64,000 bases of DNA. Source: Ignavibacteriaceae bacterium. GTDB taxonomy: Bacteria; Bacteroidota; Ignavibacteria; Ignavibacteriales; Ignavibacteriaceae. Shown in pieces: positions 1 to 64,000 of the stretch. The DNA is taken from positions 1 to 64,000 of the forward strand of contig JABWCL010000012.1 of NCBI GenBank assembly GCA_013360295.1. The letters are read 5' to 3'. Positions within the stretch are counted from its first letter, which is position 1. Each line of letters begins with the position of its first letter. The notes beneath the pieces are model-generated. The model did not search any database and was not told the origin of the DNA. It saw nothing but the letters and a program-made list of their open reading frames with translations. The translations under genes and the position numbers were made by a program.

Positions 1-93
1 CAATAGAGTACCTTGCACAGCAGCCAAAAAAACCGAGATGACGCTAATGCCTGATGAAAGACGGAGCCTGAAGCGCGCCGGAGGCGAAAAGGA

Positions 94-291
94 TTACGCT
101 TGTTTCTGAGATGATTTATCGTTCATCTCGACGAACTTTTTGATATCCTCAATGTATTTAAGTATTGCTTTGGCCTTTACGACTCCGAAGCTGAACGGAT
201 ACCTGCCGTCAGCAGTAGTAGGTAAAGTTATGGTAGGGCTGCCCTTATATTCGCCAAAGGTTACTTCAGATTGTTTCTTTTCTTCTTCCAT
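94..291 (-). CDS. small conserved-looking hypothetical protein
   Basis: A 65-residue soluble protein with no signal peptide or membrane segment. The middle is rich in G, P and aromatics (FGEYKGSPTITLP, GRYPFSFG), and a lysine-rich predicted helix follows (VKAKAILKYIEDIKKFVEM). I do not recognise a family. It is co-directional with the omega-amidase and carAB genes upstream and starts 29 bp after the amidase stop, so it may be the last gene of that unit. The compact domain-like sequence and the short gap argue for a real gene. Confidence 0.6.
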   Translation of the reverse strand: MEEEKKQSEVTFGEYKGSPTITLPTTADGRYPFSFGVVKAKAILKYIEDIKKFVEMNDKSSQKQA

Positions 292-320
292 TACGGTATC
301 CTATAAAGTGTTAACTTAAT

Positions 321-1088
321 TTACATTAATTTTATATCATTTAAAAACGGAAATTTCGTTTTTGTATTAAGAACCAGGTCCCGGTCAAGGATTACCGTCC
401 GGATCTGTTCCATATCAATCAAAGTAACCACCTCTTCCCCAAGCGGCGCATAGACTGAAGACTGCCCGTTATACACTGATTTTGGGTCGGGGCCTACCCT
501 GTTCACTCCAATAACATAACATAGATTCTCAATTGCCCTTGCTTTTAACAGGTGTGTATAGTGGTGGACCCTCGGAACCGGCCAGTTTGCGATATTTATG
601 ATCAGATCAACATTCTCCTTTGCATATTGGCGGAAGAGTTCCGGAAAACGGAGGTCGTAGCAGACCGAGAGCCCTATCTTCCATCCCTTATACTCCGAAA
701 TAACGGTCTTCTTTCCGGCGGAATAATACTTGTCCTCGCCAGAAAAACTGAAGGGGTGAATCTTGTTATATGATGCAATGACCTGCCCCTGTGGCGAGAC
801 GTGAACAAGCGTATTATATATGCTTTTCCCGGACTTCAGTATGTATCCGGCTATGACCGATGTCTGGTAAGCTTCGGCGATGTATCGGAAAAACTCTACC
901 GATTTACCGTCTTTACCCTCGGCAAGTTCGGAGGACCGCATAGAAAAACCGGTAAGGGTCATTTCCGGCATAATCAGTATGTCTGCTCCGCTGAATGAAG
1001 AATCCATCAAACTTTTTATCTTATCTTCGTTAGCCTTTTTGTTCTCCCATTCGGGGCTGTATTGTAGTATTGCTGCTTTCATTTTCAT
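321..1088 (-). CDS. carbon-nitrogen hydrolase, omega-amidase type (YafV/NIT2-like)
   Basis: A 255-residue nitrilase-superfamily amidase. The catalytic triad is visible: Glu42 in MPEMTLTGF, Lys109 in YNKIHPFSF and Cys143 in LSVCYDLRFPELF. The HPFSFSGEDKYYSAG segment is characteristic of the omega-amidase branch, which hydrolyses alpha-ketoglutaramate to 2-oxoglutarate and ammonia. The start at 1088 lies one base after the carB stop and has GGGACGAG upstream inside carB. A longer in-frame ATG at 1133 would only overlap carB and adds no conserved sequence. Its place behind carAB suggests glutamine-nitrogen salvage. Substrate assignment is by family only. Confidence 0.85.
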   Translation of the reverse strand: MKMKAAILQYSPEWENKKANEDKIKSLMDSSFSGADILIMPEMTLTGFSMRSSELAEGKDGKSVEFFRYIAEAYQTSVIAGYILKSGKSIYNTLVHVSPQGQVIASYNKIHPFSFSGEDKYYSAGKKTVISEYKGWKIGLSVCYDLRFPELFRQYAKENVDLIINIANWPVPRVHHYTHLLKARAIENLCYVIGVNRVGPDPKSVYNGQSSVYAPLGEEVVTLIDMEQIRTVILDRDLVLNTKTKFPFLNDIKLM

Positions 1089-1089
1089 A

Positions 1090-4000
1090 TCAGATATACT
1101 CGTCCCAGCTTTTGATTTTGAGCGGTGATTCAAGTGATCTTAAGAGCGATTTCACAAACCGTTTCGCGAACTGGATATTGGTAATTAGCGGGATGTTCAG
1201 ATCAACCGCGCGCCGCCTGATTATGTAATCACTGTCTAATTCCTCTTTCCCCGCGCCCTTCGGAATATTAATCACGAGGTCAATCAGCCCGTTATTCATA
1301 TACGTTAAAATCGAAGGTTCTTCATAATCGAAAGGCCGTTTCAGTTCTTCAACTTCAATCCCGTTGGCAATGTAAAAATCCGCTGTCCCTTTTGTGCCAT
1401 AGTACTTTAATCCGGCGCTTTTTAGTTTCCTTAGCTCTTCAATGAATTCCGTCTTTTCTCTCACTGATCCGGTTGAGAGCAATATTCCTTTCGAGGGAAG
1501 TTTAAAACCGGTTGAGAGCAGGCTTTTAAGAAATGCTTCATTAAAATCATCTCCGAGGCAGGCGACTTCACCCGTTGAAGACATTTCAACACCCAATACC
1601 GGATCAGAGCCTTTCAACCTCGTAAAAGAAAACTGGGAGGCTTTTACTCCGACATAATCAAGATCGAATGATGACTTATCAATTTTCGGGACTCTCTCCC
1701 CAACCATCAGTCTCGTGGCAATATCTATAAAATTAATTTTAAGCGTCTTGGATACAAACGGGAAACTGCGCGATGCCCTCAGGTTGCACTCAATTACCTT
1801 CACGTCATTATCTTTTGCGATGAACTGAATATTAAACGGCCCGGTAATTTCCAGAGCGTGAGCGATCTGCCGTGTGATCATCTTGATCCGTCTCATCGTT
1901 TCGAGGTAGGTCCTCTGCGGCGGTAGCACAAGCGTTGCGTCGCCGCTGTGCACGCCGGCGTTTTCAACGTGTTCGGAGATAGCGTAACAGAACAGCGCTC
2001 CCTCGTGCGCGACAGCGTCAACTTCCACTTCGCGTGCGTCTGTAATGAACTTACTTATTACGACGGGGTGTTCATTACTTATGTCAGAAGCCTTTTTAAG
2101 ATATTCCTCAAGTTCCGTTTCGGATACAACTATACTCATCGCCGCGCCGCTCAGAACATAACTCGGGCGGATAAGCACAGGGTAACCGACGCGCGAGGCG
2201 AATGATTTTGCGTCGTCAAGGCTTGTGAGTTCACGCCATTCTGGCTGGTCTATATGATGCTCATCAAGGATAGCGGAAAACTTATGCCTGTTCTCGGCGT
2301 TATCTATCTGCTGCGGACTCGTCCCGATTATCTTTACCCCTTCATTATATAATTTAACGGCTAAGTTATTCGGTATCTGCCCGCCCATAGAGATTATTAT
2401 TCCTTCGGGGTTTTCCTTCCGATAAATATCAAAAATCTTTTCAAGGCTCATTTCCTCAAAGAAGAGTTTATCGCAGATGTCGTGGTCGGTACTGACAGTC
2501 TCCGGATTATAATTTATCATTATCGTTTTATAACCGCTCCTGTTGAGGCTGAGGACGGTATTCACGCAGCACCAGTCAAACTCAACCGAAGAACCGATCC
2601 TGTAAGCGCCTGAGCCGAGAACTATGATCTGGTTTCTTTCACCCGTAACAATATCATCCTCTGATGCATTGTAGGTGAGATAGAGATAATTTGTCTGTGC
2701 GGGATACTCGGCGGCAAGAGTATCAATCTGCTTAATAAACGGAAGTATGCCGTATTTATAGCGGAGCTCCCTTACAGCCTTTTCTTTGCTTCCGGTAAGT
2801 TCCGCGATCTGCCGGTCGGAGAAACCTTTCTGTTTAGCCTCGAGAAGCAATTCGGCACCAGGAGTTTTTGTTTCTGAATCTGATATTTTATTCCCTGTTG
2901 CAATAATATTCCTCATCTTATAGAGGAAGAACCTGTCAATTTTTGAAAGTTCGTGTATTCTCTCAACATCCATCTCCTGCTCAAGCGCCTTGGCAATAAA
3001 GAAGAGCCGGCGGTCCGTGGGGCTTTTGATCTCTTCCTCAAGATCCGCGGCGGTAATGTCATTATTTCCAAAACCGGTCATACCTATATCAAGCATCCTT
3101 ATTGCTTTTTGCAGAGCCTCTTCGAATGTCCTGCCGATAGCCATCACCTCGCCTACCGATTTCATTTCAGAACCGAGGTGTGTGCTCACCAGTTTGAACT
3201 TCTGAAGGTCCCAGCGCGGGAACTTAACAACAACATAATCAAGCGCCGGCTCAAAGCAGGCGGAAGTCTCACCGGTGACAGAATTAACGATCTCATTCAG
3301 TTGATAACCAAGCGCAAGTTTCGTGGCTACAAAAGCGAGAGGGTATCCGGTAGCCTTTGAAGCAAGAGCAGATGAACGGCTTAGCCTTGCATTCACTTCA
3401 ATTATCCTGTAATCTCCGTTCGCGGGATTAAGCGCGTACTGAATATTACACTCTCCCACAATTCCGAGATGACGTATAAGTTTAATTCCTATTGACCTGA
3501 GGTTGAAATTTTCGGAAGCAGTAAGAGTCTGCACGGGAGCTGTTACGATGCTGTCGCCGGTATGTATTCCCATCGGGTCAACGTTTTCCATATTACATAT
3601 CGTTATACAGTTATCGTAAACATCCCTTACGATCTCATATTCCACTTCCTTCCAGCCATAGAGGGACTCTTCTATGAGTATCTGATTTGTAAACGCAAAT
3701 GCCTTCCTGGCTTTTTCGTTAAGTTCTTCTTTATTGTTTACGATACCGGAACCAAGTCCGCCAAGCGCATAGGCAATTCGCACCATCACCGGGTAACCGA
3801 TTTCCTCCGCGGCGGCATCGGCTTCCTCCACGGAATGAGCGGTACGGCTTCGTGCAACTTTAAGCCCGACTTCCTCAACTTTATTATTAAAGAGGAGGCG
3901 GTCCTCTGTTGCTTTGATCGCTTCCACCTGCGTGCCAAGCACCTTAACGTGATATTCTGCAAGTATTCCTTTATCAAAAAGTTCAACTCCGGCATTAAGC

Positions 4001-4284
4001 GCGGTCTGCCCGCCGAAACCAAGAAGTATGGAGTCGGGCCTCTCTTTAATAATGATCTCTTCAATAAAATTTACTTTTACCGGAAGAAAGTAAACTTTAT
4101 CGGCAAGGTGGTCAGAGGTTTGTATTGTAGCAATATTGGGATTTATGAGAACGGTTTCTATTCCGTCTTCCTTAAGCGCTTTTATTGCCTGGCTGCCGGA
4201 ATAATCAAACTCTCCCGCCTGCCCGATCTGCAGAGCGCCGGAGCCGAGGATCAGTACTTTTTTTGGTTTACCTTTCTTAATCAT
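1090..4284 (-). CDS. carB: carbamoyl-phosphate synthase large subunit
   Basis: A 1064-residue cytoplasmic enzyme (E. coli CarB is about 1073) that makes carbamoyl phosphate from bicarbonate, ammonia and two ATP for pyrimidines and arginine. The two homologous halves are clear: LILGSGALQIGQAGEFDYSG near the N-terminus and IIVLGSGAYRIGSSVEFDW near residue 550, each followed by an ATP-grasp domain. The last 120 residues form the MGS-like regulatory domain. It overlaps carA by an ATGA (4281-4284), implying coupled translation. Full length with no lesions. Confidence 0.97.
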   Translation of the reverse strand: MIKKGKPKKVLILGSGALQIGQAGEFDYSGSQAIKALKEDGIETVLINPNIATIQTSDHLADKVYFLPVKVNFIEEIIIKERPDSILLGFGGQTALNAGVELFDKGILAEYHVKVLGTQVEAIKATEDRLLFNNKVEEVGLKVARSRTAHSVEEADAAAEEIGYPVMVRIAYALGGLGSGIVNNKEELNEKARKAFAFTNQILIEESLYGWKEVEYEIVRDVYDNCITICNMENVDPMGIHTGDSIVTAPVQTLTASENFNLRSIGIKLIRHLGIVGECNIQYALNPANGDYRIIEVNARLSRSSALASKATGYPLAFVATKLALGYQLNEIVNSVTGETSACFEPALDYVVVKFPRWDLQKFKLVSTHLGSEMKSVGEVMAIGRTFEEALQKAIRMLDIGMTGFGNNDITAADLEEEIKSPTDRRLFFIAKALEQEMDVERIHELSKIDRFFLYKMRNIIATGNKISDSETKTPGAELLLEAKQKGFSDRQIAELTGSKEKAVRELRYKYGILPFIKQIDTLAAEYPAQTNYLYLTYNASEDDIVTGERNQIIVLGSGAYRIGSSVEFDWCCVNTVLSLNRSGYKTIMINYNPETVSTDHDICDKLFFEEMSLEKIFDIYRKENPEGIIISMGGQIPNNLAVKLYNEGVKIIGTSPQQIDNAENRHKFSAILDEHHIDQPEWRELTSLDDAKSFASRVGYPVLIRPSYVLSGAAMSIVVSETELEEYLKKASDISNEHPVVISKFITDAREVEVDAVAHEGALFCYAISEHVENAGVHSGDATLVLPPQRTYLETMRRIKMITRQIAHALEITGPFNIQFIAKDNDVKVIECNLRASRSFPFVSKTLKINFIDIATRLMVGERVPKIDKSSFDLDYVGVKASQFSFTRLKGSDPVLGVEMSSTGEVACLGDDFNEAFLKSLLSTGFKLPSKGILLSTGSVREKTEFIEELRKLKSAGLKYYGTKGTADFYIANGIEVEELKRPFDYEEPSILTYMNNGLIDLVINIPKGAGKEELDSDYIIRRRAVDLNIPLITNIQFAKRFVKSLLRSLESPLKIKSWDEYI

Positions 4285-5342
4285 CTCAGCGCCCTCACAA
4301 ACATATCAAAAATAAATTCAGTGTCATCCGGGCCTGGTGAGGCTTCGGGGTGGAACTGCGCGCCAAAGAACGGACGGGAAATGTGTATTATCCCTTCATT
4401 CGTTCCGTCGTTGTCGTTTGTGAACCATTCGCGCCAGTCCTGGCTTAACGTATTTGAGTTGATCGCGTAGCCGTGATTCTGTGAAGTAATATAAGTACGT
4501 TTGGTGCCTGCTTCATTCACAGGCTGATTGTGGCTTCGATGACCGTATTTTAACTTATAAGTATCCGCACCGGCGGCAAGCCCGAGTATCTGGCAACCAA
4601 GACAGATGCCGAGTATGGGAACGCCCCTCGCCATTGCCCTTTTGGCGTTTTCAATTGTACTTACACACATTTTAGGGTCGCCGGGTCCGTTCGAAAGAAC
4701 TATACCGTCAGCCTCAATAGTTAAAAAATCGGAATCATACGGAACGCGCGTGACAGTAATACCCCGCCTGAGGAATGCCTGAATAATGTTATTCTTGACT
4801 CCGCAGTCAACAAGCGTTACCCGCTTTTCACCTTTCTGATATGTGACCGGCTCCGTAACTGCCACCCTTGAAACAAGATCGAGCAGATTCGGATCTTCAA
4901 ACTCAACATCCTTTTTTCCTTCGAATAAAATTTTCCCCGGCATCGTCCCTGCTTCGCGCAGTTTACGGGTAAGCATTCTCGTATCCACGCCGTAGACTCC
5001 GGGAATTTTCTGCTCCTTCATCCACTCATCAAGAGTTTTGATCGCCGACCAGTGAGAGTGTTCCAGCGAAAGGTCAGAGAGCACCACGCCGCGCGCCTGT
5101 ATCTTATCAGATTCAAAATTTTTCAGCAGCCCGTTTTCCGTTTCGTAACCGGGCACGCCATAGTTCCCGATCAGCGGGTAGGTAAATATCAAAATCTGAC
5201 CGCAGTAGGATGGGTCTGTAAGCGTTTCGGGGTAACCTACCATACCCGTATTAAAAACAGCTTCGCCGTTTACGCTCGCGGCGTATCCGAAACCTGTTCC
5301 TTCGGCAACCGTGCCGTCCTGTAGTACTATTTTAGCTTTCAT
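4281..5342 (-). CDS. carA: carbamoyl-phosphate synthase small (glutaminase) subunit
   Basis: A 353-residue glutamine amidotransferase subunit that delivers ammonia to CarB. The N-terminal CarA domain includes FNTGMVGYPETLTDPSYCGQ. The class I glutaminase domain follows, with nucleophile Cys247 in GICLGCQ and the His331/Glu333 pair in FHPEASPGP. GICLGCQ has Cys where E. coli CarA has His (GICLGHQ), a tolerated variation next to the nucleophile. First gene of the carA-carB-amidase unit. The upstream region is AT-rich and no promoter is assigned. Confidence 0.97.
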   Translation of the reverse strand: MKAKIVLQDGTVAEGTGFGYAASVNGEAVFNTGMVGYPETLTDPSYCGQILIFTYPLIGNYGVPGYETENGLLKNFESDKIQARGVVLSDLSLEHSHWSAIKTLDEWMKEQKIPGVYGVDTRMLTRKLREAGTMPGKILFEGKKDVEFEDPNLLDLVSRVAVTEPVTYQKGEKRVTLVDCGVKNNIIQAFLRRGITVTRVPYDSDFLTIEADGIVLSNGPGDPKMCVSTIENAKRAMARGVPILGICLGCQILGLAAGADTYKLKYGHRSHNQPVNEAGTKRTYITSQNHGYAINSNTLSQDWREWFTNDNDGTNEGIIHISRPFFGAQFHPEASPGPDDTEFIFDMFVRALR

Positions 5343-5410
5343 TTACGATTGGTTTTTTAGAGGTCTTTTTTTAGGAATTAATAATATAAATTTTTAGCGG
5401 GTTTTCCTAA

Positions 5411-5443
5411 AGTTAAAAGTTAAAAGTTGAGAGTTAAAAGTTG
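5411..5443. repeat. short tandem AGTTAAA heptad repeat
   Basis: About five imperfect copies of a 7-bp unit (AGTTAAA, AGTTAAA, AGTTGAG, AGTTAAA, AGTTG) upstream of carA. They directly precede the decayed toxin gene. No function is evident. It may be a slippage-derived tract or a generic AT-rich intergenic repeat. Confidence 0.6.
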
Positions 5444-5445
5444 CC

Positions 5446-5985
5446 CGGATCCTGCTGGCGCACAAAGGGAACCTCGGTTATTAAATTTCACCTGTTTTTC
5501 TGAGCATTAATGAATTTGTGAACGCCGATATTATTGCCTCAGGCATTTCTGCCTTTAATCAGCAGTCTGTTTCCTTCGAAGCCGGCAGAATAATGATCCG
5601 GCGCATAGAGGAATTGATTCGATTAGACAAAAGCTTCGCTTTTGAGACGACACTCTCTTCCTGAAGTTTTTATCCGGCATTAAGGAGCGCTAAAGAAATG
5701 GGGTATAGGATTTCAGTGATTTATATTTGGCTGAGCTCACCGCAACTTGCTTATCAGAGAGTAAAACTAAGGTATGAAAGAGGAGGGCATTATGTTGATG
5801 AGGAAACGGTGCACAGGAGATACGAGAGAGGCAGGAAAAATCTCAAGGATTTATATTTAGGAATTGCGGATAACTGGCAAATTTATGATAATTCAAATGA
5901 TGATATTGTTTTAATTTCAGAAAGAAGCTTATCCGGAAGTGATATTATATTTGACGAGATAATCAACCACAAAATAATAAAATGA
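5446..5985 (+). pseudogene. zeta-toxin-family kinase, decayed
   Basis: Read in one frame from about 5503, the translation contains NEFVNADIIASGISAF, FEAGRIMIRRIEELI, KSFAFETTLSS, then an in-frame TGA at 5662-5664, then SFYPALRSAKEMGYRISVIY, WLSSPQLAYQRV, GGHYVDEETVHRRYERG and LYLGIADNWQIYDNS. These are the ordered motifs of zeta-toxin-like predicted ATPases. The N-terminal Walker A loop is missing from this frame. A scrambled remnant may lie at about 5446-5475 (GGCGCA followed by AAAGGGAACC). The last 95 residues (5698-5985) remain open but lack the P-loop, so the product should be inactive. Confidence 0.85.
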
Positions 5986-6189
5986 AAATGCAGGATTCGA
6001 ATGACAATATGAAGGTCAATGAGAGAATTAAACTCGGCATAACCCTCGCCATCCGCGAGGAGATTGAGAGAAAGAAAAAAACTCGGCAAGAAGTACGCTA
6101 TTGAGCGGGATGGGCGTATCCTGATTATTGACCCCGTCACCGGTGTGGAAACTGAAGTTGAAAAGAAAAACCCAAGGGCGGGTAGTTAA
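5982..6189 (+). pseudogene. zeta-toxin partner (putative antitoxin), frameshifted
   Basis: The ATG at 5982 overlaps the toxin stop (ATGA). The frame reads MKMQDSNDNMKVNERIKLG then LAIREEIERKKK, and stops at 6102-6104 after a run of seven A at 6075-6081. Removing one A restores LGKKYAIERDGRILIIDPVT and carries the frame to a TAA at 6187-6189, giving about 68 residues. This small charged protein matches the partners found downstream of zeta-like ATPases in related bacteria. Both members of the pair are therefore broken. Confidence 0.7.
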
Positions 6190-6193
6190 TTTT

Positions 6194-6222
6194 TTGAAAT
6201 CATAATTTTTAATTCTTAGTAT
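6194..6222 (+). promoter_or_regulatory. possible sigma-70-like promoter
   Basis: TTGAAA at 6194-6199 and TAGTAT at 6217-6222 are 17 bp apart, about 20 bp before the ATG at 6243. The whole gap is AT-rich, so a chance match is quite possible. Confidence 0.25.
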
Positions 6223-6242
6223 TAAATTCGTAATTTTGAATT

Positions 6243-8303
6243 ATGGTAAATAGATTTTTCATACTGCTTTTTCTCATCCACTTCCACACATCTGTTTTTT
6301 CTCAAAACCCCGTCCTCTATAACGGCACCGGCGCCTCGATCCAGGATAAGATCATCGCGCATACATTAGCCGGAATTGTGAACCGCGACAGCGCGAGGCT
6401 CTTCCTTCTGAATGTTTATGAAACGTGGAGCTACAACCGGACGGACGAAACCTGGCGGGACCTTTACCGCTCAAGGGGCGGCGTGGTTTATGACAGCGTT
6501 CAGTCTATGTCCGCGCTGATAAATAAATTCAGGTATAAAATTAACGGCGCGATTACTTATGACGCGGCGAGGTATTATTCAAATTTCAGCGGGCAGAATT
6601 TCTGCTGGCAGGCTGAGGCGGCAGCTTTGATCGGTTCGCTTACAGACCGGCTCCCGGTTATAAGTTCCTACGCTGCTACTCTGGGACTTCAGGTAAGTGA
6701 TTCTGTTTTTATAACCGACGCTTTCGACGGAGACTCATCAATCTGGGTAACCGGCAGAGTCGAAGCCGTTTCAAATCCCTGGAACCAGGCAGGACTGACT
6801 GAAGAACAGCGATATTTTTTTTACCTCGACTGGGGAATCAACAGGCTTCTGCCGCGCTGTAACCCGGATATGTTTTACATCCGCGAGTACACCGACTGGG
6901 CTTCAAAAAACAGGATGTTCCAGCTGAATCTCGCGGGAACTGAAGACCTGAACTTCAACTCCCTTTCAACCGGAAAAGCGGATCTGATAGAGCGTGTTCT
7001 CCTTTTCCTCCAGAATAAAAACCCAAACAGGATTTTTCACATTTACGGATGGATGCGACCTGAGCCTCTTACTCAGTGGTTCGCGCACTTCGGCGCCAGC
7101 TTTCACGAGACCCTGCTCGGGAATCTCTCCTGGCACTCCGCGTTCCCCGTTAGCGGCAGGAGTTACACTCGCGCTTCTATCGTTGACCCGGATACGTTGC
7201 AATTACAAAATAAATATTATCTAATTTTTATAACTTCAGAGGGGGATGCCTGCAACTGGGTTTACGGACTGCAGTCGGGAGGCTGGCTCTCCGCTTACAG
7301 GGGATATCCGCCGGTCGCCTGGGGGTGGAACCTCCATATGCTGAGCCTCACGCCTTTTGTCGCGAAATATTATTCCGAAACTGCAACAAAAAATGACGGA
7401 TTTATCTCTGTTACTTCGCCGCTCGGTTACGCCTTCCCCGATCTATGGAACGCCACGGTCAGGCCAAACGCTGTTTCGGCTTCGAAAGCGCTGATGGACT
7501 CGTTTAATGTATATACTGTATATGGATACAAACACTATGCGTCATCAGGATCTGTTAACTACCGCGGTAAGCAGATCTCTAACAGCTTTGATTTTCCGAA
7601 ATTCGGGCAGTTCCAGAAGGATATAGGCGCGCACCTGACTTTTCTTTTCGATCCGCTCCTTGCAACACAAACGCCGACGACATTTTTCGGCTCACTGTTG
7701 TTTAATCACGTAAACGATAATACATTTTACAGTGACGTCAGTAATCTGAATACAACTGCCACAAGAATAGTAAACGCCCTGACCGGAAAACAAAAACCAT
7801 ATTTTTACTTAGCCGGTTACCAGCGGATGAGGCAGGATGATTTCACCGGCAGAAGTTCCCCCGGTAATTCAGATATCTCCGTGCAGAGGCTGAACCAGTT
7901 GATCGGATTTATAAAATCGGATCCCACGATTGGCGCGGACATTGAAGTGGTAACTCCCGAAGTTTTCTCCGTACTGCTAAGAAAGAAACTCGGGCTTTCA
8001 GAGGTCGATTACACTGAGAACATTAAGGAATTTGTTACTTTAGAAAATTATCCGAATCCTTTCAGCAGCAAAACGACAATACGATTTTCGTGCCCTGTCA
8101 ATGACAATAACAACGTCAGTCTTAAAGTATTCGATATACTTGGGAAAGAGGTTGCTGACCTTTCAAACAGAATTAATGGCCCAGGGTTGCAGGAAATCGT
8201 TTTTCCTGATGAAGGGGTTTCCAATATTCCCTCCGGAATATATTTCTACAGGCTTATTACCGGGAAAGAACAATACACAAAGAAAATGATACTGGTGCGT
8301 TAA
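6243..8303 (+). CDS. T9SS-secreted GxGYxYP-like protein (putative glycoside hydrolase)
   Basis: A 686-residue secreted protein. Residues 1-20 form a signal peptide (FFILLFLIHFHTSVFS before QNP). The body (about 25-590) has the layout of the GxGYxYP family: NGTGASIQDKIIAHTLAGIVNRD at the start and TSPLGYAFPDLW in the position of the family motif, here with a Phe variant. Residues about 600-686 are a T9SS sorting domain (LENYPNPFSSKTTIRFS, LKVFDILGKEVADLS, ending KKMILVR). The family is predicted, not proven, to act on glycans. The thioesterase follows after 12 bp. Family call moderately sure, secretion route very sure. Confidence 0.7.
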   Translation: MVNRFFILLFLIHFHTSVFSQNPVLYNGTGASIQDKIIAHTLAGIVNRDSARLFLLNVYETWSYNRTDETWRDLYRSRGGVVYDSVQSMSALINKFRYKINGAITYDAARYYSNFSGQNFCWQAEAAALIGSLTDRLPVISSYAATLGLQVSDSVFITDAFDGDSSIWVTGRVEAVSNPWNQAGLTEEQRYFFYLDWGINRLLPRCNPDMFYIREYTDWASKNRMFQLNLAGTEDLNFNSLSTGKADLIERVLLFLQNKNPNRIFHIYGWMRPEPLTQWFAHFGASFHETLLGNLSWHSAFPVSGRSYTRASIVDPDTLQLQNKYYLIFITSEGDACNWVYGLQSGGWLSAYRGYPPVAWGWNLHMLSLTPFVAKYYSETATKNDGFISVTSPLGYAFPDLWNATVRPNAVSASKALMDSFNVYTVYGYKHYASSGSVNYRGKQISNSFDFPKFGQFQKDIGAHLTFLFDPLLATQTPTTFFGSLLFNHVNDNTFYSDVSNLNTTATRIVNALTGKQKPYFYLAGYQRMRQDDFTGRSSPGNSDISVQRLNQLIGFIKSDPTIGADIEVVTPEVFSVLLRKKLGLSEVDYTENIKEFVTLENYPNPFSSKTTIRFSCPVNDNNNVSLKVFDILGKEVADLSNRINGPGLQEIVFPDEGVSNIPSGIYFYRLITGKEQYTKKMILVR

Positions 8304-8315
8304 TCGGAACTCAAA

Positions 8316-8744
8316 ATGTCACAAAATCCTTCGATTGAAACACACGAAATACAGATCGAAATAACCGAAACTGACATTGATCAGCTCAATCACGTTAATA
8401 ATACTGTCTATCTGCGCTGGGTGCAGGAAGCGGCAGTAGCACACTGGTACTCTTCCGCGACAAAAGAAGAAACTGAGAAGTATATTTGGGTTGTGGTCAG
8501 GCACGAGATTGATTATAAATATCCCGCGAGACTGGGAGATAAAATAATCGTCCGCACACGTGTGGGCACGCATAATAAAAATATTTTTGACAGGCATACC
8601 GATATTTTTCGTTCTGAAGATATGAAACTACTCGCGCAGGCTGTAACCAAATGGTGCCCTTTCGACAGCAAGAGTATGCGTCCGCTGCGCGCCGGGGAGG
8701 AAGTTATAAAACGCTGGTCGGTTTCCGGACCGAATGTTTTTTAA
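8316..8744 (+). CDS. acyl-CoA thioesterase, hotdog fold (YbgC/4HBT-like)
   Basis: A 142-residue cytoplasmic protein of the 4-hydroxybenzoyl-CoA thioesterase type. The helix-start motif TDIDQLNHVNNTVYLRWVQEA contains the Asp and His-Val-Asn pattern typical of the family active site. The hotdog strands YKYPARLGDKIIVRTRVG and LLAQAVTKWCPFD follow. Length is normal for the family. It lies 12 bp after the secreted GxGYxYP protein and ends 5 bp before a strong hairpin. Substrate cannot be told from sequence. Confidence 0.85.
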   Translation: MSQNPSIETHEIQIEITETDIDQLNHVNNTVYLRWVQEAAVAHWYSSATKEETEKYIWVVVRHEIDYKYPARLGDKIIVRTRVGTHNKNIFDRHTDIFRSEDMKLLAQAVTKWCPFDSKSMRPLRAGEEVIKRWSVSGPNVF

Positions 8745-8748
8745 TTAC

Positions 8749-8778
8749 AGCGAAACCCCGGTAGACCGGAGTTTCGCT
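8749..8778. terminator. bidirectional hairpin between convergent genes
   Basis: AGCGAAAC and GTTTCGCT pair, and the inner CCGGT and ACCGG extend the stem around a two-base loop. It sits between convergent genes ending at 8744 (plus) and 8800 (minus), and the inner half resembles the CTCCGG/CCGGAG hairpins at 26602, 28062 and 29443. The T-run is weak on both sides. Confidence 0.75.
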
Positions 8779-8799
8779 TATTAAGCACTTACTATAGAT

Positions 8800-9951
8800 C
8801 TATTTATTTAAGATAAATTTCCTTGTTGATGTAAAATTACCTGCAGTTAATTTATAGAAATAAACACCGCTCGATAATGATGACGCGTTGAAACTGACCG
8901 TATGTGTTCCGGCTGATTTCATCCCGCTCACAACCGTTCCAACTTCTCTGCCAAGTACGTTGAATACTTTTAACGTAACGAAACCTGAAACAGGAATTGT
9001 GTAGCTGATTGAAGTTACCGGATTAAAAGGATTAGGATAATTCTGGCTGAGTGAATAGTCTGAAAGAAGCGGCTGACCGTCTTTCACATCAGTAATTGAA
9101 TTAGCAAAACCGCGTGTAATGACCGGCAGCAACTGTAAGTTGCCTGAACCATCAGGGAAGCGCCCGTATGACTGGGTCTCGGTCATAGCCGTAAACTGAA
9201 CAGAATCTATAATAACAGAGGCTGCATCTTCAAGCCATACCTTCTCGCCGCCGCTTGAAAGCCCGAAACCGCTCGCGGAAGTATCATCCGTAACGATTAC
9301 GTAAAATCCATTTGCCGGGACTAATGTACCTGCCGCAAATTCTTTTTTCGGCTTTGAACCGGACTGTCCGCCGTTATCATAGATTTTGTATCCACCGATG
9401 TTAACTTCGACAGAAGAAGTATTGAATATTTCTATCCAATCGGGATTTTCAGTAGTACCACGGGAGTAGATCTCATTCATCTTTACGAGCCCGTTAGATG
9501 TGCCGCGTGTAATTACGTTGAGCAATTGAAGATTAGCGGAACCGTCAGGGTAGCGTCCGTATGTCTGAGTCTCGGTCATAGCAGCAAACTGAACAGAATC
9601 AATTACCACGCCTGAAGGATTTTCCAGCCATACTTTTTCACCGCCGCTTGAAAGCCCAAAACCGCTCGCAGCAGTATCATCAGTTACTATAACATAAAAC
9701 CCATAAGCCGGAACATTTGCGCCTGCCGGGAAGTCCTTTTTGGGCTTGGACCCAGACTGTCCGCCGTTATCATAGATTTTGTAACCTGCGAGGTCAACCG
9801 ATGTTCCGGTTGGATTGAAGATCTCTATCCAGTCAGGATTCGCCGGCACTCCTCTGGAATACATATCATTCAGCAAAAGCGTCTGAGCATATCCGCTCTG
9901 GATTGAGAGCAGAGAGAGAAGAACAAGTAAGATAAATAAAGTTTTTTTCAT
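8800..9951 (-). CDS. T9SS-secreted protein with two lamin-tail domains
   Basis: A 383-residue protein with a signal peptide (residues 1-22, ends GYAQ). Two tandem lamin-tail (LTD) beta-sandwich domains lie at about 23-155 and 156-285, each starting N(D/E)MYSRG...PDWIEIFN or its close copy and containing YDNGGQSGSKPKK and FGLSSGGEKVWLE. A T9SS sorting domain follows (LSQNYPNPFNPVTSISYTIP to RKFILNK). The two LTDs are nearly identical, suggesting recent internal duplication. LTDs occur in bacterial surface and secreted proteins, often beside nucleases or phosphatases, but no catalytic domain is present here. It is the last gene of the long minus-strand cluster. Confidence 0.85.
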   Translation of the reverse strand: MKKTLFILLVLLSLLSIQSGYAQTLLLNDMYSRGVPANPDWIEIFNPTGTSVDLAGYKIYDNGGQSGSKPKKDFPAGANVPAYGFYVIVTDDTAASGFGLSSGGEKVWLENPSGVVIDSVQFAAMTETQTYGRYPDGSANLQLLNVITRGTSNGLVKMNEIYSRGTTENPDWIEIFNTSSVEVNIGGYKIYDNGGQSGSKPKKEFAAGTLVPANGFYVIVTDDTSASGFGLSSGGEKVWLEDAASVIIDSVQFTAMTETQSYGRFPDGSGNLQLLPVITRGFANSITDVKDGQPLLSDYSLSQNYPNPFNPVTSISYTIPVSGFVTLKVFNVLGREVGTVVSGMKSAGTHTVSFNASSLSSGVYFYKLTAGNFTSTRKFILNK

Positions 9952-9978
9952 TATAACTCCGATAATTAAAATAATGTT

Positions 9979-10749
9979 TTAAAAATATGAAGGACGCCGG
10001 AAGACATACATCTTCCCATCCTGGTCATTTACTATATACAATTTATCCCCAACGACCGCAATCCCCTCTCCTTTTGAGAAAGGGATCTCCCATTTATCAA
10101 TCAGGATCCCGGTTTCACTAAGCCTGAGTATCATTCCTGATTCATCACTTATCACCCAGAGAAAACCTGAGGAATCCTCATAACAAATATCCGAAAGATC
10201 GGCGGCGTATTCAAACGATTTTCTCCATGTTTCCGTATAATTTTCATAATACAAAAGCATTTTCGGGTCTTTTTCGTTGATCACAAAAATGCTTTTACCG
10301 TTCCTTTTTACCGCTACTCCTTCAAGCCCGCTGTTATCAAGCTGAGCAACGTCCGCCTTAAAGGAAGCAAGTTTGGCTCCGGCACGGTTGAACAGTGAAA
10401 CCTGCCTCAGCCTCTCCTCCACTATATAAATAGTGTCTCCCCCCGATGAAACAGCAACTCCTTCCATATCCGAGCCATTAACATTGATGGTCCTGATGAT
10501 TACACCGGCAAGGTTTACCTCAAATACTTCTGGTTTGCTGTCAGATACTATCAGCAATGTATTACCCGCACTGTTATATGCTATCCCGGAAGGCTCTGAG
10601 ATATCCAGCTGATAAACTGAAACAGGGGAGATTTTCTTCACCTCAGCTCCCGAGTTTGGGCTTACAGGCTCACTCCGTGAGCACCCTGACATAAAGAGGA
10701 GTACCGGGAGTAATAGCAGGAATATATTATTGTCTTTCTTAAAAAGCAT
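9979..10749 (-). CDS. beta-propeller lipoprotein, SdiA-regulated/YjiK-like
   Basis: A 256-residue lipoprotein: hydrophobic leader, lipobox FMSGC with Cys23, then a repeated-strand domain. Blades carry SEPSGIAYNSAGNTLLIVSD, DMEGVAVSSGGDTIYIVEE, GLEGVAVKRNGKSIFVINE and LSDICYEDSSGFLWVISDES, the pattern of SdiA-regulated (YjiK) six-bladed propellers. Likely anchored in the outer membrane. It lies between two LTD proteins, and a similar propeller is fused to three LTDs at 13109-15277, so the two modules probably work together. Ligand unknown. Confidence 0.75.
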   Translation of the reverse strand: MLFKKDNNIFLLLLPVLLFMSGCSRSEPVSPNSGAEVKKISPVSVYQLDISEPSGIAYNSAGNTLLIVSDSKPEVFEVNLAGVIIRTINVNGSDMEGVAVSSGGDTIYIVEERLRQVSLFNRAGAKLASFKADVAQLDNSGLEGVAVKRNGKSIFVINEKDPKMLLYYENYTETWRKSFEYAADLSDICYEDSSGFLWVISDESGMILRLSETGILIDKWEIPFSKGEGIAVVGDKLYIVNDQDGKMYVFRRPSYF

Positions 10750-10766
10750 TTTCTTTAGAAAAAAAT

Positions 10767-10793
10767 GAGAAGGCCGGGTACGCCGGCCCTCTC
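10767..10793 (-). terminator. rho-independent terminator
   Basis: GAGA-A-GGCCGG, a 5-nt loop, CCGGCC-C-TCTC: a ten-pair stem with one mismatch. On the minus strand it is followed by TCATTTTTTTC. It ends the transcript of the LTD lipoprotein at 10804-11721 and separates it from the propeller gene. Confidence 0.85.
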
Positions 10794-10803
10794 AAAAATT
10801 AAC

Positions 10804-11721
10804 TTACGGCTGGTTAGATGCGCCTTTAGTTATGGTATTCGATATCACCCAGTTCGCGCTTCCATCGGGTATTCTGCAGTAGGAAGTCGTGGCAACCGGC
10901 ATAGCAGGAACTACCTGGTGGTCAATTACAATTCCGCCGGCGTTTTCGAACCATACTTCGTCGCCTCCGCTTCCGAGTCCGAAGCCCCACGGATCAGCCA
11001 CATCTACTACAATCACATAGTATCCGTTAGCGGGAATGGATGTGCCCGCCGGAAGTTCAAATTTAGGTTTTGTTCCGGCATTTCCGCCGCCGTCATAGAT
11101 CTTGTATCCTGAAAGATCAACTGCCATTGCATTGGGATTATAGATTTCCACAAAGTCAAAATTCGGATCCGCGCCGCGGGAAAAGATCTCATTCATTACG
11201 ACAGGGACAGTATTAGCCGCGCCGTTCGTAACTCCCTTGGTAGCCGGGAAAATGATTTCCCAGTTAGCCGCGCCGTCTCCTCTTCTTCCGTATGAAGAAT
11301 CAACACCCAGAGCAGGGAAATCTACCGAATCGATAATTGTGCCGCCGGCTTTTTCGAGCCATACTTTTTCGCCGCTGCTGGATAGGCCGAATCCTGTCGC
11401 GGTTGTATCATCAACCGTGATAACAAAATAGCCTTTAGCCGCGATGGTTGTCCCTGCGGGGATTGCCTTTTTTACTTTAGAGCCGCTCTGTCCGCCGCTG
11501 TCATAAATTTTGTATCCTGAAATATCAACACTGGAAGTGCTGGAATTGTAAAGCTCAATCCAGTCTGCCTGTGCCGTGTCGCCGCGTGAATAGACTTCAT
11601 TTATCTTTACCGGCTCCGCTGCGGGAGGAACGGGCGTTACCGGCAAAGCGGGTTCATCCCTTGAACAGGAAGTGAACACGAGCGGAAGTACAAATAATAA
11701 AGCTAAAAATAATTTTTTCAT
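10804..11721 (-). CDS. lipoprotein with two lamin-tail domains
   Basis: A 305-residue lipoprotein with leader and lipobox FTSC (Cys19), then SRDEPALPVTPVPPAAEP as a flexible spacer. Two LTD domains follow (about 38-170 and 171-305): KINEVYSRGDTAQADWIELYN and MNEIFSRGADPNFDFVEIYN. There is no T9SS tail, so this homologue reaches the surface by the lipoprotein route. It lies 17 bp after the OprO/OprP-like porin and shares its direction, and a strong terminator follows. Function unknown; the position suggests a surface accessory for phosphate uptake. Confidence 0.8.
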   Translation of the reverse strand: MKKLFLALLFVLPLVFTSCSRDEPALPVTPVPPAAEPVKINEVYSRGDTAQADWIELYNSSTSSVDISGYKIYDSGGQSGSKVKKAIPAGTTIAAKGYFVITVDDTTATGFGLSSSGEKVWLEKAGGTIIDSVDFPALGVDSSYGRRGDGAANWEIIFPATKGVTNGAANTVPVVMNEIFSRGADPNFDFVEIYNPNAMAVDLSGYKIYDGGGNAGTKPKFELPAGTSIPANGYYVIVVDVADPWGFGLGSGGDEVWFENAGGIVIDHQVVPAMPVATTSYCRIPDGSANWVISNTITKGASNQP

Positions 11722-11738
11722 TTTTCTGTCTCCTATAA

Positions 11739-13037
11739 TTATAATGATGCCTGGAATCTGACCTGGAAGAACTGATGGTCGTCATCACCTCTTAAATTAC
11801 CTTTACGTGTAGCGTATTCATCCAGGTTAACAAATGAATAGTTAAATTGAAGTTTAATGCTCGGATTTGGATAATAGTTTATGCCAAACATATACTGATT
11901 TGCCATACCGCCTTTAACACCTGCTTCACTGTCATTGAGGTTTGTATGAGTATAGCGGGCTGCGACTTCTACAGCACCCCACGAATTTTTCGGTTTCTGA
12001 ACCGGGCCAACTTCTCCTTCATCAACATAATAGTAACGGGTTTCACCTGTAAGCACATAAGCCGCAGTGAAGTAACCGCCACCAAGATTTACAGTGGGCT
12101 TTCCGTAGAATCTTTCTATTGTAGTAGCCATAAATTCTGTCTGCAGGTAGAGCGGCCCGTTAATGTACATTAACTCAGTGCCGCCGCGAAGATAGTAGTT
12201 TACATCATTTATATCACCGGTGTGCAGGAATTTGGGATCGAATACATAGGACTCTGTTCTTGAACTCAATTCGATTGTATTCGGACGAAGTTCAGAGGTA
12301 GCATCCGGAATTTTATAAGATCCTGCAAGACCAAAATGGAAATTATGACCGAAGTCATTAATGGGAGCGAAAGAGGCCCTGAGATTCGTGGAATATCCTT
12401 CGTCTCTCTGTCCTTTGTCAATACGTGTAGCAGGTTCGTGCCCCATAATAGCGCCTGATAACTGATACCAGTCTGACCAGTAACGCACTAAAGCCCCAAC
12501 TCTCCTTCCCATCGGAAGTGCGCTGGATATTGATGATCTTTCGAGGAATGTTAATAAACGTGAGCTGTTAAGCCTTTCCATACCAAATGGTTCTTTGAAA
12601 TGTCCGACCATAAAAGAAAGATTTACATCAGGCACATTATATTTGATCCACATATCCCTTAGCTCATTCTGTTCATCCACGTCCGAATCTTCTCTGAAAT
12701 CAATATCAACTTCAGCTTCCCAATCCCTGTATAGAATTGCTTTAATGGCAAATGTCAATCTCCTGAAGTGGAAACCATTGCTCATCCCATTTTTTGTGTT
12801 TTCAGTGAAATCGGGAGCCAGATACATAGCTCCGTCAAACTGGATCCTTGAATCGAACCACCAGCGGAAATCACCGTCTTCTGATTCAAATACCAGTTTA
12901 CCATTACGCATTTCAGCCCCTAGAGGCTTTTTGTCTGCTCCGCCCGGAACTTTTGAGTCCTGCGCGAAGGACAGTCCCGCGCTCACTATAAGTATCGCAA
13001 CGATAAACATTGCAGCAAGATTATATCTATTCTTCAT
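11739..13037 (-). CDS. phosphate-selective porin, OprO/OprP family
   Basis: A 432-residue outer-membrane barrel. A signal peptide (about 1-25, ends SFAQ) precedes the porin_O_P domain. Family landmarks are FRWWFDSRIQFDGAMY, FHFRRLTFAIKAILYRDWEAEVDIDF, the plug-like MVGHFKEPFGMERLNSSRLLTFLERS and the C-terminal aromatic strand ending FQVRFQASL. The family forms trimeric anion channels selective for phosphate or polyphosphate. Being in one direction with Pit, DUF47 and CYTH proteins strongly supports a phosphate role. A 71-bp gap upstream allows a separate promoter. Confidence 0.9.
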   Translation of the reverse strand: MKNRYNLAAMFIVAILIVSAGLSFAQDSKVPGGADKKPLGAEMRNGKLVFESEDGDFRWWFDSRIQFDGAMYLAPDFTENTKNGMSNGFHFRRLTFAIKAILYRDWEAEVDIDFREDSDVDEQNELRDMWIKYNVPDVNLSFMVGHFKEPFGMERLNSSRLLTFLERSSISSALPMGRRVGALVRYWSDWYQLSGAIMGHEPATRIDKGQRDEGYSTNLRASFAPINDFGHNFHFGLAGSYKIPDATSELRPNTIELSSRTESYVFDPKFLHTGDINDVNYYLRGGTELMYINGPLYLQTEFMATTIERFYGKPTVNLGGGYFTAAYVLTGETRYYYVDEGEVGPVQKPKNSWGAVEVAARYTHTNLNDSEAGVKGGMANQYMFGINYYPNPSIKLQFNYSFVNLDEYATRKGNLRGDDDHQFFQVRFQASL

Positions 13038-13108
13038 AACATCATCCTTTGATTATGATTTATTTAGGTTTATTATATAGTATTTAGTGTTTAGTGTCTT
13101 CATAAAAA

Positions 13109-15277
13109 TTATTTAGAGGGAATGCTTACCTCGTAAATATTACCGGGTACTGACGCAGACCCCTCCTCTGTAATATAAATCTTTGACGAACCGGAGAAAG
13201 CAACAGCTTCAACCTGCCCCGGCAGAGTATTAAAAACATATTCAATTATTTCACCGGCGAAAAAATTATTACCAGGATAATTCCTGAAAACGATCAGCCT
13301 TTCTTTCACGAGCAAGACCAGTGCTCCGGCAGCATGATCAATATCAGCGGCAGTAAGCCAGGCGGCATTTACATTATTCCCCAGGAAATAGGAACCCGCA
13401 AGCTTAGCGACATGTGTTCCGGGCACCGCGGGTAGTTTATACATTTTGCTTATTCCGGTGAATGGAGAACTGCGGTCTTTTGTAAAGAGAAATATGGTAT
13501 CCTGCTTCCAGGCAATTGATTCAATGTCATAATTCGCGTTTGATGCGGGAGGCGGAAAAGCATTCTGATCCTCGAGAGTAAAATTTATTATCTCGGCAGC
13601 AACTTCGTTGCCGGTTATGGTTTCAGGATCAGGGATGCGGTAAATGGCCAGGTCAGTACGGCTGTTAGTATTGTTCCCGGCGTCGTTTATGTATATCCTT
13701 TTCTGGTTATCTGTTGCCAGGTCTTCCCAGTCAATATTATTCACATTGGTAATCGTTAAAGTACGAAGAAGCTGTCCTGCAGGATTAACACAGTGAAGCA
13801 CATTAGAGTTATTCGCGTCATTATGAGACCACAGTTTTCCGGCAGCAGTTATCGCAAGCCCTGAACTCTCCCTCAATTCCGCTGGTAGCTGTCCGGTGAT
13901 ACTTAATGTTACGGGCACTTTTGGATTCGATAGATTGGATAAACCTTTCGTAATTCTTCCGGATAACTGCCATGTTGTTCCGCCGTCCGGGCTGCGCCCG
14001 TATGACTGTAATTCCGCCATCGCAGGAAAAGTAACGCTATCAGCAATTCCGCCGTTACTATTTTCAAGCCAGACCTTTTCTCCCGCGCTTGAGAGCCCGA
14101 AATCGCTTGGGTCCCCGCTCCCTTCAGTTGTAATCACAATAAACCCGTTTGCCGGGACAATAGTACCGTCAGGAATCACTTTTTTAGGTTTGGCAGCCTG
14201 CTCGCCGCCGTTGTCGTAAATTTTATACCCGCTGATATCTCCGGGCGTTGAGAGTTTGTTATAAATTTCTATCCAGTCAGGCTCTATTGTGGTTCCTCGT
14301 GAATATATTTCGTTCATCACCACTGAAACAGGAAGCACGTTACTGTTGGCCGTGCCTTTCGTAATTGTAGTAAGTATCTGCCAGTTGGCGGAACCGTCAG
14401 GTAAGCGTCCGTAAGTTTGAGTTTCGATCATCGCGGCAAAAAGTACCGAATCTACTACAGCACCTGATGGATTCTCAAGCCACAGATTTTCTCCGGCACT
14501 TGAAAGCCCAAAGTCACTCGCATCACCCGATCCCTCGGTTGAGATCACGTAATAGCCGTTCGCCGGCACTATTGTTCCTGCCGGCAGTTCTTTTTTCGGC
14601 CTGTTCCCCGTATAACCGCCGATGTCATAAATCATATATCCGCTGATGTCAACGGGCGTGGAAGTAAGATTATATATTTCCACCCAGTCAGGCGCGCCAA
14701 CCGTCCCCCTCGAATAAATTTCATTCATAACGACGGGATTTTCAAGTGTTGTGCTTCCGTTCGAAACGCCTCTTGATGCAATGCCTGCCTCCCAGGTATC
14801 GGAGCCATCAGGCTGCCTGCCATATGAGTAGTTCGTCGCCAGCGCAGGAAATGTCACTGAATCGGCAATCGCGCCTTTAGAATTTTCAAACCATACTTTT
14901 CCGCCCTCAACTGATAAGTTGAAACCTGAGGCGGAGCTGTCATCGATCGTAATTACCAGGTAGCGCCCGGCCGGGATGACTGTTCCCGGAGCTAAAACCT
15001 TTTTAGCCTTGCTCCCGGTGACCGACTCCTCTCCGAATATTTTATATCCGGAAATATCAGCTTCAGCAGTGCCGGTGTTATAGAGTTCTATCCAGTCCGG
15101 AGTTACCGCGTTTCCGCGGGAATGAACTTCATTAATCTTAACAGTCTCAGCTGCCTGAGCGGGAGGCACCACGGGATTTTTATCCTCCGTGCAAGAGATG
15201 ATTGTAAGCAGAAGTATTACGGGCACACTTTTAACAATATTCAAAAAATATTTCAGTTTGATTCTGTTATTTAACAT
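13109..15277 (-). CDS. lipoprotein with three lamin-tail domains and a beta-propeller
   Basis: A 722-residue lipoprotein with lipobox IISC (Cys29). Three LTD repeats (about 45-175, 176-315, 316-455) each start with a (V/I)NE(V/I)(H/Y)SRG-type motif and contain PDW(I/V)E(I/L)YN. A propeller of about 250 residues follows (ESSGLAITAAGKLWSHNDAN, DWEDLATDNQKRIYINDAGN, EAVAFSGSSKIYITEEG). The propeller resembles the separate YjiK-like lipoprotein at 9979-10749. Its start overlaps the end of the Pit gene by 11 bp, so it is translated with the phosphate transporter. No enzyme motif is visible. Confidence 0.8.
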   Translation of the reverse strand: MLNNRIKLKYFLNIVKSVPVILLLTIISCTEDKNPVVPPAQAAETVKINEVHSRGNAVTPDWIELYNTGTAEADISGYKIFGEESVTGSKAKKVLAPGTVIPAGRYLVITIDDSSASGFNLSVEGGKVWFENSKGAIADSVTFPALATNYSYGRQPDGSDTWEAGIASRGVSNGSTTLENPVVMNEIYSRGTVGAPDWVEIYNLTSTPVDISGYMIYDIGGYTGNRPKKELPAGTIVPANGYYVISTEGSGDASDFGLSSAGENLWLENPSGAVVDSVLFAAMIETQTYGRLPDGSANWQILTTITKGTANSNVLPVSVVMNEIYSRGTTIEPDWIEIYNKLSTPGDISGYKIYDNGGEQAAKPKKVIPDGTIVPANGFIVITTEGSGDPSDFGLSSAGEKVWLENSNGGIADSVTFPAMAELQSYGRSPDGGTTWQLSGRITKGLSNLSNPKVPVTLSITGQLPAELRESSGLAITAAGKLWSHNDANNSNVLHCVNPAGQLLRTLTITNVNNIDWEDLATDNQKRIYINDAGNNTNSRTDLAIYRIPDPETITGNEVAAEIINFTLEDQNAFPPPASNANYDIESIAWKQDTIFLFTKDRSSPFTGISKMYKLPAVPGTHVAKLAGSYFLGNNVNAAWLTAADIDHAAGALVLLVKERLIVFRNYPGNNFFAGEIIEYVFNTLPGQVEAVAFSGSSKIYITEEGSASVPGNIYEVSIPSK

Positions 15278-16784
15278 TTTTCACAGGGGTATTATGATTA
15301 CTTTTTTTATTATTAGTTTTAACCCTGAAGAGATCTTCGAGCGCAAGCATCTTTTCATCCATCTCTCTGTCTTCCAGTTTGTTCCCTGTTTTTATCCATA
15401 CAGAGTCAACAAACACGGCTTGTTGGAAATCCATTTTGTGACTGAAAGACTTCCCCTGCAGCCCGGATATAATCGCTTTCTGAATGGGTGTGTATTTGTA
15501 CGCATCAGGGAAATCATTAAATAAGAGCGTATCCACCTTAAAACTGTCGACCAGGGCAAGATTAAATATCAGGAAGAGGTCATTATTCGAATATTTATTT
15601 CTTTCCAGAAGCTCATTCCTGAATATCTTTGTGTTGAAATACCTTTTGCCGGTAACATCATACAGGTTAGTTGTGTCAATGCCTTCCTTATGAAGTTTAA
15701 CAACTACCGATTTTGATATTTCGTAGGGAACCGGATGAATCACTTTCTGTTCAAAAACATTTTGTATAAAAAACAATGAAATAAATGTCATTAATCCCGC
15801 GCTGACGGGAGCGATCACCCAGCCGGCCGCGATCCTGCCTAGCACTCTGAAGTCAATCGACAGAGGATCCTTCGCCATACCAACCCCAATAATAGCCCCG
15901 ATAAATGCCTGCGTTGTTGAAAGGGGCACAAGAGGAATTGACGGCAGATTATTTCGCAGTAAAAAGGCTTCCAGCGTCTGTGATGTGAATAATGACAGCA
16001 CCAAAAACTCAGCAAGCACAACTACAAAACCGGTTATCGGAGATATCTTATAAAGATCAGTCCCGACCGTCTCCATTACCCTGTCGCCGTAAGTAAATAT
16101 TCCTATCGCGATCGCGAGCCCGCCAAGCAGAAATAACTGCTCGATTCCGCTTATCGTAAATAAACCCCAGACGCTGAAATCGCTGAAAAGCGGCGCGGAG
16201 ATAAACATTCCCATCACGTTCGCGATATTGTTCGCGCCGAGGGAATACGACGCCAGCGCTCCGACAATGATCAGCCCGATCCTTGTATAATAATCGAGTT
16301 CAAGTAAGTGTATTCTCCACTTCAGTATCGTGTTCTTTATCAGCTTGAATATCAGGAACGCTGATATTGCGGCGATCAGAGGGCTTGCCACCCAGCTGAA
16401 AAGGATCTTCGTCAGGGAGTTCAGGTCTGTCGGGGAACCGGTAAAAAGGTTCCAGCCGATTATACCTCCTATGACTGCCTGCGAAGTGGAAACCGGAAGC
16501 TGCGCTTTTGTCATAAGCGTAACTGCTATTCCAACCGCGAGAGCAACCGAGAAACTTCCCGCGATGGCATTTATCGAACCGAGATCGGTAATAGTCTTTG
16601 TTGTTCCGGCGCCGCTTACAACGGATCCGATGATTACGAATACCCCTCCGATCAGAGCGGCAGTCTTAAACTTAACCATCTTGGAAACCACTGCAGTGCC
16701 AAACACATTCACGGCGTGGTTCGCGCCCAGCGACCACCCCAGGAAGAGCCCGCTGGATATGAAAAACCAGACAGAAATATCCAA
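15267..16784 (-). CDS. inorganic phosphate transporter, Pit/PHO-4 family
   Basis: A 505-residue inner-membrane permease with about ten membrane segments up to residue 345. Both halves of the PHO-4 signature are present: SLGANHAVNVFGTAV near residue 20 and SLGANNIANVMG near residue 190, with PVSTSQAVIGGIIGWN and PLSTTQAFIGAIIGVG as duplicated re-entrant motifs. The last 155 residues are a hydrophilic extension (from about VIHPVPYEIS), unusually long for the family and of unknown role. The DUF47 gene lies immediately upstream (2 bp gap), the standard partner order. Confidence 0.93.
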   Translation of the reverse strand: MDISVWFFISSGLFLGWSLGANHAVNVFGTAVVSKMVKFKTAALIGGVFVIIGSVVSGAGTTKTITDLGSINAIAGSFSVALAVGIAVTLMTKAQLPVSTSQAVIGGIIGWNLFTGSPTDLNSLTKILFSWVASPLIAAISAFLIFKLIKNTILKWRIHLLELDYYTRIGLIIVGALASYSLGANNIANVMGMFISAPLFSDFSVWGLFTISGIEQLFLLGGLAIAIGIFTYGDRVMETVGTDLYKISPITGFVVVLAEFLVLSLFTSQTLEAFLLRNNLPSIPLVPLSTTQAFIGAIIGVGMAKDPLSIDFRVLGRIAAGWVIAPVSAGLMTFISLFFIQNVFEQKVIHPVPYEISKSVVVKLHKEGIDTTNLYDVTGKRYFNTKIFRNELLERNKYSNNDLFLIFNLALVDSFKVDTLLFNDFPDAYKYTPIQKAIISGLQGKSFSHKMDFQQAVFVDSVWIKTGNKLEDREMDEKMLALEDLFRVKTNNKKSNHNTPVKNVK

Positions 16785-16786
16785 AA

Positions 16787-17425
16787 CTATTCTAACCTTT
16801 TAATTATAGCGATGGATAACCTGTCGCATACATCCTCGGACTGTTCCGCGATCCGCTCAATATGAAAAGTAAAATATCTCGCGTGAATTTTCAGGCTGAG
16901 TTCGTGCTCGGTTCTGAATATTGTCCGCTTGATTTTCTCGGCGATCTTATTCGTTTCCTTTTTATAAAACTGAACTTTGATTATATAATCACGCACAGCG
17001 TCGATATTCTTGAAGTATGAACGGATACCGCTAACCGTATTCTCAAGGCACGAAATTGAACTATCAGCTATTTCAAGAAAATCGCTTCTTAGTTCCGGAA
17101 AGAGGTTCGGGATCTCCACTGAAAATTCAAGTAGTGTATCGGCGGTGATGTTAAGCGCCTTATCACAACTTTCGAGAAGCCCGAGAACGTCGCCTCTTGC
17201 CTCCGGGATCAGCGTTCGTGTATACAATTTAATTTCAATATTTCTGCGCAGGTCATCAGCTCTTTCTTCAATTTTTCTGAGGTCTTTAAGATGCGCCTCA
17301 AAATCATTCTGCTGGCCGTCGAAATAGCATTTAATTCCGAGTTTGAATACCAATCCCCCCTTTATTACCAGGTCAAGATATTCATCGATCTGCGATTCAA
17401 GTTTCTTTGTCTTTTTTAAGAACAT
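16787..17425 (-). CDS. DUF47 family PhoU-like Pit accessory protein
   Basis: A 212-residue all-helical soluble protein of the DUF47/TIGR00153 type: VFKLGIKCYFDGQQNDFEAHL, KIEERADDLRRNIEIKLYTR and DVLGLLESCDKALNITADTL. The family is related to PhoU and nearly always sits beside a Pit gene, where it is thought to modulate phosphate import. Here it is 2 bp before the Pit gene and 20 bp after the SLC13 permease, in one operon. Length is normal. Confidence 0.92.
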   Translation of the reverse strand: MFLKKTKKLESQIDEYLDLVIKGGLVFKLGIKCYFDGQQNDFEAHLKDLRKIEERADDLRRNIEIKLYTRTLIPEARGDVLGLLESCDKALNITADTLLEFSVEIPNLFPELRSDFLEIADSSISCLENTVSGIRSYFKNIDAVRDYIIKVQFYKKETNKIAEKIKRTIFRTEHELSLKIHARYFTFHIERIAEQSEDVCDRLSIAIIKRLE

Positions 17426-17445
17426 TTCACCAATTCAATAAATTA

Positions 17446-19041
17446 TCAGAATAAACCAAAAACACCGTGCGGGGTAATACCAAGGAACCTGAACCAGGTT
17501 TCACCGGCAACAATATTTAGCACCCACGCCGCGAACATTATTGTAAAACCAAATTTAAAAGTGTCGGACATCGTATAGTGCCCTGTCTCATAAAGCAGCG
17601 CCGCCGGTTTGCTGTTGAACGGAAGCACATAAACGTGTTCTATCATAAAAGCCACCGGAAGCGCCAGGCTGACAACTTCAAAGCCAAACCTGTTGGCAAC
17701 TCCTATGGCGATCGGGATAAATATCATTGCACGCATTGTCTTTGACTGGAAGAGAAGCGCGCTGAAAACCATCACCGCCGTCAGGAACAGGTAGAGCACC
17801 CAGAAATGGGCTTCATTACCGATCCCCAAAGCGTCGAAGAAAGATTTAATTGCGAGGAGCGGAAGGTCTGTGGCGTCGAGGCCAGCGCCTAATGCATATG
17901 CGCCCGCGGAGAAAAGCATCAGGTGCCAGGGAATATCAACATCATTCCACTTTACAATTCCGATACGGGGTAGAAGCGCAACGATCGCTCCGAGGAACGC
18001 GACTGCCGTCGGGCTGATGCCGTGAAGTTTATCGGTAGTCCACAGTGTAAGTATCAGGATAAATATGACCGCGGCTCTGACTTCAAGCCCCGTGAGCTTA
18101 CCCATCTTATGATATTCTTCTTTCAGCCGTTCCATTCCTCCTTCGATCTGCGGAAGCCTCTCTTCCGGCTTGAGCGGGAAGAAAACCTTGAGCGCGAGGA
18201 TATAACCGAGAAGCATTAATCCAAGCATAATTGGGAACATCGCCATCAACCAGTCAGAGAAGTAAATTTTTCCGCCAATCGCGCCTCCGATGAGTGCCGC
18301 GGCAAGAAGATTGGCGCCTGAACCGGTTACGAATCCGCTCGCGCCGATATTAATGTGCAGCAGGTTCTGGAGCACAATGCTTCTTCCGAAATTGTTTTTA
18401 TTATCTCCTCCTGTCGCCCCGTAAATCGCCGAGATAACCATAAAGATCGGGAGCAGAATAGCGGCTTTGGCGGTGGTGGCTGATATAAAAACCGAGAGGA
18501 CAATGTTTATGACCAGAAAACTCAGAAAGATCGTTGAGGCATTTTTACCGAACTTTACTATGAGCCACAGCGCGAACCTTTTGGCAAGCCCCGTAGCGAC
18601 AAGCATGCTTGCCAGTACAAACGACATAATATTGAGCCACATTACCGTATGTCCGAGCTGAGCGTACGCGGTCTTTTCAGAGAGCACTCCCGTTAATACA
18701 AGGCTTATTATAAGCATCAGGGATGTGAGGTAGTTCGGAATTGCCTGGGTCATCCACAGTATGATCGAGGCAGTGAAAATTCCTAACATTATATGGTTGT
18801 TACGGCTGAATGCTTCCGCGCCTATTTTTTCAAATGCCGTTTTAGCCGCATCCGATACCAGGGCAGTGGGGTCAATGTGTGATAAAAACGGGAATTGAAA
18901 AACATAACTAAAAAGAATAAATACAGCGGCTGCCAGAAAAGGCCCGGCAACCGCAAGCATTTTTTCAATTTTAGATTTATCCCGTTTTGGTAATTTCTCG
19001 ATACGGTAGTTATGCATATCGAGGGGATCAAAGTGTGTCAT
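17446..19041 (-). CDS. SLC13/DASS family anion permease
   Basis: A 531-residue polytopic permease with about 12 hydrophobic segments. It has duplicated DASS-fold features, including TMWL-type regions (VMWLNIMSFVLASMLVATGLA) and the C-terminal PFNSKPAALLYETGHYTMSD close to the family SNxP signature. SLC13 members import sulfate, dicarboxylates or phosphate with sodium. The location between CYTH and DUF47/Pit genes favours phosphate, or an organic phosphate counter-ion, but this is inference. The first 35 residues are charged and probably cytoplasmic. Confidence 0.85.
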   Translation of the reverse strand: MTHFDPLDMHNYRIEKLPKRDKSKIEKMLAVAGPFLAAAVFILFSYVFQFPFLSHIDPTALVSDAAKTAFEKIGAEAFSRNNHIMLGIFTASIILWMTQAIPNYLTSLMLIISLVLTGVLSEKTAYAQLGHTVMWLNIMSFVLASMLVATGLAKRFALWLIVKFGKNASTIFLSFLVINIVLSVFISATTAKAAILLPIFMVISAIYGATGGDNKNNFGRSIVLQNLLHINIGASGFVTGSGANLLAAALIGGAIGGKIYFSDWLMAMFPIMLGLMLLGYILALKVFFPLKPEERLPQIEGGMERLKEEYHKMGKLTGLEVRAAVIFILILTLWTTDKLHGISPTAVAFLGAIVALLPRIGIVKWNDVDIPWHLMLFSAGAYALGAGLDATDLPLLAIKSFFDALGIGNEAHFWVLYLFLTAVMVFSALLFQSKTMRAMIFIPIAIGVANRFGFEVVSLALPVAFMIEHVYVLPFNSKPAALLYETGHYTMSDTFKFGFTIMFAAWVLNIVAGETWFRFLGITPHGVFGLF

Positions 19042-19074
19042 ATCAGCTATCTAAATTGATTAACAATATTATTG

Positions 19075-19548
19075 TTATTTGCCCCATTTTTTGAAGGGGT
19101 TCTTCATGAGCATTGCGTTATAATATTTAACGTCTCCGGTAACTTCCTCACCTAGCCATTCCGGTTTGTTAAACGTGTCGCTTTCGGAACTTAATTCGAT
19201 CTCAGCCAGCGTAAGGCCTTCATTTTCTCCGTAGAATTCATCCACTTCAAAAGTATGGTCGCCGCTTTTCACCAGGTACCTGGTCTTATCAATTACGCCC
19301 GGTTCACATATCTTAAGCAGGTCTTCCACTTCGTTTGAGGGGATTTCTTTTTCCCATTCATACCTTGTCGCGCCGGATTCATTTCCGATACCTTTGACTG
19401 TGATATACCCTTTGTCACCTTTTATACGAACCCTGACAGTTCTTTCGGGCACGGAGGAAAGGTATCCCTGTACAATGCGGGTTGATTTGCTCGCGAGGTT
19501 TTTGTACTCGCCCTTTACTAAAAATTTGCGTTCTATTTCATTTGCCAT
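19075..19548 (-). CDS. CYTH-domain triphosphate tunnel metalloenzyme (inorganic triphosphatase-like)
   Basis: A 157-residue single CYTH domain. The signature EIERKFLV is at residues 4-11, followed by the alternating basic strand VRVRIKGDKGYITVKG and acidic strands RYEWEKEI, HTFEVDEFYG and LTLAEIEL that bind metal in the tunnel. Stand-alone CYTH proteins of this size hydrolyse inorganic tripolyphosphate or ThTP. In this phosphate cluster a role in polyphosphate or triphosphate breakdown is likely. It lies 9 bp after the larger CYTH-like protein and 33 bp before the permease. Confidence 0.88.
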   Translation of the reverse strand: MANEIERKFLVKGEYKNLASKSTRIVQGYLSSVPERTVRVRIKGDKGYITVKGIGNESGATRYEWEKEIPSNEVEDLLKICEPGVIDKTRYLVKSGDHTFEVDEFYGENEGLTLAEIELSSESDTFNKPEWLGEEVTGDVKYYNAMLMKNPFKKWGK

Positions 19549-19557
19549 TGTAAAACC

Positions 19558-20160
19558 TCACTTCATCCCGACCATATTTTTCAGTCCGCGGAGATAGTTT
19601 ACGTTCGGGAATAAATCGAGTTCGAGTTCCCTAACTGTTTTAATAACCATCGCGGGGTCTTCCATTTCAACTGCCGCTGTCCTGATAACTTTACCGTCAA
19701 CCGTAACTTCGGCAATTTCAACTATGCAGTTATTGATGGTGAAACCTGTACGTTTTTTATGCACGTTCACGGCTTTTAAAAGTTTGGACGGTTTGATCAC
19801 TTCATCAAGATATTGCTCGAAAGTGTATTCGGCGCGCTCAAATTTCGGGAGGGATACTTTGAAACATTTGAAAACCTTTTCAATTTCTGAAACAGGAAGC
19901 GGAAAAGTTCCTTTCATTATCGGCAGCCACAATTCGAGACGGTCCTCATTTACCTGCTGAAGTGTCTTAATATCCATAAGGTCATCCCTTACCTTGGTAT
20001 TATCCATGCTTACCTCAGATAGGATATAAACTTCAGAACTCTCCCTTGTCTTTCCTTCAGGGTGTTTTCTGATGTTTTCCTCAGCTTTTCCGAGGTCGTT
20101 AGTAAACGTACGCCATTCCCAGCGTGGTATTATCCCGGAGGGATTTGCATTCTCTGCCAT
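19558..20160 (-). CDS. divergent CYTH-like protein
   Basis: A 200-residue soluble protein. The pattern RWEWRTFTNDLG, SSEVYILS, TKVRDDLMDIKTL (basic strand), VEIAEVTVDGKVIRTAAVEME (acidic strands) and NVNYLRGLKNMVG fits a CYTH fold with an inserted central helix (about 90-130). It lacks the classic ExExK start, which is replaced by EWRTF. Known relatives are poorly characterised and found near polyphosphate genes. First gene of the minus-strand phosphate operon, with the sigma-54-like promoter about 50 bp upstream. Fold call fairly sure, activity unknown. Confidence 0.65.
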   Translation of the reverse strand: MAENANPSGIIPRWEWRTFTNDLGKAEENIRKHPEGKTRESSEVYILSEVSMDNTKVRDDLMDIKTLQQVNEDRLELWLPIMKGTFPLPVSEIEKVFKCFKVSLPKFERAEYTFEQYLDEVIKPSKLLKAVNVHKKRTGFTINNCIVEIAEVTVDGKVIRTAAVEMEDPAMVIKTVRELELDLFPNVNYLRGLKNMVGMK

Positions 20161-20208
20161 AATGATCTTCCTTTTTGTTAATTAAAAAATTAGTTATTGC
20201 TTTACTCA

Positions 20209-20225
20209 TTCAATAATCGTACCAA
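20209..20225 (-). promoter_or_regulatory. candidate sigma-54 (-24/-12) promoter for the phosphate operon
   Basis: On the minus strand this reads TTGGTACGATTATTGAA, against the consensus TTGGCACG-N4-TTGCA. It keeps the GG and the G ten bases later, with one mismatch in each element. It ends about 49 bp before the ATG at 20160. A dyad suited to an enhancer site lies about 80 bp upstream. Supported by the sigma-54 activator encoded divergently. Confidence 0.45.
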
Positions 20226-20304
20226 TTTATCTTCCGGAATTCTCCCCCGGAAACGGCGAAAATCATTGGATAATTCAATTTTTCTGTGTAATCTTCATAT
20301 GTAG

Positions 20305-20324
20305 AGTGACGAATTTTCGTCACT
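20305..20324. promoter_or_regulatory. perfect inverted repeat, candidate activator-binding site (UAS)
   Basis: AGTGACGAA and TTCGTCACT are perfect 9-bp arms around TT. An extra half-site (TGACGA) abuts on the right at 20325-20330. It lies almost exactly midway between the two divergent -24/-12-like sequences (80 and 77 bp away), the usual position for an NtrC-type enhancer. Confidence 0.6.
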
Positions 20325-20382
20325 TGACGATTTTTCAGCAGGCTTTTTCCCATTATCAGGAATTAGTGTCGAAAAATCATTG

Positions 20383-20397
20383 ATTGGCGGCGCCAAT
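20383..20397. promoter_or_regulatory. palindrome ATTGGCG-G-CGCCAAT
   Basis: Perfect 7-bp arms around a single G, four bases upstream of the plus-strand -24/-12-like sequence. Probably an operator or second regulator site; the binding protein is unknown. Confidence 0.4.
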
Positions 20398-20400
20398 TTT

Positions 20401-20417
20401 TTGGTATGATTTTTTCA
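20401..20417 (+). promoter_or_regulatory. weak candidate sigma-54 promoter for the sensor operon
   Basis: TTGGTATGATTTTTTCA resembles TTGGCACG-N4-TTGCA but has two mismatches in -24 and loses the G of the -12 GC. It is considered only because of its symmetric distance from the 20305-20324 dyad and its position about 35 bp before the start at 20452. Confidence 0.25.
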
Positions 20418-20451
20418 TATAGTAATTGTTAATGGAATGTATCTGTTTTTT

Positions 20452-21366
20452 ATGAGTAAAAAGAAATTAGTACCGACACTAAGTATAATTTTTGTAGCCG
20501 CCGCGATCTTTACTGTTGTCTTTTACGACTACTCCCTGAATATCAGCGGAAACTATAAAATCCCCGGAACTGAAGAGGATAAAGCCAGAGACGCCTCCGG
20601 AAAGCAGCTGGTATACATAGGTGTTATTTCGCGATATCCCCCCAATATTATCTACAGGGGCTACCAACCCATCCTCGATTATCTGACAAGTAAAACGGGT
20701 TACAGGTTCGAGCTGAAACTGAGCAGTGATTATAACGAAGCAGTAAAAATGCTGATCGACGGACAAACAGCCGCTGCATTCCTTGGGTCTTATGTATATG
20801 TTAAGGCACACGCGCAGTATGGGGTGATCCCGATTCTCAAACCATTGAATGAAAGTTTCGAGCCTTATTCGAGATCAGTGCTGATCACAAAGGCCTCTTC
20901 TAAACTATATAATGTTAAAGACCTGAAGGGGAAAAAGCTCGCCCTCCCTTCGAAGGAATCATTCTCCGGAAACTGGCTGATCAAATATGAATTTTCTAAA
21001 TACAATGTAAGAGAATCAGACCTTGCTGCTGTTGAGCACTTTCCGCATCATCAGAGTGTAATACACCAGGTTGAGATGGGGTACTTTGACGCTGGAGTGA
21101 CCAGGGAATTCCTCATAAAAACTATGAAGAACCGCGACTCACTTAGGATCATCCTCTACTCTGACCGGATCTCCACGTCACCGATCGTCGTAGCCCCGCA
21201 ACACGATAAAAAAATTGTTGAGGCCATCAAATCCACACTGCTGGAGGTAAACCGTAATACTCCGAATCGGGCGGAGATAACAAAGAACTGGGATAACGAA
21301 TTTATTTACGGTTTCGAAACAGCCGGCGATTCCGATTATGATTTCATAAGGGTTATAAGCAAGTAG
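20452..21366 (+). CDS. PhnD-like phosphate/phosphonate-binding periplasmic protein
   Basis: A 304-residue type II periplasmic-binding fold with an N-terminal membrane anchor (PTLSIIFVAAAIFTVVFYDY). PhnD-family landmarks are GVISRYPPNIIYRGYQPILD, AVKMLIDGQTAAAFLGSYVY, LKGKKLALPSKESFSGNWL, VEMGYFDAGVTREF and SPIVVAP near the end. No ABC permease or ATPase is nearby. The kinase gene begins 7 bp later, so this is more likely the sensory ligand-binding partner of the kinase than a transporter part. I prefer the start at 20452 (MSKKK) over the ATG at 20437, which only adds five residues. Confidence 0.85.
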   Translation: MSKKKLVPTLSIIFVAAAIFTVVFYDYSLNISGNYKIPGTEEDKARDASGKQLVYIGVISRYPPNIIYRGYQPILDYLTSKTGYRFELKLSSDYNEAVKMLIDGQTAAAFLGSYVYVKAHAQYGVIPILKPLNESFEPYSRSVLITKASSKLYNVKDLKGKKLALPSKESFSGNWLIKYEFSKYNVRESDLAAVEHFPHHQSVIHQVEMGYFDAGVTREFLIKTMKNRDSLRIILYSDRISTSPIVVAPQHDKKIVEAIKSTLLEVNRNTPNRAEITKNWDNEFIYGFETAGDSDYDFIRVISK

Positions 21367-21373
21367 AGTTTTT

Positions 21374-22825
21374 ATGTTCCGATTGAAATCCAGTCTTAAA
21401 ACCAGGATACTATTTACCACGGGCCTTGTTATCGTGGCGCTGATGCTTATAATTTCAGTTATTATACTAATTAAGTGGCGCGCGATAATCATCCAGAAAC
21501 AGACAGAAAATGCTTTCTCCGTTGCAAAAACCTTCAGCGTAACGGTTGTGGACGCGCTCATATTTGAAGAGAAGAGCGTCTACCAGAAAGAAAACATTCT
21601 GGATTCATATATCGATAATTTTATCCGTTTCCTCGGGAACGTGAAATACGTTACGGTATCCGATCAGAACGGTACTGAAATCACTTCCCGCTTTATTAAT
21701 GGTTATAATTCCGCCGACGCGCTGACGTCCTCAGCCGCAGGCAATGCCCCGAATACCGTTTATATAACAGAACACAAGTATTACGGATGGATACTGCAGT
21801 GTAACCTTCCAATTGAACTTTCCGGGAAAAAATGGGGGAACGTAAGCATCGCTTTCGATGCGCAGACGATCCGTGATGAAATAAGCAGCCTTTTCTTTTT
21901 GCTGCTCGGCGCTACAATTGTTCTTACATCTTTTATCCTCTCTATATTATACCTGCTTATCAACCGTCTTACGTATTCGCTGGGACAATTGGTAAGCGAG
22001 ATTGATAAAATTGACCTGATGACAGATACAAGCATCGCACTGCCGGAACAGAATGATGAGATAGGCTTTCTATATCATCACTTCGGACTGCTGAAAAAAC
22101 GTCTTGATATCTCAAAGGCAGAACTCGAAAACGCGCAAAAGCAGATATACCAGGCTGAGAAACTTGCCTCCATCGGAAGGCTTGCTTCCGGAGTGGCTCA
22201 CCAGGTTAATAATCCTCTTAACGGGATAAAGTCCTGCCTTTACGCCATAAAAAAAGATCCTTCAAACGCGGCGCAGGCTAAGGAATATATTGAACTGATA
22301 AACGAGGGAATAGAGAATATTGAAACCGTCGTGAAAAAACTTCTGGGATTCGCCCGGCAGCAGCCCCAGTCGAATGCCGTAATAGACATAAACGAATCAA
22401 TAGAAAAAGTTGTTAACCTTTTTGATTACAGGTTAAAGGATAACCGTATCTCTCTCTCGCTCGATCTCGCGGATGACCTCTCCCCTGTAAAAATTGAGTA
22501 CCACCTCTTCCAAGAAGTGATAATGAACTTCCTGCTGAACAGCTTTGACGCGATTGAGAAAGAGGGGAACATCAAGATCAGAACCGCCAACACTGAAAAT
22601 GATAAAGTATTAATTGAGATAACCGATAACGGCAGCGGGATTGATCCGGAAATACAGAAAAAGGTATTTGACCCCTTTTTCACTACAAAAGATATCGGGA
22701 TCGGCACCGGGTTAGGACTTTCGGTCTGTCTGGGAATTATTGAATCACATAACGGAAAAATTGAACTGGAAAGCAAGATCGGCACCGGAACAAAATTCAC
22801 GGTATATCTTCCTGTTGACAAATGA
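21374..22825 (+). CDS. membrane sensor histidine kinase, NtrB/AtoS-like
   Basis: A 483-residue kinase. Membrane helices at about 13-34 and 173-197 enclose a periplasmic sensor of about 135 residues. A HAMP-like linker and coiled coil lead to the HisKA domain with His276 in SGVAHQVNNPL. The HATPase domain follows (N box NFLLNSFDAI, G1 DNGSGID, G2 GTGLGLSV). The HQVNNPLNG phospho-site motif is typical of kinases paired with sigma-54 regulators. It overlaps the regulator gene by ATGA, so they are translated together. Likely senses ligand via the PhnD-like protein. Confidence 0.92.
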   Translation: MFRLKSSLKTRILFTTGLVIVALMLIISVIILIKWRAIIIQKQTENAFSVAKTFSVTVVDALIFEEKSVYQKENILDSYIDNFIRFLGNVKYVTVSDQNGTEITSRFINGYNSADALTSSAAGNAPNTVYITEHKYYGWILQCNLPIELSGKKWGNVSIAFDAQTIRDEISSLFFLLLGATIVLTSFILSILYLLINRLTYSLGQLVSEIDKIDLMTDTSIALPEQNDEIGFLYHHFGLLKKRLDISKAELENAQKQIYQAEKLASIGRLASGVAHQVNNPLNGIKSCLYAIKKDPSNAAQAKEYIELINEGIENIETVVKKLLGFARQQPQSNAVIDINESIEKVVNLFDYRLKDNRISLSLDLADDLSPVKIEYHLFQEVIMNFLLNSFDAIEKEGNIKIRTANTENDKVLIEITDNGSGIDPEIQKKVFDPFFTTKDIGIGTGLGLSVCLGIIESHNGKIELESKIGTGTKFTVYLPVDK

Positions 22826-24171
22826 AAATGAAGTTACTAATAATTGAAGATGAAAAAATAACCCGTATTTCCCTCTCTAATACTCTTGCGGCGGAAGGGT
22901 TCGAAGTCTTTTCAGCCGGGGATGGCGAAGAGGGGCTCGCGATTTTCAGCCGTGAGATGCCTGACATTGTTATCACCGACCTCAGGCTTCCGAAGATCAG
23001 CGGTATGGAAATTCTCGAAAGAGTTATAACATTAAAAGCTGACTGCAGGGTTATTCTTATCACTGCTTATGCTACTGTGGAAACGGCGGTGCGGGCATTA
23101 AAAACAGGCGCTTATGATTATCTGACAAAACCTTTTTCACCGGAGGAACTGCTCTCAATTCTTCGAAAGATAAAGCAGTTTAATATTGTTCTTGAGGAAA
23201 ATAAAGAGTTAAAGAAACGGATCAATCTGCTTGAGAATAGAACCATAATCGGGAACTCTCCGGCAATGAAAAAACTAAGTGAACTGATAAGCCAGATAGC
23301 TCAGAATGATTCAACAGTCCTTATTGAAGGAGAGAGCGGAACAGGTAAAGAACTGGTCGCGAGAGCGCTTCATCAGCACGGGCCAAGGAGGAACGAACCT
23401 TTTATTGTGGTCAGCTGTTCAAGCATCCCCGATACTCTTCTCGAAAGCGAACTGTTCGGCCACGAAAAGGGAGCGTTCACGGGTGCGGTAAACCGTCATA
23501 CAGGTTATTTTGAGCGGGCAAATAAAGGCACACTATTTATTGATGATATTGATGATATCCCTCTTCTGATGCAGGTAAAACTGCTTAGGGTGATACAGGA
23601 AAGGGAGTTGACGCGTGTAGGCGGCAGCGATAATGTAAAAATTGATGTGAGGATCATTGCAGCCACAAAAGTGAACCTGAAGAAAAAAGTTGAGCTGCGT
23701 GAATTCCGCGACGACCTTTACTACAGGCTTAATATCATTCCTGTCCGGATACCACCCCTCCGCGAACGTAAAGACGACCTTCCGATTCTTATTAAACACT
23801 TCTTTGGTAAATACGGAAGCGAGAAGAAGTTTGAACTGCTTAATGAAGAGATACTTAAGCGCATGATCGAATATAACTGGCCGGGAAATGTGCGTGAACT
23901 TGAAAATATTGTTCAGAGGATCATAGCCTTATCATTTCTCGGCACCCCCGACTTTACACTAATTGAATTCCCCGGACAATCCGTCAGGTATTCTCCTGCG
24001 CCGGATTCAGAGGTGAATTACCCGCCGTTCGAAGAATATATCCTTCAAAAGGAAAAGGAGATCATCGATTGGGCGCTGAAAAAAAGTGAAGATAACATCA
24101 GCCGGGCTGCTAAACTGCTTGGAATTCCGAGGACGACGTTAACGAGTAAACTTAATAAATTTCTGTGTTAA
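22822..24171 (+). CDS. sigma-54-dependent response regulator, NtrC family
   Basis: A 449-residue regulator with three domains. The receiver (about 3-120) has Asp53 in VITDLRLP and Lys in YLTKPF. The AAA+ domain (about 140-380) has Walker A GESGTGKE, the sigma-54-contacting GAFTGA loop and [10 protein letters not shown]. The Fis-type HTH at the C-terminus reads [19 protein letters not shown]. All elements needed for sigma-54 activation are present. Candidate targets are the divergent phosphate operon and its own operon through the dyad at 20305-20324. Confidence 0.94.
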
Positions 24172-24992
24172 GCAGTTAGGGAAAACATTGCGTGTTATGT
24201 TGCAAAAAAATCCATTTTAAAACGTAAGATCGCTGAGTATCCCGACCTTTTCACATTCTCAACTTATTTCCGGAGTATCGAAGCGCCGTCACTACTAAAG
24301 ATGGTATACGCCCTGCCATATTAAAAGTTGTTGGTAAAAAATTTAAAAATACTCTCATTATTTCCTGCGCTTGCACCAAAGGAGACAGGCAATGCCTTGA
24401 CACATTTTGATCCGGACAATGGGAACGATATCAGAAGGCAGCGCAAGCGGATGATTGCGACACGGCGCTTTTAGGCACTTACTCAGCCTGCTTATATTCT
24501 ATTATTTGTAAGCTAAAATTACGCACGTGATAGAATAAATTATTAGCCTCCGTGTAAGTCTGCTGAGCAGTCCGCGCCGCTTCTTAATTCTCATTATTGA
24601 GGCGGGCTTCTACGCGCAATTTTTAATAATAGTTTTTAGTGATTTCCGCGTCAACTAAGCATCTCTGGGTGAAACCGGTGTTCATATATAGCGCTGATAC
24701 CGGGAAATGGCACCAGCAGTGTAGTTAAAATTATTCTTCCCATCAAAGAGCCCCATAATAATACCGGTTTATCCTGATTTTTGATGGAGGTGGGGGTGAG
24801 CGATGCATTAATACCGATGCATCGGGACAAAGATACGAAAGAGGTTAGAATCTGAGTTGCTTTCGCTAAGCTCCGGTATTGAAAAATAATTTTAAAAAAT
24901 CAAATTAGTTTTTGCTTTGAATCGCTAAATCTCTTAATTTTCCTGTGTATCAACTTATTAATTAACTTTACATAACCTTTATCGGAGCATAT
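24172..24992. other. 821-bp non-coding stretch
   Basis: No convincing open frame, tRNA or terminator. Minor symmetry only: the 12-bp palindrome CCGATGCATCGG at 24814-24825 with a second CGATGCAT at 24801-24808, and CTGCT/AGCAG near 24560. It could hold the long leader of the following secreted protein or a fully decayed gene; I could not recover homologous motifs in any frame. Confidence 0.5.
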
Positions 24993-26579
24993 ATGTTAAA
25001 AAGCTTACGGTTACTTTCTGTTTCTCTTTTCCTGATTCTTTTCTCCTCTTCTCTCTTCGCCCAATGGGTCGCGCAAACCAGCAACACTACCAACAGAGTT
25101 CTTAATATGAAAGCAGTTTCTGCCAATACAGTCTGGGCTGCTATCCGCGGCGGCGGTGAAATTTTAAAGACTACGGATGGTGGTACTACCTGGACAAAGT
25201 ACACAATCACAACCCCTGTGGGCCTTTATATGTATGGTGTTGAAGCTTTCGACGCCAACACTGCCTGGGTCACCGGCACAGTTCAGGGCTCAGCAGATGC
25301 TTATATCTTCAAGACAACTGACGGTGGTACGACCTGGACACAACAGTTCAACAGCCCGACAGGATTCGGCGACGGAGTAAGATTCTTTGACGCTAATAAT
25401 GGCATCTATTGGGGCGACCCTGAACCATACCCATCGAAGTACTGGGAACTCTATACAACCACAAACGGCGGAACGAACTGGACAAGAGTTCCAAAAGCTA
25501 ATATTCCTGATGCTGACAGTGTGAATGGTGAATATGGAGCAGCCGCCGGTATCTGTGTCGTAGGAAATAATGTATGGTTCACTGCCTACAGCGCAGTGGC
25601 TGGCACTCCTAACAGAATTTTCAAGTCAACAAATAGAGGTCTGAACTGGACTGTATCTCAATACACACCGGTGGGCGGGACTTCCAGCTCAAATTATGTG
25701 GCCTTTAAAAATGCTACACACGGAGTAGGAGTTAGCACAGACGGAACAACTGCCAGGACCACCGACGGCGGAACAACTTGGACAACAGCCTCAGTCTCCG
25801 GCGCTGTTATGCGTTATGTCGTAAATATTACGGGTACAGGCAGATACATTGCTATCGGTAACGCCGGCGCTTCCTGGATCACCTACGATGACGGTGCCAA
25901 CTGGTCAGTTCTCACCACCCCGCTCAACACAAATACGCTGTACGCTATCACCCAGTATGACGGAATGGTCTGGGCAGGCGGCAACACCGGCACCATTTTA
26001 AAATGGGGCGGATCTCCGCTTCCGGTTGAATTCACCGCTTTCACATCTTCAGTTACGGGTAACAGCGTAACTTTAAAGTGGACAACAGCCAGCGAAACCA
26101 ACAACCGTGGTTTTGAAGTTGAGAGAAAAGGCGAGGATGGTCAGTTTGTACTCCGCGGCTTTATTGAGGGCGCGGGAACTTCTGTTAACACCCAGAATTA
26201 CGCCTTCACGGATGCTGACGTAACCGCGGGTAAATATACCTACAGAATTAAACAGATGGACTTTGACGGACGTTATGCTTATTCAGATGAAATCGAAGTT
26301 GACGTTACGACCCCGGCTGAATTTGAACTTGCACAGAACTATCCGAATCCGTTCAATCCTTCAACCGCGATTAAATACTCAATCAAATTTGACGGACCGG
26401 TTTCCCTCAGAGTATATGACAACCTCGGCACCCAGGTTGCTGAGTTAGTTAATGAACATCAGAAGTCCGGTACTTACACCGTTAACTTCGATGCTTCCGG
26501 CTTATCCTCAGGCGTATATTTCTATTCGATTACCAGCCCCGGATTCAACGCCACGAAGAAGCTCACTATTCTAAAATAG
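24993..26579 (+). CDS. T9SS-secreted Ycf48/BNR-type beta-propeller protein
   Basis: A 528-residue secreted protein. The signal peptide (1-23) ends SSLFAQ. The propeller (about 24-330) carries repeated Asp-box/BNR motifs: ILKTTDGGTTWTKY, IFKTTDGGTTWTQQ, LYTTTNGGTNWTRV and ARTTDGGTTWTTA. A small beta domain (about 345-440, VEFTAFTSSVTGNSVTLKWT) and the T9SS tail follow (LAQNYPNPFNPSTAIKYS, ending KKLTILK). No sialidase active-site residues can be claimed. Function unknown. It shares its linker domain and tail with the next gene, suggesting cassette duplication. Confidence 0.85.
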   Translation: MLKSLRLLSVSLFLILFSSSLFAQWVAQTSNTTNRVLNMKAVSANTVWAAIRGGGEILKTTDGGTTWTKYTITTPVGLYMYGVEAFDANTAWVTGTVQGSADAYIFKTTDGGTTWTQQFNSPTGFGDGVRFFDANNGIYWGDPEPYPSKYWELYTTTNGGTNWTRVPKANIPDADSVNGEYGAAAGICVVGNNVWFTAYSAVAGTPNRIFKSTNRGLNWTVSQYTPVGGTSSSNYVAFKNATHGVGVSTDGTTARTTDGGTTWTTASVSGAVMRYVVNITGTGRYIAIGNAGASWITYDDGANWSVLTTPLNTNTLYAITQYDGMVWAGGNTGTILKWGGSPLPVEFTAFTSSVTGNSVTLKWTTASETNNRGFEVERKGEDGQFVLRGFIEGAGTSVNTQNYAFTDADVTAGKYTYRIKQMDFDGRYAYSDEIEVDVTTPAEFELAQNYPNPFNPSTAIKYSIKFDGPVSLRVYDNLGTQVAELVNEHQKSGTYTVNFDASGLSSGVYFYSITSPGFNATKKLTILK

Positions 26580-26601
26580 TCTGAAAATCAGCTTTTTTCT
26601 C

Positions 26602-26632
26602 AAAAACTCCGGTTAACAGCCGGAGTTTTTTT
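26602..26632 (+). terminator. rho-independent terminator (CTCCGG/CCGGAG type)
   Basis: AAAAACTCCGG and CCGGAGTTTTT pair around TTAACAG, followed by more T. It lies 22 bp after the stop at 26579. Same core as the hairpins at 28062 and 29443. Confidence 0.92.
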
Positions 26633-26730
26633 ATACCCCGACATAAAAATGTTACGAAAATTTAACTAAGTTTTTTTTGGATGATTGGTTATATTAAAAG
26701 GTATATTTCTCAAACTTAAAAAGGAGTACA

Positions 26731-28041
26731 ATGAAAAAAATATTAATTCTTTTATCTTTTGTGATTTTCGGTTTAACCTCCGTAAACGCGCAGCTTCTGA
26801 CTGAAGATTTTAACTATGGCGCAGTCGGCGATACAAGCATCCTGAATGTTACAACCAACTGGGTGCGCCATAGCGGAACTATGGGGCCGGTCTATCTGCC
26901 CATAGGTTTGCAGTACGCGGGCTATATGGGATCCGGTATCGGCGGAGCTCTTTCCTTCAAATACGGAGGCAGCGCGGTTAATGACGGAGATATCCATCGA
27001 AAATTAGCCGACTCGGTAACTGTTACCGGCGATGTTTACGCTACTTTTATGTTCCGTGTTGATACTGCACGCGCGACATCAGACTACTTCTTCCACCTCG
27101 GTCCTTACACCATCGGCACTACCTTCAGAGGACGTGTATATGTCAGAAGCAATGGTACGGGTTTCAGTATGAGCCTCAGTAAAACAGGAACACCGATCGT
27201 TGATGATGCCACTATCCTCAATCTCGGACAGACCTACCTCGCGGTAGTTAAGTATTCGCTTAATACCACAGCAACAAACGATGACCTTGTTACGCTCTAT
27301 GTTTATTCTGATGGCGTACCTCCGGTAGAACCCGGAACCCCCGCATTAACCATAGGACCGGTTGGCGCGACGGTAACTGACGGTTTAAATAACATCGGCA
27401 GCGTCGCAGTCCGCCAGGGAACAAACTCCCCTGTAGCGGTTATTGACGGTATCAGAGTTACTACCAGCTGGCAGCAGTTTGTGCCGGTTGAACTAACTTC
27501 TTTCGCGGCCTCAGTTTCAGGTTCAGTCGTAAAACTTAACTGGACAACCGCGACCGAAGAAAACAACCGCGGTTTCGAAATTGAAAGAAAATCCGGTTCA
27601 TCTGATTTTGCAGCTATCGCTTTTGTCAGCGGCGCAGGAACTACCACCGAAACCAGGAACTACAGCTATACTGATGAAACAGCTTCAGCAGGTGTTTATA
27701 CTTACAGACTGAAACAGGTTGATTTTGACGGTACCGTTTCATTCTCAAAAGAAGTTGAAGTTGACCTGACTATTCCGGCTCAGTTTGAACTTGGCCAGAA
27801 CTACCCGAATCCTTTCAATCCTTCGACTGTTATCAACTATAATATGCCTGTTAACGGATTGGTTACTCTAAAGGTTTATGACCTCCTCGGTAATGAAGCA
27901 GCTACTTTAGTTAACGAAGTAAAAGAAGCAGGAAGGCATAACATTGCCTTTAACGCTTCCGGACTTTCAAGCGGTGTTTATTACTATACACTGACCGCCC
28001 CCGGTTATACCGCAACAAAGAAATTAACCCTCGTTAAATAA
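26731..28041 (+). CDS. T9SS-secreted protein with concanavalin-like N-terminal domain
   Basis: A 436-residue secreted protein. The signal peptide (1-20) ends VNAQ. Residues 21-250 are beta-rich, starting LLTEDFNYGAVGD, with FMFRVDTARATSDYFFHLG and IDGIRVTTSW, the look of a LamG/concanavalin-like sandwich. A fibronectin-like module follows (VELTSFAASVSGSVVKLNWT), shared with the previous gene, then a T9SS tail (LGQNYPNPFNPSTVINYN, ending KKLTLVK). An AAAAAGGAG ribosome site precedes the ATG. No enzyme motif. Probably a surface adhesin or binding protein. Confidence 0.8.
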   Translation: MKKILILLSFVIFGLTSVNAQLLTEDFNYGAVGDTSILNVTTNWVRHSGTMGPVYLPIGLQYAGYMGSGIGGALSFKYGGSAVNDGDIHRKLADSVTVTGDVYATFMFRVDTARATSDYFFHLGPYTIGTTFRGRVYVRSNGTGFSMSLSKTGTPIVDDATILNLGQTYLAVVKYSLNTTATNDDLVTLYVYSDGVPPVEPGTPALTIGPVGATVTDGLNNIGSVAVRQGTNSPVAVIDGIRVTTSWQQFVPVELTSFAASVSGSVVKLNWTTATEENNRGFEIERKSGSSDFAAIAFVSGAGTTTETRNYSYTDETASAGVYTYRLKQVDFDGTVSFSKEVEVDLTIPAQFELGQNYPNPFNPSTVINYNMPVNGLVTLKVYDLLGNEAATLVNEVKEAGRHNIAFNASGLSSGVYYYTLTAPGYTATKKLTLVK

Positions 28042-28061
28042 TTTTAACCAGAACTACTTAT

Positions 28062-28090
28062 TAAAAACTCCGGTGCCGCCGGAGTTTTTA
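28062..28090 (+). terminator. rho-independent terminator (CTCCGG/CCGGAG type)
   Basis: TAAAAACTCCGG and CCGGAGTTTTTA pair around a 5-nt loop, 20 bp after the stop of the preceding cargo gene. Confidence 0.92.
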
Positions 28091-28241
28091 ATTTTAAACT
28101 TATCCTTCGGCGCTTGTAATAGTCGATAAGAAATAATTTCCTGTTTTAGAGGCAAATTTTTGACTTGTTATTTTCATTTTTTGTAATTCCATTTCTACCG
28201 CATTTTATAATTTTTATCAACTTCCGAATAGAGGTGCTATT

Positions 28242-29441
28242 ATGAAAAGGTTTTTTCTGGTAGTGCTCTCTGGTTTTGTTTTCATTTCCCCGTTGATCTA
28301 TCCTCAATGGATAGAACAAACCAGCGGTATTACCTCCCATATTATCAGTGTTAATTCAGTCGATGCTGACCACGCCTGGGCAGGCGCCGATAGTAAAATA
28401 TTAATTACTACTAACGGTGGTTCAACCTGGCAATCGGTATCTGTTCCATTTACTCCGCAACAAATCCATTTCTTCAACTCCACCACCGGCATTGTCTGCG
28501 CGGATGAAATATATAAGAGCACAAATGGAGGGCTTAACTGGGTCAGATTAGGTTCCCTGACCAACATTGAAAACATCTGTTTTCTCACCAATGAGATATG
28601 GTGGGCTATCGCCGACGGCGGATACGTTTATAAAACAACTGATGCCGGGGCCACCTGGACAAATCAAAGCAACCCCTGGACAGGGCCTGTTTATTCGGTT
28701 TATATGATCAATGAAAATATTGGTTTCATCACGGCTTCAAGCGGAAGATTAATTAAAACTACCAATGGCGGCCTTAACTGGATACAGCAGCCAAACGTTG
28801 GTTCAAGCCATCACAAATCAATATGGTTTACCGATCAGAATACCGGCGTTTTAGCGGCCAACGGTTGTATATATAAGACTACTGACTGCGGTGCAACGTG
28901 GAACACAATCTCTCTCACCACTTACTGGGACTATTATTATTTTACCTGCAATAACACAAGCAAGATATGGATGATCTGCACCGGGGGAATCTACACTTCC
29001 GCTGATAACGGAGATAATTGGGTCAAAGAACCCACACCAACTTTTGGTTATGCCTCCTGGTACTGGTATCAGCTTTGCTTTTGCAGCGCGAACACAGGCT
29101 GGCTTGTTGGCTCAAGTGGTAAGATAGTCAAATACACCGGCTCATCTTCGGATGCTGACCAGCCGGATATCGTAACCGGATCATTCAGTCTGTCGCAGAA
29201 CTATCCCAATCCTTTCAACAGCAATACTGTCATAAGCTACCGGTTAGCCCAAAGAGGTCAGGTTACGCTAAAAGTGTTCGATCTGCTGGGCAATGAGGTG
29301 AGGATGCTTTTGAATAAGGAGCAGGATGCGGGAATTTACTCTGTCAATTTTCCTGCCGGAGAATTGCCCGGAGGAATTTATTATTACAGGTTGAACTCTC
29401 AGGGTTCAGGTTCCACAAAAAAACTTGTGTTAGTTAAATAG
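28242..29441 (+). CDS. T9SS-secreted Ycf48-like beta-propeller protein
   Basis: A 399-residue secreted protein: signal peptide (1-22, ends IYPQ), then a seven-blade-like propeller with repeats ILITTNGGSTWQSV, IYKSTNGGLNWVRL, VYKTTDAGATWTNQ, LIKTTNGGLNWIQQ and IYKTTDCGATWNTI. It ends with a T9SS tail (LSQNYPNPFNSNTVISYR to KKLVLVK). It resembles the protein at 24993 in its propeller but lacks the fibronectin-like module. No active site visible; surface role unknown. Confidence 0.85.
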   Translation: MKRFFLVVLSGFVFISPLIYPQWIEQTSGITSHIISVNSVDADHAWAGADSKILITTNGGSTWQSVSVPFTPQQIHFFNSTTGIVCADEIYKSTNGGLNWVRLGSLTNIENICFLTNEIWWAIADGGYVYKTTDAGATWTNQSNPWTGPVYSVYMINENIGFITASSGRLIKTTNGGLNWIQQPNVGSSHHKSIWFTDQNTGVLAANGCIYKTTDCGATWNTISLTTYWDYYYFTCNNTSKIWMICTGGIYTSADNGDNWVKEPTPTFGYASWYWYQLCFCSANTGWLVGSSGKIVKYTGSSSDADQPDIVTGSFSLSQNYPNPFNSNTVISYRLAQRGQVTLKVFDLLGNEVRMLLNKEQDAGIYSVNFPAGELPGGIYYYRLNSQGSGSTKKLVLVK

Positions 29442-29442
29442 C

Positions 29443-29473
29443 AAAAAACTCCGGTACTTGCCGGAGTTTTTTT
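29443..29473 (+). terminator. rho-independent terminator (CTCCGG/CCGGAG type)
   Basis: AAAAAACTCCGG and CCGGAGTTTTTTT pair around TACTTG, starting 2 bp after the stop codon. Third consecutive copy of this hairpin core behind a T9SS cargo gene. Confidence 0.92.
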
Positions 29474-29519
29474 ATTTACGTAAAAATTTTTTTGCCGGAA
29501 TATGCGGCGGAAGGTATGA

Positions 29520-30872
29520 CTATTTATGGCCATTCCGTAATTCAATAACCGCCACAGTTCCTTTTCCGGGCGCGCTCTGAAAACTGATCGCGCCATTATG
29601 CTTGCGGATGATTTCGTAGGCCAGGTTTAATCCGAGACCTGTCCCCTTCTCTCCCCGGGTGCCCGGAGTTGTGAATCCAAGATCTAATAATTTAATTTTT
29701 TCGAGCACCGCCGGCTCCATTCCTGTACCGTTATCAGAAACAGTTATCACACTGCCGGCCTCTCCTCCATTATATAAAACTTCAACCTTTCCGCCGGTAT
29801 TAGAAAACTTAATCGCGTTACTGACAAGATTTCGTAAAACCATACTGATCATATCCCTGTCCGCGCGAATTGCGGAATCAGCCTGTACAGAATTGACCAA
29901 ATTAATATCTTTCTGGTTGCATACTGATGAAAATATACCTTTCACTTCCTCCACAACAGGATGTAGTTTCAATTCCCTGATCTCCGGCTCAATGCTATCG
30001 CTCTGGACTTTTGTCCACATCAAAAGATCATTGAGCAGTGTGTACTGGTTTTGAAGCGAATGATAAAGCAGTTCGGCTAACTCCTTCCCCTTCTCTCTGT
30101 CCATTTTATCGAGATCATTTGAAAGAATCTCACCTAATCCCAACAGCCCCTGAAACGGGCTTCTCAGATCGTGGGAAAGAATGGAAATAAACCGCGATTT
30201 ACTCCTGTCGCTCTTTTCTAATTCATCCGCGTATTGTTTAAGAATTTTTTCCTTCTCAATCAGCTGCTTATTCAGTTCTCTCAGCTTTTTATTTTGCAGT
30301 TCACCTTTCTGTATCTGGAAATTATACGAATTACGAATGACTGAAGCTGTATAAATCAGAAGCGCCAGGTAAAGGGTATTCCCAAGAAGCAGATCATAAA
30401 ACCGTTGCGTATCCGATGTGTAGGGAACGATCATATGCGGCAGGAACTGATCAACAAAGTATAAAAGGATAAACTCTGTGGAGAGAAGCACGGCGTGCAG
30501 ATACAGCCGTTTTTGCGGAAGTATGAAAAGAAGCAGGGTGATAGCGAAGAAAAACAGAGTCGGAGTATTTGAATCCCTCCCCCCGTTCATAGTCCACTGT
30601 ACGGGAAAGAAGACCAGAAGAACCCATCCGACGGCTGAGGTATATTCCTTTTCTTTTCTCCCATATACAACCCTATATACGAGATAAAGAAGAATGAGGG
30701 GAACAATTGTACCGGCAATTAATAATTCGAATGGAAGGGCGAGGGCTATATTAATAGTGTTGCCCACGATGCCAAGCAAAATGCCGGCAAGCATCATCAT
30801 TATGAGTACCCGTTTCTGCAGAGTTACATACGGGTTTTTTCCGAACGCGAGATCCCTGATATATTTAATCAT
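29520..30872 (-). CDS. membrane histidine kinase without an adjacent regulator
   Basis: A 450-residue kinase. Six hydrophobic helices fill residues 22-178 with little periplasmic sequence, so sensing is probably intramembrane or cytoplasmic. A coiled coil (about 185-225) leads to HisKA with His234 in SILSHDLRSPFQGLLG. The HATPase domain follows (NLVSNAIKFSN, VSDNGTGM, GTGLGLNLAYEII). No response regulator gene adjoins it; its target is unknown. Confidence 0.9.
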   Translation of the reverse strand: MIKYIRDLAFGKNPYVTLQKRVLIMMMLAGILLGIVGNTINIALALPFELLIAGTIVPLILLYLVYRVVYGRKEKEYTSAVGWVLLVFFPVQWTMNGGRDSNTPTLFFFAITLLLFILPQKRLYLHAVLLSTEFILLYFVDQFLPHMIVPYTSDTQRFYDLLLGNTLYLALLIYTASVIRNSYNFQIQKGELQNKKLRELNKQLIEKEKILKQYADELEKSDRSKSRFISILSHDLRSPFQGLLGLGEILSNDLDKMDREKGKELAELLYHSLQNQYTLLNDLLMWTKVQSDSIEPEIRELKLHPVVEEVKGIFSSVCNQKDINLVNSVQADSAIRADRDMISMVLRNLVSNAIKFSNTGGKVEVLYNGGEAGSVITVSDNGTGMEPAVLEKIKLLDLGFTTPGTRGEKGTGLGLNLAYEIIRKHNGAISFQSAPGKGTVAVIELRNGHK

Positions 30873-31009
30873 AATCTTCAGTTAATACGTCTTTAATTCA
30901 AGCATTTAATATTTCTCCATAGCGTTCGAAACAAATCCTGGCGGCAAGAAATACCCGCGACAGCACCCCCCGGAAATGAACATTCAAAATTACAAAAAAA
31001 TAAATTCAA

Positions 31010-31035
31010 AGGGCCTCCTCAAAAAAGGAAGCCCT
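31010..31035 (-). terminator. hairpin after the Omp28-like gene
   Basis: AGGGCCTCCT and AGGAAGCCCT pair (one mismatch) around a 6-nt loop, 11 bp past the stop at 31046. The downstream tract on the minus strand is T-rich but interrupted. Confidence 0.7.
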
Positions 31036-31045
31036 AAAATTTTTT

Positions 31046-33064
31046 TTACTTTAAGAGAAGCGCTTTTTTCGTTCCGTTAAACTGTTGAGCGCCATTTTCT
31101 CCGTATACAGAAAGTGTATAGAAGTATATGCCGCTGTTCAGAGCCGATGCATCCATTTTCACCGAATGACTTCCAGACTCCTGCGCCTGGTCAACGAGAA
31201 CAGCTACTTCCCTGCCGAGCAGATCATAGACTTTGAGGCTGACCTTTCCGGATATTGGAAGGCTATAATTTATTATCGTTGCCGGATTGAACGGATTCGG
31301 GTAGTTCTGTCCGAGATCAAAATCAACCGGAATACCTTCTGCATCCTCCACTCCCACGGGCGGCGAGTATGGCATCCAGTTGCGGATGATAAAGTCATAA
31401 TTATACGCGGAAGTAGTATTGTCAAAGCGGTAGGGCCGGCCGGCAATATAAATAAAAGCGCCGTGGCCGTCTTTACGAATTCTGAAACCGGCATAATAGT
31501 TGGTAGTGTTATTATCATCAAATATGGCAACGCCCTCGGAAGTAGGAAGTAACGTAACAAACTGGTTCCTTGTATTGTTTGCGAGAGGAGCCATAGATAC
31601 CAGGCTGTCGTGCAAAGGAAGTAACGGTGTTGTTATGTCAATAAGTCCCGTAACCGCCTGTATGCCTGCATAATTTATGATCGGTGAAGTCAGAAAATCC
31701 CCGCCCTGCCTGGTTGCCAGAAGGAAATGTCCTCCCGAAGTAACATAGTCAACAACCTGCTGGGCGTTCCAGAAAGCGAAATCACCGCCGTAGTTATTCC
31801 CAAACCAGACAACTCTCGGATAGAGGTTGAGAATATCTGTCGGTATCGCACGGTTAAAATATAAGGCTTTATCTACTTTAGGATTATTTTTATAATCAAA
31901 TCCCTGATCACCAAACAGATCCCATACGTCAACATTGTGCTCCCCGAAGCCAGCGGAATTATTATAGAAGTTTGGCATCTCCGCGGGATATGTAGCATAC
32001 TCAATTCCGTTCACGACAAGAATATCAGCACCAGCCTCAATCGAATTAATGTAACCTGACAAAATGCGTGTGTGGTAACTTGATCCGTCACCCGCGACTA
32101 ACTTAACACTGAAGGCACCTCCAGAATTATAAGTATAACTTGGGTTTTGCGTGGTAGCATCAACCGTTCCGTCATTATCAAAATCCCACTGCCACGAATT
32201 AACATTGCTCCCCTGTGTGGTTGAGGAGTAATCGGTGAAATCAACTGTCAGAGGTACCGCGCCGAGTGTCCTGCTCGCCGCAAATGCGGAATTAAGACGC
32301 GAAGTTCTTTCAATATCCACTGCAGCAGACTGATAAATAAGTTTAGTATCCGTACGCTGAATGAATGAAACAATCCTGAGGCTATCAAAATTAACAAGTG
32401 ACGTGAAATTTGCCGGCGGTAAATATAGGAATTCGTAAGTCACGGAATCACCCGGAGCAGGAATGTCCAGTGCCGTCCCCTTTGCATCGGGGAGCATCTT
32501 TCTTGAGATACTGTAAAAAACGGTTTCTCCGTTACTGCCGGGAGGCGCAGGGTAACGGATAGTTTTTTCCGTAAGCGCAACGAACAAACGGGTTTTTTCG
32601 AATGTGGTAACATCGCCGGTGTCTCTTATAACAGTAACCTTTACATTAATTACATTATTCGGGAAGAGTTCAGGTTTAATCAGAATATTAAAAGGGGAAT
32701 ATGCCGAGTTACCGCTGTTGACAGCCGCTTCGAGGGCAGACTGGCTGCCTGAAATGGTGCTGCCGTTGACCACTAACCAGGGTACTGAATTCACGGCGTA
32801 TAATCCGCGCCTGATATTATTATCAAATGAGTTGAGTAAAAACATCGGATCAGACGCAGATGGCCAGTCAACGTTGTAAACAAGGTGGGTCATAAGTTTT
32901 CCCGCGACCATATTCAGGGTTGCGTTTGTATACCACGCATTATTCATACTTGCGCAGGGCGCACAGCCGGCATTGGTATATCTCTCAAGTATTGATAGGC
33001 GCGGAAACGCGAAGGATGCCGTACTGATAAGCAGCACCAAAAAAAGTGTAGTTGTTTTTTTCAT
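31046..33064 (-). CDS. T9SS-secreted Omp28-like thioredoxin-fold protein with PKD domain
   Basis: A 672-residue secreted protein starting at MKKTTTLFLV (33064, with CCGGAA upstream). A longer ATG at 33130 would place 22 residues before the signal peptide. The N-terminal domain carries LERYTNAGCAPCASMNNAWY, a CxxC site in an Omp28/thioredoxin-like fold, with VNSVPWLVVNG as the cis-Pro loop. A PKD domain follows (VDFTDYSSTTQGSNVNSWQW), then a domain of about 210 residues of unknown type, then the T9SS tail (LGQNYPNPFNPATIINYS, ending KKALLLK). Possibly a surface disulfide or redox protein. Confidence 0.8.
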   Translation of the reverse strand: MKKTTTLFLVLLISTASFAFPRLSILERYTNAGCAPCASMNNAWYTNATLNMVAGKLMTHLVYNVDWPSASDPMFLLNSFDNNIRRGLYAVNSVPWLVVNGSTISGSQSALEAAVNSGNSAYSPFNILIKPELFPNNVINVKVTVIRDTGDVTTFEKTRLFVALTEKTIRYPAPPGSNGETVFYSISRKMLPDAKGTALDIPAPGDSVTYEFLYLPPANFTSLVNFDSLRIVSFIQRTDTKLIYQSAAVDIERTSRLNSAFAASRTLGAVPLTVDFTDYSSTTQGSNVNSWQWDFDNDGTVDATTQNPSYTYNSGGAFSVKLVAGDGSSYHTRILSGYINSIEAGADILVVNGIEYATYPAEMPNFYNNSAGFGEHNVDVWDLFGDQGFDYKNNPKVDKALYFNRAIPTDILNLYPRVVWFGNNYGGDFAFWNAQQVVDYVTSGGHFLLATRQGGDFLTSPIINYAGIQAVTGLIDITTPLLPLHDSLVSMAPLANNTRNQFVTLLPTSEGVAIFDDNNTTNYYAGFRIRKDGHGAFIYIAGRPYRFDNTTSAYNYDFIIRNWMPYSPPVGVEDAEGIPVDFDLGQNYPNPFNPATIINYSLPISGKVSLKVYDLLGREVAVLVDQAQESGSHSVKMDASALNSGIYFYTLSVYGENGAQQFNGTKKALLLK

Positions 33065-33189
33065 TGATATTCCGGTTAAATGAATGAATAATAAAAGTTC
33101 TAATTTAGGATGAAATCGGAGAATATTCAAAGGGGGGAAGTGAAAAATTTAGTGGACTGATCTGAGGGCGGTTCAGCAGGTTGGGGATA

Positions 33190-33220
33190 AAAAGGCTCCC
33201 GTACCCGGCGGGAGCTTTTT
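33190..33220 (-). terminator. rho-independent terminator
   Basis: AAAAGGCTCCCG and CGGGAGCTTTTT pair around a 7-nt loop, 15 bp beyond the stop at 33236, with A/T tracts on both sides. Confidence 0.88.
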
Positions 33221-33235
33221 ATCACCTCTTGCAGA

Positions 33236-35329
33236 TTATTTTATAAGTACTGCTTTTTTCAGTCCGCGGTAAGACGCGCCTGAATTTAATGATTTTACCT
33301 CAAGTTCATACAGGTATATACCTGACGGAAGTTCGCTCCCGTCAAAACGGACTGAGTGAATACCAGCGTCCTTGATTCCCTCGGCAAGGATAAACATTTC
33401 TTTACCCGTTATGTCATAAACTTTCAAAGTAACCCTGCTCAGATCACCGATCCTGTATCTGATATTAGTTTCCGGGTTAAAAGGATTTGGATAATTCTGA
33501 AGCAGTTCAAAGTTCCCCGGCTCTATGCCTTCGTCATTTCCCGCTGATGTTAGCAAGCCGCCTGCTCTTATTTTATAAACCCCGCCCATTACCGTTCCCG
33601 CGTAAATGTAATTGTTATCAGAGGCTAAACCGAGAACCACTCTCGCATCCAATCCCTCGTTCACGGCCGCCCAGTTATTTCCTCCGTCCGTTGACCTGTA
33701 AACTCCGCCGCCGAAAGTCCCCGCGAAAATATTTCTCTCTTTAACCATCAGAGCTTCTACATACAAATAATCGAGCCCGCTGTTCATCTGATTCCAGGTA
33801 AGGCCATTATCAGTAGACTTATAAACGCCCTGACCTGCTAAACCTGCGTATAGATCCCCGTCCATTTCAGTAATATCAAGTACATAACTCTCGGGCATCC
33901 CTGCTCCAGCCCAGGTCCAGGTTTGGCCCTCATTCTCAGATTTATAAACTCTGTTACCTGTTCCTGCGTAGACCGTTGTCCCCTTCATTCTAAGGACCCT
34001 CACATCAACTGATCCCAGTCCGGTTGAGGAGGGAGTCCAGGTTTGCCCATTATTTGTCGATCTGAATACACCGCCGCTGAATGTTCCTGCCAGAAGCACG
34101 TTTCCTGCTTTTATTAAGCTACGCACGTCAGGATCCGAAAGCCCGCTTATAGTCGTCTCCCAGCTAATGCTTGCTTTGGAACTCCGTGATACTCCCCACG
34201 ACGTTGCCACGAAATATTCATTTTCAAGAATCAGCATATCGTTCACTTCCATTGATTCCAAACCATTATTCACCTCCTGCCAGTGAACTCCTCCGTCAGT
34301 GGACTTAAATAAGCCGGCACCACCATCAACAGAAACAAAAATATTATTCCCGTCAATTTTTACGAACCTTATCCCGTGATAGCTAAGCCCTTCATTTTTC
34401 TCCAGCCAGGAGTTGCTTTCATCAGTCTTAAGGTACACTCCGCCGTTTCTTGTCCCCGCTATTATTTTATTACCCCCCGAGATTAAAATGTTCACATACC
34501 TGAAGTTTAGCCCCTGATTTATTTGCGCCCAGTTGTTCCCCCCTGTTAAACACCGGTACACACCGCTGCCGGAGGTTCCCGCATAGAGGTAATCGCCGTG
34601 AACGGTGAGAGTCTGAACATACTTCCCATCAAGCCCGTTATTATTTTTCACCCAGGACTCACCGTGGTTTACGGAGCGGTAAACACCGTCAAAAGTAGCA
34701 ATGAATACCGCATCATTTACAACTACAATGCTTTGTATAAAACGGCTGGTCAGACCGGCATTTGCTGCTGCCCACGTTTCACCCCTGTCTGCAGAAACAT
34801 AAATTCCGTCGAACGTGCCGGCATAAAAGTATTCCCCTGAGAGTGCGATAACCCTTACCATTGATCCACCAAAATCTTCAGCGACTCTCTCCCAGGTATT
34901 CCCCTCATCCATAGATCTGTATAGCCCCTCATTCGTACCCGCGAAGGCAAAATCGCTGTTCGCGGCAAGCGACATAATGTAACTCCCCTCTAGTCCCGTA
35001 TTACTCTCCTGCCAGTTCTCACCAATATCCGCAGAACGGAAGATACCTGTACTCGTTCCGGCGAGTATATAATTACCGGTTGAAACAAGCTGGTCAACAA
35101 ATGAATTATTTAGACCGTTGATGCTTTGCGTCCAGGTCGCGCCCTCATCAATTGACCTGAAGGCTCCTCCTCCGGATGTCCCGGCTATAAGCACACCTCC
35201 CTGCGTAGTGAAAGAAACGACAGTGCTTCCGTATGGCCCTCCTGTTTTTTCCCACTGCGCGGAGGCATTGCCGAACAAGGCAAGAAAAAGGAAAATCGTA
35301 AACTGAAAAAGTATAATTTTTTTTGTCAT
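33236..35329 (-). CDS. T9SS-secreted multi-BNR repeat propeller protein
   Basis: A 697-residue secreted protein: signal peptide (1-24, ends ASAQ), then about 14 repeats of roughly 42 residues, each with a core like AGTxxGVYRSxDxGxTWxxxNxGL (for example IFRSADIGENWQES, VYKSTDNGLTWNQM). This is enough for two seven-bladed propellers. The C-terminal T9SS tail starts LLQNYPNPFNPETNIRYR and ends KKAVLIK. The Asp-box-like SxDxGxTW motif is structural. Function unknown; the length suggests a large surface-binding protein. Confidence 0.85.
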   Translation of the reverse strand: MTKKIILFQFTIFLFLALFGNASAQWEKTGGPYGSTVVSFTTQGGVLIAGTSGGGAFRSIDEGATWTQSINGLNNSFVDQLVSTGNYILAGTSTGIFRSADIGENWQESNTGLEGSYIMSLAANSDFAFAGTNEGLYRSMDEGNTWERVAEDFGGSMVRVIALSGEYFYAGTFDGIYVSADRGETWAAANAGLTSRFIQSIVVVNDAVFIATFDGVYRSVNHGESWVKNNNGLDGKYVQTLTVHGDYLYAGTSGSGVYRCLTGGNNWAQINQGLNFRYVNILISGGNKIIAGTRNGGVYLKTDESNSWLEKNEGLSYHGIRFVKIDGNNIFVSVDGGAGLFKSTDGGVHWQEVNNGLESMEVNDMLILENEYFVATSWGVSRSSKASISWETTISGLSDPDVRSLIKAGNVLLAGTFSGGVFRSTNNGQTWTPSSTGLGSVDVRVLRMKGTTVYAGTGNRVYKSENEGQTWTWAGAGMPESYVLDITEMDGDLYAGLAGQGVYKSTDNGLTWNQMNSGLDYLYVEALMVKERNIFAGTFGGGVYRSTDGGNNWAAVNEGLDARVVLGLASDNNYIYAGTVMGGVYKIRAGGLLTSAGNDEGIEPGNFELLQNYPNPFNPETNIRYRIGDLSRVTLKVYDITGKEMFILAEGIKDAGIHSVRFDGSELPSGIYLYELEVKSLNSGASYRGLKKAVLIK

Positions 35330-35665
35330 GTTTATTACTCCATAATTATTAATGACGGATTAAAAAAATTAAATTTGCTATTGGTTAATTTCTATAACAC
35401 ACAGCACAAAGTTATGGAGTGAAGCCTGTGAAACGAAATTAAAAGAGATGAGAGGAACAGAAAGTTGACGAGCGGTTTTATATTAAGATGTTTTTGTCTC
35501 TTTATATGAACGTCCGCTTATCTGAAAAAAAATTAAAGGGCTTTATCGTTTAAGTTGACCGGGGAAATCTTATGTCCTCTTCTTTGCTAAGATGAAATCT
35601 GGCGCCGGTTCACTCAGACAAGAATATAACTTATTAATAATATAATCTGATAAAAAAAATCACTG
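35330..35665. other. 336-bp non-coding stretch
   Basis: AT-rich gap between the start of the BNR protein (minus) and the end of the nitroreductase gene (minus). It should hold the promoter of the BNR gene, but no consensus stood out, and no terminator for the nitroreductase was seen. Confidence 0.5.
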
Positions 35666-36541
35666 CTAGTTTATCCAGTGAACTCCTTTTAATTCACGCT
35701 TAATGCCTCTGTAATATTTATACTTGGGATAACCAATAATAATTGAGGTTACGGCTTCATTACTTTCGGGAATATTAAAGAGCTTTTTCAGCTGAGGAAG
35801 TTTATTTACTGCAGGCGGAACCAGTCCTATGACCGTACTCCCAAGCCCCAGAGCCTGTGCCGCGAGCATAGCATAAGTAACAAATATATAAGAGTCTTCC
35901 TTATGTTCTTCCGAGTGCTTATCAGCGTGAAAGATCAGAAGAGTGTGTGCTCCCCTGGTAATACCGTCGTAATCGTAATTATAGTTTTTATACACCCCTT
36001 TTAGGATTCGCGGCAGAAGATGATTCCTGAGAGTGTTCATTCCGTCTTTTCCCTGCTTCAGCCTTATTACAGTTGATATCACCGGATTTTTAAGCCATCC
36101 AACCAGGTCATCATAAAACTTTGACATAAGAGGTAGCGCTTCCATAAGTTTTTCCCTCGAATTAACTACAGTGATCTCAACGTGATGATGTGAATCGCCG
36201 TGAGGAGCCTGAGAGACAGCATAGAGAATTTTATCAATTTCTTCTCTACTGACTGCACGCGGTTTGAAGCGTCTTACAGATCGCCGTTTTTCCGGCAATG
36301 AAAAGAAGCTATTGTCATCGGCAATTTCAAAAAAGTCATCTGAATAACTCATTCCTTTTGATATGACTGAGCCGGTCTTACAAACAGCCATACACTGCCC
36401 GCAACCCAGGCAGAGATGGAGAGTATCGGTACGGAAATTCACTTTTTTATCGGGACTGATTTCGAGGCAGAGGGCAGGGCATACCTTGGCGCATACGCCG
36501 CAGTTGTTGCAGGTACTTTTATCAATGAAGAATTCTTCCAT
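35666..36541 (-). CDS. nitroreductase with N-terminal 2x[4Fe-4S] ferredoxin domain
   Basis: A 291-residue fusion. Residues 1-65 bind two 4Fe-4S clusters (CNNCGVCAKVCP and CLGCGQCMAVC). Residues 80-291 are an FMN nitroreductase domain starting RRSVRRFKPRAV, with AQALGLGSTVIGLVPP and a conserved end IIIGYPKYKYYRGIKR. Such fusions pass electrons from ferredoxin clusters to FMN; the substrate is unknown. Monocistronic. Length is usual for the fused type. Confidence 0.92.
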   Translation of the reverse strand: MEEFFIDKSTCNNCGVCAKVCPALCLEISPDKKVNFRTDTLHLCLGCGQCMAVCKTGSVISKGMSYSDDFFEIADDNSFFSLPEKRRSVRRFKPRAVSREEIDKILYAVSQAPHGDSHHHVEITVVNSREKLMEALPLMSKFYDDLVGWLKNPVISTVIRLKQGKDGMNTLRNHLLPRILKGVYKNYNYDYDGITRGAHTLLIFHADKHSEEHKEDSYIFVTYAMLAAQALGLGSTVIGLVPPAVNKLPQLKKLFNIPESNEAVTSIIIGYPKYKYYRGIKRELKGVHWIN

Positions 36542-36711
36542 AAAACACCTGTTAATAGTTTACTATGGTTAGAAAATATTTTTCTTAAAGTAAATTTATG
36601 GAAAATTAGCGGGAAAAATCTTCTCTATATATATAAACTTTATCGGATCAGTGAAGCCAAAGAAAAAACTTTCTTCCGGAATTATCTTAAGATCCATTTG
36701 CCCCCTTCACA

Positions 36712-36902
36712 TTTACGCTTTTTATTCTCAGGTTCTTCCCATCTCCCATACAATTGATGTAATCTCAGTTAAGCTTCTTCGTGCCAGGTATTAAGTTTAT
36801 TTTTTCTCTTCGTATTTTATATGATAGTCCAGAGCAACGAACGTATTCAATATTTCCGCAACCCTGAGTCTGTTCCGAAAATCTATTCCTAAATCCATCA
36901 GG
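36712..36902 (-). pseudogene. remnant of the 3' end of a second ABC-F ATPase gene
   Basis: This stretch aligns over about 190 bp, at roughly 70-75 percent by eye, with the 3' end of the intact ABC-F gene at 38054-39949, in the same orientation. Shared strings include GTTCTTCCCA and AGCTTCTTCGTGCC. Translated with one frameshift it gives DYHIKYEEK, then WHEEA, a stop, and LHQLYGRWEEPENKK. The intact protein has DYHLKYAGQT, RHEEAK and QQLYDRWEELENKKR. The rest of the gene is gone. A small hairpin (ATCTGTC/GACAGAT, 36907-36930) marks the upstream edge. Confidence 0.8.
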
Positions 36903-37022
36903 AGGTATCTGTCGTGTCGGTCTGACAGATCTTAGAAAACAATATAAAACAGCAACAAACAATAATAAACTTGCATAATTGATAATATTTTATTATACTT
37001 CTTTATATTTTCGAGGATTTAA

Positions 37023-37781
37023 ATGAAAACTAAAGAACTCTTCAGTTTCAGATTTTTCCCGTCTCTCCAAAACAGAGATGAGTACTTCGAGCAATTACTT
37101 AGCGAAGAAAAACCGCTGAGCAAATCACTAAATCTCGGCTTCTTCCTGCTGATCTTCGCTTTTGCCTATGGGGCAGCGATGGGGAGCTATCACAGCTTTG
37201 AGCAGGCACTGAGCGCGGCTCTCAAAGTACCGGTTCTTTTCGCCCTGAGCATCATCATCTGCATCCCCGCACTTTTTATAATCCAGTACATTCTCGGCTC
37301 CCGACTCAAACCTGTGCAGATGTTGAACATTATTCTGAGTGGGTTTGTTCTCATCACTGCAATAATGGTTTCGTTTATCCCAATTGTTATTCTTTTTCTC
37401 CTAACCGGTGGCGATTATTATTTTTTACAGCTCCTGCATATTGCGATATTTATTTTGTCGGGTATTTTCGGGATGAAGCATATTATTGATGCCCTGAGAT
37501 ATACTTGCGAAAATAAGGGTATTTACCCCAAAACAGGTGTGGAAGTCGCCAAATTCTGGGTGGTGATTCTTGGTTTAGTCGGGATTCAACTCGCTTGGAA
37601 TTTACGTCCTTTCACGGGTGACTATGGAAAGCCATTCGCGCTCTTCCGGGAATACGAAGGCAATTTTTATTCGGCTATTATCTATTCATTTAATAAATTG
37701 CTTGAAGACGGAGATACACCTAAAAAAAGTTTTAATTATCCGCAGCCAATAAAAAAAGATTCAGTTTTCCTGACCCCTTAA
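37023..37781 (+). CDS. polytopic membrane protein of unknown function
   Basis: A 252-residue protein with about six hydrophobic segments between residues 38 and 200. The C-terminal LRPFTGDYGKPFALFREYEGNFYSAI resembles a conserved tail seen in uncharacterised Yip1-like or WH2-annotated membrane proteins (family memory, not verified). The N-terminal 35 residues are cytoplasmic-looking. The small HTH gene begins 11 bp later and is probably co-transcribed. Confidence 0.65.
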   Translation: MKTKELFSFRFFPSLQNRDEYFEQLLSEEKPLSKSLNLGFFLLIFAFAYGAAMGSYHSFEQALSAALKVPVLFALSIIICIPALFIIQYILGSRLKPVQMLNIILSGFVLITAIMVSFIPIVILFLLTGGDYYFLQLLHIAIFILSGIFGMKHIIDALRYTCENKGIYPKTGVEVAKFWVVILGLVGIQLAWNLRPFTGDYGKPFALFREYEGNFYSAIIYSFNKLLEDGDTPKKSFNYPQPIKKDSVFLTP

Positions 37782-37792
37782 GCATAAGACCT

Positions 37793-38023
37793 ATGAATAA
37801 TGATATAATGACACTCGAAGAAATTGCAGGCTACCTTAAAGTAAAACCTCAGACGATTTACACGTGGGCGCAGGAGAAGAAGATCCCTGCCGCGAAGATT
37901 GGTAAGGAATGGAGATTCAAAAAATCTCTGATTGATGAGTGGTTTCTTAGCCATATTGATGATAAGTTTAGCGAATTGATCGACTCGGTCCGGACAAAAG
38001 AGAAGAATACTGAAAATCAATAA
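37793..38023 (+). CDS. small HTH_17/excisionase-type DNA-binding protein
   Basis: A 76-residue single-domain protein: MTLEEIAGYLKVKPQTIYTW, then EKKIPAAKIGKEWRF, the standard excisionase-like (HTH_17, MerR-related) winged helix that reads DNA with the YTWAQEKK helix. No integrase, phage or plasmid gene is near, so a transcription factor role is more likely than excision. It pairs with the membrane protein upstream. Confidence 0.85.
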   Translation: MNNDIMTLEEIAGYLKVKPQTIYTWAQEKKIPAAKIGKEWRFKKSLIDEWFLSHIDDKFSELIDSVRTKEKNTENQ

Positions 38024-38053
38024 CGGCTCTTCCGGCTTCAAATTTTGATCGTT

Positions 38054-39949
38054 TCATTTTCCGGATTCAAGTATTCGTTTTTTATTTTCAAGTTCTTCCC
38101 ACCTGTCATATAATTGTTGTATCCTCAATTTAGCTTCTTCGTGCCTGGCGTTTAGTTCTTTTGTCTGTCCGGCGTACTTTAGATGATAATCGGGATCCGC
38201 GAACATTGCTTCTATCCCGGCGGCATAAGTTTCAGCTTTTGAAATTTCTTCCTCGATTCCTTCAAGCTCCTTTTTTTCCTTAAACGAAAGTTTTTTCGGC
38301 GGCTGTTTTACGCGGGTATCCTCCCTCTTTGCTTTGGGCTGTCCGCTGTTCCTCTCTTCAATTACCAGTTTTCGTTTTTCGAGATAGTAGTCATAGTCCC
38401 CTTCGCTGATGTATAATTCACCGTCTCCTTCAAAAGCAATTATCCTGTCGCATACCCTGTTAAGGAAATAACGGTCGTGGCTGACGATAAGCACACATCC
38501 TTCAAAACCGAGTAATGCTTCCTCAAGTATTCTTAGAGTCGGCAGGTCAAGGTCGTTGGTGGGCTCATCAAGGATAAGAAAGTTCCCTCCGTTCATTAGA
38601 ATTTTCGCGAGTGTCAGTCTGCTGCGCTCGCCTCCGGAGAGTTTACCGACTTTAGTATTTATTCTATCATCAGAAAAGAGGAAGCGCCGGAGGTATGTCC
38701 ATACCGCGATCTTTTCCTTTCCGAACTGTACCAAATCACTCCCGCCGCTGATCGCTTCGATCACTGTATCATCATCATTCAGTATCAGCCTCTCCTGGTC
38801 AATGTAGTTAAACTTAGTATTTTCCCCTACTTCAAGCTGTCCCCGGTCCGGTTCCTTCTGCCCCATTATGATCCTGAGCAGTGTGGTTTTTCCGATTCCG
38901 TTTTTACCGATGATTCCCGTTTTCTGTCCGGGGAGAAAATCAATGGAAAAACTTTCAATAAGCTTCTGCTCACGGTAACTGAACCAAACCGATAGGAGGC
39001 TTAGTACCTTTTGCCCCAGCCTTTCAGCGGGCGGGATTATGAGGTTAACATCAATATCCTGCTCCGGCGCCTTCTGCGAAGCTATTTCTTCATATTGATC
39101 CATACGGCTTTTTGCCTTAGTTCTTCTCGCCTTAGGCCCGCGCATTACCCAGTCGAGTTCACGCCGCAAAAAGTTTTGCCGTCTCCGCTCCTCGCTATTC
39201 TGCGCCGCGAGGCGTTCGGTCTTGGCAAGTAGATAATCGGTATAATTTCCCTGGTGAGAATAGAGCCCGCCTTTATCCAGTTCAACTATCCTTGTCGCGA
39301 TCCGGTCAAGGAAGAACCTGTCGTGCGTTACAAAAAGACAAGTGCCCCGGAACTTTAAGAGGAAGTTTTCTATCCATTCGATCGCTCCGGTATCAAGGTG
39401 GTTGGTCGGTTCATCAAGTATAAGTATGTCGGGCTTTGAGATGAGCGCCCTGCAAAGAGCGGTGCGCCTTTTTTCACCTCCGGAAAGGTTTATAATTTTT
39501 TTCTCCGGGTCGGGAGCGTTCAGCGATTTGATCAATATATCTATATCCCGTTCAAGATGCCAGCCGTCGCGGTGCATTATCGCTTCTTCCAGAAGGTGTT
39601 TCTTCGGAGATTCAAAAGGGAGCAAATTATACTCAGCGATGAGTTCGATTAAGTCGCTCGCGCCCGAAAGAATATTTTCATATACATTTTTTGTTTCATC
39701 AAGCGTAAACTCCTGCGAAAGAAAACCAATCTTTATCCCTTTCCGGTTGGTAACTTCACCAGAATCGGGAGGCAGTAAACCGGCAAGTACTTTCAGTAAT
39801 GTGGACTTTCCGGCACCATTCCGCCCAAGCAGCCCTATCCTGTCCCCTTCGTGTATTGCAAGCGATACACCGTCAAGAACAATCTGCTCTCCGTACTCAA
39901 CCCGGAGCTCTTTCGCGGTGAGAATAACAGGAGAAGTTTCAACCGGCAT
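38054..39949 (-). CDS. ABC-F family ATPase (Uup-like)
   Basis: A 631-residue soluble tandem ATPase. NBD1 has Walker A GRNGAGKS near residue 42, signature LSGGEKRR and DEPTNHLD. NBD2 has GKNGIGKT, LSGGERSR and DEPTNDLD. A charged linker with RRELDWVMRGPKARRTKAKS lies between, and a C-terminal coiled coil (about 555-631) follows the DYDYYLEKRK stretch. This is the Uup/ABCF-like plan, acting on the ribosome rather than in transport. A decayed partial copy of its 3' end lies 1.2 kb away. Confidence 0.93.
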   Translation of the reverse strand: MPVETSPVILTAKELRVEYGEQIVLDGVSLAIHEGDRIGLLGRNGAGKSTLLKVLAGLLPPDSGEVTNRKGIKIGFLSQEFTLDETKNVYENILSGASDLIELIAEYNLLPFESPKKHLLEEAIMHRDGWHLERDIDILIKSLNAPDPEKKIINLSGGEKRRTALCRALISKPDILILDEPTNHLDTGAIEWIENFLLKFRGTCLFVTHDRFFLDRIATRIVELDKGGLYSHQGNYTDYLLAKTERLAAQNSEERRRQNFLRRELDWVMRGPKARRTKAKSRMDQYEEIASQKAPEQDIDVNLIIPPAERLGQKVLSLLSVWFSYREQKLIESFSIDFLPGQKTGIIGKNGIGKTTLLRIIMGQKEPDRGQLEVGENTKFNYIDQERLILNDDDTVIEAISGGSDLVQFGKEKIAVWTYLRRFLFSDDRINTKVGKLSGGERSRLTLAKILMNGGNFLILDEPTNDLDLPTLRILEEALLGFEGCVLIVSHDRYFLNRVCDRIIAFEGDGELYISEGDYDYYLEKRKLVIEERNSGQPKAKREDTRVKQPPKKLSFKEKKELEGIEEEISKAETYAAGIEAMFADPDYHLKYAGQTKELNARHEEAKLRIQQLYDRWEELENKKRILESGK

Positions 39950-40097
39950 AAATAACCGGGAAAGTTAAAGAATATTTTAAATACATTATTCCGACAGATA
40001 GAATCGTGGGATAATAAAATCAACCACGGGAGATTTTTAAATAGATAATTGATTAAACTGAAGTGAAAAATAGGTAATCAAATTTAACCTTCAAAAT

Positions 40098-40126
40098 TTG
40101 ACTCTGACGGTTATTCTGATTATTTT
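40098..40126 (+). promoter_or_regulatory. sigma-70-like promoter
   Basis: TTGACT at 40098-40103 and TATTTT at 40121-40126 are separated by 17 bp, about 25 bp upstream of the ATG at 40151. Good -35, weaker -10. Confidence 0.45.
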
Positions 40127-40150
40127 TACCCATTAATAAAAGGTGAATAT

Positions 40151-41428
40151 ATGAACTGGACGTTTATATGGCTGTTACTTTTTTCATTCTTCTTAAACGC
40201 ATTTGCCGGCGTGTCTCTGCCAAATACCGAGGTAAAAATCCTCCTTTCGGGTTTTATCAATCACTCTTCATATTATGTCTCGTTTAACTTGTACATAAAT
40301 CAGTCGGATTCATTTACTATTCCCACTGATTTTAAGACTGAAAACGCACTGCGGGCGGCTAAGATTAAATGCCGGTTCAGAAATGAGATCACTAAGCAGC
40401 AAGCGATAATCATTCCTAAGCACATAATTATAAAAGACAAAAACAACAGCAGAATAAACGACAGCGACCAGTCAGTTCTTACTCCTGAAAATTCACCTTA
40501 TTTATTCGAAGTTGTTTTTAATCTGCCGCTGCAGAGCAGGGAAATTGATACGTGGGTTTTTGGTTCGGTGTTCAGGTACGACCCTGCCGCGAATGATTTA
40601 TATTCTGATACAACCCAATCAAGGTTGCAGCAGGGGGCTCAGATCGGCACGGCAATTAATTGCTTTGACCAGCTTTACGCGAAAAAGTTAACACGTTTTG
40701 AGCAGGGAGACGACTTCATCTCGCTGATGATAGATCTTTCGCATCACAAATTATATTCCCCCGATGACAAGGCATCATTTTTATTTCTTAAATCCGCATC
40801 TCTTTACGCAACAGGGAGCCCCGACGCAGAAAGAAGGCTGAAAAGCGAACTTTCCTCCCTACTGATTGCCACCGCCGATAGCTTTGCAAATATCGGAAAA
40901 TTAACAGATGCTAACAGCCTTTACCTAACGGCTTCGGAATTAGCGCCTCTCTCACCCGAATACAGCCTGAAACTAAACTCGTTCAACGCAGAAAAACTAA
41001 AAGCTTATCTCGGAACTGCTTCTTCATTAATACCGGGTGGGCATAGTTTTTATGTTGGGGAGTATTTAAAAGGCTCGCTATATCTGATGCTGTTTGGCAC
41101 AGCTGTTTTACTTGCTGACCGTTATTCAGACTTAAAGGAAAGTAATGCGTCGTTGAGCAGGCATTACAAAGCATTAATTCCCACTGCGGGAAACGATAAT
41201 TTGGCATTCACCAGGCTTTATCTTCAGTACGCGGATAAGGCGAACAACTACGAAAAGTATTCCAGGCTTTGCAAAGCTGCGGCGGCGGGAGTGATCGCGG
41301 CCGGAATCTATGAGGCGGTATACGGAGTGTATAAATTTTATAGCCCGACAAGTGATAGCCGCTTTTTTGAACTATCATTTGGCGCCCTCCCGGAGCATTA
41401 CAGGATAATGCTGGCAGCCCGGTTCTGA
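40151..41428 (+). CDS. exported protein of unknown function
   Basis: A 425-residue protein with a signal peptide (1-19, ends NAFAG). The first 170 residues look beta-rich, residues 170-290 helical (FANIGKLTDANSLYLTASELAPLS looks TPR-like). The C-terminal part holds SSLIPGGHSFYVGEYLKGSL followed by a hydrophobic helix, a PG-x-FYxGxxxKG pattern also seen in DUF5683-type envelope proteins. No enzyme motif. Probably periplasmic or membrane-attached. Confidence 0.6.
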   Translation: MNWTFIWLLLFSFFLNAFAGVSLPNTEVKILLSGFINHSSYYVSFNLYINQSDSFTIPTDFKTENALRAAKIKCRFRNEITKQQAIIIPKHIIIKDKNNSRINDSDQSVLTPENSPYLFEVVFNLPLQSREIDTWVFGSVFRYDPAANDLYSDTTQSRLQQGAQIGTAINCFDQLYAKKLTRFEQGDDFISLMIDLSHHKLYSPDDKASFLFLKSASLYATGSPDAERRLKSELSSLLIATADSFANIGKLTDANSLYLTASELAPLSPEYSLKLNSFNAEKLKAYLGTASSLIPGGHSFYVGEYLKGSLYLMLFGTAVLLADRYSDLKESNASLSRHYKALIPTAGNDNLAFTRLYLQYADKANNYEKYSRLCKAAAAGVIAAGIYEAVYGVYKFYSPTSDSRFFELSFGALPEHYRIMLAARF

Positions 41429-41439
41429 TAATCGTATCT

Positions 41440-42798
41440 TTAATGCAATGATATCAGCTTCCTGGTCGCTGAATATGAGCCGGCAGTAAGACGCAGGAAA
41501 TATACTCCCGAAGCAAGCCCGTTAACGCGCACAACGTGGCTTCCGCTACGATAGATCCCATATGCCGGCACGTTCACAATTTCTCCGCAAACGTTGTAGA
41601 GAGTAACAGTAACGTGCATTTCTTCCGGCAAATAAAAAGATACCTCCGTTTGCCCCCGGAATGGATTCGGATAATTCTGATAGACTACCGGAGTCACGGC
41701 TGTTTCTCGCGCAATATCTTCAGCGCCCGCGATAAGCCCGTATTTCTGCTTCATCGCGATGATTCTTTCGTATGCCTCATCAATCCGCGACTGTGTAATC
41801 CTCCCCTGCAGCACCGCCTGCTCAATTATATTAATTACTCTCCGGGTGAGAGAAATATTGCTACTAAGCGTTGCCGTATACAATAGTATATCGTTCCCTG
41901 CCCTGATCGCGAGCTCCACAGCCTCCGTGAATGTATAGTTCTGTGTAATCGCCGACATACCCATCGCGTCAGTAATCACAACTCCGTTAAACCCTATACT
42001 GTCCCTCAACAGCTGAGTCGCGGCTTTATGAGAAAGACTGGCGGGGTAAACCGAATCTATTCCCGCGTGGTAGAGATGACCGGTCATAACAAAATCCGTG
42101 AATCCGTCCGCAACAAGCCGCTTATAGGGAATTAGTTCATCGCTGCTCCAGGTATTGGTAATGTCGGTGAAACCGAGGTGAGAATCCTGAAGCGCGCTCC
42201 CGTGTCCGGGATAGTGTTTCAGCGAGACGGCTATTTTCTTTTTATTAAACTCATCAGCAAACCACTTGGTATGATAGTATACGCTCTCAGGCACAGCGGA
42301 GTAACTGCGTTCAAGTTTTCCGATGGCAGGACTGTTTGGATTTACATTTACATCCGCCACCGGAGCAAGATTGACATTAAAGCCCGACTGCTGCAGCCAC
42401 CCTGCCATTATTGCAGCCATTCTTCGGGTCGAATCTTCTTTATTAAAGATATAACCGAGTTTGTACGCAGTATAAGATGTATCGAAACCGTTCGACCTGT
42501 TCAGACGCGCAACCCTTCCCCCCTCCTGGTCAACCGCGATAAACGGTGGGGTTGAAGCGAGCATCTTAATTGTATCATTCAGAAACTTCACCTGGGAGGG
42601 ATTTGAGATATTTCCCGCGAATAAGATCACCCCGCCTAAATTAAGATTCCTGAGATCTGATTTAATTGTATCGTGAAGCCTGGTACCTGTAAATCCCGTC
42701 CAGACCATCTGGCCGATTTTATACCGTAGACTCTGGGCGTTAGAATTATAACAGGCCAGAAAACAAAAAATTATAAGCGACAGGAATCGAAATTTCAT
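41440..42798 (-). CDS. T9SS-secreted GH3 beta-N-acetylhexosaminidase-like enzyme
   Basis: A 452-residue secreted enzyme: signal peptide (1-21, ends SNAQ), GH3 domain (about 22-350), then a T9SS tail (VYQNYPNPFRGQTEVSFY, ending TRKLISLH). NagZ-type motifs are AVDQEGGRVARLN, SLKHYPGHGSALQDSH (catalytic His in the KHYPGHG loop) and VVITDAMGMSAI (nucleophile Asp). Family members remove N-acetylglucosamine from glycans or peptidoglycan. T9SS export implies action outside the cell rather than wall recycling. Confidence 0.88.
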   Translation of the reverse strand: MKFRFLSLIIFCFLACYNSNAQSLRYKIGQMVWTGFTGTRLHDTIKSDLRNLNLGGVILFAGNISNPSQVKFLNDTIKMLASTPPFIAVDQEGGRVARLNRSNGFDTSYTAYKLGYIFNKEDSTRRMAAIMAGWLQQSGFNVNLAPVADVNVNPNSPAIGKLERSYSAVPESVYYHTKWFADEFNKKKIAVSLKHYPGHGSALQDSHLGFTDITNTWSSDELIPYKRLVADGFTDFVMTGHLYHAGIDSVYPASLSHKAATQLLRDSIGFNGVVITDAMGMSAITQNYTFTEAVELAIRAGNDILLYTATLSSNISLTRRVINIIEQAVLQGRITQSRIDEAYERIIAMKQKYGLIAGAEDIARETAVTPVVYQNYPNPFRGQTEVSFYLPEEMHVTVTLYNVCGEIVNVPAYGIYRSGSHVVRVNGLASGVYFLRLTAGSYSATRKLISLH

Positions 42799-42851
42799 AT
42801 TAAATATATTATTATTCAGTTTTTTTCAGGAGAATTCCAAATCCCTGGAAT

Positions 42852-43526
42852 TCAGGTAATATGGTTTATAAAGGCATCTATTATTAAAGACGTGTAATTA
42901 AAATTTTTTCTCATTCTGTTTTTCCCTTTTGATGACCTGTTAATACAGCCATCAGAGAGCACCCAGTCAGCAGTATTAAAATTTCCCTCATCATCATAGT
43001 ATTCTAAAAGTTTTACCCTGTACCCATTCTCCTCCAATAGACTGCGTAACTGCTTATAATTATACAGCACCCTGTGTGTTTCACTCCCTAAACCGGTTCC
43101 ACCGGGTTCAACCATCGCGATGTAATCCAGAGAAGGATGTTTCCCGTCGGGTACCGCAATCCTGATATATCCGTCCCGGGCGAGATTGCTCTTACAGTGC
43201 TTAAAGATTACTTTGGCTTCTGAAGCCGTAAAATGTTCGAGCACGTGTTCCATCAATATAGCATCCGCTTTTTTCCCCGCCATCCAATAATGCCAACTAT
43301 CCTCATTAAGAATGTTAAAATAAGGATATTCCAGAGGAATCCAGCCGCGTTGAAAAATTCCGCTCGCCCCCGGAACTATACGGAGTTTTCCATTGACACC
43401 AGGATACCTTAGCCTTAACCATCCGTAAATCGCGAATGGCAGAGTATAAACCGCGTGACGGAAACTTTCGAACGCCGGGAACTTTACTCTGATAAATTTC
43501 AGGATGAAGCGCATTGAACAAAACAA
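42852..43526 (-). CDS. SAM-dependent methyltransferase-like protein
   Basis: A 224-residue protein with a class I methyltransferase pattern: ADAILMEHVLEHFTASEAKVIF, YIRIAVPDGKHPS and a C-terminal VKLLEYYDDEGNFN. The SAM-binding glycine loop is poorly conserved (KLRIVPGASG), so activity is uncertain. It resembles the COG4627-type predicted methyltransferases seen in polysaccharide loci. The N-terminal 30 residues are basic and hydrophobic. Monocistronic; an alternative start is MRFILKF at 43514. Confidence 0.65.
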   Translation of the reverse strand: MFCSMRFILKFIRVKFPAFESFRHAVYTLPFAIYGWLRLRYPGVNGKLRIVPGASGIFQRGWIPLEYPYFNILNEDSWHYWMAGKKADAILMEHVLEHFTASEAKVIFKHCKSNLARDGYIRIAVPDGKHPSLDYIAMVEPGGTGLGSETHRVLYNYKQLRSLLEENGYRVKLLEYYDDEGNFNTADWVLSDGCINRSSKGKNRMRKNFNYTSLIIDAFINHIT

Positions 43527-43683
43527 TAAACAGAGAAATAGGGTATTCTAATCAAGTACTCACGTAAAGAGCATCTGCCCGGTTTTGTGCCGGAGGATAA
43601 GCGGCTGAAGCGGAGTGCAGATAATCATAAATCTAATAATTGTAAGCAGTAATATCGTTTTATCATTAATTATGCTTTCGCGG

Positions 43684-45762
43684 CTACTTATCGGAAACAG
43701 GCGGATGATACTTTACCGGGATCATCACTTCAAACGCAGCGCCTCCGCCAGCGTGGTTCCGGGCGCTTAGGCTTGCATTCAGGAGGTCACCCATTTCCTT
43801 GCATAACCTGAGGCCTAATCCTGTTCCTTTTTCATTATTCGTCCCTCTTTTAGGCTGAATTTTATTAGTGAACAGATCCTCCATCAATTCTTCGGGTATC
43901 CCTTCTCCGCTATCGGCGATTTTCAGCGACACGGTTTCACCCGAACGCACTGCTGATATATTTATCTCTCCTCCGGCAACAGAATACTTTATCGCGTTTG
44001 AAAGTAAGTTTCTGACGATCAGATTCAGTATTTCCTTATCCGTATGAACATCTATAAAATCATCGCCGCTGTAACGGATAGTGAGGCTCTTCTTTGCCGC
44101 AGTTGAATTGTTGAGGGAAATAATTCCGTCTATCTGAGCTTTAAGGTCGAATGATTCGGCGTGTACTTTTATCCTTCCGGTATCAAGCGTTGCCCACGAG
44201 AGAAGATTCTCAAGAAGGTTCTGAAGGCTCTGGGTAAGCAGGTATGATTCGCGCGCGAAATAATCAAATTTTTCACCGGAAAGCCCGTCACGTTCTTTCG
44301 CAATGATTTCCACCATTCCAAGAAGCGTAAACAGAGGGCCGCGAAGATCGTGTGCAATGATCTTAAAAAACTTCTCCCTGTCCCTGATAAGGAAATTAAG
44401 TTCCTCATTCAGTTTCTCGAGTTCCTCTTTGCTCTTCTTAAGATCACGGTTAACCGCGTCAAGCTCTTTATTCGATCGTTGCTTGTTTCTATAGGCAATG
44501 ATTGTAACCGCTGTGATAAGTACGAGCAGAACGATCGTAATGAGAAGGTATATCTTAATCATTGAATCCTTTTCGTTTATCTCCCGTAGGGACTCAATCT
44601 CTTCTTCGCGTTTTTCCGCCTGGTAGACTGCCTCAAGTTCCCGGATTTTTCGTGTATTGTCCGCTGAGTACAAGCTGTCATTATAATCCAGGTACAACTT
44701 ATGCTGTTCAAGTGATTTTTTATAATCACCCTTTTTCTCATATACCGCGGAAATTGCCTTATAGATGGCGACCAATCCCCTCAGGTCATTGAGGCTGTCA
44801 CGAATCCGTCTGGCTTCATTTAAATACACGAGGCTTTCATCATATCTTTTAAGATCTGACAGCGCTCCTCCGATATTGGCAAAAGAGCCTGCAGCGCCTC
44901 TTACGTCGTTAATCCTTTTCTTTAGTTCGAGAGACTTAAATGAATATTCAAACCCTTTGTTGTCTTCATTCAGGAACCTGTAAAGGAGGGCAATATTTTC
45001 ATACGCTCCTGCCTGTCCGCGCAGGTCTCCGGTTTCAATATAGATTTTCTCCGCTTTACGGGCGTAATCCATCGCCAATATATAATTTTTGACGTTTATC
45101 AGGATGATAAGTTCGTGAGTGTAGATATCGGCAAGGACAGATTTATCTGTAAGCGGTGCGGCAGTTTCCATCGCAATTCCATTATACTCTAAAGCCTTCT
45201 TTGTATCTTTTAATATATAGTAGAGTATTGCCAGATGAGTATATCCCTTAGCAGTTTCGAGGATGTCGCCGGTTTCGCGGGCGATTCTTAATCCGGTTAA
45301 ATAATGCTCCATCGCGGTTTGAAGATTACTTGCCAGCGCGGCATTCCTCCCTGCCTGAATGTATAACGCCCCAAGTATCTCCTTCTGCCCTTCCTTGCTG
45401 GCCTTTTCAATGGTATTCGAAAGCAGGCGCTCCGCTTCACGGTGGCGTGAGAGGGAGATGAGGCACTCAGCCTTTGCACCGGCCACTTTGTAACTGAGCT
45501 GAGCATTGCGCTGTACTTCATCGGAAAGAAGAGCTGTTTCCGCGAGTAAATATGTTCTGCCCGGATCCGCGGCAACTAACACTCTTAGATTGCTGATAAG
45601 CGGGCGGGCGATGTTTCCTTTTCCGGTACTCTCAAGTGATAATAGCAGGCTGTCCGGATTAATGGTTTGCGAAAAGAGAACCGCGGACGAGAACAATATC
45701 AGGAAGAGAGACTTAAGCAGGGTTCCGGTGTAAATAACTTTCTCCTGGGTTTCTGCGAACAT
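43684..45762 (-). CDS. TPR-containing sensor histidine kinase
   Basis: A 692-residue kinase. A signal-anchor (about 14-31, ends LFSQ) precedes about seven TPR repeats in the periplasm (residues 45-370; examples AAGSFANIGGALSDLKRYDE and YKAISAVYEKKGDYKKSLEQ). A membrane helix (403-424) and coiled coil follow. The HisKA domain has His471 in IIAHDLRGPL, and the HATPase ends the protein (NLLSNAIKYSV, ADSGEGI, GTGLGLRL). This layout is common in Bacteroidota. No regulator gene adjoins it. It faces the editing protein gene with an 81-bp gap. Confidence 0.92.
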   Translation of the reverse strand: MFAETQEKVIYTGTLLKSLFLILFSSAVLFSQTINPDSLLLSLESTGKGNIARPLISNLRVLVAADPGRTYLLAETALLSDEVQRNAQLSYKVAGAKAECLISLSRHREAERLLSNTIEKASKEGQKEILGALYIQAGRNAALASNLQTAMEHYLTGLRIARETGDILETAKGYTHLAILYYILKDTKKALEYNGIAMETAAPLTDKSVLADIYTHELIILINVKNYILAMDYARKAEKIYIETGDLRGQAGAYENIALLYRFLNEDNKGFEYSFKSLELKKRINDVRGAAGSFANIGGALSDLKRYDESLVYLNEARRIRDSLNDLRGLVAIYKAISAVYEKKGDYKKSLEQHKLYLDYNDSLYSADNTRKIRELEAVYQAEKREEEIESLREINEKDSMIKIYLLITIVLLVLITAVTIIAYRNKQRSNKELDAVNRDLKKSKEELEKLNEELNFLIRDREKFFKIIAHDLRGPLFTLLGMVEIIAKERDGLSGEKFDYFARESYLLTQSLQNLLENLLSWATLDTGRIKVHAESFDLKAQIDGIISLNNSTAAKKSLTIRYSGDDFIDVHTDKEILNLIVRNLLSNAIKYSVAGGEINISAVRSGETVSLKIADSGEGIPEELMEDLFTNKIQPKRGTNNEKGTGLGLRLCKEMGDLLNASLSARNHAGGGAAFEVMIPVKYHPPVSDK

Positions 45763-45843
45763 TTATATTCTTTTGAAGAAGAACAAATTTTTATAAATTA
45801 TCCCTCAAAATACATTCAAAATATCATCAATACAACATTAATA

Positions 45844-46284
45844 ATGAACAAGAACTACGACCCCAGAATGCACACCGCGGAGCATATTCTGAACGGAACT
45901 ATGGCGAAAATGTTCGGCCGCGGCAGGGCTTTCTCCGCCCACATCGAAAAAAAGAAATCCAAATGCGACTACCGTTTCGACCGCGGACTGACGGCAGAAG
46001 AACAGCAGATAATCGAGAATAAGGTAAATGAAGTTATCTCACAAAACCTGCCGGTATATGAGGACTTTATGCCAAGAGGAGAAGCGGAAAAAACTTTTAA
46101 CCTGGAGCGGCTGCCGGATGAAGCCGGAGATAATATCAGGATAATCAAAGTTGGTGATTATGACGCCTGCCCCTGCATAGGCACTCACGTGAATAATACA
46201 TCGGAGATCGGAATGTTCTCCATTATCAGCAGTTCTTTTGAAGAAGGAGTGATGAGGCTCAGGTTCCGGCTTAGGGACGAATAA
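45844..46284 (+). CDS. AlaX-type alanyl-tRNA editing domain protein
   Basis: A 146-residue stand-alone editing domain of the ThrRS/AlaRS second additional domain. Zinc ligands are visible as HTAEHILNG near the start and CPCIGTHVNNTSEIG near the end. Proteins of this kind clear mischarged Ser- or Gly-tRNA(Ala). The ATG at 45844 starts directly at MNKNYDPRMHTAEH. An in-frame extension back to 45667 overlaps the kinase gene on the other strand and adds no domain. Confidence 0.85.
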   Translation: MNKNYDPRMHTAEHILNGTMAKMFGRGRAFSAHIEKKKSKCDYRFDRGLTAEEQQIIENKVNEVISQNLPVYEDFMPRGEAEKTFNLERLPDEAGDNIRIIKVGDYDACPCIGTHVNNTSEIGMFSIISSSFEEGVMRLRFRLRDE

Positions 46285-46291
46285 ATAAAAA

Positions 46292-46309
46292 CGCCCCATT
46301 GCTGGGGCG
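46292..46309. terminator. GC-rich hairpin terminator
   Basis: CGCCCCA and TGGGGCG pair around a 4-nt loop, flanked by A-rich and T-poor sequence. It lies between convergent genes ending at 46284 (plus) and 46357 (minus). Confidence 0.7.
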
Positions 46310-46356
46310 CATAAAAAATAAAAAAGGAACTTCAATACCCCCGAATACTCTTTTAC

Positions 46357-46614
46357 CTAACTGAAGCTTGAAACAATCCCATCGGTTGACTGTGAGCGGG
46401 CGTGTATCTCATTCAGTTTCTGTATCATCCGGAGTATTTCAGACCGCCTCACATCAATGATCTGACCGAGGAAATCCTTTATTTCGGGTGAATTGCATTC
46501 GTCGAAAACTTCTTCGTAAAAGCGCACAGTAGCGGTTTCTCTTCGAAGAGCCTCATTCAACATTGCGCAGGAGTTCCTGCAGGTGTGCTGGCATTTTAAT
46601 TCTGAGTCGGTCAT
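46357..46614 (-). CDS. small helical protein, possibly rubrerythrin/ferritin-like
   Basis: An 85-residue protein with an N-terminal Cys pair (CQHTCRNSC), then two long predicted helices: LNEALRRETATVRFYEEVFD and FLGQIIDVRRSEILRMIQKL. The E-x6-Y spacing is loosely reminiscent of a half ferritin-like bundle, but the metal ligands are incomplete. It follows korC by 15 bp in the same direction, so it is probably the last gene of the kor operon. Function unknown. Confidence 0.6.
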   Translation of the reverse strand: MTDSELKCQHTCRNSCAMLNEALRRETATVRFYEEVFDECNSPEIKDFLGQIIDVRRSEILRMIQKLNEIHARSQSTDGIVSSFS

Positions 46615-46629
46615 ATGGATATCCGTTTT

Positions 46630-47193
46630 TTATGCGTGTACGTTTAGTTGCTCTGCGGCCATTTCTTTACCGCGCAGTATAGCTTTTTCATTCAATGGTA
46701 TCGTGTGGTGATGCCTTTCTGGCAGCACTTTCTTCAGCGCGCCGAGTACGCTTTCGAGCGCGACAAGCGGTTTCATTTCAAGGAACGCGCCAAGCATTAT
46801 CATATTCGCGATCTGCTTTTTGTTCATCTTATTCGCTTCTTCGATAGCCGCTATCTTAAGCACGGTAATGTCCGTCCTTGTAGGAGCGGTAATCACTGTG
46901 GAAGCTTCATAGATCAGAACCCCTCCCGGTTTGATCGCCGCTTCAAATTTTTCCATTGAGGGCTGGTTCAGGATAATCCCCGAATCATACTTTGATATTA
47001 TCGGGGAACTAATCGGGCCTTCCGAAATTATGACGATACAGTTGGCGGTACCGCCGCGCATTTCAGGGCCGTATGATGGCATCCAGCTTGTTTCTTTATT
47101 GTCAAACATCGCGGCATAAGCAAGGGTCTGGCCCATTGAGAGGACACCCTGTCCGCCGAAGCCCGCGATAATTATTTCATCAGATTTGTACAT
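46630..47193 (-). CDS. korC: 2-oxoacid:ferredoxin oxidoreductase gamma subunit
   Basis: A 187-residue gamma subunit of the 2-oxoglutarate (or related 2-oxoacid):ferredoxin oxidoreductase, which contacts CoA and completes the active complex. The N-terminal GFGGQGVLSMGQTLAYAA is the family signature, and WMPSYGPEMRGGTANCIVII follows. A good ribosome site (AAAGGAG, 8 bp spacing) precedes the ATG. Third catalytic gene of the korDABC order; 13 bp separate it from korB. Confidence 0.9.
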   Translation of the reverse strand: MYKSDEIIIAGFGGQGVLSMGQTLAYAAMFDNKETSWMPSYGPEMRGGTANCIVIISEGPISSPIISKYDSGIILNQPSMEKFEAAIKPGGVLIYEASTVITAPTRTDITVLKIAAIEEANKMNKKQIANMIMLGAFLEMKPLVALESVLGALKKVLPERHHHTIPLNEKAILRGKEMAAEQLNVHA

Positions 47194-47206
47194 AGTAATA
47201 TCTCCT

Positions 47207-47977
47207 TTAATTCTTTCCCGGCACTTTCAGGTCGCCGAGCGGATACATAGGAAGCATGTTGTCTTCAAGCCACTTTATCGAATCAGCCGGGTTAACTCTC
47301 CAGCCTGAAGGACAGTTGGAAACTATCTCTACAAAACTGGTGCCCTTGTGAAGCTTCTGGTACTCAAAAGCATTCCTGATCGCTTTTTTGCATTTACGGA
47401 CGGCGTTCGGGGTATGCACTGCCTGCCGCGTTACGTAATAAGCGCCGGGCAGATGCGCAACAAGATCCGTCATCTTAAGCGGGTGTCCCATTGCTTCAAC
47501 TTCCCTTCCGTAGGGACTGGTTGAAGTGATCTGGTGGCATAAGGTTGTGGGAGCCATCTGGCCGCCGGTCATTCCGTAAATTGCGTTGTTAATAAAAAAT
47601 ATGGCAATGTTTTCGCCGCGGTTTACCGTATGGATTGTCTCCGCGGTACCTATAGCAGCAAGGTCTCCGTCACCCTGGTAGGTGAAAACATATTTTTCGG
47701 GGAGCAGTCTTCTGATACCCGTGGCAACAGCGCAGGCTCTGCCGTGAGCAGCTTCCTGCATATCAACCATCATATAATGATAGGCGAATACAGAGCATCC
47801 TACCGGCGCCACACCGATTGTCTGCTCCTCTATTCCCATCTCTTCCACAACTTCCATAATGAGGCGGTGTGCTACACCGTGCCCGCAGCCCGGGCAGTAG
47901 TGGAACGCGGTATCGCTCAGAGTATGCGGTTTTTCGTAAACCAGTTCAAGGTCTTCTAATACTGTATTGTCTTCCAT
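47207..47977 (-). CDS. korB: 2-oxoacid:ferredoxin oxidoreductase beta subunit (TPP-binding)
   Basis: A 256-residue thiamine-diphosphate subunit. FHYCPGCGHGVAHRLIMEV begins the domain, and YQGDGDLAAIGTAETIH with the downstream NNAIYGMTGGQ gives the GDG...NN Mg-TPP motif. In this family it decarboxylates 2-oxoglutarate and passes electrons to ferredoxin. The start is set at the ATG at 47977 because AGGAG lies six bases upstream; a TTG at 47983 is the only longer choice. Confidence 0.92.
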   Translation of the reverse strand: MEDNTVLEDLELVYEKPHTLSDTAFHYCPGCGHGVAHRLIMEVVEEMGIEEQTIGVAPVGCSVFAYHYMMVDMQEAAHGRACAVATGIRRLLPEKYVFTYQGDGDLAAIGTAETIHTVNRGENIAIFFINNAIYGMTGGQMAPTTLCHQITSTSPYGREVEAMGHPLKMTDLVAHLPGAYYVTRQAVHTPNAVRKCKKAIRNAFEYQKLHKGTSFVEIVSNCPSGWRVNPADSIKWLEDNMLPMYPLGDLKVPGKN

Positions 47978-47986
47978 TGTCAACTC

Positions 47987-49084
47987 CTAATCCTGTAATG
48001 CTGCTGATTTTTCTTCGATCTGTTCAAGCACCTCAAGTATCTCTTCCGGCGTCGGGATGATGCCGCCCATTCTGCCTTTGAAAAATACTTCTGTCTTACC
48101 GTTCACCGCGAGGCGAACGTCTTCTACCATCTGTCCGGAATTCATTTCCACGTCAAGGAAAGCCTTCGCGTGACCGGCCAGCTGGTTTATCCTCTCATAA
48201 GGGAACGGGAACAGCGTCTGCGGGCGCAGCAAACCTGCTTTAATTCCTTTTTCGCGCGCAAGATCTACAGTCTTGCGGACGATCCTCGCGCTGAGCCCGT
48301 ACGCAACCAGGATATACTCAGCGTCTTCGATCTGGTATTCCTCATAACGCACTTCGTTTTCCATTATCGTCTTATACTTAGCCTGCAGGTGAAGGTTTAT
48401 CTCCTCCATCTTTTCAGATTGTATATGCAATGATGTAATGACGTTGGGGCCCCTCTCCTTCGGTTTACCGGTGGTAGCCCAGGGCGGAACTGTTTTCGGG
48501 AGCGAACCCTCGGCACGGAGGTCAACTTTCTCCATCATCTGTCCGAGCGCGCCGTCGGCGAGTATCATCGCCGGGTTACGGTATTTTTCCGCGAGTTCGA
48601 ACCCGAGGAAAACAAAGTCAGCCATTTCCTGCACTGAAGCCGGGGCAAGAACGATCAGGCGGTAGTCTCCGTGTCCGCCTCCCTTAACAGCCTGGAAATA
48701 ATCTCCCTGGGAAGGCTGAATGGTACCAAGGCCTGGGCCGCCCCTGTTGATGTTCGCGAGCAGGCAGGGGAGTTCAGCGGAAGCGATATAGGATAATCCC
48801 TCCTGCATAAGGCTTATACCGGGGCTTGAGGAAGTGGTCATTACCCTTCCGCCTGCACCCGCGGCGCCATAAATCATATTAATTGCTGCAACTTCGCTCT
48901 CAGCCTGAAGCACTACTCCGCTTCTGTGCGGCACTTCAACTGTGAGGTATTCGAGTATTTCAGACTGAGGAGTGATCGGGTAACCAAAATACCCGTCCAT
49001 ACCGGCGCGAATTGCCGCCTCGGCAAGGGCTTCATTACCCTTCATCAGTTTTACTTCACGTGGTTTTAATTCTCTTTTTTCCAT
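47987..49084 (-). CDS. korA: 2-oxoacid:ferredoxin oxidoreductase alpha subunit
   Basis: A 365-residue alpha subunit. GNEALAEAAIRAGMDGYFGYPITPQSE and AAGAGGRVMTTSSSPGISLM are the pyrimidine-domain signatures; a transketolase C-terminal domain follows. The start is MEKRELKPREV at 49084; a longer frame to 49171 runs back into korD with no conserved sequence. The complex can run the oxidative or reductive TCA step between succinyl-CoA and 2-oxoglutarate. 2-oxoglutarate is the likeliest substrate from subunit sizes and order. Confidence 0.92.
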   Translation of the reverse strand: MEKRELKPREVKLMKGNEALAEAAIRAGMDGYFGYPITPQSEILEYLTVEVPHRSGVVLQAESEVAAINMIYGAAGAGGRVMTTSSSPGISLMQEGLSYIASAELPCLLANINRGGPGLGTIQPSQGDYFQAVKGGGHGDYRLIVLAPASVQEMADFVFLGFELAEKYRNPAMILADGALGQMMEKVDLRAEGSLPKTVPPWATTGKPKERGPNVITSLHIQSEKMEEINLHLQAKYKTIMENEVRYEEYQIEDAEYILVAYGLSARIVRKTVDLAREKGIKAGLLRPQTLFPFPYERINQLAGHAKAFLDVEMNSGQMVEDVRLAVNGKTEVFFKGRMGGIIPTPEEILEVLEQIEEKSAALQD

Positions 49085-49095
49085 AATCACAAACC

Positions 49096-49332
49096 TTAGA
49101 CAGCTTTCTTCATAGATGATTTTGACTGCCTGAAAACGGTAAATACCGCGTCGGGACAAACAAGCGCGCAATTGGTGCAGCCTGTGCAGGCGTCATTCTT
49201 TAACTGGATGAACTTATAGCCCTTAAGGTTAATATTATTTGTGAGGGCAAGGCAGTCCTGCGGACAGGCGCTGATGCACAGTTCGCATCCCTTGCAGAGT
49301 TCGGTAGCTATTTTAACTGTTCCTTTTATCAT
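49096..49332 (-). CDS. korD: 2-oxoacid:ferredoxin oxidoreductase delta subunit (2x[4Fe-4S])
   Basis: A 78-residue ferredoxin-like subunit with two cluster motifs, CKGCELCISACPQDC and CTGCTNCALVCPDAV. First gene of korDABC, separated from korA by 11 bp. It carries electrons between the TPP centre and soluble ferredoxin. Length and motif spacing are standard. Confidence 0.93.
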   Translation of the reverse strand: MIKGTVKIATELCKGCELCISACPQDCLALTNNINLKGYKFIQLKNDACTGCTNCALVCPDAVFTVFRQSKSSMKKAV

Positions 49333-49634
49333 AATAACAATTCCTTAAAATGTAATTAGTTCTTAACATTCAATTAATGTGCCACAGTAAAAAAGCCGCT
49401 TTTTCTCACTTAAACGGGCTTATTCCGCTGTGATTTATTCAGAATGGGAGATGCTTTCGCGTTGTTTTACCGTTTCCGAGAAAAATAATGCGACTATTAA
49501 TAATTGATAAAATGAAATATTTAGCAGAATAAGAGAAGGATTTGGAGATTTACCGGTGTAAATCCGGGCAGGTAACGCAAAGTAAATCCGTCCGCCGGGC
49601 GTAGAAAACCGCCCGGCTGAGACGGGATTTAAAT
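49333..49634. other. 302-bp intergenic stretch with stem-loops
   Basis: Contains a stem-loop at 49547-49564 (GATTTAC/GTAAATC around CGGT), a second GTAAATCCG copy at about 49582, and the hairpin at 49594-49617 listed separately. It should hold the kor promoter near its left end; no consensus was recognised. Confidence 0.5.
49594..49617 (-). terminator. GC-rich hairpin after the cNMP-binding gene
   Basis: GCCGGGCG and CGCCCGGC pair perfectly around TAGAAAAC, 18 bp past the stop at 49635. The following T-run on the minus strand is weak (GGATTTACTTT). Confidence 0.65.
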
Positions 49635-50006
49635 TTATTTCATCAGGTCAGCGAGCGATTTCGCGTTCATCTTGGAAGCAACGGTCGCAAGGTCGCCGGT
49701 GGTTTGCCTGAGGCGCTCGGCAAGGTTGCTGAGTACATAAAGGATAATATCGGGGTGAGTCTTTATCTCATCCTCAATGCTTCCTTCTATTTCAATAAAC
49801 TCACTGTCGGTGAGCGCAATAATAGTAGCAGAACGCGGAGTGTGCAGTATCGCGCTGATTTCACCGACTACCGTTCCCGGTTCAGTGTACTCGGCGAGTT
49901 TCGTGCCGTCTTTATAGATTCCTACTTTTCCCTGTATAAGGATAAAAAATTCCGTGCCAACGCTGTCCTGCCGGAGTATGATGTCTCCGGCGTTAAATTT
50001 TTTCAT
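49635..50006 (-). CDS. cyclic-nucleotide-binding domain protein
   Basis: A 123-residue protein consisting of one cNMP-binding beta-roll: FNAGDIILRQDSVGTEFFIL, GTVVGEISAILHTPRSATII. The phosphate-binding cassette (GEISAILHTPRSATI) keeps the Glu and Arg typical of cAMP/cGMP binders. There is no DNA-binding domain, so it is not a CRP-type regulator by itself; it may act through partner proteins. Monocistronic. Confidence 0.88.
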   Translation of the reverse strand: MKKFNAGDIILRQDSVGTEFFILIQGKVGIYKDGTKLAEYTEPGTVVGEISAILHTPRSATIIALTDSEFIEIEGSIEDEIKTHPDIILYVLSNLAERLRQTTGDLATVASKMNAKSLADLMK

Positions 50007-50066
50007 AATTGTATCTTTTCTTTCGTAATAAGTCTAATAAAATCAATAATAATATAACAATTTATG

Positions 50067-50723
50067 TTATTTAAGGTCAGTTTTTAATTTTTCCTTGAAA
50101 TTTTTTGTGAACTTATCCAGTTTAGGGCGGATCACAAAACTGCAGTAAGGCTGCATCTGGTTGTTATCAAAGTAATCCTGGTGATACTCCTCCGCTTTAA
50201 AGAATACCGTAAAAGGGCTTACCTCAGTTACAATGGGATCCTTAAATACCCCTGATTTCCCCAGTTCTTCTTTATACCTCAATGCCAGTTCCTGCTGTAC
50301 TGAATCGTGATAGAATATCGCCGACCTGTACTGTGTCCCCACATCCGCTCCCTGCCTGTTAAGTGTAGTCGGATCGTGGGTAGAGAAAAACACTTCAAGC
50401 AGGTCGGAGAAAGAAATTTTCTGCGGATCATACACCACCTGGCATACTTCCGCGTGACCGGTCCTGCCGCTGCATACCTGCTCGTACGTAGGGTTAGCAA
50501 CCTGTCCACCCGAATACCCGGAGATGACTTTATGCACTCCCTCAAGCCTCTGAAACACCGCTTCAACGCACCAAAAACACCCTGCCCCGAATGTGGCAGT
50601 TTCATATTTACCTGAAAAATTCATATTGTCCTTTACTTTTTTTAACGGTCCTTTCTCCTGCGCGCACGCGCTGAAAGAACCGGCAAATATAATCAAAATT
50701 AAAAATCTAAATAGTATACTCAT
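50067..50723 (-). CDS. msrA: peptide-methionine (S)-S-oxide reductase, lipoprotein form
   Basis: A 218-residue MsrA. The start at 50723 (MSILFRFLIL) gives a lipoprotein leader with lipobox SFSAC (Cys20). Residues 45-218 are the MsrA domain with catalytic GAGCFWCVEAVF, GYSGGQVANPTYEQVCSG and GHAEVCQVVYDP. It repairs oxidised methionine, here outside the cytoplasm. An in-frame extension back to 50927 crosses the direct repeat and adds no domain, so it is rejected. Confidence 0.93.
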   Translation of the reverse strand: MSILFRFLILIIFAGSFSACAQEKGPLKKVKDNMNFSGKYETATFGAGCFWCVEAVFQRLEGVHKVISGYSGGQVANPTYEQVCSGRTGHAEVCQVVYDPQKISFSDLLEVFFSTHDPTTLNRQGADVGTQYRSAIFYHDSVQQELALRYKEELGKSGVFKDPIVTEVSPFTVFFKAEEYHQDYFDNNQMQPYCSFVIRPKLDKFTKNFKEKLKTDLK

Positions 50724-50836
50724 TCCGCAATATAACCTGAATGCTTTATGAATAAAATCCCAAATTGAAAGAAAACGTTCCCGGAAATAATTAAAAATTA
50801 TGAATGATTGAATCCCACACCCATTTTCTTCTTCCT

Positions 50837-51226
50837 GCCTTCCAATCAAAATTGGATCACAGATGACACAGATATTCATAGATGACCACGGATTTTTGGT
50901 TAAGAGGATATGCCCGGCAGCTTTCAAAAACCTTTAGTTAGATGAATTTCAATCCTAATTAAAAGTTCTTTGCGGTCTTTGCGTCAGCTTGGCGTCTTTG
51001 CGTGGGAGCGGTGTTCTTTAGGCTAAGCTTGAACGATAGCGGAGTACCGGTTCATTAACCAGATAATGCCATCCCTCCGGGATTCGGGGGTTGGTGATGA
51101 GTGCGAGGGTTATAGTAATGTCATCCCTTCGGGATTTTGAAAAGCGCGTGGATATCGTAACCGGTTCATCTCTTCCTGTTTTTTCTTTCCCGCCTTCCAA
51201 TCAAAATTGGATCACAGATGACGCGG
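50837..51226. repeat. long direct repeat, left copy (flanks accessory island)
   Basis: A 390-bp element largely repeated at 61967-62460 in the same orientation. Shared blocks include CTTTGCGGTCTTTGCGTCA, GGTTCATTAACCAGATAATG and AAAGCGCGTGGATATCGTAA. This copy has one full and one partial unit of an internal 51-53 bp tandem carrying the small hairpin ATCCC-TTC/TCC-GGGAT. It is itself bounded by identical 31-bp direct repeats (50837-50867 and 51192-51222), each containing TCCAAT/ATTGGA. Confidence 0.88.
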
Positions 51227-51277
51227 ATTTTTTTTAGTTCAGTGTTAATCCCACCCCACCAGGTTTATTAAGATTTT

Positions 51278-54200
51278 TTAGTGATCCTGAGTTAGTTCTT
51301 CAGCGATAAGTTCAGCCTGTTTTAATACGGTTTCCGTTGCGAGCATCTGCATATCAGGAGGATAGCCGTATTTCCTGAGAATTCTTTTAACAATCACTTT
51401 TAGTTTTGAGCGCACGCTCTCTTTTATTGTCCAGTCAATAGACGCGTTCTCTTTTACCTTTTGATATAAAACAACCGCGAGTTCGCGAAGCTTATCCTTT
51501 TCCATAACCTGCCGCGCGCTGTCGTTATTTGCTATGGCAGTATAAAACGCGTACTCATAATCAGATAATCCCATCTCGCCCGGCTCTTTATCCATATCGC
51601 GGATTTCCCTGGAAATGGAAATCAACTCCTCAATCACTTCGGCAGCAGTTAAAATCTTTGCGTGATATTTTTTTATGGAATCTTCAAGCATTTCCATAAG
51701 CGAACGGCTTTGTATAAGGTTAACCTTTGTGCGGGATTTTATTTCATCATTAAGCAGTTTCTTTAAGAGCTCAAGAGCGAGGTTTTTATGCTCCATATTT
51801 CTGACTTCCATCAGGAAATCATCAGAGAGTATGGATATATCGGGTTTCTTCAGTCCTGCCGCGCCGAATACATCTATTACATTCTCAGTCACAAGCGCTT
51901 TGTCAATTACCTGCCGTATCGCCGTCTCGATTTGCCAGCCGCTCTTTCCTCTGCCGGTGGAATCAAATTTTACTAACCGCGACTTGACCGCCTGAAAGAA
52001 AGCAACTTCGTCTTTCACATCCATTGCCTGTTCGTGAGGCACCGCAATTGAAAAAGCGCGCGATAAGGCGGTGACTTCGTCAACGAACCTCTTTTTGCCG
52101 TCATCAAGCCCAAGGATATGTTCTTCCGCGGCTAATATCAGCGAGAGTTTTCTGCCTGTATCAGCTTCAAAATATTCTTCATAAGCAAAACCGTGGAACA
52201 TCTGAGAAACAATTTCCAGCTTTTCAAGCATAAGCCGGACCGCACTCTCCTGTGTTTCCGCGGGGTCTCCCTTGCCTCCGGCGGAAGAGTAGAACGAAAG
52301 CGCGTTTTTCAAGTCAGATGCAATGCCGAGATAATCAACTATCAGCCCGCCGGTCTTGTCTTTATATACCCTATTAACACGCGCGATTGCCTGCATCAGG
52401 TTATGCCCCCTCATCGGCTTATCAATGTAGAGCGTATGAAGCGGTGGGACGTCAAATCCAGTGAGCCACATATCCCGCACGATAACAAGTTTTAACTCAT
52501 CTTCGGGGTCTTTCATTCTGTCAGCTAAGGTGCGCCGCTGATCTTTTGTCGTGTGATGCTTTGATATTTCAGGCCCATCAGAAGAGGCAGAAGTCATTAC
52601 AACCTTTATCATTCCTTTTTTCAGGTCAGCACTGTGCCACCCGGGTTTAAGTTTAATAATGGCGCTATAGAGTTCCGCCGCGATTCTGCGCGACATTGTA
52701 ACGATCATTCCCTTACCATCCAGCACTTCCTGTCGGCGCTCAAAATGCTCAATTATATCCGCCGCGACGTGATCTATTCTGTCGGCGCTTCCGATAAGAG
52801 CTTCAAGCTGCGTCCACTTTGCTTTCGCCTTCTCTGTTTCGGAGAGTTCATCCTGCTCAAGGTCTTCATCAAGTTCCTCAACAAGTTTCCTACCTTCGTC
52901 TGTGAGAGCAATCTTCGCGAGGCGGCTCTCGTAATAAATTCTTACCGTCGCGCCGTCGTTAACAGCCTGTGCTATATCATAAACATCAACATAGTTACCG
53001 AAAACAGCCGGAGTATTAATGTCTGTATTCTCAATCGGCGTGCCGGTAAAACCAAGATAAGTAGCGTTGGGGAGGGCATCGCGCATATATTTGGCAAAAC
53101 CGTAAACAATTTTTTTACCGATGATCCTGCCGCCTTCCCCCTTGTCATCGATTGTTTTTGCCTTAAAGCCGTACTGCGTCCTGTGCGCTTCATCGGCAAT
53201 AACAATAATATTCTTCCTGTCCGAGAGCTTCTCGTAAACGTTTCCCTCTGCCGGCTGGAATTTTTGTATTGTTGTAAATACAATTCCGCCGGATGCCACT
53301 TTCAGGAGAGTCTTTAATTCCTCCCGGTTTTCCGCCTGCGCCGGTTCCTGCCTTAAAAGTTGTTTTGACGCCGCAAAGGTATCGAATAGCTGATCATCGA
53401 GGTCGTTTCGGTCGGTAATGACAACAATAGTCGGATTATCCATCTCGAGCACTATCTTGCCCGTATAAAAAACCATCGAGAGTGATTTGCCTGAACCCTG
53501 TGTGTGCCATACCACGCCTCCCTTTCTGTCTCCGGCCGGCTGAGATTTCACTCCTCGTACTCCATAGCTTTCAGGCGATTCCTTAACCATTTCATCAGAA
53601 TCAACCTCGGCATTCTTCACATATCCCGATGCCCTGAGAGTTGATTCCACTGCTCTGTTCACCGCGTAATACTGATGATATGCCGCGAGTTTCTTAACGG
53701 TGTGAATTGTAATGACGCCCGATTCTTTATCTTCTTTTTTTGATTTTTCAAAGACTATGAAATGCCTCATCAGGTCAAGGATGGTTTTCTTATCAAGCAT
53801 TCCTTTTATTAAAGTCTCAAGCTGCCCTGTAAGTGACGAGGCTTCAATCTTTCCGTCCGAAGATTTCCACGCCATAAAGCGGCTGTAATCCGATGAGATT
53901 GTTCCTGCTTTTGCCTCAAGGCCGTCAGAAATTATCAGGAAACCATTGTAAGTAAAAAGGGATGGGATTGCCTGTTTATAAGTTTCAAGCTGATTAAATG
54001 CGGAAAAAACCGTGGCGTTCTCATCAGCGGGATTTTTAAGTTCGATAACAATCAGCGGTAAGCCGTTAACAAATAACACAATATCAGGGCGCTTATTTAC
54101 CCCGTGCCCGGCGGATACATTATCCTCAATTACCGTGAATTGGTTCACTGCGAGGAAATCATTATTCTCAGGATTCTCAAAGTCAATCAGCCAGACTATA

Positions 54201-54532
54201 TCGCCGCGAGTATATCCTCCCTTTTGATAATCAATTTTAATACCCTCCGTAAGCATCCTGTGGAAGGTTTCGTTGTTGGCAATGAGTTCGGGAGAGTTGA
54301 TGCGGCTTACCTGCTTTATCGCTTCTTCCAGCTCACCGGAGGGTACCGAAGGATTGATCCGCGCAACCGCGCTTCTCAGCCTGTCAGTAAGAACCACTTC
54401 CCCAAATGACGCGCGCTCCGGCGTTTCGCTGTCGGGTGCAATATCCGGACCGTAAATGTAACCATAGCGATGCCGCTCAAGCAGAGCGATGGCGTATGAT
54501 TCTATTTCGGATTCGGTGATTTTAATGGACAT
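51278..54532 (-). CDS. hsdR: type I restriction endonuclease subunit R
   Basis: A 1084-residue motor and nuclease subunit. The N-terminal nuclease domain has DIVLFVNGLPLIVIELKNP (PD-ExK-like). The helicase motor has Walker A WHTQGSGKS, the DEAH box ADEAHRTQYG, motif III YLGFTGTPIE and RVNRVYKDKTGG. A helical C-terminal domain binds the methylase. Length fits the family. It follows hsdS by 80 bp; no lesion was seen, so the system should be able to cut. Confidence 0.96.
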   Translation of the reverse strand: MSIKITESEIESYAIALLERHRYGYIYGPDIAPDSETPERASFGEVVLTDRLRSAVARINPSVPSGELEEAIKQVSRINSPELIANNETFHRMLTEGIKIDYQKGGYTRGDIVWLIDFENPENNDFLAVNQFTVIEDNVSAGHGVNKRPDIVLFVNGLPLIVIELKNPADENATVFSAFNQLETYKQAIPSLFTYNGFLIISDGLEAKAGTISSDYSRFMAWKSSDGKIEASSLTGQLETLIKGMLDKKTILDLMRHFIVFEKSKKEDKESGVITIHTVKKLAAYHQYYAVNRAVESTLRASGYVKNAEVDSDEMVKESPESYGVRGVKSQPAGDRKGGVVWHTQGSGKSLSMVFYTGKIVLEMDNPTIVVITDRNDLDDQLFDTFAASKQLLRQEPAQAENREELKTLLKVASGGIVFTTIQKFQPAEGNVYEKLSDRKNIIVIADEAHRTQYGFKAKTIDDKGEGGRIIGKKIVYGFAKYMRDALPNATYLGFTGTPIENTDINTPAVFGNYVDVYDIAQAVNDGATVRIYYESRLAKIALTDEGRKLVEELDEDLEQDELSETEKAKAKWTQLEALIGSADRIDHVAADIIEHFERRQEVLDGKGMIVTMSRRIAAELYSAIIKLKPGWHSADLKKGMIKVVMTSASSDGPEISKHHTTKDQRRTLADRMKDPEDELKLVIVRDMWLTGFDVPPLHTLYIDKPMRGHNLMQAIARVNRVYKDKTGGLIVDYLGIASDLKNALSFYSSAGGKGDPAETQESAVRLMLEKLEIVSQMFHGFAYEEYFEADTGRKLSLILAAEEHILGLDDGKKRFVDEVTALSRAFSIAVPHEQAMDVKDEVAFFQAVKSRLVKFDSTGRGKSGWQIETAIRQVIDKALVTENVIDVFGAAGLKKPDISILSDDFLMEVRNMEHKNLALELLKKLLNDEIKSRTKVNLIQSRSLMEMLEDSIKKYHAKILTAAEVIEELISISREIRDMDKEPGEMGLSDYEYAFYTAIANNDSARQVMEKDKLRELAVVLYQKVKENASIDWTIKESVRSKLKVIVKRILRKYGYPPDMQMLATETVLKQAELIAEELTQDH

Positions 54533-54612
54533 AAGTCACCACTTCGGGAATGTGCATTTTTTACACATTGCTTTTTTTATCCGCTTATTCATTTTTGTTT
54601 GTGTAACAGGAA

Positions 54613-55785
54613 TCATATAGAAACCCTGACTTCTCCGTTCATCAGCTTCGGCAGTAATGTATCGCGAAGTTTTTCGAGAGAACTTATTTGATTCTTGTTA
54701 TCTAATAACCTAAAAAAGTAATGACTAATTGATTTTTCAAATTTCAAAATTTCTGGTTCGAACGGAATTAAAACCTTAATTTCCTTAAAGGTGTATGTTG
54801 TTATAGTATCAAATACAGATCCATAAGCAGAAGATTGAAGTTCTTCTACAATGTGATTGATTAATAGATAAACAAAGAAGAAACAATTAGATGTTTTGGG
54901 TAAAATACCGTAATTAGATTGACTGAAAGCCATTGGTTCGGCGAGTAAGCAATATTTGCCAACTGTTCCTCTTGCAGAAATAACAGTTGAATATTTAGGC
55001 AACAATTTGGCAGAGCTATTATTTAAACCGTCTTCAGAGATAAACTTTTCTGTTCCAAGAATAAAAGATTTATGATTTGTGGCAATATCACCTCCTGAAA
55101 TCCAGCATATTTTGCCATCCCAGAAATCAGGGACAGATGTTTTTGGTGTGCCGCCACCGATTAATTGGATTAGTTCAAGAAGACTACCTTCATGCCATTC
55201 ATTATTAGCACCTTCCACAAACCACTGCCGGAACAGCGCCTCTGCCATTGCTTCAAGTGTTTTGTTCTGGCGGTGGAGCAGGTCAATCTTGTCGTCTAAA
55301 CTGGAAAGCACTCCGGCGATGGCTTTTTGTTCGGGGAGAGGGGGGAGGAGAAAAGAATATTCTCGAATTGTCTTTAAAGATACATTTTTAATTGTGGTAC
55401 CATGAGCAAATGCGTCAATATAGTTTTGGAAATGATTATTTGTTAGAATGTAGTATATATAATCTTTATCAACGTCGTCAAGTACGTTTAAGAAGCAAGC
55501 ACTCTTCCCTAAAATACATTTTTCACCCTGGTAATAGGCAACGTTTCCCAACGTACCATTGATTGAAAGAAGTAAAGTGCGTTCTCCGAGATTTTTGTCA
55601 AATTTTAAGAATTCGACCTCGGTAGACTTTCTGGTATCTGCTTTAATTATAATATCGCCATTCGACAGATTGTTGCCATTTATAAAGTAATAATCACCAT
55701 TATCTTCGAATTTTGGCGTGCCATGTAAACCATCTCCTATTTTTGAGACCACGTCTTGCATTGTAACTGCGTTCCACTCACTCAT
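54613..55785 (-). CDS. hsdS: type I restriction-modification specificity subunit S
   Basis: A 390-residue specificity subunit with two target-recognition domains (about 1-145 and 196-345), each followed by a conserved helix: LPPLPEQKAIAGVLSSLDDK after the first and LIPFEPEILKF to the C-terminus after the second. It fixes the bipartite DNA target. The gene is clearly more AT-rich than hsdR and hsdM around it, as expected for frequently exchanged TRDs. Target cannot be read from sequence. Confidence 0.93.
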   Translation of the reverse strand: MSEWNAVTMQDVVSKIGDGLHGTPKFEDNGDYYFINGNNLSNGDIIIKADTRKSTEVEFLKFDKNLGERTLLLSINGTLGNVAYYQGEKCILGKSACFLNVLDDVDKDYIYYILTNNHFQNYIDAFAHGTTIKNVSLKTIREYSFLLPPLPEQKAIAGVLSSLDDKIDLLHRQNKTLEAMAEALFRQWFVEGANNEWHEGSLLELIQLIGGGTPKTSVPDFWDGKICWISGGDIATNHKSFILGTEKFISEDGLNNSSAKLLPKYSTVISARGTVGKYCLLAEPMAFSQSNYGILPKTSNCFFFVYLLINHIVEELQSSAYGSVFDTITTYTFKEIKVLIPFEPEILKFEKSISHYFFRLLDNKNQISSLEKLRDTLLPKLMNGEVRVSI

Positions 55786-55835
55786 AACAATTCCATCGAA
55801 TAATCGTTATCTGAATTTCTAACCGCCCCAAGAGT

Positions 55836-55862
55836 AATTGGGCAACAAGTTGTTGCCCAATT
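55836..55862. promoter_or_regulatory. 27-bp perfect palindrome between hsdM and hsdS
   Basis: Arms AATTGGGCAACAA and TTGTTGCCCAATT around a single G. It lies 183 bp after the hsdM stop and 51 bp before the hsdS start on the minus strand. No T-run follows, so it is more like an operator than a terminator. A promoter for hsdS/hsdR may lie here. Confidence 0.55.
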
Positions 55863-55926
55863 GCCAGTAAGTCAACAAAAATTAACCGAACAAACTTAGC
55901 GACTGACAAGTGTGGCGAACCATTCA

Positions 55927-55995
55927 TGTATAAAAAATCAAAAAAATTATACACGACAAACCCGTGATGTATAGAAAATGCGATTTTTTATACAC
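55927..55995. repeat. two 28-nt TGTATA...TATACA dyads with 41-nt period
   Basis: Copies at 55927-55954 and 55968-55995, 13 nt apart. Both start TGTATA and end TATACAC. The second is almost perfectly palindromic (TGTATAGAAAAT against ATTTTTTATACA). Three related copies with the same 41-nt period lie at 61810-61919. They sit between hsdM and hsdS, just after the hsdM stop. Confidence 0.7.
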
Positions 55996-56044
55996 GACAC
56001 CTTGCTAAGAACAGCAAAACACCCAGTATTGTGTGATTGCCGTC

Positions 56045-57598
56045 TCATATCTTCACTCTTTTCAGATTTTCTAATATCAATGCATTCAGCCGCGCTTCTT
56101 CTTTTAACTGCTCTTCAAACTCAGCCTTCAAAGCTGTGAACCGTTCCTTAAAATCGAAATCATCTTCCTCGTCGGGCAGGCCGACATACCTGCCGGGAGT
56201 GAGCACATAATCGAGTTCCCGTACCCGTTCAATATGAGTCGAGTTACAGAATCCCTTAATATCTTCATATTTCCCCTTCGCGGCTGTCGAGGTACGCCAC
56301 TTGTGATAGGTGGAAGCTATTTTCTGAATATCATCAGAGGAAAGCTCTTTAGTCCGGCGATTGATAAGCCTCCCTTCGTTCCGGGCGTCAATGAATAATA
56401 TTTCGTCTGTCCGGTTTCTCTCTTTACCGTTGGCTTTATTCCGGGAGAGGAACCAGAGGCAGGCGGGTATCTGTGTATTAAGAAACAGTTTTGCCGGAAG
56501 GTTTACTACGCAATCAACAAGCCGCGCTTCAATCAATGCTTTCCGTATTTCACCCTCACCGGAACTTTTAGATGTGAGAGAGCCTTTCGCAAGGACGAAG
56601 CCGGCGGTGCCTGTCGGGCTTAAGTGATAAACGAAATGCTGTATCCACGCGTAGTTCGCGTTTCCTGCGGGAGGACTACCGAATTTCCATCTGCCGTCTT
56701 TACGAAGCTGATCCCCTGACCAGTCGCTGTCGTTGAACGGAGGATTCGCAATTACAAAATCAGCTTTCAGGTCTTTATGCGCGTCGTTGAGGAAAGAGCC
56801 TTCATTGTTCCATCTGATCTGAGAACTGTCTATGCCGCGGATTGCAAGATTCATTTTAGCGAGGCGCCAGGTGGTTTGGTTGCTCTCCTGTCCGTATATG
56901 GAGATATCGTTGATCTTTCCTTTATGCTGAGCAACAAATTTTTCCGACTGCACAAACATACCGCCGGAACCGCAGCAGGGATCGAAGACACGTCCTTTAT
57001 ATGGTTCAAGCATTTCAACAAGAAGTTCAACTACGCTCCGTGGAGTATAGAACTGTCCCCCTTTCTTTCCCTCCGCCAGCGCAAACTCGCCGAGGAAATA
57101 TTCAAACACGTGTCCTAGCACATCAGCGCTGCGTGCCTTGGCATCGCCAAGAGCTATATTGCTGATCAGGTCAATCAGCCCGCCGAGATTAGTGGGGTCT
57201 AAATTTCCGCGCGCGAAAACTTTTGGCAATACGTCTTTAAGAGAAGGGTTATCTTTTTCGATGGCATCCATAGCGGAATCAACTATCTTGCCGATAGCCG
57301 GGAGTTTAGCTTTTGATTGGAGGTAACTCCAGCGTGCGGTTTCGGGAACGAAGAAAACATTTTCCGCTTTGTATTCGTCTTTATCTTCGGGGTCAGCGCC
57401 GGCATAATCGCCTTCGCCGTTTATCAGCTTCGTGTGCAGGTCTTCAAACGCGTCGGAAATATATTTTAGAAAAATTAATCCGAGTACAACGTGTTTATAT
57501 TCCGCCGCGTCAATATTCTTTCTGAGCTTGTCGGCGGATTTCCAAAGCTGTTTTTCAATTGGTTCTTCAGTCTTACCGTTTTCTTTTTTCTTTGCCAT
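56045..57598 (-). CDS. hsdM: type I restriction-modification methyltransferase subunit M
   Basis: A 517-residue N6-adenine methylase. The N-terminal helical domain contains [20 protein letters not shown]. The SAM-binding motif I is [14 protein letters not shown] and the catalytic motif IV is [10 protein letters not shown]. It modifies the HsdS-defined site with HsdS and joins HsdR for restriction. First gene of hsdM-hsdS-hsdR on the minus strand, but an unusually long 259-bp gap rich in dyads separates it from hsdS. Intact. Confidence 0.96.
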
Positions 57599-57983
57599 TG
57601 CTTATTAATTTAATTACGAGTACAAAACACTCTCTATTGCCTTCACAGTATCGTCAGGTATTCCCGTTACGTATTTACATCCCTAAAATTAAAGTTTCTC
57701 CCTCTTAAGTGCAACAAATATTTTTGAAAAGCGGATTATATTTCGGGGTGAAGGCCGGAAGGTAAAATCACTGATGTTATGAAGAAACCGGTTTTTGAGC
57801 TCCGGAGAGCGGAGATATCAGAAGCCTGCCTCCAATGATTACTCAACCTCAGAGATAAACAAGAAATCTCAAATTATACTGCATAGAAATCCGTCAGTTA
57901 AATACTATTTAATTTTGAAAATACCGCGGGTTTTATATAAGTTTTAATGTCAAATTATTTTTAATAGTATAAGGATCTCGTAA
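57599..57983. other. 385-bp divergent non-coding stretch
   Basis: AT-rich gap between hsdM (minus) and a lipoprotein gene (plus). It must hold both promoters, but no confident element was found beyond the ribosome site AAGGA at about 57970. Confidence 0.5.
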
Positions 57984-58724
57984 ATGGATACTAGTACTCG
58001 TGAAATACAAAGATCATATAGATTAAGCCACACATTATTATTATTCTTAATTTTTTCCTCCTTTTACCTGTTCAGCGGATGCTTTATGAATTACAATATT
58101 GCTGATAATGGTGAGGTTACCACAAAGTCAGGGGATGCTGAAGTTATTATACCTAAAGATATGAAGATCAATTCTGTTGACGGTAAAGAAACCTGGGCAA
58201 TTAGAAGCATTAATATTCCTCTCGGAGTCCACACCATTGAATATAGCAATTATGAAGTTGATAGGAGCGAATTCATAAATTATCGTGAGGGCCTTATTTC
58301 ACAAGGTTATAAGTATAATGCTCAGAAAGATGAATTTGTCAAGGTTGATGAGAACGGAAGGATGGTGGTTCTTCGCGGAATATCTGGATCACAATATCCA
58401 AAGTGGGTAAAGAAGAGACCTGTTGAGTTTAACTTTCAAACAAATAGTGTTTATGGACTAAGAGGCGGAAAGTTATATCTTCTCAGCAACCGGGATATCA
58501 GGAATGAATCTCAAAAAGGAATGTATATAGGATTGCTGGCGGGTATGATTGGCGGCCTTGTCATTGCGGGTATTAATGCCTCTGATGAACAGGAGGAAAT
58601 TCAGAAAAAAACCGGTGAATGGGTAGAGCAAAAAATCAAGTGGAGTACAATGTTTTATATCACGGTTGCCGGAACCGGATTAGGTTATGGACTCGGTTAC
58701 CTTTACCGCTACTGGGATTTTTGA
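57984..58724 (+). CDS. hypothetical lipoprotein
   Basis: A 246-residue protein with lipobox LFSGC (Cys33) after a hydrophobic leader. Residues 35-180 are soluble and partly beta (DAEVIIPKDMKINSVDGKE). Near the C-terminus, two glycine-rich hydrophobic segments (GLLAGMIGGLVIAGI and AGTGLGYGLGYLY) could insert in a membrane. AAGGA lies nine bases before the ATG. No family recognised. AT-rich like the rest of this part of the island. Confidence 0.7.
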   Translation: MDTSTREIQRSYRLSHTLLLFLIFSSFYLFSGCFMNYNIADNGEVTTKSGDAEVIIPKDMKINSVDGKETWAIRSINIPLGVHTIEYSNYEVDRSEFINYREGLISQGYKYNAQKDEFVKVDENGRMVVLRGISGSQYPKWVKKRPVEFNFQTNSVYGLRGGKLYLLSNRDIRNESQKGMYIGLLAGMIGGLVIAGINASDEQEEIQKKTGEWVEQKIKWSTMFYITVAGTGLGYGLGYLYRYWDF

Positions 58725-58851
58725 TAGCGCGGTTTAGCTCCTTTAATCCTGAATCTAAGATTAAGTTCTGCTTACTTCAAATAAGTTGTAAATTAAATTT
58801 GTTTCAATTTATATCTAATTATTGTATCACATACAGAAAAGGAACGGTATT

Positions 58852-59586
58852 ATGCTGAAAAGACTTACAGCACTGTTTTTGTTAATAATTTTTATCTCCG
58901 GCTGTACGGAGGATGACAGCAATCCAGTGGGTGATTTGACTTCACTTGACGGTACCTGGAAGACAAACGGCGTTTTTGAATATGTGCCAAACCGCGGGGT
59001 GGAGTGGACCTGGATTTTCTCGAACGGCAGTTATGAGCGCTCCGGGCAGGAATACAGAAGAGATACTATTACCAACAACTGGGCGAAACAGGGTCAAATC
59101 GAGAATGAACGCGGTACTTTTATAGCCGAGAACAATTTTATAAGGATGACTTCTCAAAACGGATCTATGGGAGACGACGGAATGATCTGGCATTATAATC
59201 TTGATGGCAGAAAATTAACTTTAAACAGCGCCTGGGACATTGGAGGAATATTTAACGGGAGTTCAGACTTATTGACGGGAAGTACTTGGACAATTAATTA
59301 TTCCGATTACGATTCCGTTTCGAATACATTTAACACCAGACAACGGCAATTAATATTCAACACTGATTTAACCGGCAGTGAAATCTACAAGTATATTCAA
59401 AGTAATTATTCTGACACCACTTCTTTTACATACACGATAAGCGGCAATGAGTTGACATTTTTCTTTGAATTTGGCAATATGTATAAAGGTATTTATAAGA
59501 TAGCAGATAAGAAATTATACCTCTATGGCAAACCAGGAACCAGCACTAATGACGACTATTGGCAGTTTGATTTATTCAAGCAGTAA
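58852..59586 (+). CDS. hypothetical lipoprotein, lipocalin-like
   Basis: A 244-residue lipoprotein starting at MLKRLTALFL with lipobox ISGC (Cys18). The body repeats strand patterns LDGTWKTNGVFEY and LTGSTWTINYSDY with closing strands ELTFFFEF and KLYLYGKP, suggestive of a lipocalin-like barrel. AAAGGAA with 8-bp spacing fixes the start at 58852; an ATG at 58822 would precede the ribosome site. It lies 127 bp after the previous lipoprotein and may be co-transcribed. Function unknown. Confidence 0.7.
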   Translation: MLKRLTALFLLIIFISGCTEDDSNPVGDLTSLDGTWKTNGVFEYVPNRGVEWTWIFSNGSYERSGQEYRRDTITNNWAKQGQIENERGTFIAENNFIRMTSQNGSMGDDGMIWHYNLDGRKLTLNSAWDIGGIFNGSSDLLTGSTWTINYSDYDSVSNTFNTRQRQLIFNTDLTGSEIYKYIQSNYSDTTSFTYTISGNELTFFFEFGNMYKGIYKIADKKLYLYGKPGTSTNDDYWQFDLFKQ

Positions 59587-59968
59587 GCGCACGGATTATC
59601 ATTCATTTTCTGGCTGAAATTGTCTGGGCAATAGCTGAGAGGATAAAGTTTAGCTACCTTTGTGTAATTTTCCGGTTGTTTTATTTAGCACGTACTCGAA
59701 TTGCTGTTAAAGTTTTATGTTTGAGCTAATTGCCACGAAAATGAAAAATTGGACATCACAAATTGTGATCTCCAACAGAGTCCCAAAAGGGCTTGGGCAC
59801 TAACTTTTCGCTTTTATGGTAAAAGAGTATACTAAAGTACAAAGTTATATGTTAACCTATTTGGGAAGTGATTTTTATTTGGCATTTTACATAATATATT
59901 TTAGTCAGTTTTATCAAAATATTTCAAATTAATTCTATTTATCGTATAACTTAATTTTCAATTCATAA
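59587..59968. other. 382-bp non-coding stretch with a dyad
   Basis: Contains the perfect dyad ATCACAA-A-TTGTGAT at 59755-59769 and a Bacteroidota-style -7 element TACCTTTG at 59655-59662, with TTG 22 bp before it. Either could serve the XRE-ImmA gene that follows. The leader would be about 300 nt, which is long for that promoter. Confidence 0.4.
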
Positions 59969-61072
59969 GTGAACAGAGTAGAAATAAATATTAATCCTCT
60001 TGTACTTCGCTGGGCGAGGGAGGAGGCGGGTTATGAGATTTCCGAAATTGCAGATAGGTTGGATGTTGGTTCTGACCGTTATAAAATATGGGAAAAAGAG
60101 GGAAAAAGCATTCCTCTTGGAAAACTGCGAAAGCTTGCCGATACTTACAAAAGACAGCTCGCGGTATTTCTTTTGCCAGAAGTACCCAAAAAAATATCTA
60201 AGCCACAGGATTACCGCAGATTATCTCAGGCGGACAGGCGCCTATCCAGGAAGCCGCTCGAAGTAATCCGCGAAGTTAAGTATTTCAGAGAAACCGCTTA
60301 CGAACTGCACGGAGAAAACTACTGGGCCAGTCGTTACGAATGGCTTTCTGATCTGCGGAAGGATCATCCGGATATAGACTCTCTGACGGCAGATCTGAGA
60401 GAGCTATTGGATATATCACTTGAAGATCAAATAAGCTGGAAGAGCGACAGCGCCGCTTATAAAAATTGGCGGCAGGCAGTTGAGGATAAACTTGGAATTT
60501 TAGTATTCCAGTTCTCAATGCCGATGGAGGAGGTGCAGGGATTCTGTTTCACGGACGGCTATCCTTATGCAATTGTGACGAATTCTAACCACTCCTATAC
60601 CGGCAGGATATTTACTATCTTTCACGAGTTGGCGCATATCCTGAGGAATAATTCCGGTATATGCTTATACGAACAGGCAACGGAGCGTCAGGCGGAGGAA
60701 TGGGAATGTAATCTTTTCGCGGGAAAGTTTTTAGCTCCTGCTAATGCTATCGTAAAGAGTGAGCTTGAAGATGAAATTCGAGCTTTTTCCGCCCGACTGC
60801 ATATAAGCCGTGAAGTTTACCTGAGAAGATTAAAAGAGGAGCGGTTGATATCAGACACGAAATTCTTTAAAATGTTAAGTCAGGTTAAAGCAACTTATCC
60901 CGCAGATAAAAAGAAAAAGGGTTTTGTGAAACCGGAGGTAAAAAGCCGCGCTGAAAGGGGGGAAACATTTTTTAATATGGTTCTCGATGCGATGTCTGAA
61001 AACAGGATATCTTATTCAAGGGCATCCAGTGCTCTGAATCTTAACCTTAATGCGCTGCTTAATGAAGTCTGA
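59969..61072 (+). CDS. XRE-family regulator fused to ImmA/IrrE metallopeptidase
   Basis: A 367-residue fusion. Residues 8-65 are an XRE helix-turn-helix (LRWAREEAGYEISEIADRLD, KIWEKEGKSIPLGKL). Residues about 170-300 are the ImmA/IrrE (COG2856) domain with zinc motif HELAH at 219-223 and a downstream Glu-rich helix RQAEEWECNLFAGKFLAP supplying the third ligand. GTG start. Such proteins are often the antitoxin or derepressing protease of a pair; here the PIN-like gene overlaps its 3' end by 11 bp. Confidence 0.9.
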   Translation: MNRVEININPLVLRWAREEAGYEISEIADRLDVGSDRYKIWEKEGKSIPLGKLRKLADTYKRQLAVFLLPEVPKKISKPQDYRRLSQADRRLSRKPLEVIREVKYFRETAYELHGENYWASRYEWLSDLRKDHPDIDSLTADLRELLDISLEDQISWKSDSAAYKNWRQAVEDKLGILVFQFSMPMEEVQGFCFTDGYPYAIVTNSNHSYTGRIFTIFHELAHILRNNSGICLYEQATERQAEEWECNLFAGKFLAPANAIVKSELEDEIRAFSARLHISREVYLRRLKEERLISDTKFFKMLSQVKATYPADKKKKGFVKPEVKSRAERGETFFNMVLDAMSENRISYSRASSALNLNLNALLNEV

Positions 61073-61586
61073 CAAGAATATCTATTTCATTGACAGCAGC
61101 GCGCTTATTACCATAAATCGGTTTTATCCTAAAAACATATTTCCCGATTTGTGGGAACAGATCGAAGATCTGTTTAAGAAGAAGCGAATGTTTTCACATC
61201 AGTTGGTGTATAACGAAATAGTTAATGATAAAACGCCTAAAGATGAAATTGGTAAATTGATAGCGCGTCATCATTCGGCATTTTACCCGATTACAAATAA
61301 ACAGGGGCAGCTGGCGGTTAAAATACTCGCTACATTTCCAAGACTAATTGATCCCCGCGCGAAAAAAGACGAAGCTGATCCATGGATAATTGCACTTGTA
61401 TTAGAGAAGATGGAAGATGAAGATATTTTTGGGGATGCTTCAGACTTTGTTGTTGTCAGCTCCGAGAGTGAAAAAAGTGAAACAAAAATACCCGCTGTGT
61501 GTAAACACTTCAAAGTCAGGCATCTGAATTTATTTCAATTCTACGCAGAAAACGGATGGGAGTTTTCTATGAAGAGAAGAAGCTAA
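61062..61586 (+). CDS. PIN-like nuclease domain protein, DUF4411 type (putative toxin)
   Basis: A 174-residue protein starting MKSDKNIYFIDSSALI, with an acidic residue at Asp11, Glu in VYNEIVNDK and the cluster KKDEADPWIIALVLE, the spaced acidic residues of a PIN-like RNase. DUF4411 proteins are known partners of COG2856 regulators and are proposed toxins. The ATG at 61062 overlaps the upstream stop by 11 bp; an ATG at 61050 adds only four residues. Confidence 0.82.
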   Translation: MKSDKNIYFIDSSALITINRFYPKNIFPDLWEQIEDLFKKKRMFSHQLVYNEIVNDKTPKDEIGKLIARHHSAFYPITNKQGQLAVKILATFPRLIDPRAKKDEADPWIIALVLEKMEDEDIFGDASDFVVVSSESEKSETKIPAVCKHFKVRHLNLFQFYAENGWEFSMKRRS

Positions 61587-61631
61587 CATCCAAGTAAAAT
61601 CGCTTAATCCTTAAAACATTTTATTCCTCAT

Positions 61632-61693
61632 TCGTACCACCGTTTGGGACGACATTTTGAAGTCGTACCAAAAATCGTTGAAATTTGGTACGA
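61632..61693. promoter_or_regulatory. paired TCGTACCA inverted repeats
   Basis: Two dyads in a row: TCGTACCA/TGGGACGA (61632-61652) and TCGTACCAAA/TTTGGTACGA (61663-61672 and 61684-61693, 11-bp spacer). They lie 45 bp after the PIN-like gene stop. This is too AT-rich and loosely spaced for a terminator; operator-like. Confidence 0.45.
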
Positions 61694-61809
61694 TAGAAAT
61701 CCGGCTTTATTCGTGGTTTTTACTGCGATGATATGGAGATCAGATAGAATATTTTATCCATTTAGCTCCGGAATGTTGGTGAAGAGCTTAAACAGCTCAG
61801 GTGGCTTCA

Positions 61810-61919
61810 TATATAAATTTATTGAATTTTTGTACACGAGAATGGATATATGTATAAAATTTTCAATTTTCTATGCACGAAAACAGCCTCCTGTATAGCA
61901 TTTCCCTTTTTTTATACAT
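61810..61919. repeat. three 28-nt TGTATA...TATACA dyads with 41-nt period
   Basis: Copies at 61810-61837, 61851-61878 and 61892-61919, each followed by a 13-nt spacer (GA-rich start). The ends read TATATA...TGTACA, TGTATA...TATGCA and TGTATA...TATACA. Same unit length and period as the pair at 55927-55995. No open frame covers them meaningfully. Confidence 0.7.
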
Positions 61920-61966
61920 ATCAACCAAACTCACATCCGTCTCCTCCAAGCAAAACAATTTTATGG

Positions 61967-62460
61967 CTGACCACGGATTTTTAGTTAAGAGGATATGCCA
62001 GGTAGCTTTCAAAAACCTTTCGTTAGATGAATTTCCATCTCATTAAAAATTCTTTGCGGTCTTTGCGTCAACTTGGCGTCTTTGCGTGGGAGCGGCGTTC
62101 TTTAGGCTAAGCTTGAACGATTGCGGAGTACCGGTTCATTAACCAGATAATGCCATCCCCTGGGGGATTCGGGGATGCGTATGGATTGATGGTTATAATA
62201 ATGCCATCCCTTCGGGATTATGGGGTTGGTGGTGAGTGCGAGGGTTATAATAATATCATCCCTCCGGGATTCGGGGATGCGTATGGATTGGTGGTCATCA
62301 TAATGCCATCCCCTGGGGGATTCGGCGGTTGGTGGTGGGTGCGAGGGTTATAGTAATGTCATCCATTCGGAATTTTGAAAAGCGCGTGGATATCGTAACC
62401 GGTTTATCTCCTCCTGTTTTTCTTTACTGCCTTACAATCAAAATAGGATCACAGATGACG
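61967..62460. repeat. long direct repeat, right copy (flanks accessory island)
   Basis: The same element as 50837-51226, same orientation, longer because the internal 51-53 bp unit is present in about four full copies plus one partial (62147-62380) instead of one plus one. Each unit carries a CATCCC...GGGATT hairpin. Shared blocks include GCGGAGTACCGGTTCATTAA and GCGTGGATATCGTAACCGGT. The last part (ATCACAGATGAC) matches the bounding repeat of the left copy in degenerate form. Confidence 0.88.
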
Positions 62461-62544
62461 AGGATTCTGATGGATGACCGCAGATTTTTTATCCGATTTT
62501 CCAAAAAAAAGTTTAATTTTTGATTCATAGTTTTTAATTCTTAG

Positions 62545-63435
62545 TTGGAAAATTTGTTCAGGATAATTTCGTTTTATAAATATACCCCGATTGACGAGCC
62601 AGCCGCGTTTTGCGAGAGCCACCTTCAATACTGCCTTGAGCACGGGCTGAAGGGCAAAGTATATGTGGCTTCTGAAGGGATCAACGGCACCATTACCGCG
62701 GAAGATGAAAAGGTGCAGGAGTATAAATCCTACCTCACTTCCCTCCCCGGGTTTGACGGTATTGTCTTTAAGGAAGATACCTGGCATAAACTCCCCTATG
62801 ATAAGATGTTCGTGCGGCTGAAGAAGGAACTCGTCAACCTTGGTGTGCCCGGAATTGATCCCGCCGAAGGAGGTAAGAGGTTATCGCCGGAGGGGCTGAA
62901 GCAGTTTTATGATGAGAAGAAGGATTTTATTATCATTGATACCCGCAACGGCTATGAAAGTGAACTCGGGCATTTTAAAGGCGCGGTTACTCCAAATATT
63001 GTGCACTTCAGGGACTTTCCGGCATATATTGACTCCCTCGAAGAGTATAAGAATAAGACGGTCATCACCTACTGCACGGGCGGGATCAGGTGCGAGAAGG
63101 CTTCGGCGCTGCTGATCAAAATGGGATTCAGGGATGTTTACCAGCTTGACGGCGGCATAATATCCTATATTCAGAAATACCCCGACACTTACTGGGAAGG
63201 CGGGATGTTTGTTTTTGATAACCGTAAGGTTGTTAATACAAACACAAAGGAAGAACTGAAATACACAGCGCGCTGCCATCACTGCGGCGCGCCCACCGAC
63301 TATTTCATTAACTGTCATAACCTTAGCTGCGATAAGATCATTAACATCTGCCACAACTGCAAGGTGGCTTATAATTACTCCTGCTCGGAAGAGTGCGCGA
63401 ACGCGCCGGAGCGGAGGACAAAAATTTATGAGTGA
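62545..63435 (+). CDS. trhO: tRNA uridine(34) hydroxylase (TrhO/YceA, rhodanese-like)
   Basis: A 296-residue protein that forms 5-hydroxyuridine at tRNA position 34. The N-terminal acylphosphatase-like domain includes VYVASEGINGTITAED. The rhodanese domain has the catalytic Cys177 in TYCTGGIRCEKA. The C-terminal cysteine-rich zinc region is CHHCG...CHNCKVAYNYSCSEEC. Length is within the bacterial range. The start is TTG at 62545, the only start codon before the conserved FRIISFYKYTPI. It overlaps no neighbour; the membrane protein begins 11 bp later. Confidence 0.93.
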   Translation: MENLFRIISFYKYTPIDEPAAFCESHLQYCLEHGLKGKVYVASEGINGTITAEDEKVQEYKSYLTSLPGFDGIVFKEDTWHKLPYDKMFVRLKKELVNLGVPGIDPAEGGKRLSPEGLKQFYDEKKDFIIIDTRNGYESELGHFKGAVTPNIVHFRDFPAYIDSLEEYKNKTVITYCTGGIRCEKASALLIKMGFRDVYQLDGGIISYIQKYPDTYWEGGMFVFDNRKVVNTNTKEELKYTARCHHCGAPTDYFINCHNLSCDKIINICHNCKVAYNYSCSEECANAPERRTKIYE

Positions 63436-63446
63436 AAGGAATTTTT

Positions 63447-63956
63447 ATGTTTGAAGGATATCAGCGCGTATCCCGGTTCGATGGATTCAAAAGATGGATC
63501 CCCTCACTGATTCTCATCCCGGTCTGCTTCTTCTTCCTCTCCTACTATCCGGAGTATACTTACGTTGATTATTTCCATTATGTTGTCCACGTGGCGGGTG
63601 AAACTATCTTCGGGCTTCTCGGAGACACCGCCGCGCTCTTCGGCGGAACGGTTACACAGCTGATGATACCAGTGCTGCTGATAATATTTTTCTATGTCAA
63701 TTACCTGCGCAAATGGCTGCAGTTCGCGCTCTTTCTTATGGGGCATACGTTCCTTAATATCGGCGCGTATGCTTCCGACGCGGCAGCGATGAAGATAGAA
63801 CTTTTCGGCCCGCCGGAGGTAAACCACGACTGGAATAAACTTCTCACTCAGTACGATATGATGAGCTATATGGGGGATATATCAATGTTCTTTTTTGTAA
63901 TGGCAGTGATAGCGTTCCTGGCGGCGATCCTCACCCCCAGGCTGGTCGCGCACTAA
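63447..63956 (+). CDS. membrane protein resembling M50-type peptidases, zinc motif lost
   Basis: A 169-residue protein with four hydrophobic segments. The stretch HYVVHVAGETIFGLLGD, then FGGTVTQLMIPVLL, IGAYASDAAAMKIELFGP and NHDWNKLL, matches the plan of M50-like membrane proteins that carry HExGH, GG..QL..P, a YxxDA motif and HDWN. Here HExGH has become HVAGE, so the metalloprotease site is probably dead. The start at 63447 has AAAGGA seven bases upstream; a GTG at 63432 overlapping trhO is less likely. Family call from memory. Confidence 0.55.
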   Translation: MFEGYQRVSRFDGFKRWIPSLILIPVCFFFLSYYPEYTYVDYFHYVVHVAGETIFGLLGDTAALFGGTVTQLMIPVLLIIFFYVNYLRKWLQFALFLMGHTFLNIGAYASDAAAMKIELFGPPEVNHDWNKLLTQYDMMSYMGDISMFFFVMAVIAFLAAILTPRLVAH

Positions 63957-64000
63957 ACAAGAGATTAAAGGATATTAATCCGTTTAAATAAGGCGTCTTT

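Follow-up and report, generated by a model that had tools for sequence, protein, structure and literature searches.

The region between two opposite gene sets in an Ignavibacteriaceae genome is, as judged from its sequence, a conserved DNA control region, probably for both of them. It lies in the window, the whole 64-kb stretch of DNA that was analyzed, and is very probably a shared, divergent, enhancer-dependent sigma-54 control region, in which a regulator on tandem dyads would activate both operons, including the one that carries its own gene (autoregulation). The sites proposed in an earlier note on this DNA were confirmed where that note had placed them, and its interpretation of them was supported. 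The features of the locus are as follows.

15267-16784, minus strand: Pit/PHO4-type phosphate transporter (PF01384)
16787-17425, minus strand: DUF47/PhoU-like protein (PF01865)
17446-19041, minus strand: DASS/SLC13 family anion symporter (PF00939, TIGR00785)
19075-19548, minus strand: CYTH-domain protein (PF01928)
19558-20160, minus strand: triphosphate tunnel metalloenzyme (TTM)-fold protein of 200 aa, first gene of the left operon; fold predicted, without a Pfam or NCBIfam match
20209-20225, minus strand: -24/-12 (sigma-54) promoter of the TTM-fold/CYTH/SLC13/DUF47/Pit operon, with a counterpart in 20 of 20 regions
20305-20324, no strand: upstream activating dyad 1, proposed site of the adjacent NtrC-type regulator; the 16-mer core (20307-20322) is TGACGAATTTTCGTCA
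20325-20340, no strand: upstream activating dyad 2, TGACGATTTTTCAGCA, 18 bp from dyad 1, right half weaker
20383-20397, no strand: second palindrome, ATTGGCGGCGCCAAT, own genome only; no function claimed
20401-20417, plus strand: weak -24/-12-like promoter of the PhnD-like/kinase/regulator operon (own P = 0.245)
20452-21366, plus strand: PhnD-family periplasmic binding protein, presumed sensor (profile match, structure and alignment comparisons)
21374-22825, plus strand: sensor histidine kinase (profile match)
22822-24171, plus strand: NtrC/AtoC-type response regulator with a receiver, an AAA+ domain with an intact GAFTGA, and a Fis-type helix-turn-helix

The open reading frame of the PhnD-like protein was listed from 20437, and by eye a start at 20452 agrees better with its relatives.

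The dyad AGTGACGAATTTTCGTCACT was present at 20305-20324 (plus strand), and the minus-side sequence TTGGTACGATTATTGAA at 20209-20225 (minus strand) and the plus-side sequence TTGGTATGATTTTTTCA at 20401-20417 (plus strand) were also found at the positions noted earlier. The distances of 80 and 77 bp that had been given for the two sides hold as edge-to-edge coordinate differences; from the dyad center to the -24 GG the spacings are 92 and 89 bp. These spacings fit the pattern described in the accessible text on Desulfovibrio vulgaris, in which sigma-54 promoters fall most often within 100 nt of an activator site (PMC4641369).

By itself, the dyad count in the window was unremarkable, the number of palindromes being near chance level: perfect dyads with arms of at least 9 and gaps of 0 to 4 had 2 centers in the 64 kb, own dyad counted, compared to an average of 1.35 over 20 dinucleotide shuffles. 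The exact sequence of the dyad occurred once in the window, and the closest matches elsewhere in the genome had 2 mismatches. Dyad 1 was the top-scoring site in the window (22.8 bits) with a matrix trained without its own genus, and the tandem second site at 20325-20340, absent from the earlier note, scored 12.2 bits. The second palindrome was present as placed at 20383-20397 but was not conserved (0 of 26 other upstream or intergenic sequences), which rules it out as a conserved element. A regulon beyond the locus was also rejected, as near matches to the dyad elsewhere in the genome were not commoner than those to the reversed control (10 versus 18 forward matches with at most 3 mismatches; 23 and 24 versus 40 and 48 with at most 2). 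Two one-mismatch dyad sites that were inspected in the genome both fell within long open frames. The sole other perfect dyad in the window with arms of at least 9 (55836-55862; 13-bp arms, 1-bp gap) falls between the open reading frames 54613-55785 and 56045-57598 and is perhaps a terminator.

In order to evaluate conservation, the regulator was searched against 59 related genomes, and the TTM protein was searched against 164 genomes of the order and 395 of the phylum. The two TTM-protein searches yielded 28 genomes with a match, own genome included. The divergent layout, in which genes for a PhnD-like sensor, a histidine kinase, and an NtrC-type regulator lie opposite a TTM-fold/CYTH/SLC13/DUF47/Pit operon, was found in 20 genomes (own included), with some gene losses. 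Those left out were four genomes with no sensor genes in the stretch read (G108, G140, G037, and G162), two in which contig ends cut that side (G158 and G161), one with a gene fragment at a contig end (G087), and G317 (E value, 5e-4). The 20 genomes come from several families, from elsewhere in the class, and from a more distant branch of the phylum. The gene set was full in most of them; G176 had the TTM gene alone of the left operon in the stretch, and in G017 the two halves were on two contigs.

A dyad matrix was made from the sites read by hand at the first 13 loci; each locus was then scored with its close kin left out. With this leave-group-out matrix, the dyad was found in 20 of 20 orthologous regions (13.9 to 22.8 bits; shuffle P ≤ 0.01), with the consensus TGRCGA-WWWW-TCGYCA, and 18 of the 20 regions had a further copy above 7 bits, usually 18 to 22 bp off. 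When 13 whole genomes were searched for the exact consensus, all 9 rows (6 places in 5 genomes) were at the sensor/TTM locus, and the reversed control gave 3. The exact consensus was absent from 8 of the 13 genomes, whose own dyad sites deviate from it.

Scored with a -24/-12 matrix made from minus-side sites read by hand, again without the close kin of each locus, the minus-side site came first in 20 of 20 regions, where it had been read by eye, and P was ≤ 0.03 in 19 of them; the caveat applies that this matrix and the dyad matrix were both built from sites picked by eye. The exception, G089 (GGGCACCATCCTTGCT), had a P value of 0.725 with the leave-group-out matrix and 0.003 with a literature-based one. 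Within the left segment, minus-strand scores exceeded plus-strand scores in 19 of 20 regions and, once kin were thinned, in 14 of 14. Eight places in the window scored at least as high as the minus-side site, itself counted (matrix without own genus), and its -12 element is TTGA, not TTGC. With a counterpart in every region, the minus-side promoter of the earlier note is well supported. What goes beyond chance at this locus is that the dyad and the minus-side promoter are conserved together in all 20 orthologous regions.

The distance from the dyad to the minus-side -24/-12 site ranged from 59 to 158 bp across the 20 regions. Helical phasing between dyad and promoter was examined and proved unconvincing: with a period of 10.5 bp, P was 0.11 for the minus side and 0.017 for the plus side, but a control period of 8.5 gave 0.012 for the minus side. 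Plus-side picks with GG gave P = 0.0006 for phasing, but these are a post hoc subset chosen after the data were seen. The best -24/-12 match in the window was at 49369-49384 on the minus strand (18.0 bits; TGGCACATTAATTGAA), just upstream of a stretch that by eye is ferredoxin-like, followed by 2-oxoacid:ferredoxin oxidoreductase genes (46630-49171); it is probably the promoter of another sigma-54 operon.

The plus-side match had been called weak, and it is so in its own genome (P = 0.245). The P value was ≤0.05 in 5 of the 20 regions and >0.05 in 15, and 186 places in the window scored at least as high as the plus-side site (-24/-12 matrix without own genus). As a group, however, the plus-side sites did show a signal: in the 130 bp beyond the dyad on the right side, plus-strand scores were the higher in 19 of 20 regions and, with kin thinned, in 13 of 14 (Wilcoxon P = 0.0001).

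Seven TTM genes without visible sensor genes were scored, two of them at contig ends. In the 500 bp upstream of the other five, the dyad score was at most 8.3 bits and the promoter score at most 5.2 bits (5 of 5). Of the two at contig ends, G158 had both dyad and promoter, and G161, with 133 bp of upstream DNA, had the promoter, with no dyad in that stretch. Further loci were taken from the 80 of 482 matches that were listed for named genomes; 10 of these were judged to be contigs already used and were dropped, leaving 9 with and 61 without sensor genes, with loci near contig ends kept among the 61. Among the matches listed, a dyad of at least 16.9 bits was found within 450 bp of the TTM gene at 8 of the 9 loci with adjoining sensor genes versus 1 of the 61 without. 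The ninth sensor-gene locus (L144, Calditrichia) has two dyads about 515 to 550 bp out, read by eye, and the single exception (L145) lies near a contig end, its contig starting 360 bp upstream. A -24/-12 score of at least 14 was likewise found, among the matches listed, at 8 of the 9 loci with sensor genes versus 3 of the 61 without, the ninth (L190) having a promoter stretch of masked N, treated as A in the scoring. Some of the 9 further loci are closely related to one another and to the 20, so that they do not amount to nine independent tests. By record title, the loci with the sensor/TTM pair belong to Ignavibacteria and relatives, Bacteroidota/Bacteroidetes, candidate division KSB1, and Calditrichia or are named only "bacterium." At two KSB1 loci (L179 and L183), the sensor genes are upstream in the same direction, and the TTM gene still has the dyad and promoter ahead of it. 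The earlier note had named lack of the dyad in close relatives as evidence that would count against its reading; the dyad was kept in close and distant relatives and was tied to the presence of the regulator.

In a same-genus relative (L042, 2746-3795), a second TTM/CYTH gene pair adjoins the regulator gene. This TTM copy has an in-frame stop, and its upstream region is without dyad and promoter.

The gene for sigma-54, rpoN, whose absence had also been named as evidence against the earlier reading, was found in the own genome, as it was in all 20 genomes with the layout. The GAFTGA loop attributed to the adjacent activator was indeed intact in the regulator encoded at 22822-24171. The loop was GAFTGA in 12 of the 20 regulators (own and 11 others), GSFTGA in 4, GAFTNA in 2, and GAFSGA in 2; GAFSGA, GAFTHA, and similar variants are listed for Desulfovibrio activators in the accessible text of PMC4641369. 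The receiver Asp was kept in all 20. In a quick tree, the 20 regulators formed one clade apart from 23 paralogues (SH-aLRT, 100), and the recognition helix PR(T/S/G)T was present in 20 of 20 regulators and 0 of 23 paralogues. The regulators of G017 and G096 (L046 and L091) have GAFTNA for GAFTGA, and the -12 element of their left promoters is TAG for TTG. A paired change is possible, although G379 has TAG with GSFTGA.

The closest solved structures to the PhnD-like sensor were ArrX and AioX. Seven pocket residues of AioX, including the arsenic site Cys106, are defined in the accessible text of PMC5908839, with Gly in PhnD at that position. The counterpart of Cys106 was Gly in 20 of 20 sensors; the counterparts of Tyr88, Ser163, His192, and Asp210 were kept in all 20, that of Ser161 was kept in 18, and that of Tyr131 was Tyr in 7, Phe in 11, and Val in 2. 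According to the same text, the ligand is not determined by the pocket residues by themselves, and phosphate is bound by ArrX at 150 µM (PMC5908839); phosphate is therefore proposed as the ligand from the content of the operon.

The three sensor-operon proteins resemble AioXSR and ArxXSR of Rhizobium NT-26, Agrobacterium, and Alkalilimnicola, in which, as far as the accessible texts describe, a PhnD-like periplasmic protein, a kinase, and an AtoC/NtrC-type regulator act on an RpoN promoter, TGGCACAACGATTGCA in Rhizobium NT-26 (PMC5908839, PMC6011840, PMC5335332), and the footprinted AioR site is a 16-bp dyad, GTTCGGATTTCCGAAC (PMC5335332). There are also differences. The sensor here has Gly at the Cys106 position in all 20 genomes, and the target is a TTM/CYTH/SLC13/DUF47/Pit operon rather than a molybdenum arsenic enzyme. 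The dyad is TGRCGA-W4-TCGYCA, whereas that of AioR is given as GTT-N10-AAC (PMC5335332). The sensor operon here has its own sigma-54-like promoter, whereas NT-26 aioX is described with RpoD and RpoE2 promoters, with a predicted AioR site marked there (PMC6011840). The best reading of the locus is an AioXSR-like sigma-54 system that would have been redirected to phosphate/triphosphate genes and would also regulate itself.

Other explanations have to be weighed against this reading. The dyad might be an ordinary palindrome among AT-rich -24/-12 lookalikes, and counts within the window alone are indeed near chance level; the recurrence of both elements in all 20 regions and at the further loci makes such a coincidence exceedingly improbable. 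A greater uncertainty concerns the right side, where the sensor/kinase/regulator operon might have a housekeeping promoter and the plus-side match might be noise, leaving the left operon alone under sigma-54 control. The high plus-side P values, in the own genome and in 15 of 20 regions, are in keeping with this, as is the reading of NT-26 aioX from RpoD and RpoE2 promoters in the accessible part of PMC6011840; in the two co-directional KSB1 loci, a shared enhancer would be unneeded. Against this, right-side scores favor the plus strand in 19 of 20 regions, a Fisher test across 14 kin groups gives P = 0.005, and good matches with the -12 GC kept occur in the most distant relatives, G264 (GGGTATGAATTTTGCT) and G183 (AGGTATGAATATTGCA). 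A housekeeping promoter for the sensor operon is doubtful, but its probability is appreciable.

It seems quite improbable that the dyads are the operator of another regulator, such as a repressor, unrelated to the neighboring NtrC-type protein. The pairing of protein and DNA is a prediction, and the reported AioR site, GTT-N10-AAC, differs in its letters (accessible text of PMC5335332), but the dyad tracks the PhnD/kinase/regulator genes (8 of 9 versus 1 of 61 among the matches listed, with low scores in 5 of 5 negative controls), its exact consensus occurs nowhere else in 13 genomes, it has the 16-bp dyad form of the footprinted AioR site, and the recognition helix is conserved alongside it. 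The sensor might instead detect an arsenic oxyanion, making the operon an arsenic response, a suggestion that draws on ArrX and AioX being its closest solved structures. This too is improbable: the AioX-specific Cys106 is replaced by Gly in 20 of 20 sensors, as it is in PhnD according to the accessible text of PMC5908839, and the operon carries phosphate-transport and triphosphatase-type genes. The arsenite oxidase large subunit was not found above the cutoff in any of 16 genomes searched, and there were no molybdoenzyme genes among the neighbors adjoining the own sensor operon.

The preferred reading, an AioXSR-like system acting on a shared sigma-54 control region, builds on the computed conserved sites, promoter sequences, gene order, co-occurrence, and rpoN, and from these we infer the binding protein, looping, operon structure, ligand, and direction of response. 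The PhnD-like protein would sense phosphate or a similar oxyanion in the periplasm and signal to the kinase as in AioXSR. The phosphorylated NtrC-type regulator (22822-24171) would then oligomerize on the tandem dyads (20305-20340) and, through a DNA loop, contact sigma-54 RNA polymerase at the -24/-12 promoters on either side. Strong activation at 20209-20225 (minus strand) would drive the TTM-fold/CYTH/SLC13/DUF47/Pit operon, and weak activation at 20401-20417 (plus strand) would drive the regulator's own PhnD-like sensor/kinase/regulator operon, which would amount to positive autoregulation.

NtrC-type enhancer-dependent sigma-54 promoters, such as that of glnA, have dyads upstream of the -24/-12 elements and an AAA+ activator that bears GAFTGA. 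The locus shares these properties; unlike such promoters in general, it has one enhancer common to two divergent promoters, and the search of its own genome found no further target. Bacterial phosphate control is usually told through PhoB and Pst. The system described here has in common with PhoR-PhoB-Pst a probable theme of phosphate supply and a PhoU-like protein in the operon, but here the winged-helix regulator gives way to an AAA+/Fis-type one and sigma-54, and the direct repeats described for PhoB in the accessible text of PMC3333781 give way to dyads. An OmpR-type PhoB regulator was not found at the locus, where the regulator is NtrC-type; elsewhere in the own genome there were four near-full-length matches to the PhoB model, none of them over the PhoB cutoff. 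PstB above the family cutoff was missing in 6 of 16 searched genomes with the system, and thus the system seems not to depend on Pst; the own genome has PstB.

No description of the sensor/operon pair was found in the literature searched by titles and abstract openings, mainly outside subscription journals. It is an evenly balanced proposition that an unnamed XSR branch senses periplasmic phosphate, or a phosphate-like anion, and controls the widespread TTM-fold/CYTH/SLC13/DUF47/Pit module via sigma-54 and a shared divergent enhancer. If true, Ignavibacteria, other Bacteroidota, KSB1, and Calditrichia would have a regulon for phosphate or triphosphate/polyphosphate homeostasis that depends on neither PhoB nor Pst. 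Such a sigma-54 circuit, conserved and with a periplasmic sensor of its own, would represent a second route of phosphate control, also where PstB is missing above the cutoff. It would place the TTM/CYTH proteins found beside Pit transporters in the context of a regulon, and a concrete candidate operator sequence would be gained for little-studied phyla.

The 200-aa protein encoded by the first gene of the left operon is predicted to have a TTM fold. It had no Pfam or NCBIfam profile match and no sequence match in the PDB up to an E value of 1, but its structural model had a mean pLDDT of 92.1, and Foldseek placed thiamine triphosphatase and other TTM chains on top (best E value, 5.1e-6; TM scores of about 0.35 to 0.53 in the top 20). 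The family has invariant R, K, and E residues, which presumably fit the charged TTM tunnel.

Among the matches listed (L133 to L212), the TTM-fold family was found, by record title, in Acidobacteriota, Cloacimonadota, Bacillota, Deltaproteobacteria, SAR324, Shewanella, and others, and its genes were often beside CYTH, SLC13, DUF47, or Pit genes. A polyphosphate link is plausible in view of the phosphatase gene beside the TTM gene in a Bacillota relative (L155). Sigma-54 control of the family probably extends past the three-component system. In three Bacillota/Clostridia/Firmicutes metagenome-assembled genomes (L155, L159, and L168), the TTM gene faces the gene for a one-component sigma-54 activator (PrpR_N, PAS, AAA+, and Fis), with -24/-12 sequences such as TTGGCACGGTTTGTGCATTA between the TTM gene and the divergent activator. 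Perhaps a different sigma-54 activator controls the same enzyme family in these genomes. At one of the three loci (L155, Bacillota), a gene for a Ppx/GppA-family phosphatase follows the TTM gene.
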